Notes under the pieces: model-generated
Databases searched by the model: none
What the model was told of the DNA's origin: nothing
Seen by the model: the letters and a program-made list of their open reading frames with translations, nothing else
Program-made: the position numbers and the translations under genes
Shown here: positions 1 to 64,000 of the stretch, in pieces
How positions within the stretch are numbered: the stretch's first letter is position 1
Layout: every line of letters starts with the position of its first letter
IMG/VR virus record: IMGVR_UViG_3300037231_000119
Coordinates: 62,001 to 126,000 of that record
From: a virus
Reading direction: 5' to 3' (one strand)
Length of the DNA stretch: 64,000 nucleotides

Positions 1-1211
1 GTACCAACACCAGTCAGGCTAGAACCTATAACTGTACTATTCAGGGTAGTACCAGAAAGTGTTCCAGCAGGAGCAACTACCACATTGCCACTCGCAGCGG
101 TAATAAGGCCCTTAGCATTAACCGTGAAAGAAGGGATAGATGTACTAGAACCGAAGGGTCCAACATTGGAGTTGACAGTGGCAAGCGTAAGAGCCGCAGA
201 TCCAGGACCTGAAGCAGTACCATCACCCGTAAGAGCTGTAATGTAGCTACCTGCTGCTTGTTTTCCATTGAAGGTTGTGAAGTTGGCACTCGTTAAGTAT
301 CCATTCTGGCTGGCAGATGCTGCGGCTTGAGCAATAGTTACTGGGCTTGCGCCTATAACCGCTCCAGTACCGTTGGTGATAGTGATGCCGTCAGTTCCAG
401 CATCTGTAAGGTTGGTGATTGATAGGGCTGCTTGCTTGCCGTTAAAGGTGTTCCAGTCAGTTGAAGAAAGATACCCATCTTCAGATGTAGTGGCTTGCTG
501 GACCGTGATATTTGGAGTAGATCCCCCAGAACTAAACAAGGGGCTTGTGGCAGTTACACTCGTAACACTAGAGCCGCCTATGGTATTGATTTGTCCCTGT
601 ATTTTTTCAAAAGCTCCCAATACGGAGTCTGTGGCCGCAACCGGCGTATCTGCCCCCACAGCATAACCCGTCAATAACTTACCAGTAACTACAGAAGAAG
701 TGATCGAAGTAGCTGACTGAGTCCCCGTTACATCACCTGACAGGGATCCAGTAAAAGAAGATGAAGAGCCTGATACATTTCCGGTAATATTCGCAGTAAT
801 TATTCCCGCTGAAAAATTTCCACTTGAATCTCTTTCTACTAAGCTGCTAGCCGTATCACTTGAAGTAGCGTTACTAACTTTCGTAGCAGCTGTATTGAAA
901 GTTGACCAATCGGTAGCACTAAGGTATCCATCAACTGAAACAGTTGCCTCTGGGATAGATATATTACTCAAACTTTCTTGAAGAGGTGCTGATACTGTTA
1001 GTCCGCTTCCATCGGCCAATAGTTGCCAATAGGTAGTATTTGTAGGTAAATTTCCGGTAGTGGTTTGTATGGCTATGTAACTATTCCCCAGATAACTTAC
1101 GGAATTTCCCACGGTATATGTTGTGGCTGGATTGTAAGCGCCCATTGGAACTATATTACCAAAATTAATAATTACGGGAGTGTCTAAGAGCTTGACTATA
1201 TTAACGGACAT
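1..1211 (-). CDS. Tail fibre-like repeat protein, 3' part beyond the left edge
   Basis: An uninterrupted minus-strand frame of about 403 codons runs off the left end of the window; its ATG is at 1211-1209. The protein is rich in Ser, Thr, Gly and Ala and carries three copies of a repeat common in phage fibres: GYLSATDWSTFNTA, GYLSSTDWNTFNGKQAA and GYLTSANFTTFNGKQAA. Near the edge the segment FTVNAKGLITAASGN, also typical of fibres, appears. The N-terminus (MSVNIVKLLDTPVII) probably anchors it to the tail. The ATG overlaps the stop of the gene upstream as TAATG, so the two are probably translationally coupled. Likely role: receptor-binding or side fibre. The receptor-binding end lies outside the window, so specificity cannot be judged. 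Confidence 0.75.
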   Translation of the reverse strand, partial: MSVNIVKLLDTPVIINFGNIVPMGAYNPATTYTVGNSVSYLGNSYIAIQTTTGNLPTNTTYWQLLADGSGLTVSAPLQESLSNISIPEATVSVDGYLSATDWSTFNTAATKVSNATSSDTASSLVERDSSGNFSAGIITANITGNVSGSSSSFTGSLSGDVTGTQSATSITSSVVTGKLLTGYAVGADTPVAATDSVLGAFEKIQGQINTIGGSSVTSVTATSPLFSSGGSTPNITVQQATTSEDGYLSSTDWNTFNGKQAALSITNLTDAGTDGITITNGTGAVIGASPVTIAQAAASASQNGYLTSANFTTFNGKQAAGSYITALTGDGTASGPGSAALTLATVNSNVGPFGSSTSIPSFTVNAKGLITAASGNVVVAPAGTLSGTTLNSTVIGSSLTGVG

Positions 1212-1921
1212 TATGAATACCCCAATGAAGTTCTATTGTTCCATATATTTGTAAAACTAGCAGATCCATTTGCATACAAAACGCTTGTCATTTCTGAAAT
1301 TTCGACGATTTTAATTATTTGCCATACTGCCGCGCTTGCAACAGATCCAGGGAGTGCTTCCCCCACATAAGTGGTATTGGGAACCGAACTGTCTATTAAA
1401 TAGATGTAATTTGGACCGGGAGCGACGTTGACTGATCCATCTGGATTGACGACCATAGTATTGCCGCCCTCGACGATCGACACGTCTCCTATAGATACAG
1501 TCCCGTCAAAAGTTATGGGGAGGGGGTTCGAATTGCTATAGCCATTACCATACGGATCTACGGGACGAACTCTCCAGGCATCGATAGGATCGGTTTCGTA
1601 GGTAGCCTGAAGTCGGGCCTCCGTTGGGACAGTTGATTTATTTTGCATTTCAGCCGAGATGCGAGAGCCAGAAGTAACAGTGAACGCACTTAGGTCCACA
1701 TTGTGATCTGCACCACCTTTGGTGAGACCAACCCAAAGAGTATTTTTATCCACCACTCTTTTAACATAAACTGTGAGCTGGATAGGCGTATTATTTACGA
1801 GGGTGGCCTGCATACTAAAGAAAAAACCTGCAGTATCAGTAACTTGGAGTACGCCTTCGGTGGTACCATCAGATATGAGTAATACTGGAGGGACTGCATC
1901 CCATTGCCGCTCGTTAGCCAT
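1211..1921 (-). CDS. Virion structural protein, unknown function
   Basis: A 236-residue protein starting MANERQWDAVPPVLL. The composition (beta-rich, Gly/Asn/Thr-rich, no membrane segment, no signal peptide) and the central segment WRVRPVDPYGNGYSNSNPLP resemble phage tail or capsid accessory proteins that carry beta-sandwich modules, but I do not recognise a named family. It lies between the tail tube region and the fibre gene, overlaps the fibre ATG by TAATG, and has its own CCAATCTTTA element 50 bases upstream of its ATG. A baseplate or fibre-attachment role is possible from position only. Confidence 0.6.
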   Translation of the reverse strand: MANERQWDAVPPVLLISDGTTEGVLQVTDTAGFFFSMQATLVNNTPIQLTVYVKRVVDKNTLWVGLTKGGADHNVDLSAFTVTSGSRISAEMQNKSTVPTEARLQATYETDPIDAWRVRPVDPYGNGYSNSNPLPITFDGTVSIGDVSIVEGGNTMVVNPDGSVNVAPGPNYIYLIDSSVPNTTYVGEALPGSVASAAVWQIIKIVEISEMTSVLYANGSASFTNIWNNRTSLGYS

Positions 1922-1971
1922 AAAACCATTTCCATGCCCATAAAACGATCAACCATATGATCGAGTTACAG

Positions 1972-1981
1972 TAAAGATTGG
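1972..1981 (-). promoter_or_regulatory. CCAATCTTA-type element, copy 1
   Basis: Sense strand reads CCAATCTTTA, one base longer in the T run than the commonest form. It lies in the gap after the stop of the gene ending at 1988 and 50 bases before the ATG at 1921. Confidence 0.5.
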
Positions 1982-1987
1982 CTAATT

Positions 1988-2377
1988 TTAGGTAACGGGA
2001 GGAGCCCAGGAAATCTGAATACGAGCTGGCCCACAATCACAACCACAGTTACAATTCCATGTCTCATAGCCTGGAGGCAAAGCTTCGGGGAATCCGGCTA
2101 CGAAACACGGCGCGTACGGATAGCCAGGAAAGCCACAATTGAAGGGGAAGATAGGGAAGTTGACTACATAGCCAAGAGGGGTAAAGTAGTTGGTCACATA
2201 GGTAGAGGTCAAGAAAGGGATCATGAAGGGCTCTACCTGAGTAAGGCCATTAGCAATAGCGGCGTTGATTAGGACGGTAGCAGAAGCCACAAAAGTAGCC
2301 TCAGCCGTGACCATAAGAGAGGCAACGGTGGCTTGGGAGGCGGTAAGGGCTGCGGAGGCGGTAGGGAGGGTGGGCAT
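1988..2377 (-). CDS. Small virion-associated protein with Cys-rich C-terminus
   Basis: A 129-residue protein. The first half is an Ala/Thr-rich, probably helical segment (TASAALTASQATVASL). The second half is aromatic and Pro-rich (YVVNFPIFPFNCGFPGYPY) and ends with a Cys cluster, WNCNCGCDCGP. I recognise no family. It is preceded by a CCAATCTTA element only 5 bases from the ATG and no clear ribosome binding site lies between them, so its mRNA may be nearly leaderless. It sits between a homing nuclease and a structural gene in the tail module. Confidence 0.55.
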   Translation of the reverse strand: MPTLPTASAALTASQATVASLMVTAEATFVASATVLINAAIANGLTQVEPFMIPFLTSTYVTNYFTPLGYVVNFPIFPFNCGFPGYPYAPCFVAGFPEALPPGYETWNCNCGCDCGPARIQISWAPPVT

Positions 2378-2382
2378 AAGGG

Positions 2383-2391
2383 TAAGATTGG
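2383..2391 (-). promoter_or_regulatory. CCAATCTTA-type element, copy 2
   Basis: Sense strand CCAATCTTA immediately after the stop codon of the homing nuclease gene and 5 bases before the ATG at 2377; the intervening bases are CCCTT with no Shine-Dalgarno sequence. Confidence 0.55.
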
Positions 2392-3486
2392 CTATTGGGA
2401 AAGAAAGTCGAGGCAGCGCTTAATGCAGGATTGCTTGTCTAAATCCCAGTCTTCTTCTTTGATGTGGAGGATTTTGATGCCAATTGAAAGGAAATAGAGG
2501 TCCTTATCTTCGTGGTAGGTTATAATAGCGGAGTCGGACCAAAGATTTTCGTTTTTGGCCTTTCTCATATATTCAAAACTATGATAATAGCTGCCATCGT
2601 ATTCTATGCTTTTACCCAGTTCAGGGACATATATGTCCAGCTCCAAGTACCTCTTTTTATTATTGGGATCATTATAAAATCTCTTTTTTATCGTACCCGG
2701 ATAAATTTCAGAAACTAAAGCAAAAATCTCTCTTTCGGCAATGGATGAACCTTTCAATGTACATTTAGGACACCTTCTTCCATGCCCCTTAAAATTATAG
2801 AAAGTTGTTTCGTACGGATGATTTTTGGGACAAATAAGAAGAATTTTACCTTGGGGATCATATTCTTCCGACTTTAACAAATATCCCTCTTTTTCAACAA
2901 ACTCTTTTATGGATGCCAGAGAATGGGGGCGATTATGAGCGCAGTGTTGACATCTCGCTTTTGCAGACAAAAATCCATTCATCGTAAGAGTTGTTTCGTG
3001 GCCAGCCGAACAAAAAACATTAAGTTTTTGATGGGCGTTTTTGTAATTTGTAGTAATTAGCCTATAACCTTCTTTACGTAAAATGTTAGAGATATCGTCA
3101 ATAGTATATCTTTTAATGCCTCGACATTCGTTACACCCAGAGCCATGGCCGATATAATTATCTAGAGAGGTAGACACTGCGTGCCCGTTTCTACATACCA
3201 TATTAAGTTTTTGTTTCATATTACTGTATGAGATATCAGATAGCGTATACCCATCTCGTTTTAGAATGGCCCTAACACTTTCGACTGTATAGGAAGCCTT
3301 ATCGAGGCAAGTAGGGCATCGACTTTTCTGACTTGTGAAGCAATTAAGTGTAACAAACCAAGGATGTCCCTTTGGACATACGACCTCCAACTTCTTCCCA
3401 CTCCTCACATATATCTTAGATATGAGAGTGTACCCCTCCATCTCAAATATATCTTTTACTGTTTCGTAGCTAAATTTTACCGTCAT
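2392..3486 (-). CDS. Homing endonuclease-like protein, zinc-repeat N-terminus and Vsr/PD-(D/E)XK-like C-terminus
   Basis: A 364-residue protein. Residues 1-245 contain four repeats of about 60 residues with the pattern GY-L..-Y-(x)-K-L-x-x-x-C-x-x-GH followed by C-x-x-C (for example VVCPKGHPW then CPTCLD), which look like zinc-binding DNA-recognition units. The C-terminal 115 residues carry LELDIYVPELGKSIEYDGSYYHS and end ILHIKEEDWDLDKQSC, matching the nuclease module of the proteins at 18641 and 34772. Such nucleases cut alleles lacking them and spread by repair. It is a free-standing gene between tail tube and virion genes, with its own upstream element and a terminator isolating it from the tube gene. 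Confidence 0.75.
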   Translation of the reverse strand: MTVKFSYETVKDIFEMEGYTLISKIYVRSGKKLEVVCPKGHPWFVTLNCFTSQKSRCPTCLDKASYTVESVRAILKRDGYTLSDISYSNMKQKLNMVCRNGHAVSTSLDNYIGHGSGCNECRGIKRYTIDDISNILRKEGYRLITTNYKNAHQKLNVFCSAGHETTLTMNGFLSAKARCQHCAHNRPHSLASIKEFVEKEGYLLKSEEYDPQGKILLICPKNHPYETTFYNFKGHGRRCPKCTLKGSSIAEREIFALVSEIYPGTIKKRFYNDPNNKKRYLELDIYVPELGKSIEYDGSYYHSFEYMRKAKNENLWSDSAIITYHEDKDLYFLSIGIKILHIKEEDWDLDKQSCIKRCLDFLSQ

Positions 3487-3489
3487 ACA

Positions 3490-3497
3490 ATAAGATT
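3490..3497 (-). promoter_or_regulatory. AATCTTAT element before homing nuclease, copy 3
   Basis: Sense AATCTTATTGTATG: the ATG of the nuclease starts 3 bases after the element. The leading CC is absent. The arrangement is nearly the same as at 26389 (AATCTTATTAGTATG), another selfish nuclease. Confidence 0.45.
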
Positions 3498-3523
3498 ACG
3501 ACACTAATTTTGTTCGGTCAATA

Positions 3524-3557
3524 AAAAACCCCACATAAACTCAATTATATGGGGTTT
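3524..3557 (-). terminator. Rho-independent terminator after the tail tube gene
   Basis: In the minus-strand sense, AAACCCCATATAA, a short loop and TTATGTGGGGTTTTTT form a hairpin (AAACCCCA pairing with TGGGGTTT) followed by a T run. It lies about 30 bases after the stop codon at 3588. Confidence 0.75.
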
Positions 3558-3587
3558 GATAGAATAAATTGACTTATTTTTTGATAA

Positions 3588-4103
3588 TTAAGGAAGCGAA
3601 ACCGCCCCTGCTTCCGCATCGTTAGGCGAACTTTCGTCGGTGAGGGCTAATGCTTTGTATGTGATATTTATTTTAGATGTAGCTCGTGACTGGAAATTAT
3701 TGCTATTGGTATCAGGCAATGCACCGATAAGGGTAGCCATTGGAGGACCGGTAGGATTCTCACGATCAGCAACAGTAATCGTAACTGGACCTAGTCCAAG
3801 TAGTTGATTTAATGTAGGAAATTGACCCAAAGCTTTGACGCCAAATCCATATACACGGAATCCGGTGCATTGGACAGTAACCGCATTATAAGCGGTAAGT
3901 GTTATCTCATCAGCGGAATAGCGGCCCAAGAGATGAATATCTTCGCTCGAGATCGATTCACTAATACTGCACGAATCGAAAATACCGATTACGACTGGAG
4001 ATCCACCAGCGCCCTGAATACTTACGACGGATCTACCACCCGTAATAACTTTGGATGCAGCTGGACTAATTCCGCCTCTGCCACTATCATCGATAATTGC
4101 CAT
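3588..4103 (-). CDS. Tail tube protein (probable)
   Basis: A 171-residue protein starting MAIIDDSGRGGISPAA and ending ITYKALALTDESSPNDAEAG. It directly follows the sheath gene in the transcriptional direction, 23 bases downstream, which is the usual sheath-then-tube order in contractile-tailed phages. Length and beta-rich composition match tail tube monomers (about 150-180 residues), and the central phrase INITYKAL resembles tube proteins of large myoviruses. Tube monomers stack as hexameric rings inside the sheath. A GGGAGAAATTATATG start context supports the ATG. The assignment rests on position, size and composition more than on a catalytic motif. Confidence 0.65.
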   Translation of the reverse strand: MAIIDDSGRGGISPAASKVITGGRSVVSIQGAGGSPVVIGIFDSCSISESISSEDIHLLGRYSADEITLTAYNAVTVQCTGFRVYGFGVKALGQFPTLNQLLGLGPVTITVADRENPTGPPMATLIGALPDTNSNNFQSRATSKINITYKALALTDESSPNDAEAGAVSLP

Positions 4104-4126
4104 ATAATTTCTCCCTTAAATCTTTC

Positions 4127-6877
4127 TTAGCTTGCTGACTGTTGAACCGCACTGAGAGCCAAATTAATTGCTACAAAGTATATGCTCGTAGTCAATTTTG
4201 CTTCAACATTCACAGTCATAGTGGGTGCCGAAAGTGTAATGCTGGCATTTTTATATCCAAGAGGTGCATCATTCGACGTAGTCACCATCTTAAGCTTCTT
4301 GTAGAAGTCGAATCTCTGTTGCAAGAAGCTCAGAGCAGAAGCTGCAGTGACATCGGCCACAGATCTTCCAACAATTGCACTCTGAAAACTTTGCGCGAGG
4401 TCAAGAGCTAAAATGTCAGATAGATATACGGCCTGAATCGAATTATAAACGAAGCTCGAATTTAGGCCAAATGAGGTCTGATCGGATACCCACAGGATTC
4501 CACTTGTATTTTGAGTTAGAACCAAAAGGCCCGCAATGATCGCCTCACTCACATCCGCTGGATCACCAGAGTCATATCCAACTGGGTCCTGGAACGAAAC
4601 GATATTGGCCAAGTGGTTACAAATAGATTTGTAGAAACCGCCGCACTGTGTGCCAGCCGCTACTGCCGCCGCATACCAAGGCAAGAACAACTGATTCACA
4701 CCAGCCGAATTTACCTGAGTCACTTGCTGACACGTCAGAGAGCAACGATAGCTTGCCAAGCTCTGAGCTTGTGCCCTAGCATTAGCAAACGTGTCATTGA
4801 TGGACAGAATCGCCATACGATTATGTTTCAGGGTAGGGGTTGAGAACTGAATGCAATGTGACTTAAGAAGCTCATTGATGGCGTCGATCGTATAAGTCGA
4901 ACTTGGATCCGTATTACCGGCCGTAATATCTTTACTCGCATCCTGAGAGAACAAAGGAACAATGATATTGACCTGGATACCGCCCATTTGAGCGATCGCA
5001 TTTACAATGTCATTCGCAGACGTTCCACCCAAAGCGCCACCAGTCAAGAACACCATAGAGCCTGGTACTGGAAGACCGGAAGTAGCCGTAGGAGTAAAAC
5101 CAACCGCCGTAGAAGTATTCAATTGATTCTGGAATGTAAACAGGGAATTCTTCACACGTCCTGGTTGATCTCCGTCCGTAGAAGCAATCCCGATAGCCGT
5201 AACATGATCCAGAGAAGAGGTTGGATTCGAAGTAGCAGAGCTTCCAACCGTTGCCGTATACCCTGGCTGCGTGTTAATGAATGCCGCCAACTGGCCAACC
5301 GTAGTATACTGAGAAAGAACGATTGAGAGATTAGCGCCAGTTCCACCCGTGACGGTCGTTGTCAGCATGGTTGAGTTAATGGTCATCGTTCCGGTCGTTC
5401 CAGCGTACCCAACACTCAAGGCAATAGCTGGAGCAATATTGAACGTCTCATTAATCTGCGCAGTCGTATTGATAATCGAGACTTCAACCGCTGGCTCTTC
5501 GCTAGAAGTAATAAGTCCAGCCGTCATACCAAGAGCGGCCAAATCACCAGGAGTAGAATCGATCAACTCAAAGCTTTGTCCAAATCCACTCGCGTATGGT
5601 GTACCTTCAGCAGCCATCGTGAACACCAGAGTATTCATCGCAGACCCAGCAGATGCCGTAATACCAGCAGGGAGAAGAAGATTCAGCTCCGTAATCAACT
5701 CAGCAATATTGGAATGCGCAGCTCCGACGATAGTTCCAGGTGGAAAGCCAGTGACCGAATTGGTAGGGCTTGATCCCACGTTTCCAGTTACAACCGAAGA
5801 CCCAGTATTGGTAACCCCGGAAGAACCCAAAAGACCGAATGAACCAGCATAGTTAAGAAGAGGGGAATTCTGAGCATTGACAACCGTTGCGGCACTGAGA
5901 GTAACTGCGCCCGTAAGAGCAATCAGGGAACCGTTAACAGTTCCACCCAAAGTATCTGTAATGCTATCTTCCGCAATGACGTTACCAGCGAAGGTTCCGC
6001 TAAAGCCAGAATTGATCGTAGCCGAAGATCCAACTACCCAGTAGATGTTAGCAGCTGTCGCACCACCGGTCAGCGTCATGGTCGGGATACCACCAGAACC
6101 GGTAACCAGAGTGCTAGAGGTCTTGATAACATACACCCCAGCGCCATTGAAGGTTAGGGTTCCAGCTCCAGAAGCTGCCAAGCTAGCTGCGCCCGTGCTA
6201 TAAACACCGGGAGTCAACGTTTGGCCGTCGAGAGTCGCAGAGATCGGAGTAGCGGTCATACCGGTCAGGCTAGTATAGGCAGACATGGCGGCAGATTGAC
6301 CAGCGGCCGATTCAGTAGGAGTAACAGGGCTAGAAGATCCGGAACTGAGTGTAATTACGTGAGATGCTCCACCGTTCACACGAATAGAGAACGTATCGCC
6401 ATCCAGAGCGGTACCAAAAGCAGGGACCGTATTCCCAGTAACTTGTGGAGAAACTTCGTTACTGATGGAGGTAACCGTGTAGTTGAAGAGATTTCCAGCT
6501 ACACCGAAGTTAAGCGCCGTGAGAGTTCCATAACCAGGAACGGAAGCGGTCGCCTGTGTACCCTCGTTGGTTTTGAGGATATAGATGGAAGTAGCCGTTC
6601 CGGAAATGTCTGGATCGTTACTAGGAGCCGAAAGAGCAGCAAAGGCGTCAACGATTGGACCCGAGCCGTAAATAGCTCTTACTTGGTTGTAAGCGCTAGG
6701 CCCGAAGAAGTTGTTAGCCAACGTAACTTCAGAGTAGTTAGGGCCTTGAGCAGCTTCACCCATGATAAGAACAACCCCTGAACTCGCAAGTCCGGAAGCT
6801 GTTGAAATTACAGTGGTATTTACGTAGGCGCCAGGGATTGGGGTAGAAATCCAGGGAGTATTTAAAAATTGTGCCAT
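4127..6877 (-). CDS. Tail sheath protein with an inserted, circularly permuted DUF3494 (ice-binding-type) domain
   Basis: A 916-residue protein; the ATG follows AGGAG. N-terminal residues 1-110 (PGAYVNTTVIS, VLIMGEAAQGP, IYILKTNEG) and the C-terminal about 230 residues (NRMAILSIND, VSFQDPVGYDSGDP, a final AINLALSAVQQSAS) match phage tail sheath proteins, which contract to drive the tube through the envelope. Between residues about 184 and 390 a separate module is inserted. LDGQTLTPGVYSTGA, NIYWVVGSSATINSGF and GNVIAEDSITDTLGGTVNGS are hallmarks of the C-terminal half of DUF3494 beta-solenoids. AGSFGLLGSSGVTNTG and VTGFPPGTIVGAAH are hallmarks of its N-terminal half. The halves occur in reversed order, so the domain is circularly permuted. 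It is longer than classical sheaths (T4: about 660 residues) because of this and further beta-rich inserts. Confidence 0.9.
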   Translation of the reverse strand: MAQFLNTPWISTPIPGAYVNTTVISTASGLASSGVVLIMGEAAQGPNYSEVTLANNFFGPSAYNQVRAIYGSGPIVDAFAALSAPSNDPDISGTATSIYILKTNEGTQATASVPGYGTLTALNFGVAGNLFNYTVTSISNEVSPQVTGNTVPAFGTALDGDTFSIRVNGGASHVITLSSGSSSPVTPTESAAGQSAAMSAYTSLTGMTATPISATLDGQTLTPGVYSTGAASLAASGAGTLTFNGAGVYVIKTSSTLVTGSGGIPTMTLTGGATAANIYWVVGSSATINSGFSGTFAGNVIAEDSITDTLGGTVNGSLIALTGAVTLSAATVVNAQNSPLLNYAGSFGLLGSSGVTNTGSSVVTGNVGSSPTNSVTGFPPGTIVGAAHSNIAELITELNLLLPAGITASAGSAMNTLVFTMAAEGTPYASGFGQSFELIDSTPGDLAALGMTAGLITSSEEPAVEVSIINTTAQINETFNIAPAIALSVGYAGTTGTMTINSTMLTTTVTGGTGANLSIVLSQYTTVGQLAAFINTQPGYTATVGSSATSNPTSSLDHVTAIGIASTDGDQPGRVKNSLFTFQNQLNTSTAVGFTPTATSGLPVPGSMVFLTGGALGGTSANDIVNAIAQMGGIQVNIIVPLFSQDASKDITAGNTDPSSTYTIDAINELLKSHCIQFSTPTLKHNRMAILSINDTFANARAQAQSLASYRCSLTCQQVTQVNSAGVNQLFLPWYAAAVAAGTQCGGFYKSICNHLANIVSFQDPVGYDSGDPADVSEAIIAGLLVLTQNTSGILWVSDQTSFGLNSSFVYNSIQAVYLSDILALDLAQSFQSAIVGRSVADVTAASALSFLQQRFDFYKKLKMVTTSNDAPLGYKNASITLSAPTMTVNVEAKLTTSIYFVAINLALSAVQQSAS

Positions 6878-6890
6878 ATACTATCTCCTA

Positions 6891-7202
6891 TTACTTAACT
6901 TTTTTGAGTCCAAAATTGAACAAACCGTCGTGAAATTGTTCTGGACTATCCATTCCAATAGCCTTAAGATGCAACCAAAGGGCATGCTCAAGATACTTAG
7001 ATTTTCCGTACTTTGCCCTATTGCCGACCCAGAATTTTCTAAATTCTTCTCTTTTTTGAGCATCGGTGAGAGGCTTAACTTGCGGCTTATGTAGAGAAGC
7101 TCTGTAAGCTTTAGCTTGTTCCAAGGTCATAGCAATAGCTTCAGCCGCCGTTTGGGGCTTAGGTTCCACTTTAACTTGCTTGGTTTTTTGGGGTTTAGCC
7201 AT
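6891..7202 (-). CDS. Conserved-looking small basic protein, unknown function
   Basis: A 103-residue protein beginning MAKPQKTKQVKVEPKPQ. The N-terminal third is Lys/Pro-rich and probably disordered; residues 45-100 (EEFRKFWVGNRAKYGKSKYL) look helical and resemble short phage proteins of unknown role. It ends 13 bases before the sheath ATG, and its start lies 5 bases after the stop of the next gene upstream, so it is part of the sheath operon. A tail-assembly chaperone or tail-associated role is possible only from position. Confidence 0.55.
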   Translation of the reverse strand: MAKPQKTKQVKVEPKPQTAAEAIAMTLEQAKAYRASLHKPQVKPLTDAQKREEFRKFWVGNRAKYGKSKYLEHALWLHLKAIGMDSPEQFHDGLFNFGLKKVK

Positions 7203-7207
7203 TTTTG

Positions 7208-7780
7208 TTATCCAGGAAGCTTCGGTTTTGGTTGGGCCTTGATTCCTTCAAGACGTTCTTTATGGGCATCTTTGGAGCCTTCTTTTGCGATCATTTCGCC
7301 AATACCATCGCCAGATTTTCCGTAACCAACAGCGCGTTTTGCACGATCACCGGCAATAGGATTTAGAGGATCCTCGCCTTTATCCATTTCCTTAGCCTTA
7401 GACCCCTTTTTCATTTCCATTTTGCCCATAAATTTAGCCAGCTTATAAGAGCCCTTTTCATGATGCTTAGGATCTTGATTCGTAGCTTCATGCTGCTGAA
7501 CGTCTTGTTCAACCTTTTCACCAAGATCGGCATCGGCTTTAGCATCTGGGTTCTGTTCAGACATTCCCATTTTCTTCATAGGATCTTCAGATTTGCCCAT
7601 CTTAGCTTTAATGGCGCCGTCGATCTTATCAGCAGACTTTTCAGAATAGCCTTCTTTTTTGAGCTTAGAATGAATTTTAGCCCAATCGCCTTTAGCCAAC
7701 GTAGAGTTTTTATACATCTCTTCCGCTTTCTTCAAAACGGCGATGGCGGCTTCGGCTGGTGTAAATTTTTTATCAGACAT
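7208..7780 (-). CDS. Lys/Glu-rich virion-associated protein
   Basis: A 190-residue highly charged protein, with a good GGAG ribosome binding site. Residues 5-25 (KFTPAEAAIAVLKKAEEM) match the start of the neighbouring protein at 7817 (IFTPQQVAILVLQKTEVL), so the two share an N-terminal helix. The rest is low-complexity, Lys/Met/Asp-rich, and contains MGKSED, one of the recurring KSE motifs found in many virion proteins here. The composition suggests an internal or scaffold-like protein, or a protein processed during prohead maturation; no family is recognised. Confidence 0.55.
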   Translation of the reverse strand: MSDKKFTPAEAAIAVLKKAEEMYKNSTLAKGDWAKIHSKLKKEGYSEKSADKIDGAIKAKMGKSEDPMKKMGMSEQNPDAKADADLGEKVEQDVQQHEATNQDPKHHEKGSYKLAKFMGKMEMKKGSKAKEMDKGEDPLNPIAGDRAKRAVGYGKSGDGIGEMIAKEGSKDAHKERLEGIKAQPKPKLPG

Positions 7781-7800
7781 AGGTAGTCTCCATATAGGTC

Positions 7801-7809
7801 TAAGATTGG
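7801..7809 (-). promoter_or_regulatory. CCAATCTTA-type element, copy 4
   Basis: Sense CCAATCTTAGACC, 20 bases upstream of the ATG at 7780, leaving room for the GGAG ribosome binding site. Confidence 0.55.
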
Positions 7810-7816
7810 ATTAAAG

Positions 7817-8137
7817 CTATTTCTTAGCCCCTTGTTTCGATAAGAAGCTATGGAGCGCCTGTATACTCGGCTTCTTAAACTCTTGATTTTGTTCACTTTT
7901 ATAGAATTGGCTCGGTTTGTCAGTAGCTTGGCCTGGTTTTTTAGCCTTGGCGGTCTTTACGACTGCTTGAGCGCCAACCCTGGTAGGGCTAGCCGTATTG
8001 GACTGAGTGGGCGATATTACACCAGCTACAGGGGTCAGTTTTGTAGGGGTAAGTCCAGCCATAGCAGCTTTGGCCAGAACTTCAGTCTTTTGAAGGACTA
8101 GGATTGCAACTTGTTGAGGGGTAAAGATTTTGGCCAT
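7817..8137 (-). CDS. Small virion-associated protein, paralogue of the downstream gene's N-terminus
   Basis: A 106-residue protein. Residues 3-22 (KIFTPQQVAILVLQKTEVL) resemble the start of the protein at 7208. A Thr/Pro/Ala-rich linker and a basic segment follow, with FYKSEQ, another KSE motif, near residue 83. An element sits 7 bases upstream of the ATG and there is no clear ribosome binding site. The shared N-terminus may dock both proteins on the same partner. No known family recognised. Confidence 0.5.
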   Translation of the reverse strand: MAKIFTPQQVAILVLQKTEVLAKAAMAGLTPTKLTPVAGVISPTQSNTASPTRVGAQAVVKTAKAKKPGQATDKPSQFYKSEQNQEFKKPSIQALHSFLSKQGAKK

Positions 8138-8144
8138 ATAGGGT

Positions 8145-8154
8145 AAAGATTGGA
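8145..8154 (-). promoter_or_regulatory. CCAATCTTA-type element, copy 5
   Basis: Sense CCAATCTTTACCCTATATG; the element ends 7 bases before the ATG at 8137 and begins just before the stop codon of the gene at 8155. Confidence 0.5.
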
Positions 8155-9144
8155 CTAATCTTCGTCAGCGTAAGCCAGATCTTGAAGCGTGGACCAATTA
8201 ACGGTCGAGAGGTCTTCTTGGCTATCCGTGATATTGGACAGGATCTTTAGGCCGCCCGTAAACCCATCAGCATTGCCGAGAGATAAGTTCTCAATGTATC
8301 TATGTGGTTGTTCAATCCACCTTGATTCGGTTTGCAAGCTTAGATTTACGTCCCTGCTCCAGATCACTTGACCCGAATCACTATAATCTGGGTTCGGATA
8401 CATTCCTGTAGACTTAAGAACACTTTCAGTGCCTCCTCCCGCCTCCAAAAGTTTCTGTCTATATCTAAGTAGTACGTATACGGTTATGGTATGTAGCCAG
8501 AGTAGAGTCTGTTGGTCCATCGCATGGCAGGATATTTTATAATTCTCTTGCATGAAGGTATGGCCGACTCGAGCTTGATAGGTCTGGAAGTGGGGGATGA
8601 TTCCATAGAGTGCTGGAGTGAAAGTGAGGCCAGGAAGGAGATTAACTTGATTAGCAGTAGTAACTGACTGGATGACGAAACCTGTTCCAGTAGCCGGATC
8701 TACCAATACCATTTCGGGAGCAACAGCATTCAGGTTCACATCCGCATTGAACGAGAAGACACCAGTAACTGAATTATAGGTTCCTCCACTAATAGGTTTT
8801 AAAACAAAAGGGATCGGCTTATTGATGTCATTGGGGTAGAGTGTTACCTTTTCCGTACTTAGGTCGGCCATATGACGCATGTCCATTTTTTCGTCATTTG
8901 ATCCGAGTTCAACAACTATGGCGGGGAATTCAACCTTATCCTCCCTAAGAGACATAAGGATATTTATTCTGTTATTGGTAATCCATTGCTTACATGAGGA
9001 TATTTGACTCCCATAAAGCCTTCTCATGTACTCATTTGACACCGTATCGCCTAAAATATCGTCGATTAACCATAGATTTTTGGTTATATCCTCTAAACCC
9101 AATATTAATGCAGCTTTTACGCGAAGATCGCCAAGGTAGACCAT
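8155..9144 (-). CDS. Neck/tail structural protein, unknown family
   Basis: A 329-residue protein starting MVYLGDLRVKAALILGLED. The segments WITNNRINILMSLREDKVEFPAIVV and YKISCHAMDQQTLLWLHTI look like head-tail connector or tail-terminator folds of large myoviruses. The region FSFNADVNLNAVAPEMVLVDPATGTGFV looks like an inserted beta domain. It lies 4 bases after the gene at 9149 and upstream of the sheath operon, the usual place for neck and tail-terminator genes. No specific family can be assigned. Confidence 0.55.
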   Translation of the reverse strand: MVYLGDLRVKAALILGLEDITKNLWLIDDILGDTVSNEYMRRLYGSQISSCKQWITNNRINILMSLREDKVEFPAIVVELGSNDEKMDMRHMADLSTEKVTLYPNDINKPIPFVLKPISGGTYNSVTGVFSFNADVNLNAVAPEMVLVDPATGTGFVIQSVTTANQVNLLPGLTFTPALYGIIPHFQTYQARVGHTFMQENYKISCHAMDQQTLLWLHTITVYVLLRYRQKLLEAGGGTESVLKSTGMYPNPDYSDSGQVIWSRDVNLSLQTESRWIEQPHRYIENLSLGNADGFTGGLKILSNITDSQEDLSTVNWSTLQDLAYADED

Positions 9145-9148
9145 TTAC

Positions 9149-9964
9149 TTACCCCTTATATTTCTGCAAGATCGCTGGAAGGACACTATTATTCCATTCA
9201 TTTTGGGCCCACTCTGCGGCATCTGGGAAAAATCCCTTAGCGTTTTGAGCCGGATATTGCCACTTCCCATCATCGCCTTCTATGACAGTTCTGAAGGTAG
9301 TCATTACTTTCTTAGCGTTACCATTCTTATTCAAAACCTGATATATGTGGAGCCTTGCGAGTTGCTCGGTATTTCCACGCCCCGGTATCTTACTTGGAAT
9401 GTCAAAAACATGTAAGGGGAGAGGATGTCCATTAGGCCCCATTTTACTTATTCTCGGGCTCCCATTAGAATCCTTTTCAATTCCGCTCCACGAAAGCTTT
9501 TGACCTTTTAGAAAACCTTTGATACTTCCAATAAGCTCCTCATTCTTAGCAAGAGTCTTAATATTCAAACTGTCGGATTCTTTACCTTGTGGCATTGGAA
9601 TAATTTTGTAATGCTTGCCTTTATTAGGGCCATTCTTAACAGTCTCAGAATCTTTCAAGAGACCGTATTCTCCAGGCTTACCCTTCATATCCCACGGCTT
9701 ACCTTCTTCGATAGGAACTGCCGGTTCATTTAACGTGATCTCCCAAAGAAAGTCGCTGATTTGTACGGCTTGGCTTAGACTAGCTAGATATTTTTTTGCA
9801 ATCTGAGTATTTAGCTTTTGTCCCACCTCTTTTACCATGTTGGCGTGGGTAGCTTCCGCAAGCCCCTTAATACCTTTTTGAACATCCTTCGCGATTTCTT
9901 TTGCAAAGTTATTCAGGTATTGGGTTAAAGAGGAGATGTCTAGGTTGACTTTGATATCGCTCAT
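9149..9964 (-). CDS. Neck/tail-completion-like protein
   Basis: A 271-residue protein beginning MSDIKVNLDISSLTQYLNNF, with a helical N-terminus (IAKDVQKGIKGLAEATHANM) reminiscent of HK97 gp10-type tail-completion proteins that open with such helices. The C-terminal part is WQYPAQNAKGFFPDAAEW. Its ATG overlaps the stop codon of the homing endonuclease upstream (ATGA). The placement beside other neck candidates supports a head-tail joining role; the family assignment is tentative. Confidence 0.5.
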   Translation of the reverse strand: MSDIKVNLDISSLTQYLNNFAKEIAKDVQKGIKGLAEATHANMVKEVGQKLNTQIAKKYLASLSQAVQISDFLWEITLNEPAVPIEEGKPWDMKGKPGEYGLLKDSETVKNGPNKGKHYKIIPMPQGKESDSLNIKTLAKNEELIGSIKGFLKGQKLSWSGIEKDSNGSPRISKMGPNGHPLPLHVFDIPSKIPGRGNTEQLARLHIYQVLNKNGNAKKVMTTFRTVIEGDDGKWQYPAQNAKGFFPDAAEWAQNEWNNSVLPAILQKYKG

Positions 9965-11151
9965 AGAATACCCATCATCTTCAATTTAGGCTCATTCCAA
10001 AGCTCAGCATTAGGAAATTGTGTAAGAAACCAATCCCATTTAATTTGGGAATGAGGTCTCATATACCCCTTAATTTCGACCCAAGTATTAGGCTCTATAA
10101 GAAATAGATCTGGGCGATATGTCTTAGCTGTCCCAGATTTGGTAAAAAGGGGCGTCGTGAATGTTTGGGGTTGCCACAAAAAATCAATCTTTTTGGAATT
10201 AAGGTAATCCACTACTTTGGGTTCGTAACCGGCCTGACAAATAAGTTCCTCCCCAGTTTTCCAGTGTATTTTTAGGGTAGTATTTTGTAGTTTTTTAGCG
10301 TGCGTTAATGCATATGAGGGATCCTGAGATAGATGTTCTACCCCATACCTCTCCAGATTAGTTTTCCTTATCTTATCTAGTTTTCTTTTGGGATGACCTA
10401 TAAATTCCGCTCTAGGGAGTGACCAGAATTCACCGTGGTCCTTGTCAACGAAACGTGCCGTTTCATTCAGCCCCGTGTAGGTAGTTTCGTCTAAAATAAA
10501 TTCGTCCCCGAACTTCTTTAATTTTAATCTTACCTCCTCAATATTCAATTTCTTACCCTCATTTGCCCTATCGGGATGCCCATGGCCATCCATAACTCTA
10601 GCTGGGGTAGAAATCCATTCTCCGTAATCTACATCCATAAATGAACATTCGCTACGAACTTTCGTATGAGTAGAATCTATTATAGAGACAGTATTGCCAT
10701 GTTTCTCAAAAATGATTTTTTTGATATTTCTCAAGGGGGTTTTTGTTCTGTCATACCCTCTTTGAGGATGACCTCTCCCCCTCAAAACACCAATAACTGT
10801 CGCGGGCCATTCCCCATAGTCGCTATCCACAAAAATAGCCTTCTTGTTTACATTTACATAAGATGTTCGCACAATACGTACCGTATCACCATGTACGCCC
10901 TGAATGCGCTTCTCGATATCATCCACAGAAAGTCTTTTCCCGCTAAACGCATACCTTTTTCTCTTTGGATGGCCCTTGCCGTCCCTATAAAGCGCTGCCG
11001 GAATTGCAGTGAAATTACCAAAAGCCTCATCTATAAAGACAGCGGTAGTTTTTACGTCTACGTAGGAGGATTCTTCCATCCCAATAACGTATGGAAGTCT
11101 TCCCTGGACTCTTTCTAGAACTTCCTTACATGTAAGCTTTTTAATACCCAT
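9961..11151 (-). CDS. Homing endonuclease-like protein with DYGEW/GHP repeats and PD-(D/E)XK-like nuclease
   Basis: A 396-residue protein. Residues 1-255 contain four repeats of about 60 residues with the pattern F-x-D-x-x-Y/F-G-E/N-W/F followed by GHPKR or GHPDR, a known DNA-recognition repeat of phage nucleases. A helical motif follows (RKTNLERYGVEHLSQD). The C-terminal part has GYEPKVVDYL, then YRPDLFLI and WVEIKGYM, where D and E-x-K are the expected PD-(D/E)XK catalytic residues. Its stop overlaps the next ATG (ATGA), showing clean insertion between genes. A TTGACA-type promoter lies upstream. It is unrelated in its nuclease part to the 2392/18641/34772 group. Confidence 0.75.
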   Translation of the reverse strand: MGIKKLTCKEVLERVQGRLPYVIGMEESSYVDVKTTAVFIDEAFGNFTAIPAALYRDGKGHPKRKRYAFSGKRLSVDDIEKRIQGVHGDTVRIVRTSYVNVNKKAIFVDSDYGEWPATVIGVLRGRGHPQRGYDRTKTPLRNIKKIIFEKHGNTVSIIDSTHTKVRSECSFMDVDYGEWISTPARVMDGHGHPDRANEGKKLNIEEVRLKLKKFGDEFILDETTYTGLNETARFVDKDHGEFWSLPRAEFIGHPKRKLDKIRKTNLERYGVEHLSQDPSYALTHAKKLQNTTLKIHWKTGEELICQAGYEPKVVDYLNSKKIDFLWQPQTFTTPLFTKSGTAKTYRPDLFLIEPNTWVEIKGYMRPHSQIKWDWFLTQFPNAELWNEPKLKMMGIL

Positions 11152-11157
11152 ATACTT

Positions 11158-11186
11158 ATAATTTCATATACTTGAATATGTGTCAA
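11158..11186 (-). promoter_or_regulatory. Sigma70-like promoter before homing endonuclease
   Basis: Sense strand TTGACA (11186-11181), a 17-base spacer, then AATTAT, with TTATAA one or two bases further on. The expected start of transcription is close to the ATG at 11151. Confidence 0.5.
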
Positions 11187-11187
11187 G

Positions 11188-11411
11188 TTAATTCTTTGGG
11201 GGTTTTACTGGAGCGCCTGATTGAGGGTCCTTCACTCTGCCTTCCAACATGGAGACGAACCTGATATCTTCTGGATCGTTCGGATTTACCCATTTCATTT
11301 GCGACTTACTTGATAATCCGCCCGGTGGGATAGGGGTTTTTGCAACATGGACAGTAGTATGTTTGGAGGGTAATTTAGCTGCTGAGGGTAGTCCTGCTAC
11401 CCCACCGCTTT
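11188..11411 (-). other. Candidate -1 frameshift extension of the palm-domain protein
   Basis: Immediately before the stop of the 792-residue gene the mRNA contains C CCA AAA in the correct phase (11415-11409). Slipping back one base enters an open frame of about 73 codons that ends at TAA (11190-11188). The frame has no ATG, GTG or TTG for its first 37 or so codons, so it cannot easily be a separate gene of that length; the first ATG is at 11298. The encoded tail is Pro/Lys-rich (AKTPIPPGG, MKWVNPNDPEDIRF, QSGAPVKPPKN). The extension would make a minor form of about 860 residues. A decayed gene or an assembly indel are alternatives. Confidence 0.4.
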
Positions 11412-13775
11412 TGGGTCACTCTGACCCTCCGCTTTCGGTCCATCTGGCGCACCGGATTGTGTAGCTTCCGCGACCGCACCCGGATCCTGAGGTGCATCTG
11501 AACTCATCTTAGGCTCGAGACCTAAGAGTTTGCACAGCTCGATCATGGCCTTAAGCATCTGGATCGTGCTTTGGTAAAGTCCGGGACTTTGATCTTTAGC
11601 CTCTTCTAGGAATGCCTTATTTGCCTTAAATCCCTGTAACGTTTGGGATACTTGATCTATAACCTGCGCCCTCTTTTGTTCCTGCGCGTGGTCATCTAAA
11701 CCACCCTGGAGAACTCCAGCCATATCTGGTTCATCCTGGCCATCTTCAGCCATCGGATCTTGTCCCGATTCTTGTCCCAATTCTCCATTTTGTCCCGATT
11801 CCTGAGCCATCTGATCCGCATCGCCCTGTGTACCTTGATAGTCTGGAGAGGCCATACGATCGATCGGACCTTCTTCTCCGCCTTGACTTCCAGGGCAATC
11901 TGGACAGTTACATTCATGGTCGCTATTCTGCATGTCCTTTTCAGCATCTGAAACGTTATTCTTTTGCTTATCGCCAAAGTTTTCGGGGACAGAGGCCCCC
12001 TCTTCCATCTCGTCGCCTTGAGGAAGTTCAGTATTGTCAATCTTTTTAGCTTCAGCCTCAGGAGTTTGGTCACCCTCTCCTGGCTTCTGATCCAATAGGT
12101 CTAAAACTTCTTCAGCCGTTTCATGTCCTTGTAGATTGGGATCTTCTTGGCCAGTTTGATCTGGCTGCTCTTCGATAGCGTCCCCATACATCTCTTGGCA
12201 CTGCGGACAGTTGTCTGGTTGCTCGGCAGACATATCTTGGACACCCAAAGCGGTCGCATCATGTTTTGGGCAATTCGGGCAGTTACAAATATGGTCTACG
12301 TCTTGTCCTTCGGGAGTCCCAGCTTGAGCTTCTCCAACGGTTTCGGATTCACAATAAGGGCAACCATCTACGCCGCCAGCCTCATCGGGAGTATCTTGGC
12401 AGTATGGGCAGTCATCCTCTTCCGAACTTTCCTGACAATATGGACAATCATCCGTATCTATCCCACCAGTATTTTGCTGGGAAGCATCGTATTCCTTACA
12501 AGCATCACAATCATGCATCCCAGCCGAACCATCCGCATTTTCTTGAGCATCCAAATCTTGGCAATAAGCACAGTCGTCCGTACGGTTATCTTCTTGATCA
12601 GGATTCTGAAAACCCTTGTCTTCTTTGTCGGCAGCTCCGTTATGGAAGCCCTCTTCATGCTTATGAAGATTATGGGTATGTTCAGACTTATACATCTCGG
12701 GCTTAGACATCCCCGCCTTGGAATCAGATCGTAGTTCTGATGCTGGATCGCTGTGTTGGTACGCAGCTCGACTATGTTGGTCAGCTATTTTAGAATGGAT
12801 ATCTCTATGTGCGGGATCCTTAGCTCTTTCTTTGCTACCGAACGCTCCTTGTTTTCCTTGATGAAAACGCCCCAGATCATTGTGAATTTTGGCCGCGTCG
12901 GCATGATCTTGCGGAGTGTATTTTAAAGTATTGGCAAACGCTTCAGATCGAAAATGAACCGGTTTCTTAGATTGGGTATGCCCCACAATATCGGAATCCT
13001 TGGGATGAACTGGTGCCGCATCCGAATCTGATTTATGAAGACCGCATGTATGTTCATACTTTACCATAGGCGCTGTAGTAGGTGCTGGGACTACGGTTAC
13101 CACGTGCCTCATTATGGCGCCATGTTTCTGATCTCTTTTATCCGCAGCACTATGTAAGCCCTTTTTACTTCCCACCGTTCCTTTATAGTGAAGAGTGCCG
13201 GTAGTGGGGCTATGAGAAGCTAAATGATATTTTTCGCCAGGCTTTAGATCTGGGGCGCCATAGAGACCGTGTTCACCTTCAGCTTTATGTAAATCGCACT
13301 TCATATTTTCGCTCTTTTCCAGATAAGCATCCGCAAGCTTCATCTCTTCTTGATTGGCAGTTTTAGCCTTAACTTTTTCGCGCATTTTATCAATGCCCTT
13401 TTCTACTTTAGGTCCATACCAAACCGTCTTATTCTTACCTGTAGCTTTGGCGTAGAGGAGACTTCTACCCGCTTCAGACAAGTCCTTACCAATACCAACT
13501 GAAATATTTAAGTCGGTGGCCTCGTAGTACTTACTTCTTAGCTCTTCCACATCTTTAGCGGCTTCAAACGGGATGCGAAAACTCCCCTCATCTCCACCAC
13601 CAGAAATTCTTTTACCACCACGCTCTGATACCCACTGATTAACGATCTCGTGACCCAAATCGATCTTGGCCGAGATATTGTGGAGAGCCTTCTCATCATT
13701 TGCAATGATGGCCTTACCGCACTGGCGACCAGCACCGTCCGCATCATAAGTAAGTCTGAGCATGGGCTTACTCAT
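11397..13775 (-). CDS. Palm-domain (GGDEF/mCpol-like) protein with acidic CxxC array, virion-module location
   Basis: A 792-residue protein. Residues 5-120 have the layout of a GGDEF/Cas10-type palm cyclase: YDADGAGR (metal-binding D-x-D at 11/13), NDEKAL, the hairpin SGGGDEG (GGDE at 60-63), then NISVGIGKDLSEAG and LLYAKATGKNKTVWY, matching the SxGIG and AKxxGKN signatures. Residues 120-400 are basic, His/Lys-rich, with C-x-LHK motifs (MKCDLHKAE, HTCGLHKSD) and KSE motifs. Residues 400-640 are acidic with eight CxxC units (DDCPYCQ, DGCPYCE, CNCPNCP and similar). The C-terminus is acidic with a helix (QVSQTLQGFKANKAFLEEAK). The gene lies in the virion module, so it may be packaged or prohead-processed. 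No family with this whole architecture is known to me. Confidence 0.7.
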   Translation of the reverse strand: MSKPMLRLTYDADGAGRQCGKAIIANDEKALHNISAKIDLGHEIVNQWVSERGGKRISGGGDEGSFRIPFEAAKDVEELRSKYYEATDLNISVGIGKDLSEAGRSLLYAKATGKNKTVWYGPKVEKGIDKMREKVKAKTANQEEMKLADAYLEKSENMKCDLHKAEGEHGLYGAPDLKPGEKYHLASHSPTTGTLHYKGTVGSKKGLHSAADKRDQKHGAIMRHVVTVVPAPTTAPMVKYEHTCGLHKSDSDAAPVHPKDSDIVGHTQSKKPVHFRSEAFANTLKYTPQDHADAAKIHNDLGRFHQGKQGAFGSKERAKDPAHRDIHSKIADQHSRAAYQHSDPASELRSDSKAGMSKPEMYKSEHTHNLHKHEEGFHNGAADKEDKGFQNPDQEDNRTDDCAYCQDLDAQENADGSAGMHDCDACKEYDASQQNTGGIDTDDCPYCQESSEEDDCPYCQDTPDEAGGVDGCPYCESETVGEAQAGTPEGQDVDHICNCPNCPKHDATALGVQDMSAEQPDNCPQCQEMYGDAIEEQPDQTGQEDPNLQGHETAEEVLDLLDQKPGEGDQTPEAEAKKIDNTELPQGDEMEEGASVPENFGDKQKNNVSDAEKDMQNSDHECNCPDCPGSQGGEEGPIDRMASPDYQGTQGDADQMAQESGQNGELGQESGQDPMAEDGQDEPDMAGVLQGGLDDHAQEQKRAQVIDQVSQTLQGFKANKAFLEEAKDQSPGLYQSTIQMLKAMIELCKLLGLEPKMSSDAPQDPGAVAEATQSGAPDGPKAEGQSDPKAVG

Positions 13776-14689
13776 TTACGCCCTCTCAATACTTCTAGCA
13801 ACATTTCGATATTAGATTCATCCCAGCCACGACTAAAACGGAGCTGTACGCCATCCTGAGATTTTTTAAGCCAAATCTTTCTATGCTGATCCTGACCGAA
13901 ACATAGACAGCCGCTGTAGCCCGCAGTCTCACCGAATATGGTTTGTCCGCAGTCATTACAGGAAATCATTTCCGATTTGGCCATTTCAACTTTGAACTCT
14001 CTTGGTTTCTTCTTCCGTTCCAAGAACCCTTTGAGGGGAGATCCCTTTTTAGGGGACTCTTCTTTTTTGGTAATGTCGGAAGGCTTAACTTCGAGTGGCT
14101 TCGTCGTAATAGGGGGAATTGCGACGGAAGGTGTCGCAATACTAGGAGCTTTCATAGCCTCATTCAACTTAGCCATCATTAACTTATGAATAGCTTCTCT
14201 CTGCGCCATCTTATCTTCAACCACCCTGTTAACCAAAGAGTGAAGTTCCATACGTTCATCGATCAGCTTCTGAACCTTACGATCAATATCCTCTTCAACC
14301 TTCTTAGGCTTCGAGAGATCTTCCATGTCATAAAGCTCAAATGTTGAGAGTAGGATTAACCCCAATCCAGGGATAGAACGATTTTTAAAATCATATACCA
14401 ACTTATTATTATCGTAAACAGAGCCAGTGAAGTTGTCTGCGGAGTTTTTGTTAGCACTAACGTAAGCATTGGTACCAAATGGTAAGTGGATATCCTTATG
14501 AGAGTTTAGTTCCATTGGTTCCAGCTCAGAGATCAACATGGACATGACCGCTCTTGGTACGACCTTAAGACCAATCATGATCTCCATCGGATCCAAAACG
14601 GAATTGGACCCAATTTTATAGAGATCTGCCGACTTAGCGAGAGTCTCCAAAAACTGGTCATCTAAGATGTTAAGGAGATCGTTTTTCAT
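13772..14689 (-). CDS. Virion-module protein with zinc-binding C-terminus
   Basis: A 305-residue protein, overlapping the palm-domain gene's ATG by 4 bases (ATGA type). Residues 1-120 look globular (MIGLKVVPRAVMSMLISELEP; GLGLILLSTFELYDMEDL). Residues 120-180 are a coiled coil (DRKVQKLIDERMELHSLV), followed by a Pro/Thr linker and a basic patch. Near residue 245 is CNDCGQ and near 262 GCLCFGQ, a probable Zn site. MAKSEM is a KSE motif just before it. I see no named family. The strict coupling to the palm-domain gene suggests the two proteins act together. Confidence 0.6.
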   Translation of the reverse strand: MKNDLLNILDDQFLETLAKSADLYKIGSNSVLDPMEIMIGLKVVPRAVMSMLISELEPMELNSHKDIHLPFGTNAYVSANKNSADNFTGSVYDNNKLVYDFKNRSIPGLGLILLSTFELYDMEDLSKPKKVEEDIDRKVQKLIDERMELHSLVNRVVEDKMAQREAIHKLMMAKLNEAMKAPSIATPSVAIPPITTKPLEVKPSDITKKEESPKKGSPLKGFLERKKKPREFKVEMAKSEMISCNDCGQTIFGETAGYSGCLCFGQDQHRKIWLKKSQDGVQLRFSRGWDESNIEMLLEVLRGRK

Positions 14690-14692
14690 AGA

Positions 14693-15172
14693 TTATGAAT
14701 TGACAGGAGGAACAAACGATGGAAGAGGCTTTTGATTAATGAAGGCGCCGGTTTCTTGAATCAAGCGAGTTGGATCTTCCATTGCGTATACGAGTAGGGT
14801 AGCAGCCGAAGTGAATACGTACTGGTTGTTACCTGCCGAGATATATGTCCAGGCATTCGGGGGGCAGGCCACGCCAACATTACCATTCGCATCGGTAGCT
14901 CCAACTGCCAGAGAGGTAGTGGCTGAACCACCGATTGTAATCGATCCAACCGCTCCAGCATTATTGTAAATAGCTAGAATCATTCCCAATTGAGGCAAAA
15001 TCAACCCGGCCGATGCATTCGTTGTATACCCTCCGGAGATCTGAATTGGCAGGTATCTTGGCCCAACTATTAGGGATTTTTGTGCGCCCGAGGCTGGATT
15101 ATATAAAATCGATACAATATCGAGTCCAGAATTCAGGGAGTCATTGTTTACGACACGTTGATTTTTTGGCAT
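14693..15172 (-). CDS. Virion structural protein, beta-rich
   Basis: A 159-residue protein of beta-rich composition (GSITIGGSATTSLAVGATD; QYVFTSAATLLVYAM), like phage decoration or tail accessory proteins. It lies 3 bases upstream of the coiled-coil protein gene and has an AAGGAAT ribosome binding site. An element lies 29 bases upstream of the ATG. No catalytic motif or family recognised. Confidence 0.55.
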   Translation of the reverse strand: MPKNQRVVNNDSLNSGLDIVSILYNPASGAQKSLIVGPRYLPIQISGGYTTNASAGLILPQLGMILAIYNNAGAVGSITIGGSATTSLAVGATDANGNVGVACPPNAWTYISAGNNQYVFTSAATLLVYAMEDPTRLIQETGAFINQKPLPSFVPPVNS

Positions 15173-15200
15173 ATTTTATTCCTTAAGTACCTATATCACT

Positions 15201-15210
15201 ATAAGATTGG
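15201..15210 (-). promoter_or_regulatory. CCAATCTTA-type element, copy 6
   Basis: Sense CCAATCTTATAGTG, 29 bases upstream of the ATG at 15172, placing the ribosome binding site AAGGAA between element and start. It would drive the 14693-13772-11397 gene group. Confidence 0.6.
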
Positions 15211-15215
15211 AGGGG

Positions 15216-16172
15216 TTAATCGCCTGGTAGGCCATCCTCAGCGAATGAGGTCATATCGACTGAGATGGCACCTGGGCCCGGTTTGATGTTATCTAAGGGG
15301 GTTTGGACGGCCCTATTGGGAGTTGTGGACTGAGAGGTATTCTTAGGATCCCCTCTGTTTTGGCTATGCCACACGTACTCACGCTGAATAACGGCATAGT
15401 AGGCCAGTCTCTCTGGAACTCTAGCGCCACCTTCCGTAACATTCGTCATTCTGACCTCCTTCGGCAAAGAGACAACATAGTGAAACGCTTTATATAGGTA
15501 ACGTATTGAATATACTCGACCTTTTCCCGTCTGTGGGTTTATGCCAGGATTTGATCCACCTGGGAGCCAATTGATATTACCAAGCGCGTCAATGCAAAAA
15601 TCTAATCCCTGTACATACGAAATGTTTCGACTATCGATAATCGGCAATTCTAGTTCAACTACCGGAAACATGGTTACATTTGGACCCACTTCGTAGGTCA
15701 TTTTTTGACTCCAGGAGACCTTGACGTTTGCATTTGGATCCGACACGTAGAAACGATCGCCTACATCCAAATAGATACGCTTCCCGTCATTTACTGAATT
15801 GGTATTCAAAGATCCTGCCACCGATTTTGTCGTATTGTAAAAACGAGGCAAAATAAGCCTACTTACAGAGGGGTCTACTTGGCCGCCCTCACTTCTATGC
15901 CTATCCGTAGTATTGTCGGTCTCACAACCAGTAAAAACACCAGCACAAATGTAGAGCATTCCGTTAGCAGTAAGAACGTCCAATCCGTCTCTCCTATAAT
16001 CGCCACGATCGTTTAGGCCAATAGGAGAGGGGATGGACTTCCAATGAGTATAGTCTATACCGGAACTAGTTACAAAGAAGTCATCTTTATTAATGTCAAA
16101 AGAGTGCTGCCCTACTGGGCAATAGGAGGAGATGTCTTGAATTTGTTCCCCGACAGGAGTTCTATTACTCAT
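15216..16172 (-). CDS. Virion structural protein, unknown family
   Basis: A 318-residue protein starting MSNRTPVGEQIQDISSYCPV. It has no transmembrane segment and no obvious enzyme motif; the middle (DGKRIYLDVGDRFYVSDPN; VTMFPVVELELPIIDSRNI) is beta-rich and the C-terminal third contains LAYYAVIQREYVWHSQNRG. Its first residues resemble those of the protein at 19668 (both begin MSNR and are Pro/Asp-rich). It starts 8 bases inside the end of the preceding gene. Probably a neck or tail component by position. Confidence 0.55.
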   Translation of the reverse strand: MSNRTPVGEQIQDISSYCPVGQHSFDINKDDFFVTSSGIDYTHWKSIPSPIGLNDRGDYRRDGLDVLTANGMLYICAGVFTGCETDNTTDRHRSEGGQVDPSVSRLILPRFYNTTKSVAGSLNTNSVNDGKRIYLDVGDRFYVSDPNANVKVSWSQKMTYEVGPNVTMFPVVELELPIIDSRNISYVQGLDFCIDALGNINWLPGGSNPGINPQTGKGRVYSIRYLYKAFHYVVSLPKEVRMTNVTEGGARVPERLAYYAVIQREYVWHSQNRGDPKNTSQSTTPNRAVQTPLDNIKPGPGAISVDMTSFAEDGLPGD

Positions 16173-16521
16173 TTGACCGTCCTAAACATAGTTCGGATAG
16201 CTCCGATAGCCTATTATCAGTGTTGGAATGGAGTCTAGCCAAACCCTTAATCACCTCATTGATATTGAGCGCCTTCTTTATCTTTTCGACTCGTCTTTCG
16301 AATTTGAGACCATCGAGTCTATTATTTGGATTGACGTGAATATCACCACTAAAGCCCTGACCCATTACAGCCATGATCTCTATCTGTTTCAAAAACGAAG
16401 CGATCTTTGGATCAAGAGGGTCATAGTTAACTTGAATCTTAGTAGCCCCCTCGATCTGCCTTACTAATGGCTTATCGATATTAAACTCAATCTCTTCGTT
16501 TCCAATGATCTTAATGCACAT
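16165..16521 (-). CDS. Conserved phage protein, unknown function
   Basis: A 118-residue soluble protein beginning MCIKIIGNEEIEFNIDKPLV. Residues 60-100 are a helical, charged segment (LDGLKFERRVEKIKKAL). Its ATG overlaps the stop of the gene at 16521, and its own end overlaps the start of the gene at 15216 by 8 bases, so the three are translationally linked. No family recognised; small assembly factor is one possibility. Confidence 0.5.
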   Translation of the reverse strand: MCIKIIGNEEIEFNIDKPLVRQIEGATKIQVNYDPLDPKIASFLKQIEIMAVMGQGFSGDIHVNPNNRLDGLKFERRVEKIKKALNINEVIKGLARLHSNTDNRLSELSELCLGRSNE

Positions 16522-17015
16522 TACGAGATCCTAGCTTTCTTGAGACCTGAAGAGAGGGCTTTCTCGGAAACCGCACCACTCATAGCATGGACGAACTCTT
16601 TAGGGACTTCCAAAGACTGAAGGCAGAGAGAATTACCATGGATAGCGCCATTAGCAGATCCAACTTTGATATTCTGCTTGGTGATATAGAAATCGACATT
16701 TGCACCGTTTTGTACACTATATATGTCGTGACCAGACTTACGAAGATCATCTGAAAGAAAATGGGAATGACTCTCAGCTTGAAGCTTCAGACCTTCCGAT
16801 TTCATGATGGCTGGCTGGAAAGAATTATAGCGCTGTTCAATCGTATAGCATAGTATAGCCTGATGCGAAGCTGCTCCAAGAACCTCTTCCTCACCCTTAG
16901 CCCCAACTTTGGTTGCTAGGCAAAGCCCACCCTTCAATTTTATGAGGCTTACCTGCTTACCGTCCATAACTCCAAAAGGCTCTTTTGATGCAATCTGATC
17001 GTCTTCTATTTTCAT
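16521..17015 (-). CDS. Virion-module protein, unknown function
   Basis: A 164-residue protein taken from the ATG at 17015 (MKIEDDQIASKEPFGVMDGK), one base after the stop of the transglycosylase gene and preceded by AAAGAGAAA. A start 13 codons earlier inside the previous gene is possible and would add MQKSEKPTEKR. The central part (SLIKLKGGLCLATKVG, HQAILCYTIEQRYNS) looks globular. IMKSEG is another KSE motif. I recognise no family. It probably acts in the head-neck or internal-protein group. Confidence 0.5.
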   Translation of the reverse strand: MKIEDDQIASKEPFGVMDGKQVSLIKLKGGLCLATKVGAKGEEEVLGAASHQAILCYTIEQRYNSFQPAIMKSEGLKLQAESHSHFLSDDLRKSGHDIYSVQNGANVDFYITKQNIKVGSANGAIHGNSLCLQSLEVPKEFVHAMSGAVSEKALSSGLKKARIS

Positions 17016-17016
17016 A

Positions 17017-18660
17017 TTATTTCTCTTTTCCGTAGGCTTCTCTGACTTTTGCAACGTGCCAGTGATTTTTGATATCCTGTTTATTTTTTAAAGCGCCTTT
17101 TGTTCCCTGAATTCCATTCAGCCACCCATAGGCTAAATTGTCTGGATTGTTACCCAATACATGCTCCATATGGGATAGGTGCCTATCAGCGATGGTGTTT
17201 TCGAGACCCTTATGGTCGTTCATATAATTATGAAGCTGTTGACCCTTAAGCGCTAAAGCCTTGCCATGTTTTGAGGCCAAATCTTTATGGCCTTTGATAG
17301 TCTCTCTAATAGTTTCTGGCATCAATCCATAGGCGCCATACGCATGCTCAGCCCCATGAATTGGTCCACCACCTGCGGCATGATTCGTGTTTTTTCCACC
17401 ACTCGACTCAACAGAGGCGATAGCCCTAAGCATCTTAGCGTGGTCATAGTTTGATTTAGGTTGGGCGTGTTGAATGCTGGCAGGAGACCGATTTCCAGCA
17501 TCTGTTTGAGGAGCAGATCCAGCTAAGGCGCCAGCCATACCAAGTGCAATACCGGCATTTTTGAGTGCGCCTTTTTCCAAAGACTCGCTTTTATCAAAAT
17601 CTGGATTGTTAAGTCTAGCTCTAGCCTCTGAAAGATAGTTCGGACTTCCAGGCTTAGATTTCATTTTATTCTTTATTGGAGCCATTCTTTCAGCTTCGAG
17701 ATGCTCTAATTGCTGTCCCGACTCTCTCTTTATATCTTTAGCATGGCTGATATTTTTTGATCTGGATTGTTGAGAAGCCATCACGGAATTAAGCTCATCA
17801 CCTGCATTACCGGCCTTCGCTTTATTGGGACTAAGAGCGGCTATGCCCATAAGAGCGCCAGCGGTTTTTTCTTTCCAGCCCTTGTGGAGTTCACATTCTC
17901 CCTTACTCACTTTCTCAGGCAACTTCTTTCCCTTGGTCGCCTCATCCCATTCATGGACACCAGCTTCACCACCTAGAGCTTTTTCTCCATTAGGGGTGTG
18001 CGCCCATCTCTCTTGTGCTAGACTTTCGTAAGGCTTGGCCAATGGCTTCTTACCGAGAACATTTTCAGCTTTAGTAACCGGCACATTCACCTTAGCCGTA
18101 AAATCCGAATGATCCGGAAACTTGGGTTCGGCAGTATCGGCTTCGTGATGGTAAGTTTTGATAGTTTTGGGGCCCTTATTGAGAACTGCATTTCCAAAAG
18201 ACAATCCGGCTTCATGGGCCGTTTTTGCACCGGAAGATTTAATTTTATCCCAAGTACCTTTATCAACACTCACATGCGGAGACCATTCAAATTTTGAAGG
18301 GTGGCCCATATGAGCAAACTTTCCATTGTGCTCCTTCATCTTATCGGCCGAGTTCCCCTTTAATTTGACGACAAATACGTCGTTCCCATTACGATCTTTA
18401 AACTGGGCAGGCTCTATTTGCGTATTTTTAGCATCAGGGGGATTTAGTGGGAGATGTTGGGCCAAATCATGAATGGAGTGAAGATGGTCCTTTTCTTTAT
18501 TGAATTCTTTCAGACTAGCGTGATATCCAATGTTATTATCGGGCCTGTGAGTTTGGCCGTTGATCTTTACGGGATAGCCAAGAAGGATTCCCTCTGAGGC
18601 TAGTTTCGCATAACCGGCAGGATCTTCTTTTTTGTGGAGGTTAGGCGCATTTTTTGACAT
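17017..18660 (-). CDS. Lytic transglycosylase with 2H phosphoesterase-like N-terminal domain
   Basis: A 547-residue protein. Residues 25-145 look like a 2H phosphoesterase: two Hx(S/T) motifs, GYHASLKEF (His47) and SPHVSVDKG (His129), 82 residues apart, with beta strands between (DVFVVKLKG). Residues 145-400 are a low-complexity, Lys/Ala-rich linker with FDKSES, VTKAEN and CELHKG motifs and two hydrophobic helices (AGALMGIAAL, LGMAGALAGS). Residues 405-547 are a soluble lytic transglycosylase domain: LRAIASVESSGG (catalytic Glu418), AYGAYGLMPETI and a C-terminal NLAYGWLNG. Transglycosylases in virions open the cell wall during DNA entry. It shares the C-x-LHK motif with the palm-domain protein. 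Confidence 0.75.
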   Translation of the reverse strand: MSKNAPNLHKKEDPAGYAKLASEGILLGYPVKINGQTHRPDNNIGYHASLKEFNKEKDHLHSIHDLAQHLPLNPPDAKNTQIEPAQFKDRNGNDVFVVKLKGNSADKMKEHNGKFAHMGHPSKFEWSPHVSVDKGTWDKIKSSGAKTAHEAGLSFGNAVLNKGPKTIKTYHHEADTAEPKFPDHSDFTAKVNVPVTKAENVLGKKPLAKPYESLAQERWAHTPNGEKALGGEAGVHEWDEATKGKKLPEKVSKGECELHKGWKEKTAGALMGIAALSPNKAKAGNAGDELNSVMASQQSRSKNISHAKDIKRESGQQLEHLEAERMAPIKNKMKSKPGSPNYLSEARARLNNPDFDKSESLEKGALKNAGIALGMAGALAGSAPQTDAGNRSPASIQHAQPKSNYDHAKMLRAIASVESSGGKNTNHAAGGGPIHGAEHAYGAYGLMPETIRETIKGHKDLASKHGKALALKGQQLHNYMNDHKGLENTIADRHLSHMEHVLGNNPDNLAYGWLNGIQGTKGALKNKQDIKNHWHVAKVREAYGKEK

Positions 18661-19648
18661 CTGCCCCTCCTAAGAAATCTAGGCAACGTTGAATGCAGGA
18701 TTGTTTATCTAAATCCCAGTCCACCTCTTTGATATGGAGGATTTTAATGTCCTTAGTCGCAAAATGAGCATCCTTAAGGTCGTGGTAATTATAGACGTCT
18801 TCGTCTGGCCAATGTTTACGCGACCTTTTTAGGCCCTTAAAGGAATGATGATAGGTGCCATCAAATTCTATGCCAAGTTTTAGCTCTGGAACGTAGATAT
18901 CTATATCAAAACGTTTAATATGAGGTTTCCCCTCTATGCTAACTTTAGAACGTAACGTATTAGCGGTAGGAAAAAACGCTTTGACGTTATCCGAAAGCTC
19001 TTTCTCTTTAAGGGAAATGCTTCTTGATTTTTTCATATGTGAACATACAATATCCAGTATACCCAAATTTCTCGCTGCATCCCAGGCACCCGCCCCATAT
19101 TTTTTAAATTCCCCACGACTATTGTATTTTAGAGCCTCTTGATGGATCTTTTCTACCGTATCCCATTTGACTTCCCACAGGGGGGTCATATGAACACAAA
19201 AATCTTCTATTATTCCCTGCCTGTGCATCGCGCTATAAACACCCGGATGTAAATCTCTAAGTTGCTCTTTACTATTGCAAGTAAGTGCTATGCGCTTAAG
19301 ATCTTCTAGGGAATAAGCCTCATTGCACTTTTCGCCCATAAAGGCGCAAATATCGTCAAGCCACCCCATTCTTTGAGCTTTGTCGTAAGCTCCTGCACTG
19401 CCCCTAGCAAAAGAAGTTCTATCGGCATAATTATATGCTTCTTTTTGTACTTCCTCAAAAGTCTCCCATTTAGGTTCCCATAAGACTTCCATATGGGAGC
19501 AAATCCTGTCTAAAAATTCGGGACCTTTTCGCCAAGCTGCCTTATAAGCCGCATTACTATATTTTTGAAAATCAATACGGCTAAGATATTTGAGAGCTTC
19601 CGCCCTCAATTCTTCTGGTGTCCATCTGTGCCGTTTTTTAACGCTCAT
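18641..19648 (-). CDS. Homing endonuclease-like protein, AxKY/CSHM repeats
   Basis: A 335-residue protein. Residues 8-205 contain four repeats of about 50 residues with the consensus EALKY-SR-F---AY-AA-RKG--L--ICSHM (for example YKAAWRKGPEFLDRICSHM), a DNA-recognition repeat seen in phage nucleases. The C-terminal 110 residues (FDIDIYVPELKLGIEFDG, YHHSFKGLKRSRKHW, ILHIKEVDWDLDKQSC) are the same nuclease module as in the genes at 2392 and 34772; even the DNA of the last 80 bases is nearly the same as at 2400-2480. It overlaps the start of the transglycosylase gene by 20 bases. TTGTAA and TAGTAT spaced by 17 upstream could be its promoter. Confidence 0.75.
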   Translation of the reverse strand: MSVKKRHRWTPEELRAEALKYLSRIDFQKYSNAAYKAAWRKGPEFLDRICSHMEVLWEPKWETFEEVQKEAYNYADRTSFARGSAGAYDKAQRMGWLDDICAFMGEKCNEAYSLEDLKRIALTCNSKEQLRDLHPGVYSAMHRQGIIEDFCVHMTPLWEVKWDTVEKIHQEALKYNSRGEFKKYGAGAWDAARNLGILDIVCSHMKKSRSISLKEKELSDNVKAFFPTANTLRSKVSIEGKPHIKRFDIDIYVPELKLGIEFDGTYHHSFKGLKRSRKHWPDEDVYNYHDLKDAHFATKDIKILHIKEVDWDLDKQSCIQRCLDFLGGADVKKCA

Positions 19649-19667
19649 ATAGCAAATACTACCATAG

Positions 19668-20606
19668 TTATACGTTAGTTACAAGCATTCGTGTAGAAAA
19701 CGCAGTTTTTATTTTGCCAACCAAAACGTCCCTTTTCTTTTCTAGGAGTTCAATATATGGCAAATAAATCCTCGTGCCTGGACCGCTGCTGCTCTGACTT
19801 ATACCGTCTCTGCTTTGTGATTGGCTAGTATTAATGAACAAGTTCATAATAGCAGAAAGCATATTTATTGCTGCTATGGTACCGATCAAATCGTTAATAA
19901 TTACGGGGTATTGGCCCTCTATCTTAGAGGTGCCCGTCTGATAAGAAATTTGCCAGAATCCGGGTAAAAAATTAATTTGGGAAAACGATAACAGATACGG
20001 AACTCCACCATAGTTACTAAATGCCGCCGATCCAGATGCGACCGAAAAGGCTCCCAAAATCGGTATAATGTTCACGATGCCTTTAGCGAAGTTGCTCGAT
20101 TCTATCCATTCATGAGGTATGGTGAACACTTTATAGCCGTCATTGCTCACAATAGATACGTCTTGAACGGCTAACACCGGATTCTGCTCCGTTTTTAAAT
20201 GAATATAGGTTTTATATAGGTTTGAATCCCATGGAACCCTATCTGTAAACTGCTCTCTATTTATGGTAATTCTGCAAAGTAGTTCTGCCTCATTGGTAGC
20301 CAAAACAATTTGATCTTTGAGATCTTCCGAACTGAAACTATCCCCGTTAGGGAATGCTAGCGGAATTCCCTTTAGATATCGCGATACTAGCAGTGATGGA
20401 GTGAGAATTGGCTCACAGCGCTTCAATAACCCAGAAGACTGGGTCATGTGTACGGGGTAGCCCGCACTGAAAAATTCCGTATTTTTCTCAAAATTTGCCG
20501 GTCTAGGAGTCCCGTTCAGATCACCAACAGGAGCACCGTCGCGAAAATTCGGCTCATAGGGCGCCCCCTGCTCTGTAAACGGAGGTCCTGGCTTACGATT
20601 ACTCAT
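19668..20606 (-). CDS. Neck/baseplate-like structural protein
   Basis: A 312-residue protein starting MSNRKPGPPFTEQGAPYEP. After a Pro-rich N-terminus, the segment TEFFSAGYPVHMTQSSGLLKR and the Ala/Ile-rich stretch NDLIGTIAAINMLSAIMNL suggest a virion protein that packs against partners; the end is basic (TAFSTRMLVTNV). The N-terminus resembles that of the gene at 15216. It directly follows the gene at 20607, sharing its transcription. Its family is unknown to me. Confidence 0.55.
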   Translation of the reverse strand: MSNRKPGPPFTEQGAPYEPNFRDGAPVGDLNGTPRPANFEKNTEFFSAGYPVHMTQSSGLLKRCEPILTPSLLVSRYLKGIPLAFPNGDSFSSEDLKDQIVLATNEAELLCRITINREQFTDRVPWDSNLYKTYIHLKTEQNPVLAVQDVSIVSNDGYKVFTIPHEWIESSNFAKGIVNIIPILGAFSVASGSAAFSNYGGVPYLLSFSQINFLPGFWQISYQTGTSKIEGQYPVIINDLIGTIAAINMLSAIMNLFINTSQSQSRDGISQSSSGPGTRIYLPYIELLEKKRDVLVGKIKTAFSTRMLVTNV

Positions 20607-21083
20607 TTAGCAACTCCCGCAATTCGTCATTTCGACCGCCAACATGTTAATTACGGTCCAGGTCCAAGTATTGATCCCTTGAGTTAGCGTAAATACGACA
20701 TTACCGCTAGAAGGAGCAACTCCAACATTCGCATATCCAGGTATACTAAATGACCAAACCGAAGAGTCATTGGGATTAGGGGTAGCTACAAAAGTCAAGG
20801 TATTTCCAACATTTAGGCTAGGGAAGGTCACGGTCATGGTAAACGGTTGATTCGAACTCCCAACCCCCGCCAAATACCTTTGAGGCGCAGTTTGTATGGC
20901 AGCATTGAAAAAACCCCCATTAAGAGGGAAAAATGATGCGGGAGATGCCGTATTTTGATTGTCCAAGTCAAATAGTTGATAATACAGGGTATTTGGATCG
21001 CTAGCGCGTATGGTCCATTGACTTGCGGTTTGGAAGTCATTGATATTACTAAAGTTTATGATTGCTTGGGAGGTCAGTCTCAT
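20607..21083 (-). CDS. Small virion structural protein
   Basis: A 158-residue beta-rich protein (FTMTVTFPSLNVGNTLTFV; VWSFSIPGYANVG), without membrane segments, ending in NCGSC. It is the first gene of the minus-strand tail module, with an element 27 bases upstream of the ATG. The stop directly abuts the ATG of the next gene. No family recognised. Confidence 0.55.
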   Translation of the reverse strand: MRLTSQAIINFSNINDFQTASQWTIRASDPNTLYYQLFDLDNQNTASPASFFPLNGGFFNAAIQTAPQRYLAGVGSSNQPFTMTVTFPSLNVGNTLTFVATPNPNDSSVWSFSIPGYANVGVAPSSGNVVFTLTQGINTWTWTVINMLAVEMTNCGSC

Positions 21084-21110
21084 TTTATACCCCTAAAATA
21101 GTTCTCTAAG

Positions 21111-21119
21111 TAAGATTGG
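21111..21119 (-). promoter_or_regulatory. CCAATCTTA-type element, copy 7
   Basis: Sense CCAATCTTACTTAG, 27 bases upstream of the ATG at 21083, at the head of the minus-strand tail module in the divergent gap 21084-21136. Confidence 0.6.
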
Positions 21120-21136
21120 CTTAAATTTTACTTGAA

Positions 21137-21622
21137 ATGGTGCCAGATAGGCCCTATAGTCAGGTAATGAAGCTTAAGATGACCAAAAGGGAAGTTATTC
21201 AAAAAGCAAAGAGGGTCCTGGAGCAAGAAGGGGTCACCTATGAGATTAAAGCCGAAGAGGCCTGTGGGTGGGCTTATCCCAAAGATAGCCATGTTATAGT
21301 CGGCACTCTAGGATACGACACTGATCAGTTGGCCTCAGTTTTTTGTCACGAACTAGCGCACGTATTGAATTTTAGGAATAGGAAGTACTTCAGATACCAT
21401 AATGGCGGTTTCGATTTTGATCTTTCTCCCGAATTGTGTAAAATGCGTATTCAAATCGGACTTAAAGCTGAAATATACACCGATATGGTAGCCAAAAAGC
21501 TTATGAGGAAGTATTACCCTGGCATGAAATTTATTCCCAGCTATTCAAAGAAATGGCAGCGCGATTGGTATCATAAAAATATCTTGGGTCAATGTAGAGA
21601 GTTTTTGGAGGGCGTGAAATGA
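21137..21622 (+). CDS. Zinc metallopeptidase-like protein (HExxH)
   Basis: A 161-residue protein with SVFCHELAHVLNFRN, an HExxH metal-binding motif, preceded by a beta strand (HVIVGTLGY) as in small SprT- or ImmA-type zincins. The N-terminal half is a helix-strand unit (REVIQKAKRVLEQEGVTYEIK). The start is uncertain: ATGs at 21137, 21167 and 21179 all lack a strong ribosome binding site. Its stop overlaps the ATG of the next gene. No HTH is present, so it is not a full ImmA repressor protease. The substrate is unknown. Confidence 0.6.
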   Translation: MVPDRPYSQVMKLKMTKREVIQKAKRVLEQEGVTYEIKAEEACGWAYPKDSHVIVGTLGYDTDQLASVFCHELAHVLNFRNRKYFRYHNGGFDFDLSPELCKMRIQIGLKAEIYTDMVAKKLMRKYYPGMKFIPSYSKKWQRDWYHKNILGQCREFLEGVK

Positions 21623-22470
21623 GTAAGTCTGTTGAATGTAATATTCCCTGTAAGCTATGTGGAAGTTTAGACATAGCGGTCGTATATAGGGAATGTAGCC
21701 ATATTAAGCCCTCCTATCATTGCAATAAGTGTGGCCATAGTAAAACCGTAGATGAGTGGATTAGTGCCCAATCCCATGAGGATTTAGGTAAGTGGGCGAA
21801 ACCACATATCTCCGCTATGGAAGAGATAATAAAAGAGCTAGCTACGGAAAAGTCAAATAAGGAACCCCGTATTAGTCCAGAAGACGTTGCATTTTTAAGA
21901 TCTTTTAATAAGAAAATTGAAGATCTAAATAAGGAAGAGAACGATAGGATAATCGGTTCAGTATCTCACGAGGCAATGATGGAGTGTTTAGCTACGGACG
22001 ACCCAAATAGGGTTACCCCAGAAACCGTTCTCGGGGCAATGAAAGAGGAGTCTGAAGCGATTAAAGAATATTATGAGGGGGTTAAAGGTGACCGAAATGC
22101 CTTCTACGACTCCACTCGGGCCATCCGCCACGATCAAAATAAGCCCCATATGGACCTTTTGAGTCCGATCGCCATGTTTGGAACTGCTCAAGTGTTGACT
22201 AAGGGATTGGAGAAATATCCTGGGAGTCAGTGGAAAAAGGGAATGGCGTGGTCCAAAGTTATTGCTTCTCTGTTAAGACACGCCTTTAAATTTATGGCAG
22301 GGGAAGACTTGGATTACGATCCAAAGTGCGTAGGGTGCCAAAATAAGAGCTGTAAGGAGCACACAGGGCTGCCTCATATAGACTGTATGGCCGTAAATGT
22401 GATGTTTTTACAGGAATATTACAGGAAGCACAAGAATTTGGATGATCGGATTAAGACGGGGTTGGAATGA
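21619..22470 (+). CDS. dATP/dGTP diphosphohydrolase-like protein with N-terminal zinc ribbon
   Basis: A 283-residue protein. Residues 7-45 hold a zinc ribbon (CKLCGSLD, then CNKCGHSK). Residues 60-160 are helical and charged. Residues 165-275 match the phage dATP/dGTP diphosphohydrolase domain (DUF5664 type): RHDQNKPHMDLLSP, GLEKYPGSQWKKG, SLLRHAFKFMAGEDLDYD and GLPHIDCMAVNVMFL. Relatives are thought to remove purine dNTPs, and in some phages they reshape the nucleotide pool for modified DNA. A Cys pair (CVGCQNKSC) interrupts the usual D-x-x-x-GLPH stretch. It is coupled to the metallopeptidase gene by ATGA. Confidence 0.65.
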   Translation: MSKSVECNIPCKLCGSLDIAVVYRECSHIKPSYHCNKCGHSKTVDEWISAQSHEDLGKWAKPHISAMEEIIKELATEKSNKEPRISPEDVAFLRSFNKKIEDLNKEENDRIIGSVSHEAMMECLATDDPNRVTPETVLGAMKEESEAIKEYYEGVKGDRNAFYDSTRAIRHDQNKPHMDLLSPIAMFGTAQVLTKGLEKYPGSQWKKGMAWSKVIASLLRHAFKFMAGEDLDYDPKCVGCQNKSCKEHTGLPHIDCMAVNVMFLQEYYRKHKNLDDRIKTGLE

Positions 22471-22499
22471 GTTCTGAAGCCTTTGTACTGACGGTAACA

Positions 22500-23006
22500 C
22501 TATCTGTTGCTTTTTCTCATCTCAATTAGAAGATTCGTTATAGCTATCATTTCAATATAAGATATGGAATTATTTTTAATTAGATTGCATGTGGAACAAC
22601 AAGGAACCACATTGTCAGCATAGTAGTCTTTACTGTTATCTTTTCTGTCTAGGCCGTGCCCTGTTTCTGGGAGTCTTCCCTTGCAGTAATGGCAGGAGTC
22701 ATCTTCCACTATGGAAATCCATTCATCCAAAGTAATGTGCCAGCTATAGCCCCTATCTTTGGCAGCTATTATACCTCTTTTGAATCTACTTTTGTTCTTT
22801 CTAGCATGCCCATACGATTTTGCTCGTCTTTCATCTCTATTCGCTAAGTAGTATTTTTTAGATTGAGCGTTCAATTCTTCCCTATTAGAGTTGTTGCGCT
22901 CTATCGTACATTTTTGACAATAAGTCTGAACACCGTCTTTTCGGGCCTTATTTTTTTGGAAATCCCCGATATCTTTTTCTAAATTGCATCCTTTACAGAT
23001 TTTCAT
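22500..23006 (-). CDS. HNH homing endonuclease
   Basis: A 168-residue protein. The N-terminus is a zinc ribbon (CKGCNLEK, then CQKCTIER), followed by a basic helical linker. The C-terminal HNH core reads CHYCKGRLPETGHGLDRKDN, DYYADNVVPCCSTCNLIKN, with paired Cys for structural zinc, GLDRKDNS as the catalytic His-less GxDR form, and NxxxxCxxCN as the closing motif. It lies convergent to the diphosphohydrolase gene. A 20-codon frame at 22467-22529 starting at an ATGA coupling point appears to be cut short by its 3' end, so it may have inserted into a former small gene. Confidence 0.8.
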   Translation of the reverse strand: MKICKGCNLEKDIGDFQKNKARKDGVQTYCQKCTIERNNSNREELNAQSKKYYLANRDERRAKSYGHARKNKSRFKRGIIAAKDRGYSWHITLDEWISIVEDDSCHYCKGRLPETGHGLDRKDNSKDYYADNVVPCCSTCNLIKNNSISYIEMIAITNLLIEMRKSNR

Positions 23007-23020
23007 ATATACTCCTGACT

Positions 23021-23028
23021 ATAAGATT
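23021..23028 (-). promoter_or_regulatory. AATCTTAT element before HNH gene, copy 8
   Basis: Sense TAATCTTATAGTCAGGAG, 14 bases upstream of the ATG at 23006; AGGAG follows as ribosome binding site. The leading CC is replaced by GT. Confidence 0.45.
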
Positions 23029-23060
23029 ACCTCATGTATTCTGGCAGTCAAGATAAAAAT

Positions 23061-23095
23061 AAAAATCCCCCGGTAAGCATTGCCTACCGAGGGAC
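23061..23095 (-). terminator. Rho-independent terminator after the major capsid gene
   Basis: Sense: CCCTCGGTAGGCAATGC followed by TTACCGGGGG and ATTTTTATTTTT. CCCTCGGTA pairs with TACCGGGGG (one wobble pair), then a T-rich run. It isolates the capsid operon from the HNH gene. Confidence 0.8.
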
Positions 23096-23121
23096 TTGAA
23101 TTATCTAACTATTGCTAACTA

Positions 23122-24525
23122 TTAGGTAAACAATTGTCCTTGCAAATTCTCGACGATTGCATTTTTCCGTGGCGCCTCTACTGCGAGCGTAGTCCACCTG
23201 TAAAAAGCATTGTTAATGCTCAATTGAGAGATACCGAGCTGAAGCTTTTTAAAGCCACTCAGTTCGCCCATGTGTCCCGTATCCTTCTGAATCAGGAAAC
23301 CCGTGAGAGCGCCAGGAGCCATGTTGCCAAGGTCCGTGAACGTCGCACCACTTGGGGCCGCCGCGATATTCCCGATGAAGAGAACACCCGGAGAAACCGT
23401 AGCTGCCACACCGGCCGCCGTACGATACACACGGTAGTAGAGAGCGCCAGCAGCCGCACCGATCGTCAGAGTGACCTTGTTACCAGCGAGAGCAGGCGTA
23501 ACGGTCGAAACGGCCGAGAGAGGCCCTTCACCGTAGGCGTTAACCGCAGCAACAGCGTACGTATACGCAGCAGCCTGAAGGAGAGACCCAGCGGCCCCGC
23601 CGTCAGCAGAAGCCAACGTAGGCTGAGCAGGAGCGCCCTGAATCTGGACGTTGATCGGATTGATCTGTTTACGCAAATATTGCGACATTTCCATACTGAC
23701 GGCACCTGAGCTAGTCCACTGCGTGCGAAGATGCGCGCCAGTAGCTTCCTGAGGTGAACCAGCGAGAACGATACGTTCCTTAGCCTGGCTGATCTTGTTA
23801 TAAGCAGAGAGGCTGGAAGGATCCAACATCAGCTTGTCCGCGCGACCCATGTTAAGGGCAGAACGAACCGAGATATCTTCGATCAGGGACTGCGTAAGAG
23901 CAGCGCCACCAGCCGAGAACACAACCGTTGCGCTCGAACCGTACGAAGCGAACATCAGATCCTGTCCATTGCGCTCGAAATCCGAGGCGCGAACCTGGAG
24001 ATCCCAACCACGCATATTGGCGAGAGCAGGAACTAGGGCAGGATTGCCATCGAAGACTCCGTTGTTTGAGAAATCAGAGTTACCAGAGAACAGGTCGAAC
24101 TCGATGTCCTGAGCAAGGTTAAGGGCCGCATCCTGAGCTTGGCGCTCTTCAGCAGTCACCTTGTCAAACGTTTCAACAGCGTTCGCAACGAGCGAATGTT
24201 CGCGTGTATCGACGTAGTACGCCATTGGGACCACGAGACGAGCAGCTTGGCCAGTCTTTTTCGCGCCCAGCATACCTTCGTAAGCCGCTGATCCGCCGAA
24301 ACGGCCGACAGACAATTTACGATTGTACTGATAGAGATTCGACTTCGTATTACGAACATCGAGCATCTTCTGCAGTTTGATGGTCTCTTCGGCAGCCGTG
24401 ACATTGATCATCACTGGAGCCAGATCTTCGATTTGATAAGCAGCGCCCTGTACGAGGGTAGAAGGGGCGGCATTATATGAACCCGCTTCGAGTGCCTTCA
24501 TCAGAGTTTGGAGTTGGTCTAACAT
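23122..24525 (-). CDS. Major capsid protein with FN3-like insertion
   Basis: A 467-residue protein, the first gene after the scaffold gene, as is usual. HK97-fold character is suggested by the N-terminal arm (MKALEAGSYNAAPSTL), an E-loop-like region with YNRKLSVGRFGGSAAYEG, and the late segment GELSGFKKLQLGISQLSINN. Residues about 295-400 look like a fibronectin type III insert (YTYAVAAVNAYGEGPLSAV; YYRVYRTAAG), typical of surface decoration. The N-terminal peptide AGSYNAAPSTL is also present in the prohead protease at 26932. A strong terminator follows. High structural-gene codon regularity is seen, with frequent GCC/CGT codons compared with neighbours. Confidence 0.8.
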   Translation of the reverse strand: MLDQLQTLMKALEAGSYNAAPSTLVQGAAYQIEDLAPVMINVTAAEETIKLQKMLDVRNTKSNLYQYNRKLSVGRFGGSAAYEGMLGAKKTGQAARLVVPMAYYVDTREHSLVANAVETFDKVTAEERQAQDAALNLAQDIEFDLFSGNSDFSNNGVFDGNPALVPALANMRGWDLQVRASDFERNGQDLMFASYGSSATVVFSAGGAALTQSLIEDISVRSALNMGRADKLMLDPSSLSAYNKISQAKERIVLAGSPQEATGAHLRTQWTSSGAVSMEMSQYLRKQINPINVQIQGAPAQPTLASADGGAAGSLLQAAAYTYAVAAVNAYGEGPLSAVSTVTPALAGNKVTLTIGAAAGALYYRVYRTAAGVAATVSPGVLFIGNIAAAPSGATFTDLGNMAPGALTGFLIQKDTGHMGELSGFKKLQLGISQLSINNAFYRWTTLAVEAPRKNAIVENLQGQLFT

Positions 24526-24556
24526 ATTGATTTTCCTTTTCTAAAAATTGCCAGTA

Positions 24557-25462
24557 CTACTTAAGTAGATGGCGGACAGATTCGACATTTTTACTAAAAT
24601 AGTAACTGTTAATGGCATCACGATCGGACTTAGTCAGAGAAACATCTTTTGCTTTAGCCAGAAGCTTCGCATCGATTTCACTCTTAGTAAGAGGTTTTTC
24701 GTTTTGGCCGCTTTCGGTCTTAGCGATGATATCCAGGGATGTAATCGCTTTACCGGCAGGAGCAGTTTTCTCAACGAATTTTTTCAGGAAGGCAGCAACA
24801 GCGGCAGTCTCAGCCTTAGCAGCTTCGAGTTCCGACTTAAGCATGCTAATTTCCATAGAAGGTTCTGATTTTTCGAGAGCTTGAGCACCGGTAGAAGCGG
24901 GACCTTTGCCTTCTTTTTCAGATTGACCGTCTTTAGGGCCACCGTTAGGACGGTAACCTTCAGCATCTTTAGCGCAATCTTCCATCTCAGCTTTAGCCAT
25001 GCCATCTTCGCATTTAGCCATGCCCATGCCTTCTAGGCACTTTCTCACAGCGTCATGATGAGCCTTCAGTTCAGGCTTAGACATCGAAGAGTACATCGAG
25101 TGCATGTGACCCATATCTTCGTCGTCGTAACCATGATCTTCATCGGCAGGCGCAGCACCATCTTTGGCCGCCATACCTGGCTGTTCTTGATCGTTTTCGC
25201 CTGGCTTATCTTCAGATTGCTGATCTTGATCCTTGACGCCCTTATCTTCGGGCTTTTCGGTTTCCATCGGCTTCTTTTCTTCGCCACTTGATTCGCTAGA
25301 AGCCTTCTTCTCGTCCTCTTTCTTAGATTCATCCTTTTTGGGAGGAAACTCGGATTTGGCGAGACCAAAACTTTTTTCAGCTTTGGCAAGATGCTTCGAA
25401 AATTCTTTTTCCACATCGGCCATCAGGCTTGAAAGTTGTTGTTCGTCGTACATGATTTTCAT
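24557..25462 (-). CDS. Prohead scaffold/core protein
   Basis: A 301-residue, highly charged protein directly upstream of the major capsid gene. The N-terminus is helical (LSSLMADVEKEFSKHLAKAE), the middle acidic and low-complexity (Asp/Glu/Gln/Pro), followed by a His/Met-rich patch. Residues 205-245 are a coiled coil (SMLKSELEAAKAETAAVAAF), and the C-terminus is basic (SYYFSKNVESVRHLLK). This order matches scaffolding proteins, which template capsid assembly and are removed by the prohead protease. Six or more KSE/KAE motifs (LAKSEF, LEKSEP, MLKSEL, LTKSEI) recur through it and are plausible cleavage sites. Confidence 0.7.
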   Translation of the reverse strand: MKIMYDEQQLSSLMADVEKEFSKHLAKAEKSFGLAKSEFPPKKDESKKEDEKKASSESSGEEKKPMETEKPEDKGVKDQDQQSEDKPGENDQEQPGMAAKDGAAPADEDHGYDDEDMGHMHSMYSSMSKPELKAHHDAVRKCLEGMGMAKCEDGMAKAEMEDCAKDAEGYRPNGGPKDGQSEKEGKGPASTGAQALEKSEPSMEISMLKSELEAAKAETAAVAAFLKKFVEKTAPAGKAITSLDIIAKTESGQNEKPLTKSEIDAKLLAKAKDVSLTKSDRDAINSYYFSKNVESVRHLLK

Positions 25463-25497
25463 AATCAGATCCTCTATGTTTGATAGCTATCCGATTC

Positions 25498-26220
25498 TTA
25501 GGTGTTGCCTTTGAAGCCCCAGTCAATATCTTTGAGCTGTTGAACAGGACCCGTGCCAGCCGTAACTTGAGCGTTAACAGCAGCTTCATTAGCCGCCGAA
25601 CCGTTCGCGATACCGAACTGCTGAACAACCATGCCCGTGCGAGCAATTTCGAACAAGCAAGTCGAATAATCCGAACTGCCAGGAATCAGGTTAGCGCCAG
25701 AGAAAGCGGAGTACGTGATCGTCGCATCGCCCGTTCCACTTACCTTGGTAAGCGTTCCGGAAGCAGCCGAAACATACGTGGTGTTGCTGGTCGCCAGCGT
25801 GGTACCAGAAGCAATCGTGCTCTGCACCGTGAAGCTCTGACCGGCAGCGCTAGTATAAACTGCACCCGCCGTGGCAGAAGCAGAACTGACCGTAAACGAA
25901 CCAGCCGTCAACTCGTAAGCGATCTGACAAACGGTTGGCGTGAAAGGAAGCGTGGCATTGCCAAACACGTCCACTGGACTTCCGGCAGGGCTAACACCAG
26001 CGATTTGCTCGAAGAGGTTTGTAATTCTCATCCAAATTACCGGATTGCCTTCGGTAGCGGTGCCACCGTGCGAAACGATAATCAGAGGATAGCCAAATTC
26101 GTCTTGCGACTGAGTGACGGTGTTGAGAGCCGTGGGAAACGTTTGCTGGCTCAAACGCAGATTGAGACGGTCGGTGAGGTCGCGTGCGATCCCTACACTA
26201 TGGTCATTCGAGTAAAGCAT
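25498..26220 (-). CDS. Virion structural protein carrying a shared beta module
   Basis: A 240-residue protein with an AAGGAG ribosome binding site, first gene of the scaffold-capsid operon. Residues 1-90 (LTDRLNLRLSQQTFPTALN; PVIWMRITNLFEQI) form its own domain. The middle holds a module ATAGAVYTSAAGQSFTVQST, ending SGTLTKVSGTGDATITYS, which recurs in the otherwise different protein at 37608. The C-terminal 40 residues return to a globular sequence. I infer a head decoration or head completion role from position. Upstream, GGCAATCTAAAT resembles a weak copy of the late element. Confidence 0.6.
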   Translation of the reverse strand: MLYSNDHSVGIARDLTDRLNLRLSQQTFPTALNTVTQSQDEFGYPLIIVSHGGTATEGNPVIWMRITNLFEQIAGVSPAGSPVDVFGNATLPFTPTVCQIAYELTAGSFTVSSASATAGAVYTSAAGQSFTVQSTIASGTTLATSNTTYVSAASGTLTKVSGTGDATITYSAFSGANLIPGSSDYSTCLFEIARTGMVVQQFGIANGSAANEAAVNAQVTAGTGPVQQLKDIDWGFKGNT

Positions 26221-26402
26221 TGAAATTCTCCTTGGAAATTTGTCTTTTTACGTAAAAACCATTTCAAACATTGAATATGGCGAACCCTTGGGTTTCAGCT
26301 ATTTAGATTGCCGTGTTAAGAAAAAACTCAATAAATTCAAATAGTTAACCATAAGCATTATTGGAATAAGCATGATCTATACCCTTTGCCAATCTTATTA
26401 GT
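26221..26402. other. Divergent intergenic region with no gene
   Basis: The 182 bases between two divergent operons are AT-rich. They hold a small inverted repeat (GAACCCTTGGGTTTC, 26283-26297), a weak minus-sense GCAATCTAAAT sequence and the plus-sense element at 26389. No open frame of note is present. Confidence 0.4.
26389..26398 (+). promoter_or_regulatory. CCAATCTTAT element, copy 9
   Basis: CCAATCTTATTAGTATG: the element ends 4 bases before the ATG at 26403 of an HNH-like nuclease gene, without a ribosome binding site between them. Confidence 0.55.
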
Positions 26403-26903
26403 ATGAAAACATGCACAAATCCGATATGCGATCAAATAAACCCCCAACCCTTAACGCAATTTTATAAAAAGAAGAGTGGGAGAGATGGACTAAATGGTAG
26501 GTGTGTAAAGTGTACCAATAAGCAAACAGATGCTTGGTGTGCCCGTAATACCGAAAAGGTGAAGGTTACCAAAAACAAATGGACGACCAACAATACAGAA
26601 AAAGTTAGGGAAAATGGCCAAAAATGGGATAAATTAAATCCAGGTAAAAAAGCCGCTCAAGTTCGTAAGTATCAGGCTTCTAAGCTTAATGCGACTCCCA
26701 AATGGCTTACTAAAGAACAACTTAAGGAAATGCAGGCCCTATATGTTGAAGCGGCCCTAAAAACCAGAGAAACTGGAATCCCCCATGAAGTCGATCATGA
26801 GGAGCCCCTACAGGGTAAGAATATCTGCGGATTGCACGTACCATGGAATCTGAAGGTGGTTACGAGGACCGAAAACCGTAAAAAGAGCAATACGGGTAAA
26901 TAG
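26403..26903 (+). CDS. HNH-like homing endonuclease
   Basis: A 166-residue protein with an N-terminal zinc ribbon (CTNPICDQ, then CVKCTNKQ) and a Lys/Asn-rich linker (NKWTTNNTEKVRENGQKW). The C-terminal HNH-type core reads GIPHEVDHEEPLQG, ICGLHVPWNLKVVTRTENRKKS; this VDHxxPLxG-GLHVPWNL form is common in phage HNH nucleases. It lies alone between the divergent capsid operon and the prohead protease, with elements on both flanks, so it behaves as an independent mobile gene. Confidence 0.75.
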   Translation: MKTCTNPICDQINPQPLTQFYKKKSGRDGLNGRCVKCTNKQTDAWCARNTEKVKVTKNKWTTNNTEKVRENGQKWDKLNPGKKAAQVRKYQASKLNATPKWLTKEQLKEMQALYVEAALKTRETGIPHEVDHEEPLQGKNICGLHVPWNLKVVTRTENRKKSNTGK

Positions 26904-26904
26904 T

Positions 26905-26914
26905 CCAATCTTAT
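26905..26914 (+). promoter_or_regulatory. CCAATCTTAT element, copy 10
   Basis: CCAATCTTATCCCTTAGGAGTG; 17 bases upstream of the ATG at 26932, followed by the ribosome binding site AGGAG. It overlaps the end of the HNH-like gene and would drive the prohead protease. Confidence 0.6.
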
Positions 26915-26931
26915 CCCTTAGGAGTGCTTAA

Positions 26932-28791
26932 ATGTCAACTTATATTTCGGGCGTAGCTAGTTGTTCCGCAATTGATACCGCTGGGGAAATTGTAGATATT
27001 AGCGGTCTCGACATAACCTCCTTAGCTCGTAGCGGTACTTGTAACTGGGAACACAAAGCCGACACCCCGGCACAAACAGTTGGCAAAATACTAAAGGCAA
27101 AAAAGATCTTTAGTGAAAAAGACTGTGAAGATTCCAATCAAAAACACTTTTGGGATAAAACCAAACTACCGTTCGTATATATAGTTGCGGAGCTTTTGGA
27201 TGATTATACGGCTAGTGCAAAAGAATGTGCTGGTCAGATGAGGTACAGTAAGGACCATCCCGAACTATCGGCAATTTTAGGATTTTCCGTTGAAGGAAGT
27301 GAAATACCCGGAACCAGGAAAAATTCCATGCTGATCACACGATCGATTGCAAGAAAGGTTACGCTTACCGTATCTCCAGCAAATAAGTTATGTATTGCTC
27401 AAATTTTCGAGAACCCAGAACAAAAATCCCAAGTCAAAGATGATTTTGAAGAATTGTTTCGTTCTGACCAAGAAGCTATCACTCTCTTCAAGTCAGGTGA
27501 AGGCGAAAAGATTTACGAATCCTATTTGGCCAAAAAAGAGCATGAGCCTAAGAAGCCGTGTAAACATAAGAAAATGAAAAAAGATGAATTTGGTTATCCA
27601 GATTCCCCTAAAACTTCAGCGCCCCCTCCAGAACCAAATAAAGCAAACGCCCAAGCTATGCAAAATGGCGCTGAATCAGGCGGTCCAAGTTTCTCTCAGG
27701 GCCTATCTAACCTGGCCAATGGCTTAATGGGTAAAAGTGAAAACTTCGGATGGTCTAAGGGTAAAGTGGATAAGGATAAAAAGGCAGTTCACTACGAACA
27801 CCCAACTCATGGCACGGTTTCCGTAATCAGACACGATAATGGCGATTTCCACGTAAAGCATCGTGGGGCTTTGGCTGGTGTTGGTGGAGTTAAGGGCTCT
27901 TTCCCTACTTCTGGAGAAGCCGGTACTCACGCTAAGAAATATATGTCTTCCTTAAGCCAGGGTAAAACTTTGGCACCACAAATGCATAATATTTCATCAA
28001 CGGACGTTGCGAGCAAAAAACATCTTAAAAAAGCCATCGATGCCGGTTCCTACAATGCCGCCCCCTCTACCCTAGCTTCCGGTGCCGCTTATCAACGCGA
28101 AAGTCTTGGTTCAAAGCCTGCAACTACTGGGGCTGAAGACCATAACTTTCAGGGGACTAAGAAGAAGGACTGGAATAAGAGATCGAAAGAAGATTACGAG
28201 AATTGGCCCCAAAAAGAGAAGTTTGAGAAGTTTATGTCTGCTAGAATGCCTCATTTGGCATTAGGCGAGATAAAAGCTCTGGGCCGGGCGATATGCTTGA
28301 AAAAGAACATCGAGGCGGAGAAAGCTCTTGGTAATTTGGTTTTGGGTAAGTCTGAAGAGGACCCCAAACTCGGCAATCATTTTCTTTTCAGTGCTGAAAA
28401 TCCAATGCATCCCCATAAAAATGAAAGCAGGATGGACCATAAACAGACCCTGGTACACTTAAAAAGTAAGGGTTTTGATGCCAATGAAGTTAAGGGGCAT
28501 TATGGCGCTCCGGAGACCTCGATCATGGTCCACAATGTTAATCCCAAACAGGCAGAGCATCTTCACGGAATAGCCTCCAAACTTGGTCAGGATAGTTCGA
28601 TCTATAGTAATAATGGCAAGCATGAGATGCGCTACCATCACGGTGAAAAGGCAGGAAAGTCCCATTTAGGTTCTGGTACCGAATTCCATAAAGAAAAGCC
28701 TAAGGATTTCTATACTACTCTACCTAATGGAAAACACTTCACTCACAATTTTGATTTTGATCAATTACATAATAGTAAAAAGAAAAAATAG
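26932..28791 (+). CDS. Prohead maturation protease with long C-terminal extension
   Basis: A 619-residue protein. Residues 1-165 match prohead serine proteases of the assemblin-like fold: ISGVASCSAIDTAGEIVD, then CNWEHK (candidate catalytic His41), ILGFSVEGS (candidate nucleophile Ser119) and ARKVTLTVSPANKLC. Such enzymes digest scaffold and trim capsid proteins inside the prohead. The remaining 450 residues are low-complexity and basic, with LMGKSENF and LGKSEED motifs. At residues 366-393 is a near copy of the major capsid N-terminus (KAIDAGSYNAAPSTL, GAAYQRESL). The extension may act as scaffold or be self-processed. It is much longer than typical proteases of this kind (about 200-250 residues). 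Confidence 0.75.
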   Translation: MSTYISGVASCSAIDTAGEIVDISGLDITSLARSGTCNWEHKADTPAQTVGKILKAKKIFSEKDCEDSNQKHFWDKTKLPFVYIVAELLDDYTASAKECAGQMRYSKDHPELSAILGFSVEGSEIPGTRKNSMLITRSIARKVTLTVSPANKLCIAQIFENPEQKSQVKDDFEELFRSDQEAITLFKSGEGEKIYESYLAKKEHEPKKPCKHKKMKKDEFGYPDSPKTSAPPPEPNKANAQAMQNGAESGGPSFSQGLSNLANGLMGKSENFGWSKGKVDKDKKAVHYEHPTHGTVSVIRHDNGDFHVKHRGALAGVGGVKGSFPTSGEAGTHAKKYMSSLSQGKTLAPQMHNISSTDVASKKHLKKAIDAGSYNAAPSTLASGAAYQRESLGSKPATTGAEDHNFQGTKKKDWNKRSKEDYENWPQKEKFEKFMSARMPHLALGEIKALGRAICLKKNIEAEKALGNLVLGKSEEDPKLGNHFLFSAENPMHPHKNESRMDHKQTLVHLKSKGFDANEVKGHYGAPETSIMVHNVNPKQAEHLHGIASKLGQDSSIYSNNGKHEMRYHHGEKAGKSHLGSGTEFHKEKPKDFYTTLPNGKHFTHNFDFDQLHNSKKKK

Positions 28792-28792
28792 T

Positions 28793-28820
28793 TTGACCGT
28801 ACAAATTCTCATGATATAGT
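28793..28820 (+). promoter_or_regulatory. Sigma70-like promoter with extended -10
   Basis: TTGACC (28793-28798), a 16-base spacer ending in TGA, then TATAGT (28815-28820). It is located just after the protease stop codon and upstream of the small leader frame. Confidence 0.65.
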
Positions 28821-28840
28821 AGGTATGAGAGTTTCTGCAA

Positions 28841-28939
28841 ATGCGCAACCGGGCTAAACAACGTTCTTTCAGTAACGTGCGCGATGTCGAAAGGGCTGCT
28901 TTGAAAGAAGTAGAGGACTGTCGATTTACGACAGCGTGA
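28841..28939 (+). CDS. Small leader-like frame coupled to the next gene
   Basis: A 32-residue basic/acidic peptide (MRNRAKQRSFSNVRDVERAA) whose stop TGA overlaps the GTG start of the next gene (GTGA). It lies 21 bases downstream of a good promoter. A perfect hairpin CTGTCG-ATTTA-CGACAG (28918-28934) sits between a GAGGA sequence and the GTG. Translation of this frame would melt the hairpin. It could be a real small protein or only a regulatory leader. Confidence 0.4.
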   Translation: MRNRAKQRSFSNVRDVERAALKEVEDCRFTTA

Positions 28940-29253
28940 GCTTTGCCGTTATGCCTGCAAAATCATGGGCCTTAGTAGGACTTAGTGGAAACTCTCATTT
29001 CAAATTTATGAATAGTCCAAAACCATATAGAGTAGCCGAAATAGCTTACGACCCATCCAATCCAGATTTCCCCTGGTATGTGCGTCGAAGCGGAACTATC
29101 GCCGAACAGGGCGGATTGGGATGGGGCTACGAATCCCTATCTTTTGAGACCATCGAAGCCGCATGCGAAGATTTGGCCCAAATGATCACCGAAGATTTAG
29201 ATGCGATTAAGGCCAATATTGAGAAAAGGGAACTGTCTGGAGAGACCGGATAG
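28936..29253 (+). CDS. Small protein, unknown function (GTG start)
   Basis: A 105-residue protein with an aromatic-rich middle (PDFPWYVRRSGTIAEQGGLG) and an acidic helical end (EAACEDLAQMITEDLDAIKAN). No known family recognised. The GTG is preceded by a stem-loop that could bring the upstream GAGGA close to the start, as described for a few phage genes. It ends one base from the convergent endolysin gene. Confidence 0.55.
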   Translation: MSFAVMPAKSWALVGLSGNSHFKFMNSPKPYRVAEIAYDPSNPDFPWYVRRSGTIAEQGGLGWGYESLSFETIEAACEDLAQMITEDLDAIKANIEKRELSGETG

Positions 29254-29254
29254 T

Positions 29255-29851
29255 TCAGGGATTGAAATATCTATATGCTATTACTGGAGCGCAGTCGTTG
29301 TGAACCCAGTTTCCACCTGGCATTTTCTCCATCCTGATCTGCCACTCCTCCAACTTTGACTCCAACCGACTTCTTACATCGTCACAATTAAGCCCACTCG
29401 CGTCGTAATCTGTAGCTAACCCTATCTTATGGGCTGAATTTTTAGCCCCTTTAACCAAGGCATTGTAGTCTTGGCCATTATGCTCAGATTCCGGATTATT
29501 CAAAATTGGCCTGATCCAACAATGGATATTTATGGGGACATTCAAAAAATCCCTAATAAGGTCCATCTTAGAGGCCTGCCTTAAAATATTCTGTTTTTCT
29601 TCTTCAGATGGTATATGCATTACTTTCCAAGATGGAAGCCAGCAGGTCTCTTTTACACTAAAGTGTTTACTCACCATGGAATCCCCATTAGTCCAATCAA
29701 TGTACGGTGGAACTCCAACATCCGGCACGGATTCCACCTTTGGAGCCTCAACTGTCGCCCCATCAAAAGGAATCTGGGCCTTAATCTCCGCCACTGGTTT
29801 TTTGCCCAAAAGACCAATAACAAATTCTGCCAAAGTGCTTAAAAAATCCAT
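29255..29851 (-). CDS. Endolysin-like M15 peptidase
   Basis: A 198-residue protein. Residues 60-195 match the M15 zinc peptidase fold used by phage endolysins: FSVKETCWLPS, NIHCWIRPI, then NSAHKIGLATDYDASG (His141, Asp148) and NWVHNDCAP (His184), which give the expected metal ligands. Relatives cut peptide cross-links in peptidoglycan to release progeny. The first 16 residues are hydrophobic and amphipathic (FLSTLAEFVIGLLG), possibly for membrane association. It is alone on the minus strand among small plus-strand genes, with an AATCTTAT element 31 bases upstream. No holin is fused; nearby small two-helix membrane proteins are candidates. Confidence 0.75.
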   Translation of the reverse strand: MDFLSTLAEFVIGLLGKKPVAEIKAQIPFDGATVEAPKVESVPDVGVPPYIDWTNGDSMVSKHFSVKETCWLPSWKVMHIPSEEEKQNILRQASKMDLIRDFLNVPINIHCWIRPILNNPESEHNGQDYNALVKGAKNSAHKIGLATDYDASGLNCDDVRSRLESKLEEWQIRMEKMPGGNWVHNDCAPVIAYRYFNP

Positions 29852-29882
29852 AAAGACCTCTTGATATTTTGCCCTGTCTAAT

Positions 29883-29890
29883 ATAAGATT
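29883..29890 (-). promoter_or_regulatory. AATCTTAT element before endolysin, copy 11
   Basis: Sense GAATCTTATATTAG, 31 bases upstream of the ATG at 29851, in the short divergent gap before the plus-strand gene at 29896. The leading CC is replaced by AG. Confidence 0.45.
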
Positions 29891-29895
29891 CTCGC

Positions 29896-30219
29896 ATGAG
29901 ACTTAAGATCAATATCGGGTCTACGGACACCAAGACTATCACCTGGAATAGTCGGATGGATGATTTCCCTAAAATTTTTAAGTACTTCGGTAAGCCCTAT
30001 GAATGGTTTTATTATGATAAGGATCTCACGGGCCAAGTGGATATGATCCTTCATTTTGCTGAACTTGCTAGCTATGACCCTAATTTTTACGCCGATTCGC
30101 CACATTGGCACGAAATTTTCCTAGTAAACAGTGAAATTGACTTGTGCGAATGTGGTGCAAAATTCTCTAGCTTTTCTTGGGATCATATGAGATATTGTCC
30201 TTACTGGAGTAAATGGTAG
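29896..30219 (+). CDS. Small protein with zinc-like C-terminus
   Basis: A 107-residue protein starting MRLKINIGSTDTKTITW. The C-terminal third has CECGAKFSSFSWDHMRYCPYW, a possible C-x-C...H...C metal site. The middle is rich in aromatic residues. First gene of a run of small plus-strand genes (29896-32687). No known family recognised. Confidence 0.55.
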   Translation: MRLKINIGSTDTKTITWNSRMDDFPKIFKYFGKPYEWFYYDKDLTGQVDMILHFAELASYDPNFYADSPHWHEIFLVNSEIDLCECGAKFSSFSWDHMRYCPYWSKW

Positions 30220-30223
30220 AAAT

Positions 30224-30442
30224 ATGATTGATTCAGAAGAAGATAAATATCTATTCGTCACAATAGCAACGGCCGCTTTCGTTGGGACTTGTTTGAGATG
30301 TAAACAGCCTACTACTGGAAGTTACGATTCGGATTACGACGCTTATTTAAGAATGGAATGCGTGAATTGTGGCTTTAAGCAGCACTTGCTTATGGACGAT
30401 GGCGACAATGGATTAGAGCTGTTGTTGACATCTTCAGGATAA
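30224..30442 (+). CDS. Small zinc-ribbon protein
   Basis: A 72-residue acidic protein with two Cys pairs, GTCLRCKQPT and MECVNCGFKQH, spaced by about 24 residues, as in zinc ribbons. It lies 4 bases after the previous gene. Role unknown. Confidence 0.55.
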   Translation: MIDSEEDKYLFVTIATAAFVGTCLRCKQPTTGSYDSDYDAYLRMECVNCGFKQHLLMDDGDNGLELLLTSSG

Positions 30443-30446
30443 AAAT

Positions 30447-30776
30447 ATGGCCAAAAAGAAACCCCAACTACTATCTGATGAGGCCTATGCCGCCCTAATA
30501 CTAGAGGCTACGAGGCCTAAGGCCGATAAAGAGAAGAAATTCATTAATCTAGGTTGGAAACTTATGGAAGCTAAGTTCCAGTATTACAAGTTGGATGCAC
30601 CTCTTCTCGAGGACTACCAATACGACCTACTCGAGAGAGAATACGACTCCCTAGCTAAAGAACTTGGGGTAGTGCCTACCGCGACCGATATGGTTGGATT
30701 TGACCAAGTTAGATCTAGTGGAGTCCTAGTGGCCGATAAGATTCAGCAAAGAGATCCCCCAAAGGAGCCCGTATGA
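30447..30776 (+). CDS. Orphan NAD-ligase domain Ia-like protein
   Basis: A 109-residue protein. Residues 45-80 (KFQYYKLDAPLLEDYQYDLL followed by EREYDSLAKELG) match the N-terminal Ia domain of NAD-dependent DNA ligases, whose signature is a YYxxDxPxxxDxxYD stretch. The adenylation, OB and later domains are absent here. Such isolated domains occur in other phages and their role is unsettled; NMN/NAD binding is conceivable. Its stop overlaps the next ATG (ATGA). Confidence 0.6.
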   Translation: MAKKKPQLLSDEAYAALILEATRPKADKEKKFINLGWKLMEAKFQYYKLDAPLLEDYQYDLLEREYDSLAKELGVVPTATDMVGFDQVRSSGVLVADKIQQRDPPKEPV

Positions 30777-31057
30777 CCAATAAGATTCCTACGTATACCT
30801 TTAAGTTCGATGGGACAGTTTATTTCTTCCATTCTCTTTCAGGAGTTCGCTATTACTCGAGGAGAGTTTGGTGGAAGCCATGGAGAAAGCTGTGGTTCGT
30901 TGAGATGAGCCTATTCAATATCTTCAATTTTCCTAGCGCTCTTTGTGACGGCAGTTACAAATTTATATCTCACGGTCTAAAGACAGAAGGGGAGGCTAAA
31001 GTAGCCTCAGATAGCACTCGCGATACAATTTTGGAATTAATGAGGAGACAAAAATGA
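30773..31057 (+). CDS. Small protein, unknown function
   Basis: A 94-residue protein rich in aromatics (VRYYSRRVWWKPWRKLWFVE), basic, with ATGA coupling on both sides. There is no confident membrane segment and no family recognised. Confidence 0.5.
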   Translation: MTNKIPTYTFKFDGTVYFFHSLSGVRYYSRRVWWKPWRKLWFVEMSLFNIFNFPSALCDGSYKFISHGLKTEGEAKVASDSTRDTILELMRRQK

Positions 31058-31230
31058 ACGACTCCTTCCCCAAATACGTCCTCACCTTCTTAGCCCTAAT
31101 TTACTTGCTTTCTGGAGTAGCCGAAGTTATTATGGTTAAGGGTGGAACTGAAGCGGTATTTGAATCAGTCAAAACCTTAGTTCCACATATCTCGATGTTT
31201 TTATTGGGATTTTATTTCTCTAAGAAGTGA
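31054..31230 (+). CDS. Small two-helix membrane protein
   Basis: A 58-residue protein: short N-terminus, a hydrophobic helix (YVLTFLALIYLLSGVAEV), a charged loop (KGGTEAVFESVK), a second hydrophobic helix (HISMFLLGFYF) and a basic end SKK. Size and topology fit class II holins, which would suit the M15 endolysin 1.2 kb away, but no family is recognised. It overlaps its upstream gene as ATGA. Confidence 0.55.
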   Translation: MNDSFPKYVLTFLALIYLLSGVAEVIMVKGGTEAVFESVKTLVPHISMFLLGFYFSKK

Positions 31231-31232
31231 GT

Positions 31233-31430
31233 ATGAATAATCTCAACCCTCCAACCAAATCAATAGACATCTCTACTCAGGAAGGCCTAGATCTACTTAG
31301 GATAAAGGCTAAGTATTATGGACACTACGCGGAATTCTTAAAGGTAGTTGAATTAATAGATGAAATTGAATCCCTAAGAGCGGATCCAGAATTAGCTTTA
31401 CACGAAGCAAACAAATTGTTAGGATGGTAA
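31233..31430 (+). CDS. Small protein, unknown function
   Basis: A 65-residue protein from the ATG at 31233 preceded by AAGAAGTGAG; a GTG two codons earlier overlapping the previous stop is possible. Mostly helical (GLDLLRIKAKYYGHYAEFLK; LIDEIESLRADPEL). The phrase LIDEIESLR recurs in the coiled-coil protein at 49914. Confidence 0.5.
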   Translation: MNNLNPPTKSIDISTQEGLDLLRIKAKYYGHYAEFLKVVELIDEIESLRADPELALHEANKLLGW

Positions 31431-31432
31431 AT

Positions 31433-31891
31433 ATGGGTGACTATACCGGTTTTCAAATTAAAGTTCTTCTTAAGCCAGATACTCCAATGGAGGTTATCAA
31501 TGTGCTCCGCTGTTGGACAATGCAAGCCGACAATCTGCCCTCAGAAATATCTATTTGCGCAGATCTCGTAAACATAATTGACAGGGCTTCCGTATTGTCT
31601 ATGCAAAGTGCGTACCAAGAAGAGTACAGAAAAGATCAACCCGATGTTGAGGAACGTTTTGCAAAATTCGGAGATTATTGGCTCTTAAATACCAGCAGCG
31701 GTCCTAAATGGGGCACAGGAATACCAGAATTTCTGGAGTATATTTGGCCTTTTGTAGACCAATCGGAATACGGCAAAGAAGTGGCGAACTATAAGTCTGA
31801 ATATACGAACAATAAAACGTGGGTTCGTTTTACGGCCTCCGGACATAATGAAAGACAGGATACTTGTAATGAAGAGGATGATTGGTACTAA
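31433..31891 (+). CDS. Conserved-looking phage protein, unknown function
   Basis: A 152-residue acidic protein taken from the ATG at 31433, 8 bases after AGGA; another ATG lies at 31424. The start (MGDYTGFQIKVLLKPDTP) and FGDYWLLNTSSGPKWG followed by ASGHNERQDTCNEEDDW suggest a compact alpha/beta protein. No family recognised. It ends two bases before the next ATG. Confidence 0.55.
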   Translation: MGDYTGFQIKVLLKPDTPMEVINVLRCWTMQADNLPSEISICADLVNIIDRASVLSMQSAYQEEYRKDQPDVEERFAKFGDYWLLNTSSGPKWGTGIPEFLEYIWPFVDQSEYGKEVANYKSEYTNNKTWVRFTASGHNERQDTCNEEDDWY

Positions 31892-31893
31892 TT

Positions 31894-32367
31894 ATGAAAA
31901 AAACTAAAAAAGAAGAACTTACTCTAACCAAAACTCAGCTCTCCCACCTAATAGATTCCACTGTTAGGAATCTGAACTCCCTCCAAAGCTATGAGACCAA
32001 GAAGGGCAACTACAAATTCCTTCTAATGCCAGACCCAATGTGGGAAGATGGCTGTGTTCCTGCAAATCAACCTCCTGAGACCGATGAGGAGACTTGGGAT
32101 ATCGGATTGGTCCATGGAGTTTTTGAGCTTTACGATTTCTTTGCAAATATAGGGTCTATGAGAGCGGAAACTCCTGGAGGAGACACCTTTTTCAGATTTT
32201 TCGAAACCGTAGAAATCAATAGTAAGAACGTTGGGGCTTTCGTGAAGGCCCTATCTGAAATCGATGAAGTCTGGGCTCAAAGCGATATGGAGATGGAACA
32301 GGAAGAGGATTTGAAGAGTAAGACTGAGGGTAAGAACTTGGTCGATGGGAACGATACGGTGAATTAG
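31894..32367 (+). CDS. Acidic protein, unknown function
   Basis: A 157-residue protein using the ATG at 31894; an in-frame TTG lies 4 codons earlier. Lys-rich start, then a mixed acidic sequence (PDPMWEDGCVPANQPPETDE; HGVFELYDFFANIG) and an acidic tail (QSDMEMEQEEDLKSK). No family recognised. Confidence 0.5.
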   Translation: MKKTKKEELTLTKTQLSHLIDSTVRNLNSLQSYETKKGNYKFLLMPDPMWEDGCVPANQPPETDEETWDIGLVHGVFELYDFFANIGSMRAETPGGDTFFRFFETVEINSKNVGAFVKALSEIDEVWAQSDMEMEQEEDLKSKTEGKNLVDGNDTVN

Positions 32368-32376
32368 ATATTGACT

Positions 32377-32386
32377 CCAATCTTAT
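32377..32386 (+). promoter_or_regulatory. CCAATCTTAT element, copy 12
   Basis: CCAATCTTAT directly follows TTGACT (32371-32376), and TACAAC lies 17 bases after that hexamer, so a host-type promoter may overlap the element. The ATG at 32406 is 19 bases downstream. Confidence 0.55.
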
Positions 32387-32405
32387 TATCTGATACAACT
32401 TATAT

Positions 32406-32588
32406 ATGGGTCTTTTAAGTAAAAGATTTGCCTCCTGGCTACACGAAGTATCGGTATTGACTTGTGTTTTCGGTATCTTAGAGGGACATCTAAATCCACA
32501 ATACAGTGTGAAATGGTATTGGCCAGTAGTATTTTTGGTAACAATAATGTCTTTTCTAGGAAGCATTATCATGGACAATCGGGAGTAA
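32406..32588 (+). CDS. Membrane cassette copy A, first protein
   Basis: A 60-residue protein: amphipathic N-terminus (GLLSKRFASWL), helix one around EVSVLTCVFGILEG, helix two around WYWPVVFLVTIMSFLG, and an end MDNRE. It is a paralogue of the protein at 48353 (KEASVLIAVFGTLDQ; end LENR). It is followed 3 bases later by a one-helix protein, in the same arrangement as the second copy. Topology is consistent with a holin or a membrane-acting effector; function unknown. Confidence 0.6.
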   Translation: MGLLSKRFASWLHEVSVLTCVFGILEGHLNPQYSVKWYWPVVFLVTIMSFLGSIIMDNRE

Positions 32589-32591
32589 AAT

Positions 32592-32687
32592 ATGGAATTA
32601 GCTTATTTTGTTGGAACTGTAGCCGTAATGATCGTGTCTGGGATAGTCGTCACCAGTCCTAAGAAAAAGGTAAATAACGGGCCCTAA
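32592..32687 (+). CDS. Membrane cassette copy A, second protein
   Basis: A 31-residue protein: one transmembrane helix (YFVGTVAVMIVSGIVV) followed by TSPKKKVNNGP. The counterpart at 48553 has the same plan, a helix then LSPAPKTKS. Its stop overlaps the end of the convergent MuF-like gene by 4 bases. Confidence 0.5.
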   Translation: MELAYFVGTVAVMIVSGIVVTSPKKKVNNGP

Positions 32688-33451
32688 TCCAATCCGCGCT
32701 GAGCCCTATATTCATCGTGTCCAAGCTTGACGAACGATACGTAGCCAGCCTTAAAGCCCCAATCGGAACTTAACATTGTTAAGGAACATCTACAGAATGG
32801 GTGATTTCCGCAAGCGGAGGGTCTATCTTCCCCACGTTTGTGCCAACCCATTGAAAGCTCCGACATCTTAAATACTCGTGGTGTAATTCCGTCTTCCAAT
32901 AGATGAAGCCTCTTACATTCCGAACATAGGCTACCATCCCTAACCACAATAAAGAATACGGTCGGATCTTCAATTCCAGCATTCCCAGACTTATTCGAGA
33001 TATCCATCACGTGACCAAAATTCCGAGTTTTGGTAGTTTCAGCTTCAGCTATTAGCTTCATGTGGCCGCGAGCTTTTTCCATTTCGTTAGAAATCAACTC
33101 GTTTACCTGTGATGATGAGACTTGTTCACCCTTAAGCTTGGACTCCTTAACTAGGGCATCGATAGATTCAACCACATTGGAAGAGGTCTTGTGTTTCAGG
33201 CTTTCAATATACCCAAAGGATGAGGTTAAGATACTTAAAAGAACATCGCGCTCAAAATGATTAGGCTCCCTGTTTGATAGGGCTTGGATGAAGATGTGGG
33301 CCAAACTAAACTTAGGCTGCGAACCAAAAAACTCCATCTTCTTATTACGGAGCTTCGGGATATTGCCCAATAGATGGTATGCGAGTCTATCGAACATGGT
33401 CGAGACTGCTATAGAGATCGATTCTTTTCCGCTGGAGCTTATGCCGTACAT
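32684..33451 (-). CDS. MuF-like minor head protein
   Basis: A 255-residue protein. The C-terminal part carries the MuF/SPP1 gp7-type signature: FFIVVRDGSLCSECKRLHLL, then RPSACGNHPFCRCSLTML, with Cys and His expected to bind zinc. The N-terminal half is helical. Such proteins join the portal and are injected or aid head assembly. It lies downstream of the portal in the same orientation, with an intervening homing nuclease and coiled-coil gene. The ATG at 33451 lies inside the end of the HNH gene with a GGAG ribosome binding site. Confidence 0.7.
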   Translation of the reverse strand: MYGISSSGKESISIAVSTMFDRLAYHLLGNIPKLRNKKMEFFGSQPKFSLAHIFIQALSNREPNHFERDVLLSILTSSFGYIESLKHKTSSNVVESIDALVKESKLKGEQVSSSQVNELISNEMEKARGHMKLIAEAETTKTRNFGHVMDISNKSGNAGIEDPTVFFIVVRDGSLCSECKRLHLLEDGITPRVFKMSELSMGWHKRGEDRPSACGNHPFCRCSLTMLSSDWGFKAGYVSFVKLGHDEYRAQRGLD

Positions 33452-34155
33452 CTTTTCTCCAGATCTTTAATGGTTTTAGCTACATGATCATGATGCCAAA
33501 GCGGTTGCAGATTCGTGTAATGGCACGCAATAAGAAGTTGGTCCCTATTCGTTAAATCAAATAGGCATAGAGCTTCTTTATGATCTATTTCCCATTTTCC
33601 AGGCCCATTACCGTAATTATCCCAAGACATAATTTCTCCCGTTAGGCTATTTGGGTAAAACATCGATTCCAAATATGTAATCAGCCCTTCCACACTGCAA
33701 CCCAAATCCCTCACATGTGATCCGACTTTACGAGAAGGGTCTTTCAATATCCCCCACAACCTATGTCTCAAATTGTTGGCCACCCTAAAACTGGGATCTT
33801 TCCTGCTTCTATTTTTATAATATTCTCTAGAAGTTTTCTTTATTTGTTCCTTATTTTCTAGCCGATATTTTTCTATATATATGGAGTACTTATCCTTGTT
33901 TGCTATCCTACCCCTCTTTTGAGTTTCTCGGGCCTTAGGAGTACTACTATTCTTGCGTAGATTTTCTTTCCCTTTAGGGGTCTGATGGTACGCCTTTTTA
34001 CTTTTTGCTATTTTTTCTTTGTTGTCAGCCACATATTTACTGTCCCGTACAATTCTGCAACTCTTACAAACATAGCCACGTCCATCTCTAGACTTCCTGT
34101 CTATTACAAAGTCCAAGAGAGGAAATTCTTTTTTGCAGTGGCTACAATTTTTCAT
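33439..34155 (-). CDS. HNH-like homing endonuclease
   Basis: A 238-residue protein: zinc ribbon (CSHCKKEF, then CKSCRIVR), a long basic linker (ENKEQIKKTSREYYKNRSRK), and a C-terminal core GPGKWEIDHKEALCLFDLTN, ACHYTNLQPLWHHDHVAK. The W-x-IDH...HYTNLQPLW form is a well-known phage HNH subtype. It overlaps the start of the MuF-like gene by 13 bases and sits 8 bases after the coiled-coil gene, so it has invaded the portal-MuF operon without breaking genes. Confidence 0.8.
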   Translation of the reverse strand: MKNCSHCKKEFPLLDFVIDRKSRDGRGYVCKSCRIVRDSKYVADNKEKIAKSKKAYHQTPKGKENLRKNSSTPKARETQKRGRIANKDKYSIYIEKYRLENKEQIKKTSREYYKNRSRKDPSFRVANNLRHRLWGILKDPSRKVGSHVRDLGCSVEGLITYLESMFYPNSLTGEIMSWDNYGNGPGKWEIDHKEALCLFDLTNRDQLLIACHYTNLQPLWHHDHVAKTIKDLEKRCTA

Positions 34156-34163
34156 ACCGCTTC

Positions 34164-34769
34164 TCAGTTTTTAAGAAGCTGTTCAAAATTCAACGTTTTC
34201 GTTATGGATTCGGAGGTCTTCTGTTCTTCCTCTGCCATCGATTTTAAAAGATCGGCGACGATCTGTTCCTGCATATTGAGAGCTTTTTTGCCAGATTCAC
34301 TTAGGTTCTTAGTAGCCGTTTTGCCCAAGGTGAACTTAGGTTGCATGGCCTTTTGAATTGACTTTAAAGTCATTTCAGATACTTTATGGTCATGGGCCTT
34401 TTTGAGGTTAGACTGGAAGGATTTAATACCGTCCAGGGACTTTTTGAGGTTCATGTATTCCAGAGAGCCGGTTTCGGTCTTACCAAGCATGGATTCGAGT
34501 TGTGAGATGTGGGAGTCCAATTCTGATCCATTTGGAGACTCTTGTCCTGGCATTTGACCTTCTTGGGAAGGATCCGCATTAGGGTCTTGTCCGGGTTGCC
34601 CTGCCATAGCGGCTTGCTGTGCCTGTGCGTCAGCCTGTTGTTGCTGAGCCTGTTGAACTTGTGCCGATTGGAGGCCATTTTCGTAACCCAATCTAAATGA
34701 AACGTCCAAACAGTCCTGAAAACGAACTTTCAAATCTTGGTATTTTAACTTCCAGTCCTGATTCTTCAT
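34164..34769 (-). CDS. Coiled-coil head-associated protein
   Basis: A 201-residue protein: N-terminal helix (KYQDLKVRFQDCLDVSFRLG), a Gln/Ala/Pro-rich linker (QQAQQQQADAQAQQAAMAG), then two long helices (ISQLESMLGKTETGSLEY; QEQIVADLLKSMAEEEQKTS). It lies between the portal and MuF-like genes, where minor scaffold or internal proteins are often found. It has no enzyme motif. A homing nuclease separates it from the portal. Confidence 0.55.
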   Translation of the reverse strand: MKNQDWKLKYQDLKVRFQDCLDVSFRLGYENGLQSAQVQQAQQQQADAQAQQAAMAGQPGQDPNADPSQEGQMPGQESPNGSELDSHISQLESMLGKTETGSLEYMNLKKSLDGIKSFQSNLKKAHDHKVSEMTLKSIQKAMQPKFTLGKTATKNLSESGKKALNMQEQIVADLLKSMAEEEQKTSESITKTLNFEQLLKN

Positions 34770-34771
34770 AA

Positions 34772-35785
34772 TTATGCTACCTTATCGTTTTCATGCAATG
34801 GATTTGTGATATTTAAAAACTCTAAACATCTCTGTACACAGTCTTCCTTATTTGCTTTCCACTCTTTTTCCGTAATATGTAAAATCTGAATTCCTTTAGT
34901 CTCAAACCACTTATCTTTTAAATCATGGTAATTACGAATATCTTCGTCGGGCCAATGTTTTCTGCCTCTCTTAAGACCTTTGAAAGAGTGATGATAGGTT
35001 CCATCAAATTCAATCCCCTTCATTAGTAGACCACTAAAAATATCTATGTCAAACCCGTGAATATGTGGCCTACCTTCAATTTTAACTTTCATGTCTCTAA
35101 TGGATCGAACATCGGAGCAATACGATTTAACTCTAGATAAAAGTTCTTTCTCAAAAGAGGATATTCCTCCCGATCTCCTCATATGGGAACATAAGAGATC
35201 TAAAAAAATCCGACCTCTTTTGCTAGCGGCTTGATAGGCGCTTGGATCCATTTCTCTAAAATTTCCCCTGCTTGTATATTTAAGTGCTTCCACAGAGATT
35301 TCCTCGTCTAGCCACATTTCTCTGAGAGAGGGCCCCATATGAATAAAAAATTTACTTCCCTTTCTAAGGGCGGCCCTATATTGTCCAGGACTCCCGGCCA
35401 AAAAATCGTAACGGGAGGTGTATTTTTTAGATTCCTCCCCCACTTCTTCGTCCGTATACGGTCTCCACAATACGTCCATATGGCTACAAATATTGCTTAG
35501 GAAGTCTCCACCCTTTCTCCAAGCGGCCTCGTACGCTAAAGAATTGTTTTTCACAAAATCTTTTCTTGAGGCGTATTTAAGCGCCTCAGCGGCCATTTCT
35601 TCTTCCGACCAAGCTATATTGTGGGAGGGGGCCATATGACCACAAATCTTATCCAGAAAAGCTCTTCCCTTTCTTTTCGCAGCATTGTACGCATTGCGAT
35701 TACCCAATCGAAATTCTTGTCTTTTTGAATAAGGATTCGCAGCTACTTGAAGTAGGTCATCGGTCCAAATAAATCTTTTACTCAT
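34772..35785 (-). CDS. Homing endonuclease-like protein, AxKY/CSHM repeats
   Basis: A 337-residue protein from the ATG at 35785 (MSKRFIWTDDLLQV), which has GAGGA nearby and overlaps the portal stop by 8 bases; the longer frame upstream runs inside the portal gene and is not used. Five repeats of the EALKY-SR--F---AYEAAWRKG--FL-NICSHM type precede the nuclease module (HGFDIDIFSGLLMKGIEFDG, YHHSFKGLKRGRKHW, ILHITEKEWKANKEDC). It is closest to the gene at 18641 and shares the end module with 2392. Confidence 0.75.
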   Translation of the reverse strand: MSKRFIWTDDLLQVAANPYSKRQEFRLGNRNAYNAAKRKGRAFLDKICGHMAPSHNIAWSEEEMAAEALKYASRKDFVKNNSLAYEAAWRKGGDFLSNICSHMDVLWRPYTDEEVGEESKKYTSRYDFLAGSPGQYRAALRKGSKFFIHMGPSLREMWLDEEISVEALKYTSRGNFREMDPSAYQAASKRGRIFLDLLCSHMRRSGGISSFEKELLSRVKSYCSDVRSIRDMKVKIEGRPHIHGFDIDIFSGLLMKGIEFDGTYHHSFKGLKRGRKHWPDEDIRNYHDLKDKWFETKGIQILHITEKEWKANKEDCVQRCLEFLNITNPLHENDKVA

Positions 35786-37604
35786 CTGCTTCCTCATCTT
35801 CACAAAGCATATCATCAACTTCCATGTGAAGCAAGTCCATAGCGTGTGGACGTGGGGCGAACATTGCAAGAAGAGTATTGGGGGCTGTTGTTGCCATAAG
35901 TTGGTAGAATTGCAAGCTAAAAGGATCACGCTTAAACCTGAGCATCGGGTCTACGAAAGCAGCAGGGCTATTAAAAAATCTTCCCTTGACCTGTCCCACA
36001 TCTAAATATTTGTCCCAAATTAACTGGAGTCTTTCTGAAAACTGCACTTCCCCGCCCATTGCAATACCAATAGGATCCTTATCTACATGCTGAAGAACCT
36101 CATCCATCGTCATATGCGTTGGCATATTTTGCTGAAGCTGAGTAGATTCCTGTTCTTTGCTTTCAGCGTCCAGACCAGCAAATTTCAACACGACCATTTT
36201 AGATAAGATCGGATCGATGATCGGAATTAGACGCTGATTAAAGAAAGTTTCGAAATGAAGTAGAAGTGGAACGAGACCTGAATCTCTAGCGGCTTCCATT
36301 TTGAATTCGTTGTTTGACTCACTCAACGTTTGCGAGTTTGAGCCCTTACTTAAATGTCCGTAGCCAGGAATTTCATCAGGGCTCATTTGGAATGTAGCTA
36401 GAATATTTCTCGCCAGTTGGTCGTAAACATAAGTGAAGCTGTCATCTGCGCGATCGTTAGCGAATGACAACCACTTAATGTCTTCCGTGGGAGAAATGCC
36501 CATCAAAGGGGTACGAAAAGAATTCTGAACACCATTAATTGACGCTTGGAATTCCTGTCTGAATTTTTCAAGAGTGGGGGAATCAACATCATCACTCTTA
36601 ATAACTAATGCCCCACGAGTGGCTCGTCCATTTTGAAAATATAGACGCATCCACGTATCAATACTTATGTGTGATGTGATACTCGAAATAGCAGTTTCTA
36701 TTGGTGGAATAGGATATCCATTTTTTTCCACGTCCGTAGACGGGTAGAAAATGTGCATCAGAAGTTCCTTATGGGTAAAATACTGCTTAGCAATTCCCTC
36801 TACCTGCTGGCACCAAGCATACTTGTCTTCTCTGAGCTTGTCGTAGTCAATTTTGATTTTATCGCCAGTGATGCGCTCAAGTTCTTTAATGGCTAAAATA
36901 CGACTATTGGTTCCTGCACTTTCACCATTTCGTACCGTTTTGTAGATGGTTCCAGAGTCAATCGGCCTAAAACGGTTGAATGGGAATTCCCCGTCCTTAT
37001 CTGGATCGGATTCACGATCATAAATGATTTCAGTGCCCATCCAACCAAAAGTGCAGGCGTTCTCTACCTGTGTACTTAGATATTGACTAAGGGTCATCTT
37101 CTGTTGATTTTCAAGACCCTCTGTATGACCGCAGTTCAGCAAAACGGTCTCTAGCCGCTTAATTCTTTCCACTACTTTTTCGTACTGTTCGGTATTAAGA
37201 AGTTTCATGAATTCCGGCAGGATTTCAATCGACATTCCCTTGTCGAATCGGTCAGCACGCTTCTTACCAAATTGACTAAGCTGTCCGCCACGAGTACGGA
37301 GGATGGCAGCAATCAAATGATCCTGGGTTCGGACCATCTTCAAAATACTATCTGGGATCTCATTTCTTTTAGCCTTAACAACGCCCGCATAAGCATCATT
37401 ATAATTCGGGCTCTCCATAAAGGTAAGAGCGGGAGCACGTTCCGTAGCCTTACCGGTCGCGTCATTCAATGCTTTTTGGAGCGGAGCAAGATCCATCTTG
37501 TTCTTATTTAGTTCTTCTAGAGGCCCCATCTTGGACGACTCAGAAAGAGTCAAAGACATCTTGCTGGGCTTAATGGCAGATTTAGGCTTTGTGTCATCAG
37601 TCAT
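35778..37604 (-). CDS. Portal protein
   Basis: A 608-residue protein. The central region is typical of portals: TQDHLIAAILRTRGGQLSQF, LSTQVENACTFGWMGTEII, FPFNRFRPIDSGTIYKTV, and the clip-to-crown stretch SFTYVYDQLARNILATFQMS followed by DEIPGYGHLSKGSNSQTL, the usual E(I/L)xxG and SQTL-like motif. Portals form the dodecameric DNA gate at the head vertex. The C-terminal region is helical and acidic (LHMEVDDMLCEDEEADE). The gene sits between a structural protein and head genes, in the same operon as TerL. Confidence 0.85.
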   Translation of the reverse strand: MTDDTKPKSAIKPSKMSLTLSESSKMGPLEELNKNKMDLAPLQKALNDATGKATERAPALTFMESPNYNDAYAGVVKAKRNEIPDSILKMVRTQDHLIAAILRTRGGQLSQFGKKRADRFDKGMSIEILPEFMKLLNTEQYEKVVERIKRLETVLLNCGHTEGLENQQKMTLSQYLSTQVENACTFGWMGTEIIYDRESDPDKDGEFPFNRFRPIDSGTIYKTVRNGESAGTNSRILAIKELERITGDKIKIDYDKLREDKYAWCQQVEGIAKQYFTHKELLMHIFYPSTDVEKNGYPIPPIETAISSITSHISIDTWMRLYFQNGRATRGALVIKSDDVDSPTLEKFRQEFQASINGVQNSFRTPLMGISPTEDIKWLSFANDRADDSFTYVYDQLARNILATFQMSPDEIPGYGHLSKGSNSQTLSESNNEFKMEAARDSGLVPLLLHFETFFNQRLIPIIDPILSKMVVLKFAGLDAESKEQESTQLQQNMPTHMTMDEVLQHVDKDPIGIAMGGEVQFSERLQLIWDKYLDVGQVKGRFFNSPAAFVDPMLRFKRDPFSLQFYQLMATTAPNTLLAMFAPRPHAMDLLHMEVDDMLCEDEEADE

Positions 37605-37607
37605 AGA

Positions 37608-38405
37608 TTAGCCCATCGAAGCAAAGAAGATATTGGCCGTAGTTAAACTCAAATTGTTCACCGTAAGGGAGTATACTGGACCTGCCATAAAAAATACCGC
37701 TGGTTGAGTCAGGCCATTAACCGTAAAGGGATTCAGGACCATCGCCGTCCCATTGTTATATATCACGGAGATCTGTTGGTCCGATTCCATATAGATGAAG
37801 GAGGCTGGCTGATAGAAACTAACCCCTACAGTCCCAGAAGAGGTGGCAGCCTGGGACATCGTAAGGGTAGGAGCGACACTGGACGCGAATGTGATGGTCG
37901 CATCTCCAGTTCCGCTCACTAAGGTCAAAGTTCCTGAAGAGGTTGGCGCTCCAGTTTGGATGGTAGGGAGGGTTGTACCGGCCACAATGGTGCTTTGGGC
38001 CGTAAAGTTATGTCCATTGTTGGAATAAACGGCTCCAGCGGTAGCATTAGCTGAAGTTACAGTAAATACGGTATTTGGGGATATGGCCGTGACCGTCGTT
38101 CCTACTGGGATACTGCTTCCAACGATTAGATTCCCCACAGCTATGCCCGTTGGAGAGGCCAGGATGGTCATCGTCGTAGTACTACTTACTGAATTGCTAC
38201 CGGCATTCGTGGTTACTGAAAAGGGGTACGGGACGATGTTGGGGGTAGTAATTCCTGGAAGTACTTGAATTTGTTGATCATTTTCCGTATTGAACGGGAT
38301 TCCGTTTATCTCTCTTAGCCATTTGAAGTTGCTCCTAGATGGCGTGGTAGTTGGCAGTAAGTCGTTGTAAGTATTGAGAAATACCTGAATATTGGTCCGC
38401 ATCAT
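37608..38405 (-). CDS. Virion structural protein carrying the shared beta module
   Basis: A 265-residue protein between TerL and portal. It is beta-rich and contains TAGAVYSNNGHNFTAQST, then SGTLTLVSGTGDATITFA, the same module found in the protein at 25498. The N-terminus (NIQVFLNTYNDLLPTT; FKWLREINGIPFNTEND) and C-terminus (PVYSLTVNNLSLTTANIFFA) are its own. An element lies 19 bases before the ATG. Possibly head fibre or decoration; unknown family. Confidence 0.6.
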   Translation of the reverse strand: MMRTNIQVFLNTYNDLLPTTTPSRSNFKWLREINGIPFNTENDQQIQVLPGITTPNIVPYPFSVTTNAGSNSVSSTTTMTILASPTGIAVGNLIVGSSIPVGTTVTAISPNTVFTVTSANATAGAVYSNNGHNFTAQSTIVAGTTLPTIQTGAPTSSGTLTLVSGTGDATITFASSVAPTLTMSQAATSSGTVGVSFYQPASFIYMESDQQISVIYNNGTAMVLNPFTVNGLTQPAVFFMAGPVYSLTVNNLSLTTANIFFASMG

Positions 38406-38423
38406 AATAGAAACCCCTTAAAG

Positions 38424-38433
38424 ATAAGATTGG
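38424..38433 (-). promoter_or_regulatory. CCAATCTTAT element, copy 13
   Basis: Sense CCAATCTTATCTTTAAGGGG, 19 bases before the ATG at 38405; AAGGGG serves as ribosome binding site. It would drive the structural protein and portal group independently of TerL. Confidence 0.6.
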
Positions 38434-38440
38434 CTTCAGA

Positions 38441-41400
38441 TCAAAACGAAAAATGGAAAGACCCCTTCTTCCCTGTTCCACCTTTAGATACGGGCCCACC
38501 AATAGCCTTAGCTAGCTCTTTTTGCATCATTTCATGCTGTTCCTGGGTGTGTCTTTGCGCTTCAGGGATTGGATTGGGGAGACTAGGATCTATCATTGAA
38601 ATATTGGGTCTTTGGGGTCCACTTACCGGGAACATATTTTGACCTAAATATCTCAAACTATCGCATATGTCGGCAATACCAGGAGTGTCATCTGGGGTGG
38701 AAGTAACCTGTCCCTGACCATCTAGAACAAACCTATGCTTCATTATGGCAGTTCTGACTTTTTTGGTATTTTCTGTCTCTAGTACTTTTAGGAGCCTTTG
38801 TCCAGTTGCAGTCATAATTTTTGATCTAACTGACCCGATACCGCCCATAACATCTTTGGTAAATTTTGGACAAGGACATCCATTTCTCACAAAAGCTTTG
38901 ATATATGCTGGAGCCGAAGTATCTGCGTACCACTTCATAACACTATATTTTTCTTTGAAATTGACAGCTACCGGTATTAAGTCCTGAATTTCTAATTTTG
39001 GACTAGCAAAACAATCGATAATCCAAACCTCTCCACTTGGTAGTTTGGCCATTACTAAAATAACACTATCGTGGGTATGACCCCAGTCAACACCGCAGTA
39101 GATTGGGATGTCCAGAGATTTTAGGATCCCCATAATCGTATGTTCCGCAACATTAGAGGGGGCCGGATTTCCAGTCAAATCCTCAAAAGCTTGTTTTAGA
39201 GAAAGTAGATTACCTTCTTTATATCTATCCACGTATCTGGGGTAGACGAGACCTTCAGAACCAGGGCGCCAGCACATTAACTCAGCAGAGGCAATGTCCG
39301 CATCGTTATCCGCAAATTTTTGGATTACGGACGAGATCGGTTTATAGAAACCACCGGTAGCTGTTTGCGGTTTTTGGGACAATCTGGTTCTACATACCGG
39401 CAAGAGCTTACATCCAACACACCCACCATGGACATTAGTGAGCATGTCGTATTTGGGCTTCTCGACATCGGGGAGTCCATTGAACTCCTCCCCGCTGATT
39501 TGTTTTAGGGGGAGATCTTTTACTACGAAGACATCTTGCTTAGGGAGATCCGGCTTATGTCTAGATGGGGGACAAGCTTCCGTAACGTCTAAAATATTCC
39601 AGGAAAGTATGGTCGAATTGGTCCCTTCGGCCTTATCGATTGCGGCCTGCATGTTACCAAAGTTGTATTTTCTGGTTGAAAGGTATACCTTGATACCGTG
39701 AAACCCTCTACTGAAACCCGCGATGTTCTTTCCCTGCTTGATAGCTGCTGGATCGGCCAAGTCCAATTCGTCCAAAAACAGGAAGTTTGCATGTAGGGAG
39801 TTCATTCCCTTAGGTGTGCAGACCAATATTTTAATAAAAGGGTTTTTACCATCAGGAGTTTTGTATCTGGTAGTTCTCTTGTTTTTAGTCATATTGATCC
39901 AACCGCTGATCTCTAGCAGAGGGGCAATATTGGTCAAGAAATCATCGATATAAGACATAGCGACTAGAGATTGTTCTTCGGTCGCTGCTGCATGGGCAAC
40001 AGTTCTGGAAAAATGCAACATGATTAGAAGCTCTAGAATCGAGACAGAAACGGTATTGTGACTAATGAGCCCATTAGACCAATACGAATGTTCATTCTCT
40101 ACGGTTAGGTCATAAAAATACTGAGGTCCTGGATCTTCTACGGAGAACTTTTTCCACTTATTGAGCAAGATCTTTTCATATCTACGGACTATTTGAATAT
40201 CGTCTTCTGAGACGTATCCATGTTCGTAGTTTTCGTTCATCCAGAGACATAGGCGGTTGAGCTTATCAAAAGTGACACCTTTGTAGTAGGCGGCTTGATC
40301 CGTGCGATCTTTCTTGACCCTCCTATTTTTTATTTTTGCATGTCCGTATCTGTTGCACACATCTAAAAAATCTTTTATGTGAGCGATAGGAAGAGAGTCC
40401 TTGCAGTTGGGAATCTGATTTTTTTTATATCCTTGGGCTTTCTTAGCCTTAAATATGATTCCAAGTTTCTCAAACTTAGCAGACTCCGTTTGACCTATAG
40501 TCAATCTACTAACGAGATGTTTTTGAATCCCATAGAGTTTTTTATTATGACGCACTCTAGACTCTATACCCATTGCTGCCAAGGCGATCTGCATTTGGTC
40601 TAAAAGTGGACCGGCAGTCATTTCGAAAAACGAATCGCCTTTCTTATCCCAGCAACCGTCCGTATCAAATACGCCCGCGATAAAGCCCTTCATGGCATCG
40701 ATATCGGAATAGGCGTAAGAAGGAATTGTCTTTTCCCAAGAATAGGAATTGGTGAGACCCCATTCTCTTATCTGGTCCAAAGCCCTTCTATTGGTTATTG
40801 TATAGCTTAAGTTGGTTCCTCCATAACATATATGGGAATCATGGAGGTGTTTTTCGGCAAAATAGTAAAAAAACTCTTTCGTATGACTGTCTATCGTTGT
40901 AAGTGAGAACCTACAGTATTCGTCCATTAAACTGAGACCGCCGTCACCAACAAGCAGTCCCAAAAAATACCCGATCTCGTATTTTTCTCGATTCTTAACT
41001 ACTGAATCCTTAAATCCAGTATTTACATTAACACAAATAAGGTCCGTCCCAACATTCAAATCTTTTCCGGCTACCCATTGTTCCGTACCATTTCTCAAAC
41101 ACCAGTATCTATGGATAGGAGTTCCGGTGGACTTAAACCCTCCGTCCAATCGGACCTCGAGTGCCGGTTTCATTCCCTCATCAAAAGTCTCCGTAACTTT
41201 TTGCCATGAGAATCCAGTCCATACAATATCTCCCCTTTTAACATCCTCGATCTTTTTAAACCCATCATAGGTCATTATAATTGTTGACTTTTTCGTACAC
41301 TTCATCCCTTCTCTGCACGACATGAGAATGAAATTTGGGGTTACGTCCCCAGTATTATTTTTGGCAGCATTGTAGACCTGCCAGATTGCGTCCAGAGGAG

Positions 41401-41554
41401 ATGAAGTAGATCCTGGATCTGTAATTTCCAGTGGCAGCTCAAGATCCAAAAAACAACGTGCCCAGTCTTTTATTTCCTCTGAAGACTCAAGAGGGGTAAA
41501 AAGAAGTTCGGCAAATTCTTTCTTTTGATCATCTGTTAGGGATTTAAAATCCAT
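38441..41554 (-). CDS. terL: Terminase large subunit interrupted by an intein
   Basis: A 1037-residue precursor; the spliced product would be 622 residues. The Walker A motif is MSCREGMK-TVSV, split by the intein at residues 86-500. Walker B is FLFLDELDLAD. The C-terminal RNase H-like nuclease has YCGVDWGHTHDSVIL, WYADTSAPAYIK and GIADICDSLRY, giving the acidic residues that cut concatemeric DNA. A CVGCKLLPVC segment may bind zinc. The enzyme packages DNA through the portal with ATP. The extreme C-terminus is flexible and Lys/Gly-rich. The gene lies between a protein of unknown role and the structural gene at 37608. Confidence 0.9.
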   Translation of the reverse strand: MDFKSLTDDQKKEFAELLFTPLESSEEIKDWARCFLDLELPLEITDPGSTSSPLDAIWQVYNAAKNNTGDVTPNFILMSCREGMKCTKKSTIIMTYDGFKKIEDVKRGDIVWTGFSWQKVTETFDEGMKPALEVRLDGGFKSTGTPIHRYWCLRNGTEQWVAGKDLNVGTDLICVNVNTGFKDSVVKNREKYEIGYFLGLLVGDGGLSLMDEYCRFSLTTIDSHTKEFFYYFAEKHLHDSHICYGGTNLSYTITNRRALDQIREWGLTNSYSWEKTIPSYAYSDIDAMKGFIAGVFDTDGCWDKKGDSFFEMTAGPLLDQMQIALAAMGIESRVRHNKKLYGIQKHLVSRLTIGQTESAKFEKLGIIFKAKKAQGYKKNQIPNCKDSLPIAHIKDFLDVCNRYGHAKIKNRRVKKDRTDQAAYYKGVTFDKLNRLCLWMNENYEHGYVSEDDIQIVRRYEKILLNKWKKFSVEDPGPQYFYDLTVENEHSYWSNGLISHNTVSVSILELLIMLHFSRTVAHAAATEEQSLVAMSYIDDFLTNIAPLLEISGWINMTKNKRTTRYKTPDGKNPFIKILVCTPKGMNSLHANFLFLDELDLADPAAIKQGKNIAGFSRGFHGIKVYLSTRKYNFGNMQAAIDKAEGTNSTILSWNILDVTEACPPSRHKPDLPKQDVFVVKDLPLKQISGEEFNGLPDVEKPKYDMLTNVHGGCVGCKLLPVCRTRLSQKPQTATGGFYKPISSVIQKFADNDADIASAELMCWRPGSEGLVYPRYVDRYKEGNLLSLKQAFEDLTGNPAPSNVAEHTIMGILKSLDIPIYCGVDWGHTHDSVILVMAKLPSGEVWIIDCFASPKLEIQDLIPVAVNFKEKYSVMKWYADTSAPAYIKAFVRNGCPCPKFTKDVMGGIGSVRSKIMTATGQRLLKVLETENTKKVRTAIMKHRFVLDGQGQVTSTPDDTPGIADICDSLRYLGQNMFPVSGPQRPNISMIDPSLPNPIPEAQRHTQEQHEMMQKELAKAIGGPVSKGGTGKKGSFHFSF
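40055..41299 (-). mobile_element. LAGLIDADG intein in the terminase P-loop (415 residues)
   Basis: Precursor residues 86-500: begins with Cys (CTKKSTIIMTYDG), has the A-block fold GDIVWTG, two LAGLIDADG helices (FLGLLVGDGG and FIAGVFDTDG), and ends YFYDLTVENEHSYW then GLISHN, with Thr as the first C-extein residue. The exteins rejoin as GMK-TVS inside Walker A. All residues for splicing (N-terminal Cys, TxxH-like GTPIH, C-terminal HN, then Thr) are present. Confidence 0.9.
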
Positions 41555-41564
41555 ATGGGTGACC

Positions 41565-42173
41565 CTATTCTTGTGAAATTTCTGGAAGCGGAATAATGCG
41601 TGTCGTTAGAATTTCGTAAGAAATACCAATACTTTTAAAGTAATTTGAGACCACGGATTCATCAAATGGGGCTGGCACTATCTCTATAATTTCAGCATAA
41701 CTTTCATGACATTGATAAATATACGTCCAAGTACCGTCCCCGAGCTTAGACCTACCATCTATATATTTAGTAGTTAGATGTTCGTTTGATTTTGGATGAA
41801 GTATGTCTATCGTTCCGCCATTAAAAGGAAGCAGGCTAATATGGCTAATACGATATGTGTAATCTGAAAAATATCCAGTAAAACTAACATTAGGAATCAG
41901 CCTACGCAGGTCGTCTCTTATTCTCTCTCCCGTTTCCTTTAGGTCCATAGTCAATGGAAATCTTATTTTTGAAAAAAGATCCTTTTCCGAAAATTGGAAA
42001 CCTCTATAAATTTCTTCCCTAACCACTGCTGACAATCTTTCATCGTTTAAAATTTTTCTTAATTCCTTATCTATAATCCGCTCACTACAACTGAAGGATA
42101 AGCACTGATCGCTAGAGAATTTTTCCCCCAGTTCCGATAAGGAGATGGATATTTTAAGTTTTAAATCGCGCAT
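41565..42173 (-). CDS. Unknown protein between GroEL-like gene and terminase
   Basis: A 202-residue protein starting MRDLKLKISISLSELGEKF. It has a helical, charged first half (EEIYRGFQFSEKDLFSKI) and a beta-rich second half (ISLLPFNGGTIDILHPKSN). No family recognised. A small-terminase role would fit the position, but there is no helix-turn-helix. AAATCTTA precedes the ATG directly and may be a chance match to the late element. Confidence 0.5.
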   Translation of the reverse strand: MRDLKLKISISLSELGEKFSSDQCLSFSCSERIIDKELRKILNDERLSAVVREEIYRGFQFSEKDLFSKIRFPLTMDLKETGERIRDDLRRLIPNVSFTGYFSDYTYRISHISLLPFNGGTIDILHPKSNEHLTTKYIDGRSKLGDGTWTYIYQCHESYAEIIEIVPAPFDESVVSNYFKSIGISYEILTTRIIPLPEISQE

Positions 42174-42179
42174 TAAGAT

Positions 42180-43958
42180 TTATTTCCTATTTAGGGCCGG
42201 ATTTTGATAGCTATCCGGATTGTTGCTTACCTTCCGCCACTCCTCATCCAAACTGGCCTCTTTGCGCTCAAATTCAGAATCCCTAGGATGACATACGATT
42301 CCACCCAAGGTTCCAAGAACCCCAGCGATTTCGACAGAATTTCTAAGAGCTTCGGAAACGGCCCTGCAAGCATCAAAAAGTCCCAACTCTTCGGCATTCC
42401 CGAATACTTGATTTTCAATGTCGTAGACTTCATTTGGGTTTTCGATCAGGTAATTCAAAACTTGACTAGAATCTTCCTGATTGTAGCCCGCATTATCCAA
42501 TAATCTATTAAATAGCGCGATCAAGGAGGGCATCAACACCTCCCTAGCAGGGTCTCCCACTTCAAGTTCTTCTGAAATTTTAAGAGCTAGATTCAGCATT
42601 ACACGGCCACCACCTGGCAAGACTCCGTGAGTAATACTGCTTCTGACAGAACAAATTCCGTCTTCAGCTCGATCGCAGCGCTCCTTAACACTTGCAGGGC
42701 TGCACCCAATAACGGTCAACTTGGCGATACCGGATGTAATTTTGGCAACGCGCTCTTCTAGCCAACTAGCCTCGGCCTTAGATTCCGCACGCTTGAGTTG
42801 CTTCCTAAGATCTTCAGCACGGTATTCGATGTTCACTGGGTCAGGATTACCGCTTAGAGTGCTACGGAAACGAGTCGATTCAAAGCTTTCCATACCGGTT
42901 CCAAGATCTTCGATTGTGGCTTCCGAAATCTGATACTTTAGGCCGAAAACTTTCGACCCAGTAAAGGCGGCCAAATCGGCCAACCAGTGAGACTGACCGT
43001 TCATAAACTGAACCATTGGACTTCTGATTGGCACAATCCTTAGAGTATTTTGCTGTTCAAAATTGAAAGATAGGGTATTTATGACAGTTTCTGAAAACCC
43101 ATTAGCTACCAGAACTATACTCTTCAGTTCTTTAGCGGCATTTGGATCTTCTTGAATACGGGACTCGATAGCATTAAAGAGAGGTGCTAGAGAGATAAGG
43201 TCTTGCAGAGTGCCATCATACAAGATAAACTTGGGCTTCTCGAGATAGCACCTCTGATTGCCTTGATCATTAATGAAACTGGGGTGGTACTTCCCTGAAG
43301 ATTCTTCGAGCCCTATTGAAAAAGGGTATCCTTCTATCAGCTCGACAGAATATCCGCCAGGACCAGGAAGCTCCCTGATCGTAACATGGCTAGATTCGCC
43401 GTAGCCTACAGCATCGAAACAGTCCAAAATCGCCTTGGCGAGTTCACTCTCACCGTTAGCGCTAATGGTAGCTACATTGAGAAGTAGGACCTTGGATTCC
43501 TCTGTAACTTTAATACTTTGGGAGTCAATATAAGGTAAAAGACTTTCTTCCACGACCTTTTTGATCCTACGGATAGTCTTCTGGGGTGATTCCTTAGGAT
43601 TTTTATCGCAGAAATCAAAGATATTCTTGATTAATTCATTGGCCAGTACGGCCGTAGTCGTTGTGCCATCTCCAGCTTGCGTTGCGGTCCTGAGAGAACA
43701 GGCTCTGGCCACATCGATAATAGAATGCTTAAATGGATTCTGGCTGGCCATCGCAGAGAAGACTCCGATACCGTCCTTACTGATACGATCGTCCAAGTCT
43801 TGATGATCGCTCTCCAGGAGAACTACCTTGCCTCCGGGCCCCATTGTAGCTCCAACAAGATCACTAATATCCCCCATAGTTTCAAGTACTAAGGCTTGAA
43901 TTTTAGTTTTGTTACTGAGGTAAACTTTCGGGGCAGTTTTGCATTTTCTGTAGGACAC
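42180..43958 (-). CDS. GroEL-like chaperonin
   Basis: A 592-residue group I chaperonin-like protein, GTG start after AAGGAG. Hallmarks: VGATMGPGGKVVLLE, ATQAGDGTTTTAVLA (nucleotide site; catalytic Asp within GDGTTT) and THGVLPGGGRVML. The apical region is divergent, and it lacks the GGM-rich C-terminal tail of bacterial GroEL. Phage chaperonins fold phage capsid or other proteins, some without a co-chaperonin. A GroES-like protein is encoded 6 kb away (50361). It is the first gene of the minus-strand head operon. Longer than GroEL (about 548). Confidence 0.85.
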   Translation of the reverse strand: MSYRKCKTAPKVYLSNKTKIQALVLETMGDISDLVGATMGPGGKVVLLESDHQDLDDRISKDGIGVFSAMASQNPFKHSIIDVARACSLRTATQAGDGTTTTAVLANELIKNIFDFCDKNPKESPQKTIRRIKKVVEESLLPYIDSQSIKVTEESKVLLLNVATISANGESELAKAILDCFDAVGYGESSHVTIRELPGPGGYSVELIEGYPFSIGLEESSGKYHPSFINDQGNQRCYLEKPKFILYDGTLQDLISLAPLFNAIESRIQEDPNAAKELKSIVLVANGFSETVINTLSFNFEQQNTLRIVPIRSPMVQFMNGQSHWLADLAAFTGSKVFGLKYQISEATIEDLGTGMESFESTRFRSTLSGNPDPVNIEYRAEDLRKQLKRAESKAEASWLEERVAKITSGIAKLTVIGCSPASVKERCDRAEDGICSVRSSITHGVLPGGGRVMLNLALKISEELEVGDPAREVLMPSLIALFNRLLDNAGYNQEDSSQVLNYLIENPNEVYDIENQVFGNAEELGLFDACRAVSEALRNSVEIAGVLGTLGGIVCHPRDSEFERKEASLDEEWRKVSNNPDSYQNPALNRK

Positions 43959-43997
43959 GGTTAATCTCCTTGGATATTGTTACCCCTTTATATCATA

Positions 43998-44031
43998 GGA
44001 CTTGCCAACATCCCCAATCCATGAGACCGTA
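43998..44031 (+). repeat. 34-base repeat upstream of the glycosylase-like gene, copy 1
   Basis: GGACTTGCCAAC followed after a variable triplet by CCC, AT and TGAGAC-GTA. It matches the sequence at 44522-44555 in about 26 of 34 positions and sits 5 bases before the ATG at 44037. TTGCCA could serve as a -35 hexamer, but the -10 spacing is unusual. Confidence 0.5.
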
Positions 44032-44036
44032 TCCCT

Positions 44037-44516
44037 ATGAACATCTTCGTCTCCTCATTCAACGCTAAAGAATCCGCTCAAGCCCTAGACGACAAAAGAC
44101 TAATTAAGATGATTTTGGAAACCGCTCAGATTTTATCCACCAATATTAACTTGGCCGGTCTTAGACTTGGTCCCTACAAAACAACCCATCAAAATCACCC
44201 ATGCACAATTTGGGCCAGAGGATCTCACGACAACTATCTTTGGCTAGTAGGTCATTTCGTACATCTGTGCAATGAATACGAGAAAAGATTTCATAGAGTC
44301 CATAAATGTCAGCAGTATACCCAACTATTTTATGATTGTTCTACTGACTTGGCATATCTAAAGGAAGGATTGACAACTTTCCCAAATTGTACTACATTTA
44401 AGGATATTAAGGAAACCACTAGAGCTTATAGACTATATTTGAATGAAAAGTGGAAAAGGGATAAGAGAGTTCCTAAGTGGACCAATTCTAGGGCGCCTGA
44501 ATGGATTGTGGCCTAA
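44037..44516 (+). CDS. Phage protein of the cDKR-KMxxETAQxLS family (often annotated pyrimidine dimer glycosylase-like)
   Basis: A 159-residue protein with MNIFVSSFNAKESAQALDDK, RLIKMILETAQILST, NHPCTIWARGSHDNYLWLV, and HKCQQYTQLF. These features mark a widespread phage family sometimes annotated as a pyrimidine dimer DNA glycosylase. I cannot identify the glycosylase active site, so the DNA repair role is uncertain. It is divergent from GroEL, with a 34-base repeated block as its upstream region. Confidence 0.6.
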   Translation: MNIFVSSFNAKESAQALDDKRLIKMILETAQILSTNINLAGLRLGPYKTTHQNHPCTIWARGSHDNYLWLVGHFVHLCNEYEKRFHRVHKCQQYTQLFYDCSTDLAYLKEGLTTFPNCTTFKDIKETTRAYRLYLNEKWKRDKRVPKWTNSRAPEWIVA

Positions 44517-44521
44517 AATTG

Positions 44522-44555
44522 GGACTTGCCAACGCTCCCGATATGTGAGACTGTA
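44522..44555 (+). repeat. 34-base repeat, copy 2
   Basis: GGACTTGCCAAC, variable bases, CCC, AT, TGAGAC and GTA, as at 43998. It lies just after the stop at 44516 and 17 bases before the ATG at 44573. The differences from copy 1 are mostly transitions. Confidence 0.5.
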
Positions 44556-44572
44556 ATAAAAAGGACGTATTT

Positions 44573-44734
44573 ATGAAAACCAGGGCTATAACGAATACAG
44601 ACGCCAAAAAGTTTCAAATGGAAGTAGACAGTATATTAAATCAATTTTCTGATTTTTCTAAATTTAAGGTATTTTATTCTACAGAACTTGCGAATGGACA
44701 CATTTTTTATTGCGCCCTGATTATTTGGAATTAA
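44573..44734 (+). CDS. Small phage protein, unknown function
   Basis: A 53-residue protein: MKTRAITNTDAKKFQMEVDS, ending in beta-rich VFYSTELANGHIFYCALII. The ribosome binding site AAGGAC is clear. The layout (short helix, then strands) resembles small uncharacterised phage proteins. No function proposed. Confidence 0.5.
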   Translation: MKTRAITNTDAKKFQMEVDSILNQFSDFSKFKVFYSTELANGHIFYCALIIWN

Positions 44735-44767
44735 TCCCCCCCCGCGTCACCTGCAAAGTGGTGAGGC

Positions 44768-44788
44768 TGACCCGGCTTGGGGTCTTTT
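44768..44788 (+). terminator. Possible terminator
   Basis: GACCC-GGCTT-GGGGTC followed by TTTT, 35 bases after the stop at 44734 and just before the ribosome binding site of the next gene. The stem is short and AAGG follows at once, so activity is uncertain. Confidence 0.4.
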
Positions 44789-44802
44789 AAGGAAGAGAAG
44801 GT

Positions 44803-45069
44803 ATGAGTCGCTTTGTATTTTTTGAAAATGGGGTGAGAATCGGACCAGTTTTGTCATGGACATATATAGATAGGAGCAAAAATGATCAGCTGGATCAATG
44901 CCAATTCGAGCTTAAGAAATTGCCCAGATTCAACTCTTTAAATACTATCGTATTTGATAATTCTACAGAGTTTGTGCTGGATATAGAGGCCATAAATGGT
45001 AATTTTGTATTGGCTAATATTGTAGCAAAGAATGATATAAGCGCTAAGGTGAATAGGTTCTCTACTTAA
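44803..45069 (+). CDS. Small protein, unknown function
   Basis: An 88-residue protein (MSRFVFFENGVRIGPVLSW), ribosome binding site GAAGG. The middle is charged and mixed alpha/beta (FELKKLPRFNSLNTIVFDNS). No family recognised. Confidence 0.5.
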   Translation: MSRFVFFENGVRIGPVLSWTYIDRSKNDQLDQCQFELKKLPRFNSLNTIVFDNSTEFVLDIEAINGNFVLANIVAKNDISAKVNRFST

Positions 45070-45080
45070 GGACAAATCGC

Positions 45081-45452
45081 TTGACAAATGACGCCTTTAT
45101 GGGGCAAGATGGAGAAATGAGATATATCGAAGAATTGATTCTTGTTGTGGAGAAGGCACAAAAAGTTATACTTGTCGAGTGTGAAAAGGAACTATTCTTA
45201 TTTCACTTCAATATTGGCAATATAGCTCTAGTTCTTAAGGCAAAGTCCAGTAGCTGGATGACATACAACGGCCTTAAAAATGAAATAAGTATTATATTAA
45301 AAGAAGAGAACGGTAACACCGTAGAGGACTGGTCATTCTATAAGAATGAGGATTTGGGCGTATGTCTTCAAACATTAATGAAATTACACGAAAAGTCCGA
45401 TAGGAATACTCCCTCTCTAACAGAAATATTAGATCCAGACCAAAATAAATGA
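45081..45452 (+). CDS. Small protein, unknown function (TTG start)
   Basis: A 123-residue protein. A TTG start at 45081 is favoured by AAGGA 8 bases before it; ATGs at 45099 and 45117 are alternatives, the latter with GGAG close by. Features: VEKAQKVILVECEKELFLFH, a beta-rich unit, and an acidic end (LTEILDPDQNK). The stop overlaps the helicase ATG (ATGA). Confidence 0.5.
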   Translation: MTNDAFMGQDGEMRYIEELILVVEKAQKVILVECEKELFLFHFNIGNIALVLKAKSSSWMTYNGLKNEISIILKEENGNTVEDWSFYKNEDLGVCLQTLMKLHEKSDRNTPSLTEILDPDQNK

Positions 45453-48028
45453 AACTCACCCTCCTCTCCCCAACACGGGCCTTCCTCTCCAACTACACCC
45501 CAGACGAACTCCACGATCTGAGGAAGGCCCTAACCTATACTAACACCTCAGTAAAACATTTAATCAAACGTCACTACAGTAATGTCTTCTTTAAGAGTAG
45601 GAATTTGGAAGCCTGGACTGAACACCTACAAGGCCTCCAGAAAGATCTCAAGAAAACTTTGGTTTTCGAAGAAGATGGCCAACTCTATATTAGGCCCGGT
45701 TCAATCCCCTATCTTCAAGGTTTCGATCTCGAGATAGAGAATTTGATCCAGTATCCCAAAATTAAGAAGATGGCTTGGTGGAAACCTCTTCCATTTAAGC
45801 TTCACGATTATCAGGAAGAGTCTTGGGCTAAACTCATAGCGGAAAAACATGGAAACATTAGTCTTACTACTGGATGTCACGCTAAAGGAACTCCCATTCT
45901 AATGTATGGGGGCACCCTTAAAAACGTGGAAGATATAGTAGTAGGCGATCAAATAATGGGTCCAGATTCCAAGCCAAGGAACGTCCTTAACCTTTATACG
46001 GGTATTGAGGATATGCTTAAAATTTCCCCTATCAAGGGGGAATCTTTTATTGTTAATAGGTCCCATATTTTATCCCTACAGCGAACTAATAGGGGAAATA
46101 CCTACCTTAGGAAGGATGGAACTAGGGCCAGTCAGGAAAATGGCCCCAACCCTATCCTAAACATATCTGTTAGCGACTACTTAGATCTATCTAAAAATAG
46201 AAAACATGTATATAAACTTTATAGGCCAAATTCAATTAGTTTCTATAGAAAAAATGATTTGAGGATACCGCCCTATATATTAGGCGCTTGGCTTGGAGAC
46301 GGTGCTAGCGCTAATTGCTCCATTACTACTATGGACAAGGAGATACGGCAAGAGTGGTGCCAATACGTAACATCTCTCGGACTGAATATCAGTATAGATG
46401 TGAGGTTGAACAATCGTGCGTGTACGTACAGAGGCAGATTGAAAGATAGAGCGGGATTAGGCAGGGATAGGCCAACTAAAAATCCCTTCCATTTGCTTCT
46501 GGAGAGTTACAGCCTAAAAAACAACAAACATATTCCATTAGAATATCTTACCGCCTCAAGAGAGGACAGACTTCAGGTATTGGCTGGTTTAATTGATACG
46601 GATGGGTATTACTCTCATGGAAGTTTTGAAATTATACAAAAAAATCGAGTTCTGGCTGACAATATCTTATTTTTGGCTAGATCTTTGGGATTCTGTGCCA
46701 CAAAAAGAGATAAAATAAGTCGTGATCAGAATGGAACGGAGGGCCTATATGTAAGAATTTCCATAATAGGAGATTTGTCGTCTGTTCCCACCCGATTACG
46801 TAGAAAACAGGCGGAACCTAGAAAACAAATCAAGGATGTTCTAAGAACGGGATTTAAAGTAGAGCCTATTGGCAGGGGAGAATATTTCGGGTTTGAGCTG
46901 GATGGGGATCATCTATACGTGATGGGAGACTTTACGATCACCCACAACAGTGGTAAGTCTGCGATTATATTGAAGCTTTGTCAGGAGATGGGTCTTAATA
47001 CTTGCATTGTGGCTCCCGGTAAAGGCATCTTTAATGAGCTTATCGAAAAGCTGGAGTTCCATTTTGGTAAGGGAAGGATCGGAGCCTTTGGGGATGGAAA
47101 GAAAAAGTTAAAGCAAATTAATGTTTGTATCGGAGATTCTCTAGCCAATATTAAGATCGATAGCCCAGAATACGAGTTTTTCTCCAATCTGGATGTCCTT
47201 ATTGTAGATGAGTCCCATACTTTTGCTGCTGAATCCCTGGAAACGATCTGCCACGGAGTCTTGGCCAAAATCCCATATAGATTTTTCATGTCGGCAACTC
47301 AATTTCGAAACGACGGAAGTTTACCTCTTCTGCAGTCTATTATTGGTAAGACCGTATGTGAGTTGGGAACCGAGGAAGCTGTCCAGAAGGGTTACATCTG
47401 CCAACACGAGTTCCGCATAGTTTCAGTAGAGTCATCTAATCCAGATTCTGAGGAGTCGGATCCCCTAGCCCAGAAGAGAGCCCATTTTCTAAATAATACC
47501 AATATTGCGAAGTTCATAGCTAAGTTGTCCAATGCTATGGCTGAAACTCATGGAAAACAGACCCTGGTCTTATGTGAGGAATTAAGCCAATTGGCCATGT
47601 TAGTTCCTATGTTGACTGTTCCTTACGCTATAGCCCATTCTGAGAAAAGAGCGGCCAGGTTGGAAGAGCTTGGGTTAAGTAAAGTGGATGTATCGGAATC
47701 TATTGAGAAATTTAACAAAAATGAGGCCAAGGTTCTTATTACTACCAGCTGCTGTCACGTTGGCGTAAATTTATTCCCCACGCACAACACCTTTAATTGG
47801 GTGGGGGGAGCCAGCGTTATTAAGACAAAGCAATCTAGTATTGGCCGTTCAGTCAGACATGGCCATTCTAATCCCTGGGCATCCAAGTGTGTCCCTAAAG
47901 AGAAAGCAATTATCTACGACTTCGATATTACTGGCAATTTCACCATGGAAAGGCATTTGGAGGCTAGGATCGGTTGCTATATGGAATCTGGTCCTGGATT
48001 GATTAAATATATTAGAATTAAGAGTTGA
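45449..48028 (+). CDS. SF2 DNA helicase (UvsW-like) interrupted by an intein
   Basis: An 859-residue precursor; the spliced product would be 501 residues. Exteins carry FKLHDYQEESWAKLI (Q-motif-like), Walker A TTG-SGKSAI split by the intein, Walker B IVDESHTF (DESH), FFMSATQF (SAT, motif III), VLITTSCCHVGVNLF (motif V region) and SSIGRSVRHGHSN (motif VI, Q/SxxGRxxR). This set is typical of T4 UvsW-type helicases that process branched DNA and R-loops. The N-terminal 110 residues resemble the UvsW start. It belongs to the recombination group with SbcC/D (51243, 54497). Confidence 0.85.
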   Translation: MKLTLLSPTRAFLSNYTPDELHDLRKALTYTNTSVKHLIKRHYSNVFFKSRNLEAWTEHLQGLQKDLKKTLVFEEDGQLYIRPGSIPYLQGFDLEIENLIQYPKIKKMAWWKPLPFKLHDYQEESWAKLIAEKHGNISLTTGCHAKGTPILMYGGTLKNVEDIVVGDQIMGPDSKPRNVLNLYTGIEDMLKISPIKGESFIVNRSHILSLQRTNRGNTYLRKDGTRASQENGPNPILNISVSDYLDLSKNRKHVYKLYRPNSISFYRKNDLRIPPYILGAWLGDGASANCSITTMDKEIRQEWCQYVTSLGLNISIDVRLNNRACTYRGRLKDRAGLGRDRPTKNPFHLLLESYSLKNNKHIPLEYLTASREDRLQVLAGLIDTDGYYSHGSFEIIQKNRVLADNILFLARSLGFCATKRDKISRDQNGTEGLYVRISIIGDLSSVPTRLRRKQAEPRKQIKDVLRTGFKVEPIGRGEYFGFELDGDHLYVMGDFTITHNSGKSAIILKLCQEMGLNTCIVAPGKGIFNELIEKLEFHFGKGRIGAFGDGKKKLKQINVCIGDSLANIKIDSPEYEFFSNLDVLIVDESHTFAAESLETICHGVLAKIPYRFFMSATQFRNDGSLPLLQSIIGKTVCELGTEEAVQKGYICQHEFRIVSVESSNPDSEESDPLAQKRAHFLNNTNIAKFIAKLSNAMAETHGKQTLVLCEELSQLAMLVPMLTVPYAIAHSEKRAARLEELGLSKVDVSESIEKFNKNEAKVLITTSCCHVGVNLFPTHNTFNWVGGASVIKTKQSSIGRSVRHGHSNPWASKCVPKEKAIIYDFDITGNFTMERHLEARIGCYMESGPGLIKYIRIKS
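45875..46948 (+). mobile_element. LAGLIDADG intein in the helicase P-loop (358 residues)
   Basis: Precursor residues 143-500: starts CHAKGTPILMYGG, block B NRSHILSLQ, LAGLIDADG helices LGAWLGDGA and LAGLIDTDG, end YFGFELDGDHLYVMGDFT then ITHN, followed by Ser (SGKS). The exteins join as TTG-SGKS. A different sequence from the terminase intein but inserted in the same kind of motif. Confidence 0.9.
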
Positions 48029-48051
48029 CTTCCCTATCATATTACTATATT
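48025..48051 (+). promoter_or_regulatory. Possible sigma70-like promoter
   Basis: TTGACT (48025-48030) and TATATT (48046-48051) with a 15-base spacer, or TATTGT with 17; 20 bases upstream of the ATG at 48072, with AGGAGA between. Confidence 0.45.
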
Positions 48052-48071
48052 GTCTTATTTAGGAGATAAAT

Positions 48072-48272
48072 ATGAATAATGATGAAGTGACCACCCCAGA
48101 AGAAGATTTTGACCTTAAATTTGCAGGAGCCCATCTAGCCATGATGGACCAATATTTAGAGATAGACTTTCCGGAAATGGACGTATCTAAAATGTCCTAT
48201 CAGGAAAAGAATGAATTTATCCTAGATTCAGATAAACCAAAATACAGATCGCTAGGTTTGCTGCCTCCGTAA
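48072..48272 (+). CDS. Small acidic protein, probably frameshifted near its end
   Basis: A 66-residue acidic protein (MNNDEVTTPEEDFDLKFAGA), ribosome binding site AGGAGA. After ...LDSDKPK the frame ends in YRSLGLLPP. One frame back from AAAA at 48238-48241 the reading continues IQIARFAASVIEYVALQRIE and ERLEAKLAGLNN to a TAA at 48341-48343, which looks like genuine helical coding and lacks its own start. Either a one-base indel has broken the gene or a -1 slip extends it. Function unknown. Confidence 0.45.
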   Translation: MNNDEVTTPEEDFDLKFAGAHLAMMDQYLEIDFPEMDVSKMSYQEKNEFILDSDKPKYRSLGLLPP

Positions 48273-48344
48273 TCGAATATGTGGCTCTCCAACGTATTGA
48301 AATTGAACGTCTAGAAGCCAAGTTGGCGGGATTGAACAACTAAT

Positions 48345-48354
48345 CCAATCTTAT
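48345..48354 (+). promoter_or_regulatory. CCAATCTTAT element overlapping an ATG, copy 14
   Basis: CCAATCTTATG: the element runs into the ATG at 48353 of the second membrane cassette. A transcript starting at this element would lack that ATG, so either this gene is read from upstream or the element works differently here. Confidence 0.45.
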
Positions 48355-48544
48355 GAGTGATAAATTCAAGAGAATCTTAAGACGTAATTTTATAGGATAT
48401 TTTAAGGAAGCTTCAGTACTTATAGCGGTATTTGGAACCCTAGATCAATTAACCAGAAATGCTCTTAGTATAAAATCTCTTATTTTTATATCTTTTCTCA
48501 GCCTTTCGATCTTAGCATTAGCCACTTTACTGGAAAATAGATAG
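48353..48544 (+). CDS. Membrane cassette copy B, first protein
   Basis: A 63-residue two-helix protein: basic N-terminus (SDKFKRILRRNFIGYF), helix one KEASVLIAVFGTLDQ, helix two LIFISFLSLSILALATLL, end ENR. A paralogue of the protein at 32406 with the same spacing to a second small membrane gene. Possible holin or membrane effector; unknown. Confidence 0.55.
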   Translation: MSDKFKRILRRNFIGYFKEASVLIAVFGTLDQLTRNALSIKSLIFISFLSLSILALATLLENR

Positions 48545-48552
48545 GAACTAAT

Positions 48553-48666
48553 ATGAATCTTTTTGCAATTACCTTCATCATGACCTTTATGGCCATCGCA
48601 TCCATTATTTTGAGCCCCGCGCCTAAGACTAAATCTGATAGCGAGACTACTCAAAAGGCCTCCTGA
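48553..48666 (+). CDS. Membrane cassette copy B, second protein
   Basis: A 37-residue protein: one transmembrane helix (LFAITFIMTFMAIASIIL) followed by SPAPKTKSDSETTQKAS. It corresponds to the one-helix protein at 32592. It starts 9 bases after the first protein's stop. Confidence 0.5.
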   Translation: MNLFAITFIMTFMAIASIILSPAPKTKSDSETTQKAS

Positions 48667-48752
48667 TACCACCTAAAGATGGTCTATAAGCGTATCGACC
48701 TTAAATGTTCGCTTTGGTCTCACCGAACATCGGGTGGGTGAACATGATGTAG

Positions 48753-48785
48753 GAAGGGGTGGGGTAATTCCCGCCCCTTTCTTTT
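48753..48785 (+). terminator. Rho-independent terminator before the sigma-like gene
   Basis: GAAGGGGTGGGGTAATTCCCGCCCCTTTCTTTT: AAGGGG-GGG pairs with CCC-CCCCTT around a short loop, then T-rich sequence. An additional hairpin, ATGTTCG...CGAACAT, lies just upstream (48703-48729). Confidence 0.7.
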
Positions 48786-48790
48786 CCCCA

Positions 48791-48799
48791 TGATATAAT
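48791..48799 (+). promoter_or_regulatory. Extended -10 promoter of the sigma-like gene
   Basis: TGATATAAT: a consensus -10 with the extended TGn; no good -35 is visible. The leader then has a small inverted repeat TGAACT-CACGC-AGTTCA (48804-48820) and AGAGGA before the ATG at 48832. Confidence 0.65.
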
Positions 48800-48831
48800 C
48801 CCTGTGAACTCACGCAGTTCAGAGGATTTAT

Positions 48832-49866
48832 ATGGCAAAGAAACCCAAAGCTTTTCAAACCGGTCACGATCCCATGTTCGCCACCCTTGCGCAAGAGATT
48901 GCTCGGGCTATTGAAAAGAACAAGGATGGCAGTTCCCAAAAGCAGCAATTTGAAGAGCTTGTAGAAGCAGAGGAGCTGTTTAAAGACACTCTTTTAACCT
49001 ATAAGATCCATAGGGAGCTTTATAAACGCTTTATTCTCCATATTCGAGTTATTCAAAACAATATTCTGGGGGCTAGACCTTTCTTCAGAGAGAACTCTGA
49101 AACTTTTAGCGCCAAAATCACGCCAGCCCTAAAAGCCAAAAATCCAGATGCTCTGACCCAATTTCGGATAAATTTCCATCTTATTAAGTTTTTTAAGGAT
49201 AATTTCATTGGTTTGTGGCCGAAAAAGTTGGAAGCTATTTACCAAAGAGTGGAAAAGGCTAGAACTATACTCATTACTAATAACCTACCTTTGGCCATCA
49301 ATAGGGCTAAGATCTTCCAAAGAAAAACTTCCAATAACCACCTAACATTTTTGGATCTTGTAGAAGTTTCGTCTATGGGACTATGCGCAGCAGTAGATAA
49401 GTATAACCCCCCGTATTTAAAGAACTTTTGTGGTGTCATTATTGGAAGGGCGGTCGGAAATTTAATTGACCTTAACACAGAAACGGCTCTCCACTTTTAC
49501 CCCGGCGACCGCCGCATCCTCTACCGAGCCAATTCAATTCGTGGTCGTCAAGGAATTACCGATATTGCTGAACTCGCTAAAGCCGTTAATGACTCCTTCG
49601 CCATTGATTTGGCTGAAGGTCGTACGGCCCCTAAAAGAACAGATGTAAACGAGCTTTCTAACCTCCTAGCAGCCGCTTCCTTGCTCTCTGCAGACTCTAA
49701 TGAGGGAGAGGAGGGGTATGGGGTCTATAACTTTACCCCTGACGCTACAGAGGGCGTAGAGAGCCAATTAGGTAGGAAGCAGGAGCTGGCCCAAGTAGCT
49801 AAGTTAGCCCGTAAGCTCCCATTGATCAACCAAAAGATCCTGAGACTTAAGGGAATTGAAATTTGA
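48832..49866 (+). CDS. Sigma factor-like protein, truncated in region 4
   Basis: A 344-residue protein. Residues 145-215 match sigma70 region 2: RTILITNNLPLAINRAKIF, LTFLDLVEVSSMGLCAAVDK, YNPPYLKNFCGVIIGRAVGN (compare NLRLV..AKKY, LDLIQEGNIGLM.AVDKF, and the WIRQAI-type helix). A region 3-like helix follows (GITDIAELAKAVNDSF). The last residues, LARKLPLINQKILRLKGIEI, match only the start of region 4, and the DNA-binding 4.2 helix-turn-helix is missing. T4 gp55 likewise lacks a normal region 4 and reads only a -10 element. Residues 1-140 are helical and without assignment. Probable role: late transcription from the CCAATCTTA promoters. Confidence 0.7.
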   Translation: MAKKPKAFQTGHDPMFATLAQEIARAIEKNKDGSSQKQQFEELVEAEELFKDTLLTYKIHRELYKRFILHIRVIQNNILGARPFFRENSETFSAKITPALKAKNPDALTQFRINFHLIKFFKDNFIGLWPKKLEAIYQRVEKARTILITNNLPLAINRAKIFQRKTSNNHLTFLDLVEVSSMGLCAAVDKYNPPYLKNFCGVIIGRAVGNLIDLNTETALHFYPGDRRILYRANSIRGRQGITDIAELAKAVNDSFAIDLAEGRTAPKRTDVNELSNLLAAASLLSADSNEGEEGYGVYNFTPDATEGVESQLGRKQELAQVAKLARKLPLINQKILRLKGIEI

Positions 49867-49913
49867 GTTGACTTTTCATTGGATCTAGTGTTAGGGTTTA
49901 GGTAGGAGATTTT

Positions 49914-50222
49914 ATGACTGAATCCGAGAAAGCTATAAGGGAAAATATTGCCGAGCCGGGAGCGGTCTACTTTGGAGCTATTAAAGATCTTATAGATGAG
50001 ATTGACTCCCTCAGACAGTCTGTCAATGACTGGAAAGGCGTCGTAAAACTGGTAAGCAACGAACGTGATCAGGCCCAATTAGAGGCAGCCAGTGTTTTTG
50101 AAGAACGGGCCGATCTCATCACTCAACTCAATCAAGCCCTAGACGCTCTCACCGTAACCCGAGAAGAATGGCTTCTTAGGGTAAAGTTTTTGGAAAAGGA
50201 ACTGTACGATGCTCGAAAATGA
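49914..50222 (+). CDS. Coiled-coil protein, unknown function
   Basis: A 102-residue, largely helical protein (AIKDLIDEIDSLRQSVNDW; ERADLITQLNQALDALTVTR). A TTGACT at 49868 with a poor -10 and AGGAG upstream suggest its own start. It overlaps the next small gene by 14 bases. No family recognised. Confidence 0.5.
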   Translation: MTESEKAIRENIAEPGAVYFGAIKDLIDEIDSLRQSVNDWKGVVKLVSNERDQAQLEAASVFEERADLITQLNQALDALTVTREEWLLRVKFLEKELYDARK

Positions 50223-50364
50223 AAGTCCTATAGTTGTAGGCTTCGATTTCACTTTATGCCAATGCGGCCAAGAATCTGACTTTGGTTGCCACGGAGTTCG
50301 TGATATGGAAGTGTATTCCGAGTTCTTTTGTAAGAAGTGCTATCATAAAAAGGAAAAGGTATGA
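50209..50364 (+). CDS. Small zinc-ribbon protein
   Basis: A 51-residue protein with LCQCGQESDFGCHG and FFCKKCYHKK, a Cys-rich site like small zinc ribbons. It starts inside the end of the previous gene and its stop overlaps the next ATG as ATGA. Confidence 0.5.
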   Translation: MLENESPIVVGFDFTLCQCGQESDFGCHGVRDMEVYSEFFCKKCYHKKEKV

Positions 50365-50684
50365 GTTTTTCACTGAATAATCGTTTGGTTCTAGAAGTTT
50401 ACGTCAAAGAAGGTCTCAAAGCCAAGGTCTCCGGGGGTATTGCAACTCCAGGACAACGTGATGGAGTTAAGGGCCTCAGGGTTCTCATGGACGCGCATCT
50501 TAGTGATGGGCGACTTATTCCTAAGTACTCAGTTGCCTATATTAGGGAAGAAGTCCTTCATACACATCCTTGGGCCTCAAAACCTCTCTCCAGCGACTTC
50601 CTGCCAGTTAAGTTTCTTCTGGTAGAATCGTCCTATGTTGAATTTTTTGAGATACCTCTTTCGTTTCCAGAGGAAAGTGCATGA
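50361..50684 (+). CDS. GroES-like co-chaperonin candidate
   Basis: A 107-residue protein. The order of features resembles GroES/T4 gp31: a first strand (NRLVLEVYVKEGL), a glycine-rich stretch KVSGGIATPGQRDG where GroES has its GG(I/L)xLP mobile loop, and a final FLLVESSYVEFFEIP matching the YLILRESDILAVIE-like end. The size fits (GroES about 97, gp31 111). A partner for the phage GroEL-like protein is likely. It is coupled by ATGA to neighbours. Confidence 0.5.
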   Translation: MSFSLNNRLVLEVYVKEGLKAKVSGGIATPGQRDGVKGLRVLMDAHLSDGRLIPKYSVAYIREEVLHTHPWASKPLSSDFLPVKFLLVESSYVEFFEIPLSFPEESA

Positions 50685-50806
50685 GCTTCCTAGATTTTGG
50701 ACTGAACTTCTGTCTGTGGTTTATCATCTTTAACGCCTTTGAATTGGCTTTGTGGAGTATTCTTAGAGGGGTGTTTCACGAATCCGGAAAGAAATTTCTC
50801 AAATGA
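50681..50806 (+). CDS. Small membrane protein
   Basis: A 41-residue protein with one hydrophobic helix (FGLNFCLWFIIFNAFELALW) and a basic tail (ESGKKFLK). ATGA overlaps on both sides, so it is part of a tightly coupled set. Role unknown. Confidence 0.5.
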   Translation: MSFLDFGLNFCLWFIIFNAFELALWSILRGVFHESGKKFLK

Positions 50807-51030
50807 GAATTGGAAGGCTTGAATTTGGCAAAGTATCGGGTCAATACCATTGGGGATTCTCCAAGGGATCTTGCAAATGTGCGATGTTGGATATTGGGCC
50901 ATTCTACGTTACCTTCTTGGATAGGGACTGTAAGTGTTCGGAGTGTAATGAGTATACTTGTAAGTGTGTAGATGTGTTTTGTACAGATTGTCAGGAATTC
51001 GATAACGACTGTTGCTGTGAGGTTTGGTAA
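50803..51030 (+). CDS. Cys-rich small protein
   Basis: A 75-residue protein with 11 Cys, in KGSCKCAM, DCKCSECNEYTCKCVD, FCTDCQEF and DCCCEVW. Probably binds several zinc ions. Coupled to its neighbours by ATGA. Confidence 0.5.
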   Translation: MRIGRLEFGKVSGQYHWGFSKGSCKCAMLDIGPFYVTFLDRDCKCSECNEYTCKCVDVFCTDCQEFDNDCCCEVW

Positions 51031-51246
51031 ATGACCCATCTAGATGGCTGCAGTAAAGAAAATATCATGAGGAAAAAGTTAGAATTTCCTGAGGATCAGA
51101 GGGATATGATCAAATCGCGAGGTTTTTGGGCCCCTTTCTCACATCATGTAATGTTTTGTATGGAATGCTCCCGTATCGTTGCACAAGAGGATAATTCTGC
51201 AAGAAAGTCTCTTAGTTACGCTGTTCAACAGGGGTTTGGGAAATGA
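51031..51246 (+). CDS. Small protein, unknown function
   Basis: A 71-residue protein; an ATG at 51067 (MRKKLEFPEDQRDM) is a possible shorter start. It has FCMECSRIVAQ, one Cys pair. It overlaps the SbcD-like gene's ATG (ATGA). Confidence 0.45.
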   Translation: MTHLDGCSKENIMRKKLEFPEDQRDMIKSRGFWAPFSHHVMFCMECSRIVAQEDNSARKSLSYAVQQGFGK

Positions 51247-52217
51247 AGATTCTTCGATTAGGAGACATGCACGTAAAAGTTTCAAATCTCGAGGAGTCGG
51301 AAAGGCTCCTCAAATTCGTATTGGATACGGCTCTAGAACGCAAAGTTGATCGTTTGGAAATTCTTGGCGATTTGTTCGACACCCACTCTATCATCAGGCT
51401 TGAGGTTATGGAGTTTTGGGACCGATGGCTCCATATGCTAGCAAAACAAACCTTTGACACCCGAGTTTTAGTAGGAAACCATGATATTACAGGTAACTTC
51501 AGTTCTACTTATTCTGCTCTGTCTACTTTTCGCGATCTAGATATCGTGGTTTACGAACCAGAAGTTACGGGCCCATTTGGATATCTACCCTATATTCACG
51601 ACAATAGTGAATTTGTTAAAGAGGCCAATAACTTAGCCAATTTGGGGGCACGTTTCCTAGTTTCCCATAATACCTATCAAGGATCTAAATATGACAATGG
51701 AATGTATGCTCCTGACGGTGTTGATCCTGACCTTATTGATAGCCGCATTCACACGCTTCTTTCTGGCCATGTCCACACAGCCCAAGACTTTGGACGCGTC
51801 ATCTATCCTGGAACTGCTCGTTGGGCAAGCCAATCAGACGCTAATAGGGCAAAAGGAATTTCATTATTCACTCATGCCAAGCATGACGGGACCATTCTTG
51901 ATAGAGAATTTATCTCAACCGCAGGAGTTTGTGTACCCCTTATCAGCATTGAGCTTAGAGAGGGCGGAGTTTTACCAGAATTTCCAGATAATGGGCGAGT
52001 TAGTGTCCAGTTAATTGGTTCTTCGGATTGGATCGCTCGGACTAAACTCGAGCTTAAGGGAACTTGCAGTATTACTACTAAGATCACGGATTCTAAGAAG
52101 TCCAAAGAACGTAAGAGTGGTCGTAGTTTGCATGAGTTTTTGACCAATCACTACCAAGCCGAACCAGAAAAGAAAGTTAAGCTTCTGAAGTATATGGAGG
52201 GACTATACCTTGTCTGA
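51243..52217 (+). CDS. SbcD/gp47-like nuclease (Mre11 family)
   Basis: A 324-residue metallophosphoesterase with the full motif set: LRLGDMHVK (I), EILGDLFDTHS (II), VLVGNHD (III), FLVSHNTYQG (IV) and LLSGHVHTAQDFG (V). The C-terminal part (SVQLIGSSDWIARTK) is the capping/DNA-binding region. With SbcC (54497) it forms the Mre11-Rad50-type complex that processes DNA ends for recombination-dependent replication; here three other genes lie between them. T4 gp47 is of similar length (339). Confidence 0.85.
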   Translation: MKILRLGDMHVKVSNLEESERLLKFVLDTALERKVDRLEILGDLFDTHSIIRLEVMEFWDRWLHMLAKQTFDTRVLVGNHDITGNFSSTYSALSTFRDLDIVVYEPEVTGPFGYLPYIHDNSEFVKEANNLANLGARFLVSHNTYQGSKYDNGMYAPDGVDPDLIDSRIHTLLSGHVHTAQDFGRVIYPGTARWASQSDANRAKGISLFTHAKHDGTILDREFISTAGVCVPLISIELREGGVLPEFPDNGRVSVQLIGSSDWIARTKLELKGTCSITTKITDSKKSKERKSGRSLHEFLTNHYQAEPEKKVKLLKYMEGLYLV

Positions 52218-52527
52218 TCAACCCTCCCTCCAAGACCTGACCAAATTGGTCCTCTTTAGCGGCAGATTAAGTGAAGTACATGTCAAAAATCTAGAAGCGT
52301 TCCCCTTCATATTCTTTAATGGGGTTGAAGAGGCTAAGATAGAGCATGACATTTCTACCGTTAAGGATATTCCAAGTACTGTATTTTACGATCTTACCCT
52401 AAATGAGGACAATGATCATATAGAGTACCGGTGTAAGACTCTTGAAGACGCAGTCAGAAGCTTATTTTGGAACGAAGTTAAGCTGAAGATATCGATTAAT
52501 TCCGAAGAGGTATATAAAAGTGAGTGA
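52210..52527 (+). CDS. Unknown protein between SbcD and terminase-like gene (TTG start)
   Basis: A 105-residue protein; the TTG start has GGAGGG 8 bases upstream. It is mostly alpha/beta (LVLFSGRLSEVHVKNLEAFP; KTLEDAVRSLFWNEVK). Its end overlaps the next gene, and its start overlaps the SbcD end by 8 bases. No family recognised. Confidence 0.5.
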   Translation: MSDQPSLQDLTKLVLFSGRLSEVHVKNLEAFPFIFFNGVEEAKIEHDISTVKDIPSTVFYDLTLNEDNDHIEYRCKTLEDAVRSLFWNEVKLKISINSEEVYKSE

Positions 52528-53272
52528 TAGAAATACAAAAATAAGTGATGGGCAAGAAATTTCCATTATTCCTAAATTTGATTTTACGATGAAAGATATG
52601 GAAATGATTAATAAATTTAAGGATGACGGTATGTTGGGGATCGCGAGTCTGGATACGACCAATGTCGAGAGAAGTATGGCGCTCTACCTAGATGGCAAGA
52701 CCTACCGCCAGATAGCCAACGTCCTAAAGATAAATAAGTCCATAATCCTATTTTTGGCCCACAAGTACTCTTGGTATGAACTTAGAGAACAATATCTGGA
52801 AGAATTGAAGGTGACTATACCCAATAAGATTCTGGAGCATAAACTTCAGTCCCAAGAGTTTCTACTAGAATTAAGTCAGGCTTACAGAAAGAAAATTGCC
52901 AAGAACGTTCATCAATATCTTAGAACGGACGATCCTAAGTATTTTGAAAAAAATGACGCTAAGGACGTGACTTCATGGCTAAAAATTGAAGAAATGATCT
53001 ACTCGACTGCGGAACATATTAGTAGGCAGAGCGAAAAATCCATGGTTGGGCTGAATGGTCTCGGAGAAGGTATGACCATTACTAAGACTGGCGCCAATTC
53101 CATAGAAATCACCCCTAAGGGCCCAAGTCCCTTCGGATCCAAGCTTAAGGCCTTCGCTGAACTCAAACGTGAGCAGGAACGCGCTAATGCGCCAGAGCCC
53201 AAACCCGCTCATGATATAGTCAAAGAGAATGAAAACCCAACAAAGAAAGAGAAAGAAGATGAAGTTAAATAA
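52520..53272 (+). CDS. Candidate terminase small subunit
   Basis: A 250-residue protein (GTG start). Residues 50-90 form a helix-turn-helix followed by an aromatic-basic helix: ALYLDGKTYRQIANVLKINK, KYSWYELREQYLEEL, as in small terminases of large phages. The next 80 residues are helical (oligomerisation), and the C-terminus is a basic, Pro/Lys-rich tail (AELKREQERANAPEPKPAHD). It is 11 kb from TerL on the other strand, unlike the usual adjacency, so the assignment is tentative; a general DNA-binding protein is possible. Confidence 0.5.
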   Translation: MSDRNTKISDGQEISIIPKFDFTMKDMEMINKFKDDGMLGIASLDTTNVERSMALYLDGKTYRQIANVLKINKSIILFLAHKYSWYELREQYLEELKVTIPNKILEHKLQSQEFLLELSQAYRKKIAKNVHQYLRTDDPKYFEKNDAKDVTSWLKIEEMIYSTAEHISRQSEKSMVGLNGLGEGMTITKTGANSIEITPKGPSPFGSKLKAFAELKREQERANAPEPKPAHDIVKENENPTKKEKEDEVK

Positions 53273-54104
53273 AATTGCGGCTGGATTCGCGGTTGTTTTG
53301 GCAGTTGTCCTTATCCCACTCGTATCGGTGTCCAAGGATAGTAGTCCAGAAGTGCTTACTTTGGATAAGAGCAACCTCCTAGTCCTTAATTCCGAAGTGA
53401 ACGGTGATTCTGTAGGGCCGCTCATTACTAAGGCTCAGCAGATGGACTCCACTTTAGGTCGTGGAAAACACATCCTTCTCTATCTCAATACGCCCGGTGG
53501 CAGCGTCTCTAGCGGTCTTGAGCTTATCGAGGCTATGAAGGGCCTTAGCCATCCTGTTGATACGGTTACATCTTTTGCGGCATCTATGGGCTGGCAGATC
53601 GCTCAGGGGCTAGATACCAGATATATCCTGCAGAGCGGTATCTTGATGAGCCATCGTGCGGCTGGCGAATTTCAGGGATCTTTCGGCGGAACATCACCAA
53701 GCCAATTGGATCAAAGGATTCATCTGTGGGTTCAGATGACTAAAGAAATGGATATGCAAACGGTGAAGAGAACGAATGGTCGTCAAACACTCGAATCATA
53801 CCAAAAAGCTTACGCGGAGGAGCTTTGGCTGACTTCTCAAGAGTCTATTTCGGGTGGTTATGCCGATTCCATCGTGAGAGTTAAGTGCGGTGCCGATTTG
53901 TCAGGCACCTCGACACATTCAGTCGAATTCTTGGGAATGCAAATCCAGTATGAGCTTTCCGACTGCCCCATTAATACGGCGCCCATGAACGTAAAGGTCG
54001 GCGGATCCACCGTAATGAGTACGGAATACACTAAGGCGGTCAAGGCCCAATTCCTTTCCGGATATGAGATGAAAGCTTCTAAGCCACTCCCAATGAGTTA
54101 CTGA
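53259..54104 (+). CDS. Secreted/membrane-anchored ClpP/SppA-like serine peptidase
   Basis: A 281-residue protein from the ATG at 53259, which gives a signal-type N-terminus (MKLNKIAAGFAVVLAVVLIP, then SVSKDSSPE); an ATG 10 codons earlier inside the previous gene is also possible. The core resembles ClpP/SppA: LLYLNTPGGSVSSGLELIEA, TSFAASMGWQIAQG (Ser in the AASMG motif) and ILMSHRAAGEFQGSFGG (His in SHR, then a Gly-rich loop). An exported ClpP-type protease is unusual for a phage. Possible roles: membrane-protein turnover or virion protein processing. The last 70 residues are Cys/Thr-rich. Confidence 0.65.
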   Translation: MKLNKIAAGFAVVLAVVLIPLVSVSKDSSPEVLTLDKSNLLVLNSEVNGDSVGPLITKAQQMDSTLGRGKHILLYLNTPGGSVSSGLELIEAMKGLSHPVDTVTSFAASMGWQIAQGLDTRYILQSGILMSHRAAGEFQGSFGGTSPSQLDQRIHLWVQMTKEMDMQTVKRTNGRQTLESYQKAYAEELWLTSQESISGGYADSIVRVKCGADLSGTSTHSVEFLGMQIQYELSDCPINTAPMNVKVGGSTVMSTEYTKAVKAQFLSGYEMKASKPLPMSY

Positions 54105-54106
54105 AT

Positions 54107-54217
54107 ATGCAATTTCTATTTTTGTTAGGTTTTATTGGGTTAGCCGTGTTCGTACAGTATAAGATAAACAGCAGTAGATATCCCAATTCGTCTATATGGA
54201 CACGGTTCTTTAAATAA
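54107..54217 (+). CDS. Small one-helix membrane protein
   Basis: A 36-residue protein: hydrophobic helix (FLFLLGFIGLAVFVQY) then KINSSRYPNSSIWTRFFK. It starts 3 bases after the peptidase stop, and its stop overlaps the next ATG (TAATG). Confidence 0.45.
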   Translation: MQFLFLLGFIGLAVFVQYKINSSRYPNSSIWTRFFK

Positions 54218-54465
54218 TGCCCCTTATTGCCTATCCCTGCTCTTGCGGACTAGTAGCTAAAAAGTATGTTAAGGTGGCCAAGGATGCGGCTGCCTTCATA
54301 ACTTGTTCGTGCGGTAAAGAGGCTAAGAGGGGATTTGGAAGCACAAGTTCGAACCATTTGGTAAAAATCGACAATGGGCTCATGGCAAGATCTATAGAAA
54401 TCTCTCCCGATATCATGGAAGTGAATGACGAAAGATCCCAAAAAGATTACAGTGAAGAGGATTGA
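54217..54465 (+). CDS. FmdB-like zinc-ribbon protein
   Basis: An 82-residue protein opening MPLIAYPCSCGLVAKKYVKV and containing ITCSCGKEAKRGFGS. This two-knuckle CxCG form resembles the FmdB-type ribbon regulators. The C-terminus is acidic. The role is unknown; it ends within the promoter of the SbcC gene. Confidence 0.5.
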   Translation: MPLIAYPCSCGLVAKKYVKVAKDAAAFITCSCGKEAKRGFGSTSSNHLVKIDNGLMARSIEISPDIMEVNDERSQKDYSEED

Positions 54466-54490
54466 CAATAGAAGTTAGTTGGGGTATCGT
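54462..54490 (+). promoter_or_regulatory. Sigma70-like promoter of the SbcC-like gene
   Basis: TTGACA (54462-54467), exactly 17 bases, TATCGT (54485-54490). The predicted start of transcription is at or next to the ATG at 54497, so this mRNA may be leaderless. Confidence 0.6.
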
Positions 54491-54496
54491 CTATTT

Positions 54497-56836
54497 ATGC
54501 TCACTCTAAAATCGCTCGAGTTTCAAAATATAGGCCTGTTCACAGAAGAGCCTCAAGTCATTGATTTCACTAAATTAAGTAACCTGAATCAACTTGAGGG
54601 GAAGAATAATAACACCGGAGGCTCTTCAGGAGCTGCCAAAAGCACCGTCTTACGGGTTCTCCCCTGGCTACTAGGTCTTGATGGCTTACCAACTACAGAA
54701 CTACAGTCTAGGTCCACGAAAGACAATATCTGGGCCATAGGTGTGTTCGATCTCGATGGCCAAGTATTGAAGATAGAAAGAAATAAAAAACTATCTATTG
54801 ATATTGACGGTCATATTACAACGGGGTCCTCTAAAATTACAGACGAGAAATTAGATGAAATATTGGGTATGCCAAGAAGTCTCTTCTCTAAGATTCTGCA
54901 TAAGAAGCAGGGGGAGGGGGGTTTTTTTCTAAACATGAAAGGGGCGGATACATTCAAATTCCTAACCTCATGTCTCGGATTGGAAAAAGAACAAGCTAAG
55001 ATCCTTACCCTGGATACTAAGCTTAAAGATCTTGAAAAACAGGAAATTGCCCTTAAGTCCGCCTACGATTCCCATCAGTCCGCTCTGCAAGCCACTCAAA
55101 ACGCTATTTCCTCTATTGGCCACCCTCCAGTACTAGATACTGGACCCAATTCAATCATTGATCTGTATAGACAGCATGTGGTCGCCAAAGAATCTCACGA
55201 CTTTCTTAAAACCCTTCATAGACAAGAATTGACCGATCTGGAAATTGCAAGGCCCGTATACACCTCTATCCCATTCGACCGTTCAGCCATCCTCTTTACC
55301 GAGGGCGAGATTCGTAAAATTCAGGAAAAGATCTCTGAACTTAATAGGAGTGAAGAGGAGCGTCAGCTAGCCCTAAAGTCCAAAATATCGGATCTTCGCA
55401 TTGAAGCCAGTAAGTTAGAGAATGCCGAACTTACTAGACAAAGTGAAGTTAGAGCTAAAATCCAGGAATTACAGATTTCAATCAGCAATATTAAGAATTC
55501 TGAACAATCTAGAATCTCTGACGTTAAGCATAAGATTTTATCCAATCGTGGAGAGTATGCCAGATTAATGTCGTCCGTAGATACTGGCAATAAGGCTAAA
55601 GAACAAGCCTCCGCGCTAATGAAGGAACTTCAAAAAGTTCGTGCATCTATGTGCCCAACGTGCGAACAAAGTTGGATTACCGATGCTGCCAAAATCAAGG
55701 AAGGTACGATCCTAACCGAGCTAGGGTTTCTCAAGAAGCAAGTTGTGACTGGAATGGAATCCCAGGAAGTTCTAAAAACTATCGATCTGGACCACGAACG
55801 ACTACTTTTGGATAGTATACCGATCAATTCGCCCAAAATTGATCACCTTAATATACAGATCGAGCAACTCAAGTCCCAAGAACTGTCGGTTCTCAATCCC
55901 GAACTTACTGGACTTAATGTACATATAAGCCATCTCAGAGTAGAATCTCAACCACAAGTAGTCCCTGAAGTTCTAGAATATAAGCTCGAGATCGATTTTA
56001 AGACCTCTATTCTGAACAATCTTCGTAAGGATGAGGCAGATCACCAGTTTAAGATAAGTGCCGAACAACAACTTATGGTTGTTAATCACACCGAAAAACA
56101 AACCAAACTTAGGGAGTCTCATGAAGTTGCTATCAATTCTGCTAGGACTAAAGAGAATCAGGCTCTCCAGGATCTCCAGGCTGCTCAGAATAAGGTTCGG
56201 TCTTTTGAAGAGGCGAAGTTAAGGTTTGACGAATCTCACGGAAAACTCTCTATGCAATTAATTTTGCATAGGGATAAGTCCGACCTTACCCATAAAGAAC
56301 TACTGGCTATTCAAGAAGAAATCGAGCTTGCCACTGAAGCTAAAAAGGTAATAAAATCATATCTTTCGTGTTCCTTCGAAGACGCCTTGGACGGTATTGG
56401 AGATGCGGCCACTAAAAGGATCCGGATTATTCCTAATACAGCTACTGCCACTATAGAATTTGAGGGATTGAAAGAAAATGCTGATGGAAAAGTAAAAGAA
56501 GAAATAAACGCCATGATTAGCATGAATGGGGAAATTGGAATCCCCATTAGAACTCTTTGCGGAGGAGAGCGCTCGAGCGCAGATTTGTCCGTAGACCTTT
56601 CCGTTATCCAGTTTATAGAAGAGCGCACCGGTAAGGGCATAGACGTAATGCAGCTCGACGAGTGTTTTCTTGGGCAAGATACGGTTTGTATTCAGGAAGC
56701 TATTGAAATGATCAGATCTTACGCCACCGAAAAGAAGGTTATTCTGATCGACCACAATCCAATTATCGCCCAAACCATAGAAAGTAAAATAACCGTTATT
56801 CGTGATGGACAAACCAGCAAAGTGGTGCAACAATAA
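54497..56836 (+). CDS. SbcC/gp46-like ATPase (Rad50 family)
   Basis: A 779-residue protein from the ATG at 54497 (MLTLKSLEFQNIGLF); a TTG six codons earlier is less likely. N-terminal ATPase half: NNTGGSSGAAKSTVLRVLPW, a Walker A with Ala-Ala before Lys instead of Gly. Long coiled coils flank a zinc hook CPTCEQSW (near residue 385). C-terminal half: signature LCGGERSSADLSVDLS and Walker B IDVMQLDECFLGQ, then HNP. It tethers and resects DNA ends with SbcD (51243). The GAAKST variant is unusual and may alter ATPase activity. Confidence 0.85.
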   Translation: MLTLKSLEFQNIGLFTEEPQVIDFTKLSNLNQLEGKNNNTGGSSGAAKSTVLRVLPWLLGLDGLPTTELQSRSTKDNIWAIGVFDLDGQVLKIERNKKLSIDIDGHITTGSSKITDEKLDEILGMPRSLFSKILHKKQGEGGFFLNMKGADTFKFLTSCLGLEKEQAKILTLDTKLKDLEKQEIALKSAYDSHQSALQATQNAISSIGHPPVLDTGPNSIIDLYRQHVVAKESHDFLKTLHRQELTDLEIARPVYTSIPFDRSAILFTEGEIRKIQEKISELNRSEEERQLALKSKISDLRIEASKLENAELTRQSEVRAKIQELQISISNIKNSEQSRISDVKHKILSNRGEYARLMSSVDTGNKAKEQASALMKELQKVRASMCPTCEQSWITDAAKIKEGTILTELGFLKKQVVTGMESQEVLKTIDLDHERLLLDSIPINSPKIDHLNIQIEQLKSQELSVLNPELTGLNVHISHLRVESQPQVVPEVLEYKLEIDFKTSILNNLRKDEADHQFKISAEQQLMVVNHTEKQTKLRESHEVAINSARTKENQALQDLQAAQNKVRSFEEAKLRFDESHGKLSMQLILHRDKSDLTHKELLAIQEEIELATEAKKVIKSYLSCSFEDALDGIGDAATKRIRIIPNTATATIEFEGLKENADGKVKEEINAMISMNGEIGIPIRTLCGGERSSADLSVDLSVIQFIEERTGKGIDVMQLDECFLGQDTVCIQEAIEMIRSYATEKKVILIDHNPIIAQTIESKITVIRDGQTSKVVQQ

Positions 56837-56840
56837 AACT

Positions 56841-57263
56841 ATGAATAAGACAATCCTACTCGAACTCACGGAAAAAGAAGCAGAAGTAGTAAGGAATGCG
56901 ATTGAAAGAGAGGTTCATTATTGGGATAAGTTCGATCGTAGAGATGTTAGTGGAATCCTTATAGAAAATACTGTTAATTCTTGCAGATCAATCCAAGATA
57001 AGATAGTATTGGCTTCGGAACCATCAAAACATGTCTTGATTAACAAAAAGGACTTCTTTAATATAATGTCTATTGCCAAAGGCGAGTATCTATATCTGAA
57101 CGGCAACATTCATATTTCTGGAGAAAAGATCGAAGAAAAGTATTTAGTTCATATTTCTATTGCAAATGCGGTAATCGTGTGGTTAAATAATAGTAGATTG
57201 CTTAAGAAACTTGCCGTATTTGACTATACGGATCATAGCTGCGACTATGAGGAAATGGAATAA
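56841..57263 (+). CDS. Unknown protein
   Basis: A 140-residue protein from ATG 56841 (MNKTILLELTEKEAEVV), 4 bases after the SbcC stop. Helical N-terminal half (VVRNAIEREVHYWDKFDRRD), then a beta-rich part (GEYLYLNGNIHISGEKIEEK). An acidic Cys end. No family recognised. Confidence 0.5.
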   Translation: MNKTILLELTEKEAEVVRNAIEREVHYWDKFDRRDVSGILIENTVNSCRSIQDKIVLASEPSKHVLINKKDFFNIMSIAKGEYLYLNGNIHISGEKIEEKYLVHISIANAVIVWLNNSRLLKKLAVFDYTDHSCDYEEME

Positions 57264-57264
57264 T

Positions 57265-57618
57265 ATGTTTGTATTTGGAAAGAAAAAGAGAACTACGAAA
57301 GAAATACTAAGCGACTACTTTATCATTACTAAGGAGGACGCCAAAAATCTTTTCGAGGGTAAAGTCCTACTAAACAAAGAATACGATTTCGATAATCTTT
57401 ATGCCTATAATGTAAAGAGCCTTGTTGAGAAAAATAACGAAATCTTGCTTACGTTATGCAAAGATAACTTGGTGGGCGAGATTCGATTTTGTGAAAATCT
57501 TGATGGAAACGAAAAATCGGAAGGCACTTACAGATTTTCACAAATTGTGAACGGTCGAGTAGTAGCCGCTCTAAAGAAAAATGAATTGCTGTTTACGGCA
57601 GATAAATTAGGAGAATAA
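57265..57618 (+). CDS. Unknown protein
   Basis: A 117-residue protein from ATG 57265 ([19 protein letters not shown]), with GAGG upstream; the start lies two bases after the previous stop. The later part is charged alpha/beta ([20 protein letters not shown]). No family recognised. Confidence 0.5.
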
Positions 57619-57619
57619 T

Positions 57620-57832
57620 ATGTTTGATACGCATAAGTTGAATGAAACGGGATTTGAAGCAGTTAAGAATTTTAAGACTTTGATGTCCAAAGCGGTCCAA
57701 GAAGCGTTGACCTATCTGCCAGAAGGTCGAGAACGATCCGTTTTCGTCACCAAACTGGAAGAGGCGATGTTTTTCGGTACGAAGGCGATTGCGTCTAAGC
57801 CAGAAAACCACACTGAAATCACTAAGTACTAA
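57620..57832 (+). CDS. Acb2-like cyclic-oligonucleotide sponge candidate
   Basis: A 70-residue protein consisting of a helical hairpin: [20 protein letters not shown], a short turn with LPEGRER, then [20 protein letters not shown]. The pattern of a turn with R-E-x-S followed by a helix (T/L)KLEEAxxxxxKAIA is that of the Acb2/Tad1 hairpin family (T4 Vs.4 is a member). Family members are hexamers that bind cyclic di- and trinucleotides or glycosyl-cADPR signals and so block CBASS or Thoeris immunity. The RBS AGGAG lies 7 bases upstream. It stands in a cluster of early-type small genes, the expected place for an anti-defence gene. Confidence 0.6.
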
Positions 57833-57843
57833 AGGAGAATTAA

Positions 57844-58146
57844 ATGGGACGACCTAAGAAAGAGCCATTGACCGAGAATCAGAAACTTGCCAAACGGATC
57901 GGCCCAGATGCCGAAGACGTTCTTAAGGAACTCGAGGCCATGGATGTTGCTGACCTTAACAAACGGATCGCAGTTTCAAATACTGCAATTTCTGACACCA
58001 AAGCTGAGCTTAACGAGAATGCTGAATATACTCAAGCTAAAGAAGACGTGAAACTCCTCAGTTCAGGATTCCGAGAAGTAAAGACTCGCCAGAATGCTAT
58101 CATTGCGGTCTGCGTTCAACTTCGTAAGGATAAGGGCATTACTTGA
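57844..58146 (+). CDS. Conserved phage protein, unknown function
   Basis: A 100-residue helical protein, MGRPKKEPLTENQKLAKRIG, with LNKRIAVSNTAISDTKAELN, ending in a cationic tail. The pattern (basic GRPKK start and a helical body) occurs in many phages without a known role. It follows the Acb2-like gene with AGGAG. Confidence 0.55.
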   Translation: MGRPKKEPLTENQKLAKRIGPDAEDVLKELEAMDVADLNKRIAVSNTAISDTKAELNENAEYTQAKEDVKLLSSGFREVKTRQNAIIAVCVQLRKDKGIT

Positions 58147-58646
58147 TCTCCATCATAGCCTGCATGACTCAAGGCGGAGTCATTGGATCTGGCAACGCAC
58201 TTCCTTGGGATCTTCCTGAGGATATGAAGCGGTTCAGGGAACTAACTACTGGGCATCCAGTAATTATGGGCCGTAAGACTCACGAATCTATTGGGCATGT
58301 TCTTCCTAATAGAACAAATATCGTGGTCTCCAGGATTGGATATGTAGCTAAAGAGGGATTATATAATAGGGATAAGCTAGGCCCATTAGACATAAATATG
58401 GCCCTAGAAATAGCTAAGGAATCGCCTGGATCAGAAGAGATTTTCATTATCGGCGGTGGCGAAATTTACAGTCAAATCATTGATTTGGTTGACAAACTAT
58501 ATCTGACTATCATAAATAGGGACATACCGGGAGATACCTATTTTCCGGAAATTGACTACAGCCAGTTTGATATGCAAATGAAGGGATGTTTCTGGAATAG
58601 GGATTTCGAATATTATTTTTTAACTTTGGAAAGGAAAAAGTCATGA
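58143..58646 (+). CDS. Dihydrofolate reductase
   Basis: A 167-residue DHFR with a TTG start that overlaps the previous stop (TTGA) and has AAGGG upstream. Signatures: ISIIACMTQGGVIGSGNALP, WDLPEDMKRFRELT, GHPVIMGRKTHESIG (NADPH site), and EEIFIIGGGEIYSQII. It regenerates tetrahydrofolate for thymidylate synthesis; T4 frd is comparable in size (193). No thymidylate synthase is visible in the window. Confidence 0.9.
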   Translation: MISIIACMTQGGVIGSGNALPWDLPEDMKRFRELTTGHPVIMGRKTHESIGHVLPNRTNIVVSRIGYVAKEGLYNRDKLGPLDINMALEIAKESPGSEEIFIIGGGEIYSQIIDLVDKLYLTIINRDIPGDTYFPEIDYSQFDMQMKGCFWNRDFEYYFLTLERKKS

Positions 58647-58933
58647 AAAGTAGAGATTTTTGTTACTGGCTTCAGGGATGGTTTGAGCTAAACGGCACAG
58701 TTGATCATAGAGACGGGGCAACGCCCGAGACGATGGCCATGATTAAGAACCACCTCGCCATGGTCTTTAAACACGACATTGATCCCTCAAATGGGGATAA
58801 GAAACACAATGAGGAACTGTCTGAGATTCATAAGGGACAAGTTCATATTCCTCGGCCTGACGGGGCTGGCGGGAGTGGCAATCCTGGTGACCGACTTGTA
58901 TCGCTAAATCCGACGCAAATACTTAATTGCTAG
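58643..58933 (+). CDS. Conserved phage protein, unknown function
   Basis: A 96-residue protein starting MKSRDFCYWLQGWFEL, with MIKNHLAMVFKHDIDP. This CYWLQGxFEL...IKxHL form is found in many phages next to replication genes, but has no known role. The C-terminal segment is Gly/Pro-rich. It overlaps the DHFR stop (ATGA). Confidence 0.6.
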   Translation: MKSRDFCYWLQGWFELNGTVDHRDGATPETMAMIKNHLAMVFKHDIDPSNGDKKHNEELSEIHKGQVHIPRPDGAGGSGNPGDRLVSLNPTQILNC

Positions 58934-58940
58934 GACCCCC

Positions 58941-59285
58941 ATGACCGAAATTACCTTAAAAGAAGTAGAGGTTTCCAAAATCAACCTTAAACCGGGCGAT
59001 ATTCTTGGAGTTACCATTAAGGACGACGATATTAACTCTATCAAGCTAGAAGAACTCAGAAACAGATTTCAGGAACTATTCCCTTATAATCAGGTTCTTA
59101 TGTTCGGCGTAGGTCCCGAAAATGAAGTTAGATTTTCAGTTATTGGTTCTCCTACAAAGAATATTGGATGTGGAACTCAATCCTACTGTTCTGACTGCAG
59201 TTGCGGTAAAAAGGAACGAAACGAAGCGACGGATCAGTTGACTGCCGAAACAGAGAAATTGGACTTATATAAAAATGATTTCTGA
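58941..59285 (+). CDS. Unknown protein with Cys cluster
   Basis: A 114-residue protein: helical/strand body (NSIKLEELRNRFQELFPYNQ; VLMFGVGPENEVRFSVI) and a CGTQSYCSDCSCGKK cluster, probably metal-binding. Its last 11 bases overlap the RuvC-like gene start. No family recognised. Confidence 0.5.
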   Translation: MTEITLKEVEVSKINLKPGDILGVTIKDDDINSIKLEELRNRFQELFPYNQVLMFGVGPENEVRFSVIGSPTKNIGCGTQSYCSDCSCGKKERNEATDQLTAETEKLDLYKNDF

Positions 59286-59940
59286 ACGTATTCTTTCAAT
59301 CGATCTCAGCTCAAAAACAGGCTGGGCCTCTATGGTCAGTTCTGATTCTGGGATCGTATTGGAAGAATACGGTACGCTTCCTCAAATACATAAGCCCGAT
59401 GGCTATTATCCCGCCGACTACGTTTTATGGGCCCATGCGGTCTTTGAGGAAATTGAGAAATTGATCTTAAGGTTCAAACCCACCATATTGGCCATCGAAG
59501 AGACCGTTGGAGGAAGTAAATCGGTATATAGCCAGAAGTTTCTCGAATGGTCGCATTTTTTACTTGCTTCTTATATAAAAAACACGAATACTAAGGCTGT
59601 GTACTTATTGACAGGTGCTTGGAGAAGCGAAGTGGGCTGTAAGATGACCAAAGAAGAGTCGCTGCATAATAAGGAAGTTAAAAAGTACAAAGAAAGTAAC
59701 AATACCAAGATAGCCCGTGATATAAACGGTAAACGTATAGGCAAACTGACAAAGAAGCACATTAACGTTAGACGAGCAAATGAAATTTTTGGCCCTTTCT
59801 TGAAAGAGCCGCTTAGGAAAAAAGACGAAGATCAGGCGGACGCCCTTTTACTTGGATTTGCGTTGCATTTACGCAGACTTAAGGGTAATGATAAATCTGA
59901 AGAAGTTAGCATGGAAGATATTATTAAGGATTCAATATGA
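59275..59940 (+). CDS. RuvC-like Holliday junction resolvase
   Basis: A 221-residue RNase H-fold nuclease. Acidic residues in order: ILSIDLSSKTGWASM (Asp near residue 9), TILAIEETVGGSKSVYS (Glu), KKDEDQADALLLGFAL (paired Asp). This is the arrangement of RuvC-type resolvases, which cut recombination junctions and branches before packaging. A basic insert (TKEESLHNKEVKKYKESNN) follows the second motif. It sits with SbcCD and RNase H in the replication-recombination cluster. Confidence 0.8.
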   Translation: MISERILSIDLSSKTGWASMVSSDSGIVLEEYGTLPQIHKPDGYYPADYVLWAHAVFEEIEKLILRFKPTILAIEETVGGSKSVYSQKFLEWSHFLLASYIKNTNTKAVYLLTGAWRSEVGCKMTKEESLHNKEVKKYKESNNTKIARDINGKRIGKLTKKHINVRRANEIFGPFLKEPLRKKDEDQADALLLGFALHLRRLKGNDKSEEVSMEDIIKDSI

Positions 59941-60803
59941 GCGATTTCTGGAATAAAAAAGCTACTCCGCAGCCAAAGCCATGGGAAGCCCCTGCGGTTC
60001 AGGCCCCTGCTCAAGAAGTTATTCTGGATGAAGAGGCCATGTCCGAACTCCAGGAAGATCCGGAATTGGACATATTTCAGGAAGAGGAAGATGACACTTT
60101 TGAAATAATGAGTGACGCCGGACTTCGTTTAGAACAGGGAAGGCTCTACCAGATGATTCTGCAGCATGATCTTTTTGGGGTGACCGATGCTGATCCAAAA
60201 GCCATTCGTAATGTCCAACGGGAGATTCGTAAGTTCGTAAGAGAACGAATGGAAATAATGCTTGGTATTAGGCAAGAGCAGGCTATCCAGGAAACTATCG
60301 TATCTTCCCCCTTTAATGATCTGGAAGTAACGGTCCTTAAGATGTTGGCCGATAAGATGTCTAAGGGGCAAACTAGTCAAAGTCAGCCTCCCACTCCAGC
60401 CCCAGTTCCTGTAGCGCCCAAAAAGGACGGTATTTCTTCCATTAGTGGTCAGCTTAGGCCCAATACGAATCCAGCCCCTATTGGTAAACCACTCTCTAAG
60501 ACCGGCAAGGTTATTCCCAAAGCGACCGTTCCAGCTAAACCAGCCGCCAAGCCAGTTCAAACCAAGAGCGCCCTTAAGCCTGACGAATCGGTCCTTCAGA
60601 AACCAGTGGAAGAAATGACTCAGGAAGAGCTTGCGGCTTATGAGGCAGCAGCTTTTGAGAGAAGGTCTAAAAATAAGGCAGCAATGCCAAATAACTTAGT
60701 TCCGCATCCAACACCACAGGCGCTAGAAATGCTCTACGCTTCACAAGTTCAACAAGTGTCCTCAGGCCCATTGGGCAACCTATTAGCATTAACCAGTCGA
60801 TAA
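59937..60803 (+). CDS. Unknown large-phage protein, helical core with Pro/Ala linker
   Basis: A 288-residue protein: acidic N-terminus, then a helical core (RLYQMILQHDLFGVTDADPK; EIRKFVRERMEIMLGIRQEQ), then a long Pro/Ala/Lys linker (AKPAAKPVQTKSALK) and a C-terminal helical part with EEMTQEELAAYEAAA. Likely a DNA-binding or scaffold protein, no family recognised. It overlaps the RuvC-like gene's end by 4 bases. Confidence 0.5.
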   Translation: MSDFWNKKATPQPKPWEAPAVQAPAQEVILDEEAMSELQEDPELDIFQEEEDDTFEIMSDAGLRLEQGRLYQMILQHDLFGVTDADPKAIRNVQREIRKFVRERMEIMLGIRQEQAIQETIVSSPFNDLEVTVLKMLADKMSKGQTSQSQPPTPAPVPVAPKKDGISSISGQLRPNTNPAPIGKPLSKTGKVIPKATVPAKPAAKPVQTKSALKPDESVLQKPVEEMTQEELAAYEAAAFERRSKNKAAMPNNLVPHPTPQALEMLYASQVQQVSSGPLGNLLALTSR

Positions 60804-60818
60804 ACAAGGAGATAGTAA

Positions 60819-61517
60819 ATGTCAGAAGATAAACGTACCGCAACTCAAAAGATCGAAGACCTAGAGAAGGTCGTAACCATGCTTTACCAAAGCACCTCAC
60901 AGATCAAAAACGCTGTTGAGAATTTGCTAAAGAGTCAGGCTGAGATGGGATTAGTTAGAGATGCGTTGAAATTACTCAACAAGAAGACTGAGGCCATTAT
61001 TCAGGCTGCGGCACCAGAGACCGGTATCACAGTTGCCGCAGTGTCTAATCTGGTCATCGCCATGAATGTTGAGGATCTCAAGGCTCAGGTCGCGGGTTAT
61101 GTCGCTTCTGGTCATCTCGCCCCAACTGATGAAGTCGCCGATAATACCTATTTGGTCTGCGAAGAGTATAATGCTGACGGCACCGTCGCGAATCCTCGTA
61201 TCCAGTTCCGCCTTGATTCACAAGATCAAGAGACTGGAGAGCTTCTTAAGGGCAAGAAGGTCGGAGACGCAGTTTCCTTTGGCGAGAACAAGTTCTCAGC
61301 TAAGATCCTGGAACTCTACACCCTTACTGAACCTAAGGCTCCGGAAGCTTCTGAAGCTCCCGCAGCGGAGACTCCTCCTGCTGAGACGACCGAAGCTCCC
61401 GCTGCTGCACCTGCCGAGGCCGCTCCCGCTCCAGAAACGATCTCTCCTCCTACTGAAAGTCCAGTAGTTGTGTTCGTTCCTTCCGAGCCAGGCAATATGG
61501 TTACGGCTGCTAGCTAA
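60819..61517 (+). CDS. Unknown protein with GreA/FKBP-like segment and Ala/Pro/Glu-rich tail
   Basis: A 232-residue protein with an AAGGAG site. Residues 10-90 are helical (KIEDLEKVVTMLYQSTSQIK), residues 100-165 hold a beta domain (IQFRLDSQDQETGELLKGKK, VGDAVSFG, then SAKILELY) that resembles the C-terminal unit of GreA-type factors. The last 70 residues are a repetitive Ala/Pro/Glu stretch (EAPAAETPPAETTEAPA). Function unknown. Confidence 0.5.
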   Translation: MSEDKRTATQKIEDLEKVVTMLYQSTSQIKNAVENLLKSQAEMGLVRDALKLLNKKTEAIIQAAAPETGITVAAVSNLVIAMNVEDLKAQVAGYVASGHLAPTDEVADNTYLVCEEYNADGTVANPRIQFRLDSQDQETGELLKGKKVGDAVSFGENKFSAKILELYTLTEPKAPEASEAPAAETPPAETTEAPAAAPAEAAPAPETISPPTESPVVVFVPSEPGNMVTAAS

Positions 61518-61548
61518 TTTCGCCATGTGTATGGTGTGAAGGTATCTG

Positions 61549-61577
61549 AGTTACTGGCTCCTTTGGGGCTGGTAACT
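61549..61577 (+). promoter_or_regulatory. 13-base-pair hairpin upstream of the exonuclease gene
   Basis: AGTTACTGGCTCC-TTT-GGGGCTGGTAACT: all 13 positions pair (with G-T wobbles), loop TTT. It lies between two genes with no T run after it and 22 bases before the ATG at 61600. It may be a processing site or translational regulator rather than a terminator. Confidence 0.45.
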
Positions 61578-61599
61578 TATGATAACTAAAGGATTTTTA

Positions 61600-62433
61600 A
61601 TGAAAAAGTTTGAAGGCCTTAAAATACTTGTCCTGGACATTGAAACCTCCCCACTTCTGGTATGGTGTTGGGGTCTTTTTGATCAGAATATTGGACTTAA
61701 CCAAATTAAGCAGGACTGGAACGTACTTAGTTTTTCTGCTAAATGGTACGAGGGTCGGAATAAGAAAGTTTATGGCCCAAACAATAAAGTAATCTACCAC
61801 AGCTTAGCCAATAAAAAGGACAAGACTGACGACAGGGATCTCCTAGAAGAAGTTTGGAAGTTGTTGGATGAGTGCGACATCCTCCTTACTCAAAATGGGG
61901 TTCGCTTTGACAATAAGAAACTCAATGCGCGGTTCGCTCTCCATGGTATGAAGCCCCCTAGTAGTTTTAAGCATATCGACACACTTCAGATCGTAAAAAG
62001 AAACTTTGCCTTAACTTCCAATAAGTTGGAGTATCTTTCGGATAAGTTCTGTACCAAATACAAGAAGATGACCGAGAGAGAGTTTGCTGGTTTCAGTCTA
62101 TGGAAGGAGTGTCTGGCTAATAATAAGCGGGCTTGGGCCGAAATGAAAAAGTATAACTCGTACGACATTTTGTCCCTAGAGGAGCTTTATCAGAAAATTG
62201 GCAATTGGGACACCTCAATTGATTTCAATGTTTATTCCGATAGCCTTGAGACCGTCTGCAAGTGTGGATCTAAAGAGTTTAAGAGCAAGGGCTACCATTA
62301 TACGTCAGTTGGTAAGTTTAGTCGATCAAAATGTGTAAAGTGTGGCGCTGAGACTCGCGGACGCAAGAACCTACTTACTAAAGAAAAGAAGGAAACTGTT
62401 AGGACTGGAACTCCAAGGAATAGCTCAAAGTAA
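61600..62433 (+). CDS. DnaQ-like 3'-5' exonuclease with zinc ribbon
   Basis: A 277-residue protein from ATG 61600, 6 bases after AAGGA (an ATG at 61579 lacks a site). DEDDy exonuclease motifs: LVLDIETSPLLVWCW (Asp, Glu), ILLTQNGVRFDNKKLNARF (Asp), and KYNSYDILSLEELYQKI (Tyr, Asp). The C-terminus adds VCKCGSKEF and SKCVKCGAETRG, a zinc ribbon, and a basic tail. The role is probably proofreading-like trimming or recombination; no polymerase is attached. Confidence 0.75.
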   Translation: MKKFEGLKILVLDIETSPLLVWCWGLFDQNIGLNQIKQDWNVLSFSAKWYEGRNKKVYGPNNKVIYHSLANKKDKTDDRDLLEEVWKLLDECDILLTQNGVRFDNKKLNARFALHGMKPPSSFKHIDTLQIVKRNFALTSNKLEYLSDKFCTKYKKMTEREFAGFSLWKECLANNKRAWAEMKKYNSYDILSLEELYQKIGNWDTSIDFNVYSDSLETVCKCGSKEFKSKGYHYTSVGKFSRSKCVKCGAETRGRKNLLTKEKKETVRTGTPRNSSK

Positions 62434-62440
62434 GAGTCCA

Positions 62441-62449
62441 TGATATACT
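62441..62449 (+). promoter_or_regulatory. Extended -10 promoter
   Basis: TGATATACT: extended -10 like those at 28812 and 48791. No convincing -35. 22 bases before the ATG at 62471. Confidence 0.5.
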
Positions 62450-62470
62450 AGGTCTAAAGGATGGACTAAA

Positions 62471-62863
62471 ATGGCGAGTAAAAACGAACAACTAGAGCAA
62501 CTCAGTAAGGCCATTGCCGATGCCGATATTCGCCTAAAGTCCATCCAGATGAATATCGAGAAGATAAGTGCTGAAATTTCAGTACTATCCCCTAAAAAGA
62601 GCGAACTTAAACAAAATATTGAGTTTCATAAAAAAGAGGGTACTGTCCCTATTGCTCATGAATTTAAGAAGGCTCGAGCTGAACTTTCTAAGACTACGGC
62701 TAGACTTATCTTACTTACTTCAGACCTAAAGAAATCGCAAGAAGCGTGCCAACAAGTAATAGAAATAATTGATAAGTTTAAGAATGACCAGGCGGCTCTA
62801 CTTAAAACCAGCGAAAATAATGTATTGAGACCAAAGTTTGGAGCTAACCGTGGACAAGAATGA
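62471..62863 (+). CDS. Coiled-coil protein, unknown function
   Basis: A 130-residue protein, nearly all heptad-like helix (LEQLSKAIADADIRLKSIQM; TARLILLTSDLKKSQEACQQ), with a basic end. No family recognised; could be a structural or nucleoprotein factor. Confidence 0.5.
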   Translation: MASKNEQLEQLSKAIADADIRLKSIQMNIEKISAEISVLSPKKSELKQNIEFHKKEGTVPIAHEFKKARAELSKTTARLILLTSDLKKSQEACQQVIEIIDKFKNDQAALLKTSENNVLRPKFGANRGQE

Positions 62864-63077
62864 AATGCAGGCTAAGATCAGGACCGTTGAGGACTTCATT
62901 CATTCCCCGAAGCATAAAAATAGCTTAGAGAATTTCCTTGCTAAAAATGAGAACTTCTTGGAGAATGGAACAATAGGGCGGCTTTTGATGATGTCGCCTG
63001 ACGAGGTAGAAGCTATCTACCAAGAGTCCATTAAAGAATTCAAGAAGGAAATGAACCAAGATGGGGAATCGGATTGA
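62850..63077 (+). CDS. Small acidic protein (GTG start)
   Basis: A 75-residue helical protein (MDKNEMQAKIRTVEDFIHSP). GTG at 62850 has GGAG 6 bases upstream; ATG at 62865 is an alternative. Its end overlaps the RNase H start by 17 bases. No family recognised. Confidence 0.45.
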   Translation: MDKNEMQAKIRTVEDFIHSPKHKNSLENFLAKNENFLENGTIGRLLMMSPDEVEAIYQESIKEFKKEMNQDGESD

Positions 63078-63699
63078 GGTCTTTGCAGATGGCAGCGCCA
63101 CCACGAAAGATAATCCGGGAGGGTGGGCCAGTGTGGTCCTTTTCGATGGGATCCTTCATAAAGAACTCTCGGGGCATCTAGAATCGGCCACAAACAACGA
63201 CGCCGAGCTTCACGCTGCAATAAATGGCCTAGACTACGTAATGGACTACGTACGTGTTTTTAATGGCACCTTTCCACATTTAGATATAGAAAGCGTCACA
63301 CTAATTTCGGACTCCCAAATAATTCTGAACTGGGCTAACGGATCTTATAGGTTTAAGCAGGAAGACAAGCTCCATCTTTACAATAAGTTGCGTGATTTAG
63401 TACAAACTCTAAACGCCAAAACAAAATGGGTCAAGGGGCACAGCGGTCATGTATGGAACGAACGCTGCGATCACTTAGCCAACTTGGCCCGTAAGAAGAT
63501 CCCAGAAGCTCCTTCAGATAAGGTCATTAACATCAATCAGTCCCTCATCGGCACTAAAAAGACAGGCACCTGTTCTATTTGGTATGGCGGGGTTCTAAAG
63601 GTTATTGACTTTTCGCAAGGCTTAGTAGAGACTTATAATAGAGATGTCCACGGAAAACGTGGATCTGTAATTGAGATTAGAGAAGGGAAAGAACGATGA
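63061..63699 (+). CDS. RNase HI-like protein with C-terminal extension
   Basis: A 212-residue protein. RNase H catalytic pattern: IEVFADGSATTKDNPGGWAS (Asp), NNDAELHAAINGL (Glu), TLISDSQIILNWANGS (Asp), and WVKGHSGHVWNERCDHLANL (GHSG and Asp). It removes RNA primers from RNA-DNA hybrids. The last 65 residues (TGTCSIWYGGVLKVIDFSQG) are an extension of unknown fold. Its end overlaps the next ATG (ATGA). Confidence 0.85.
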   Translation: MGNRIEVFADGSATTKDNPGGWASVVLFDGILHKELSGHLESATNNDAELHAAINGLDYVMDYVRVFNGTFPHLDIESVTLISDSQIILNWANGSYRFKQEDKLHLYNKLRDLVQTLNAKTKWVKGHSGHVWNERCDHLANLARKKIPEAPSDKVININQSLIGTKKTGTCSIWYGGVLKVIDFSQGLVETYNRDVHGKRGSVIEIREGKER

Positions 63700-63881
63700 A
63701 TATGGACGACCCCAAAGTAAAAGAATCTCTCGGTAAAAGCATCCAGGAGCTTATTATTATGCCTAGTGAAGAGTTTAGGCAATATATGGACGAAGCCACC
63801 AAGAATTTGGTTGATCTGAGCACTTATCAAGACGACAATTTCACTGGTGTTTTCTCTGCAGAATTCTTGAGGGAGACATAA
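63696..63881 (+). CDS. Small acidic protein
   Basis: A 61-residue protein, MNMDDPKVKESLGKSIQELI, helical, coupled to RNase H by ATGA. No family recognised. Confidence 0.45.
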   Translation: MNMDDPKVKESLGKSIQELIIMPSEEFRQYMDEATKNLVDLSTYQDDNFTGVFSAEFLRET

Positions 63882-63887
63882 GCTTAT

Positions 63888-63971
63888 ATGGGACGAACGG
63901 TGCTGAACAAGAGAGATTACATAATTTCTCAATTGACATCAAACAATATACGGGTCAATATTGGGATATGA
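63888..63971 (+). CDS. Possible small peptide gene
   Basis: A 27-residue frame (MGRTVLNKRDYIISQLTSNN) with GGGAGA 12 bases before its ATG. Its stop overlaps the next ATG (ATGA), which favours real coupling over chance. Confidence 0.35.
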   Translation: MGRTVLNKRDYIISQLTSNNIRVNIGI

Positions 63972-64000
63972 GTGATACTTATTTTGTAGCCATGGATTCA
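63968..64000 (+). CDS. Gene start cut by the right edge
   Basis: ATG at 63968 opens MSDTYFVAMDS and remains open to the end of the window. Only 11 codons are visible, too few to identify. Confidence 0.3.
   Translation, partial: MSDTYFVAMDS

Follow-up and report, generated by a model that had tools for sequence, protein, structure and literature searches.

An mCpol-like palm domain in a core virion-module protein of a myophage clade

The N-terminal domain of PALM, a protein encoded among the structural genes of a large myophage, very likely has the fold and the kinship of the mCpol palm. With the palm domains of its phage relatives, it very likely belongs to a separate mCpol palm polymerase clade, whose sister group is the bacterial mCpol of Panoptes. 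From the tree and the pattern of conservation, we infer that the phage clade started out with the active site and has preserved it, yet the protein can outlive it.

It was not until 2025 that mCpol was recognised as a defence cyclase; its product keeps a cell-killing effector in check. Phages are not known to make such cyclic-nucleotide signals; what they are known to do so far is to remove them. To our knowledge, no mCpol-type enzyme had been found outside bacteria before this phage clade. Such a clade, fixed in the virion module of phages that are widespread and with a strongly selected active site, makes cyclic-nucleotide synthesis by a phage or its particle a testable question. Either answer would be informative, because the lineage of Myxococcus phage Mx1 lost the active site but kept the protein, which gives a natural comparison of active and dead forms.

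Results

Source of the window and features of PALM

The window, meaning the whole stretch of 64,000 nucleotides analysed here, spans positions 62001-126000 in a viral record of 162,446 bases. It encodes a terminase, a portal, a major head protein, GroEL and a tail sheath, and the source is therefore a large myophage. The terminase large subunit ORF (1037 aa, 38441-41554, minus strand) is apparently split at the Walker-A site by an intein of ~415 residues, with putative junctions SCREGMK/CTKKS...SHN/TVSVS (slash, junction) and helicase/endonuclease PHROG matches inside. The GroEL-like chaperonin (42180-43958, minus strand) matches phrog_5725 at 4.8e-80, and SbcD- and SbcC-like nuclease genes lie at 51243-52217 and 54479-56836 on the plus strand. 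The features of PALM and its neighbours are listed in Table 1.

Table 1. Positions of PALM, its parts and neighbouring virion-module genes in the window
Feature	Position	Strand	Remarks
PALM, 792 aa	11397..13775	-	ATG start; mCpol palm N-terminal, acidic CxxC-bearing linker, helical domain C-terminal
mCpol palm domain (very likely), residues 5-125	13401..13763	-	PF18182, AlphaFold, Foldseek, tree
D11-A-D13, end of beta-1, metal site	13737..13745	-	D11 = KpOptS D6; KpOptS alignment
S35, equivalent of KpOptS S30	13671..13673	-	S in 55/62 domains
G61-D62-E63, beta-hairpin turn	13587..13595	-	D62 = KpOptS D57
K110...K114 (A-K-x-x-G-K-N)	13434..13448	-	each lysine kept in 60/62 domains
LEKSE156, candidate head-protease site just behind palm	13308..13322	-	
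LHKAE166, candidate head-protease site just behind palm	13278..13292	-	
MYKSE365, candidate head-protease site	12681..12695	-	
Eight CxxC knuckles, residues 402-627, inside acidic linker	11895..12572	-	CxxC in about half of family
C-terminal helical domain, residues 682-755	11511..11732	-	conserved in 55/55
g305	13772..14689	-	adjoins PALM upstream in nearly all relatives; 4-bp overlap; C-terminal zinc-ribbon-like cysteines
g271	9149..9964	-	conserved downstream neighbour, phrog_16819-like
g329	8155..9144	-	conserved downstream virion-module gene, phrog_1000-like
Tail sheath	4127..6877	-	phrog_279 3.6e-22; 38% identical to annotated Mx1 sheath
Major head protein	23122..24525	-	phrog_752 1.9e-38
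Scaffold-like acidic protein	24557..25462	-	upstream of major head; 7 PhiXK[SAT]E copies; scaffold role inferred
Head maturation protease-like ORF	26932..28791	+	phrog_1028 1.7e-6, residues 2-43 only

The N-terminal domain resembles Panoptes mCpol in profile and structure

An earlier note, made from the sequence alone, had quoted the motifs YDADGAGR, NDEKAL, SGGGDEG, NISVGIG and AKATGKN, and had read them as a palm-cyclase fold nearer mCpol than classical GGDEF. All five motifs are found in the 792-residue ORF. They contain D11 and D13 (YDADGAGR), G61, D62 and E63 (SGGGDEG), G94 and G96 (NISVGIG), and K110 and K114 (AKATGKN). Both parts of the reading held: the fold is supported by Pfam, profile comparison, an AlphaFold model, Foldseek and the tree, and the nearness to mCpol by the tree, the profile searches and Foldseek.

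Against full-length PALM, the mCpol profile PF18182 scores 42.8 bits (E 7.7e-11; cut-off 26.4), aligning residues 9-119 with profile positions 3-113/114. The same profile matches all 56 phage relatives at E<1, and no PF00990 (GGDEF) match appears at E<1 for the window protein. With the NCBIfam mCpol model, the window protein stays narrowly below the cut-off (37.8 vs 40 bits); six relatives scanned pass it (47-68 bits). PALM matches the KpOptS chains 9nwn/9mnr at 4e-5 in phmmer, and these two Panoptes mCpol crystal sequences are its sole meaningful sequence matches in the PDB. A profile built from the 56 relatives reaches the same chains at 2e-21. These E-values place the likeness well outside chance.

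The AlphaFold model of the palm domain has a pLDDT of 97.5. Its top Foldseek match is KpOptS of Panoptes (TM 0.78/0.86, 1.7 A, E 2e-8), and GGDEF and Cas10 rank after it. In a predicted viral structure database, the best match is an uncharacterised protein of an uncultured phage (TM 0.90). D11 and D13 locate at the end of beta-1, and D62 and E63 occupy the turn of the beta-2/beta-3 hairpin (E55-60/E63-69); KpOptS D6 and D57 align with D11 and D62. A fold in which D11, D13, D62 and E63 do not converge had been named beforehand as refuting; their convergence is supported by the topology of the model, not by atomic distances.

Phage palm domains form a sister clade of bacterial mCpol

The Pfam score alone is insufficient for mCpol identity, because bacterial Cas10 ORFs also pass the PF18182 cut-off (30-49 bits). 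We therefore rejected it as lone proof, and replaced it with a tree and profile comparison. The tree contains 56 phage, 14 mCpol, 25 Cas10 and 9 GGDEF domains. Phage and bacterial mCpol domains group together with support of 100/99, the phage domains alone with 98/97 and the mCpol domains alone with 99/85. All Cas10 and GGDEF domains fall outside this clade, the GGDEF domains on their own 100/100 branch. With only 128 columns the inner forks are weak, but the branches of the named clades are not.

The profile of the phage palms agrees with this placement. It aligns with most bacterial mCpols over the full length at 54-77 bits, whereas Cas10 reaches at most 30 bits and covers it only in part, and GGDEF loci give no match at E<1. 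The signature of the phage clade is a GGDE hairpin; the second acidic residue is mostly absent in bacterial mCpol, and Cas10 carries GGDD. PALM also fails to qualify as a member of Cas10 or type III CRISPR by clade, by the GGDD motif and by cas neighbours.

The active site is conserved and was lost as a whole once

Among the 62 unique palm domains, D13 is invariant (62/62), and D62, D11 and E63 are kept in 60, 54 and 53, respectively. The corresponding counts for the 56 non-redundant phage domains are 56 for D13, 54 each for D62, K110 and K114, 48 for D11 and 47 for E63. Many of these domains are only about 30% identical to that of the window. D13, G94, G96, K114, D62 and K110 all stand within the top eight of 128 columns by conservation. 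By analogy with the lysine or arginine of GGDEF domains, K110 and K114 would be phosphate-contact lysines.

Residue S30 of KpOptS is reported to determine ATP selectivity (PMC12657230). Its equivalent, position 35, is serine in 49/56 phage domains and 25/25 Cas10, compared with 2/9 GGDEF domains. The phage domains share SxGxG with G96 only with mCpol, and F occurs at position 64 in 7/56 of them.

The tree shows two changes of D11: one to N, in a single subclade, and one in the Mx1/L015 pair, which is also the sole place where D62 is lost. The whole active site disappeared once, in this same lineage, whose branch is long and fast-evolving (1.64 changes per column). Mx1 and L015 nevertheless retain the gene and its architecture, with linker and C-terminal domain. 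At least one conserved function can therefore do without catalysis. Given the conservation of the active site, we infer that most members are likely to be catalytically active, although no enzyme assay supports this.

PALM is a core gene of the virion module

We scanned IMG/VR with neighbour genes and with the palm profile and obtained about 90 loci. Many of these overlap, and they yielded the 62 unique and 56 non-redundant palm domains. The gene order g318-g159-g305-PALM-g271-g329-c3-c3-g103-sheath-g171 is near-constant; the more diverged loci L091, L092, L097 and L106 retain it only in part. In most members the start of PALM overlaps the stop of g305 or sits a few bases from it. PALM is present in 10/10 loci that span the site and were retrieved by neighbour genes alone, and three truncated contigs from that search carry its C-terminal domain. 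Each of 14 genomes (114-177 kb) has one copy. The near-constant place, the single copy and the loci found through neighbours therefore make PALM a core virion-module gene, not cargo. The earlier claim that it is encoded among structural genes is thus upheld by synteny across relatives.

Among 50,697 records searched with four different queries, Myxococcus phage Mx1 was the sole isolate to carry a homologue; there too the gene lies upstream of the sheath, at the corresponding position. A viral scan with a single protein as query gave no match. In Mx1 (L002), the gene before the sheath (15587-17266) has a weak S-adenosylmethionine-lyase match (7.6e-5, below cut-off).

We weighed g305 as a cyclic-nucleotide receptor, but its model reaches a pLDDT of only 69.5 and Foldseek returned no match; PDB profile searches with g329, g271 and g318 were also without a match. 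Free-standing homing/REase-like ORFs (DUF7487, MTES_1575, HNH) lie within the virion module at 9961-11151, 18641-19648 and 2392-3486 on the minus strand, and members of this cluster recur next to PALM in many relatives. On the head side, the N-terminus of the major head protein (23122-24525, minus strand; EAGSYNAAPSTLVQGAAYQ) and the protease-like ORF (26932-28791, plus strand; DAGSYNAAPSTLASGAAYQ) have a nearly identical stretch in common.

Linker, C-terminal domain and candidate head-protease sites

The palm, an acidic linker (median 233 aa) and the C-terminal helical domain occur together in 55/55 testable members. The region behind the palm has a median net charge of -58. The earlier note had described a zinc-rich tail, which held only in part: it is true of the window protein, but 28/55 relatives lack CxxC, and we rejected it as a defining feature. 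For the C-terminal helical domain, searches of PDB and PHROG gave no meaningful match.

The motif PhiXK[SAT]E ends in Glu, the residue after which the head proteases of giant phages and T4 cut (PMC5694885). We counted 21 copies (1.4 expected) in a head-side set of eight proteins to which PALM and the scaffold belong; the tail/neck proteins have none (0.5 expected), and 13 copies (11.1 expected) fall elsewhere in the record. The head-side set was defined when sites in some of its proteins were already known, so that 21 vs 1.4 overstates the case; the family-wide counts agree. Throughout the clade the motif occurs in head-side proteins (for example 24557-25462, 26932-28791, 16521-17054 and 7208-8137) and is probably a head-protease cleavage site; in the relatives, g177 proteins carry about one copy each, and most g305 proteins have one or more.

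Three such sites are present in the window protein, which is enriched in the motif, but only 21/55 relatives have one behind the palm, and universal processing of PALM by the head protease is not supported. Processing and packaging of PALM remain plausible, inferred from the motif and synteny without proteomics. A role of PALM as the major-capsid scaffold is unlikely, as a separate acidic ORF (24557-25462) stands upstream of the major head protein.

The Panoptes effector is not found in the phage genomes

The antiphage role of known mCpols has been established in Panoptes, whose effector is held silent by 2',3'-c-di-AMP (PMC12657218, PMC12657230). We did not find this S-2TM-beta effector (OptE, PF18153) in 15 phage genomes, whereas the same search detected it beside mCpol in the bacterial genomes G017, G018 and G020. 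PALM is flanked by g305 and g271, and the two-gene operon of Panoptes (OptSE) is not formed. PADLOC gave only a marginal match to CARF_HEPN_mCpol (E 0.013).

In the open-access literature searched, which leaves out subscription papers, no viral mCpol is described; of the papers that mention mCpol, the two on Panoptes were the relevant ones. Nothing there contradicts the earlier claim of an undescribed arrangement. Within that scope, the mCpol domain family is known, and the phage clade, its place in the virion module, the GGDE site and the fusion architecture appear undescribed.

Discussion

Proposed role of PALM

The full active site (DxD, GGDE, two lysines and the ATP-selecting serine) is present in most members, and we therefore predict that the palm domains dimerise and synthesise a cyclic dinucleotide. 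Two ATP would be joined into a product of the c-di-AMP kind; both the catalysis and the product are inferred. PALM would be made late, together with head and tail proteins, and the acidic linker and C-terminal helices may anchor it to the particle or to a precursor of the particle. In the subclade of the window, PALM would probably enter the prohead, where the head protease may cut behind the palm, as in internal proteins of T4 and giant phages. It would then be delivered with the DNA, and the cyclic nucleotide would be present from the start of infection; late expression, packaging and injection are all inferred. Such a nucleotide might hold a Panoptes-like guard in its silent state or fill receptors of the CBASS type.

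We hold the steps of this model with unequal confidence. Most members are likely to be ATP-using cyclases in a protein with an additional non-catalytic role, where catalysis and product are inferences. That PALM is a component of the virion or prohead we consider more likely than not, on the indirect evidence of synteny and protease-like sites without proteomics. Whether it is an active cyclase and a particle component at once, both by inference, could go either way. An injected counter-defence factor is a reading that we consider less likely than not, with no counter-defence target or host identified. The cyclase activity and virion presence suggested in the earlier note thus remain inferences, without biochemistry or proteomics. 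A bolder reading, in which the whole tailed-phage clade delivers active virion mCpol with the genome and pre-empts Panoptes or CBASS hosts, is possible but rather unlikely. If it is true, a defence-type cyclic dinucleotide is made by a phage from the first moments of infection, and virion-delivered mCpol is a counter-defence by signal supply, the opposite of sponges and phosphodiesterases.

Alternative explanations

The strongest rival takes PALM for a head, neck or assembly factor, in which the palm is an inherited module for dimerisation or nucleotide binding and catalysis is incidental or absent. It is consistent with a core gene whose order relative to head-tail genes is near-constant, with an acidic disordered tail and helical C-terminus reminiscent of scaffolds, and with the survival of gene, linker and C-terminal domain after the active site was lost in Mx1 and L015. 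On the other hand, the catalytic residues rank among the most conserved columns although many of the domains have diverged widely, and their single loss lies on a long branch of fast change. A plain dimerisation module has no need of D11, D13, D62, E63, K110 and K114 together. We consider this explanation less likely than not.

Two further rivals are very unlikely. In one, mCpol shields the infected cell from competing phages in a Panoptes- or CBASS-like manner. The known mCpols do act in antiphage defence, but the phage genomes searched lack S-2TM-beta where the bacterial controls are positive, the PADLOC match is marginal, PALM is core and syntenic with virion genes rather than accessory, and its constant neighbours are the structural genes, with no effector-like gene among them. 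In the other, PALM is a GGDEF diguanylate cyclase that raises c-di-GMP of the host and alters motility, biofilm or receptor display. GGDE(F) is indeed better kept than in bacterial mCpol (E63 47/56; F64 7/56), GGDEF domains are also among the Foldseek matches, and GGDEF-like proteins exist in other large phages (Bacillus phages G and SP-15). However, the 9 GGDEF domains form a separate, fully supported branch; SxGxG with G96 is common to mCpol only, and S35 is common to mCpol and Cas10, not GGDEF.

Comparison with known systems

The closest known relative of PALM is mCpol/OptS of Panoptes (PF18182; PDB 9MNR, 9PD0, 9NWN), with which it shares the fold, an alignment over the full length and the equivalents of D6, D57 and S30. 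The hairpin of OptS is poor in acidic residues, whereas that of PALM reads GGDE. OptS is a stand-alone synthase of ~120 aa; the phage palm is fused to a linker and a helical C-terminal domain in 55/55 members, belongs to a core virion-module gene and has no S-2TM-beta partner. The Cas10 palm of type III CRISPR has the palm fold, DxD, GGD and the ATP-selecting serine in common with PALM, but Cas10 falls outside the phage/mCpol clade, and PALM differs in lacking HD, Cmr or crRNA-binding parts and in having GGDE instead of GGDD. GGDEF diguanylate cyclases, among them the Bacillus phage G and SP-15 proteins, share the palm cyclase fold and the GGDE(F) hairpin; they are distant in the tree and differ at positions 35 and 96.

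With T4 Alt and other internal head proteins, and with the ejection proteins of SPN3US and phiKZ, PALM shares candidate Glu-specific sites and the virion-module context, but we found no homology, packaging of PALM is an inference, and the sites occur in only 21/55 relatives. Iyer et al. (2017, PMC5512222) described virion-delivered polyvalent proteins with GGDEF domains and proposed a similar use for these domains. PALM has in common with them the proposed packaging of a cyclic-nucleotide enzyme into the virion. Their proteins are mosaic and multidomain, carry GGDEF proper and come from prophages and mobile elements, whereas PALM has a single mCpol palm and a fixed core position in one myophage clade.
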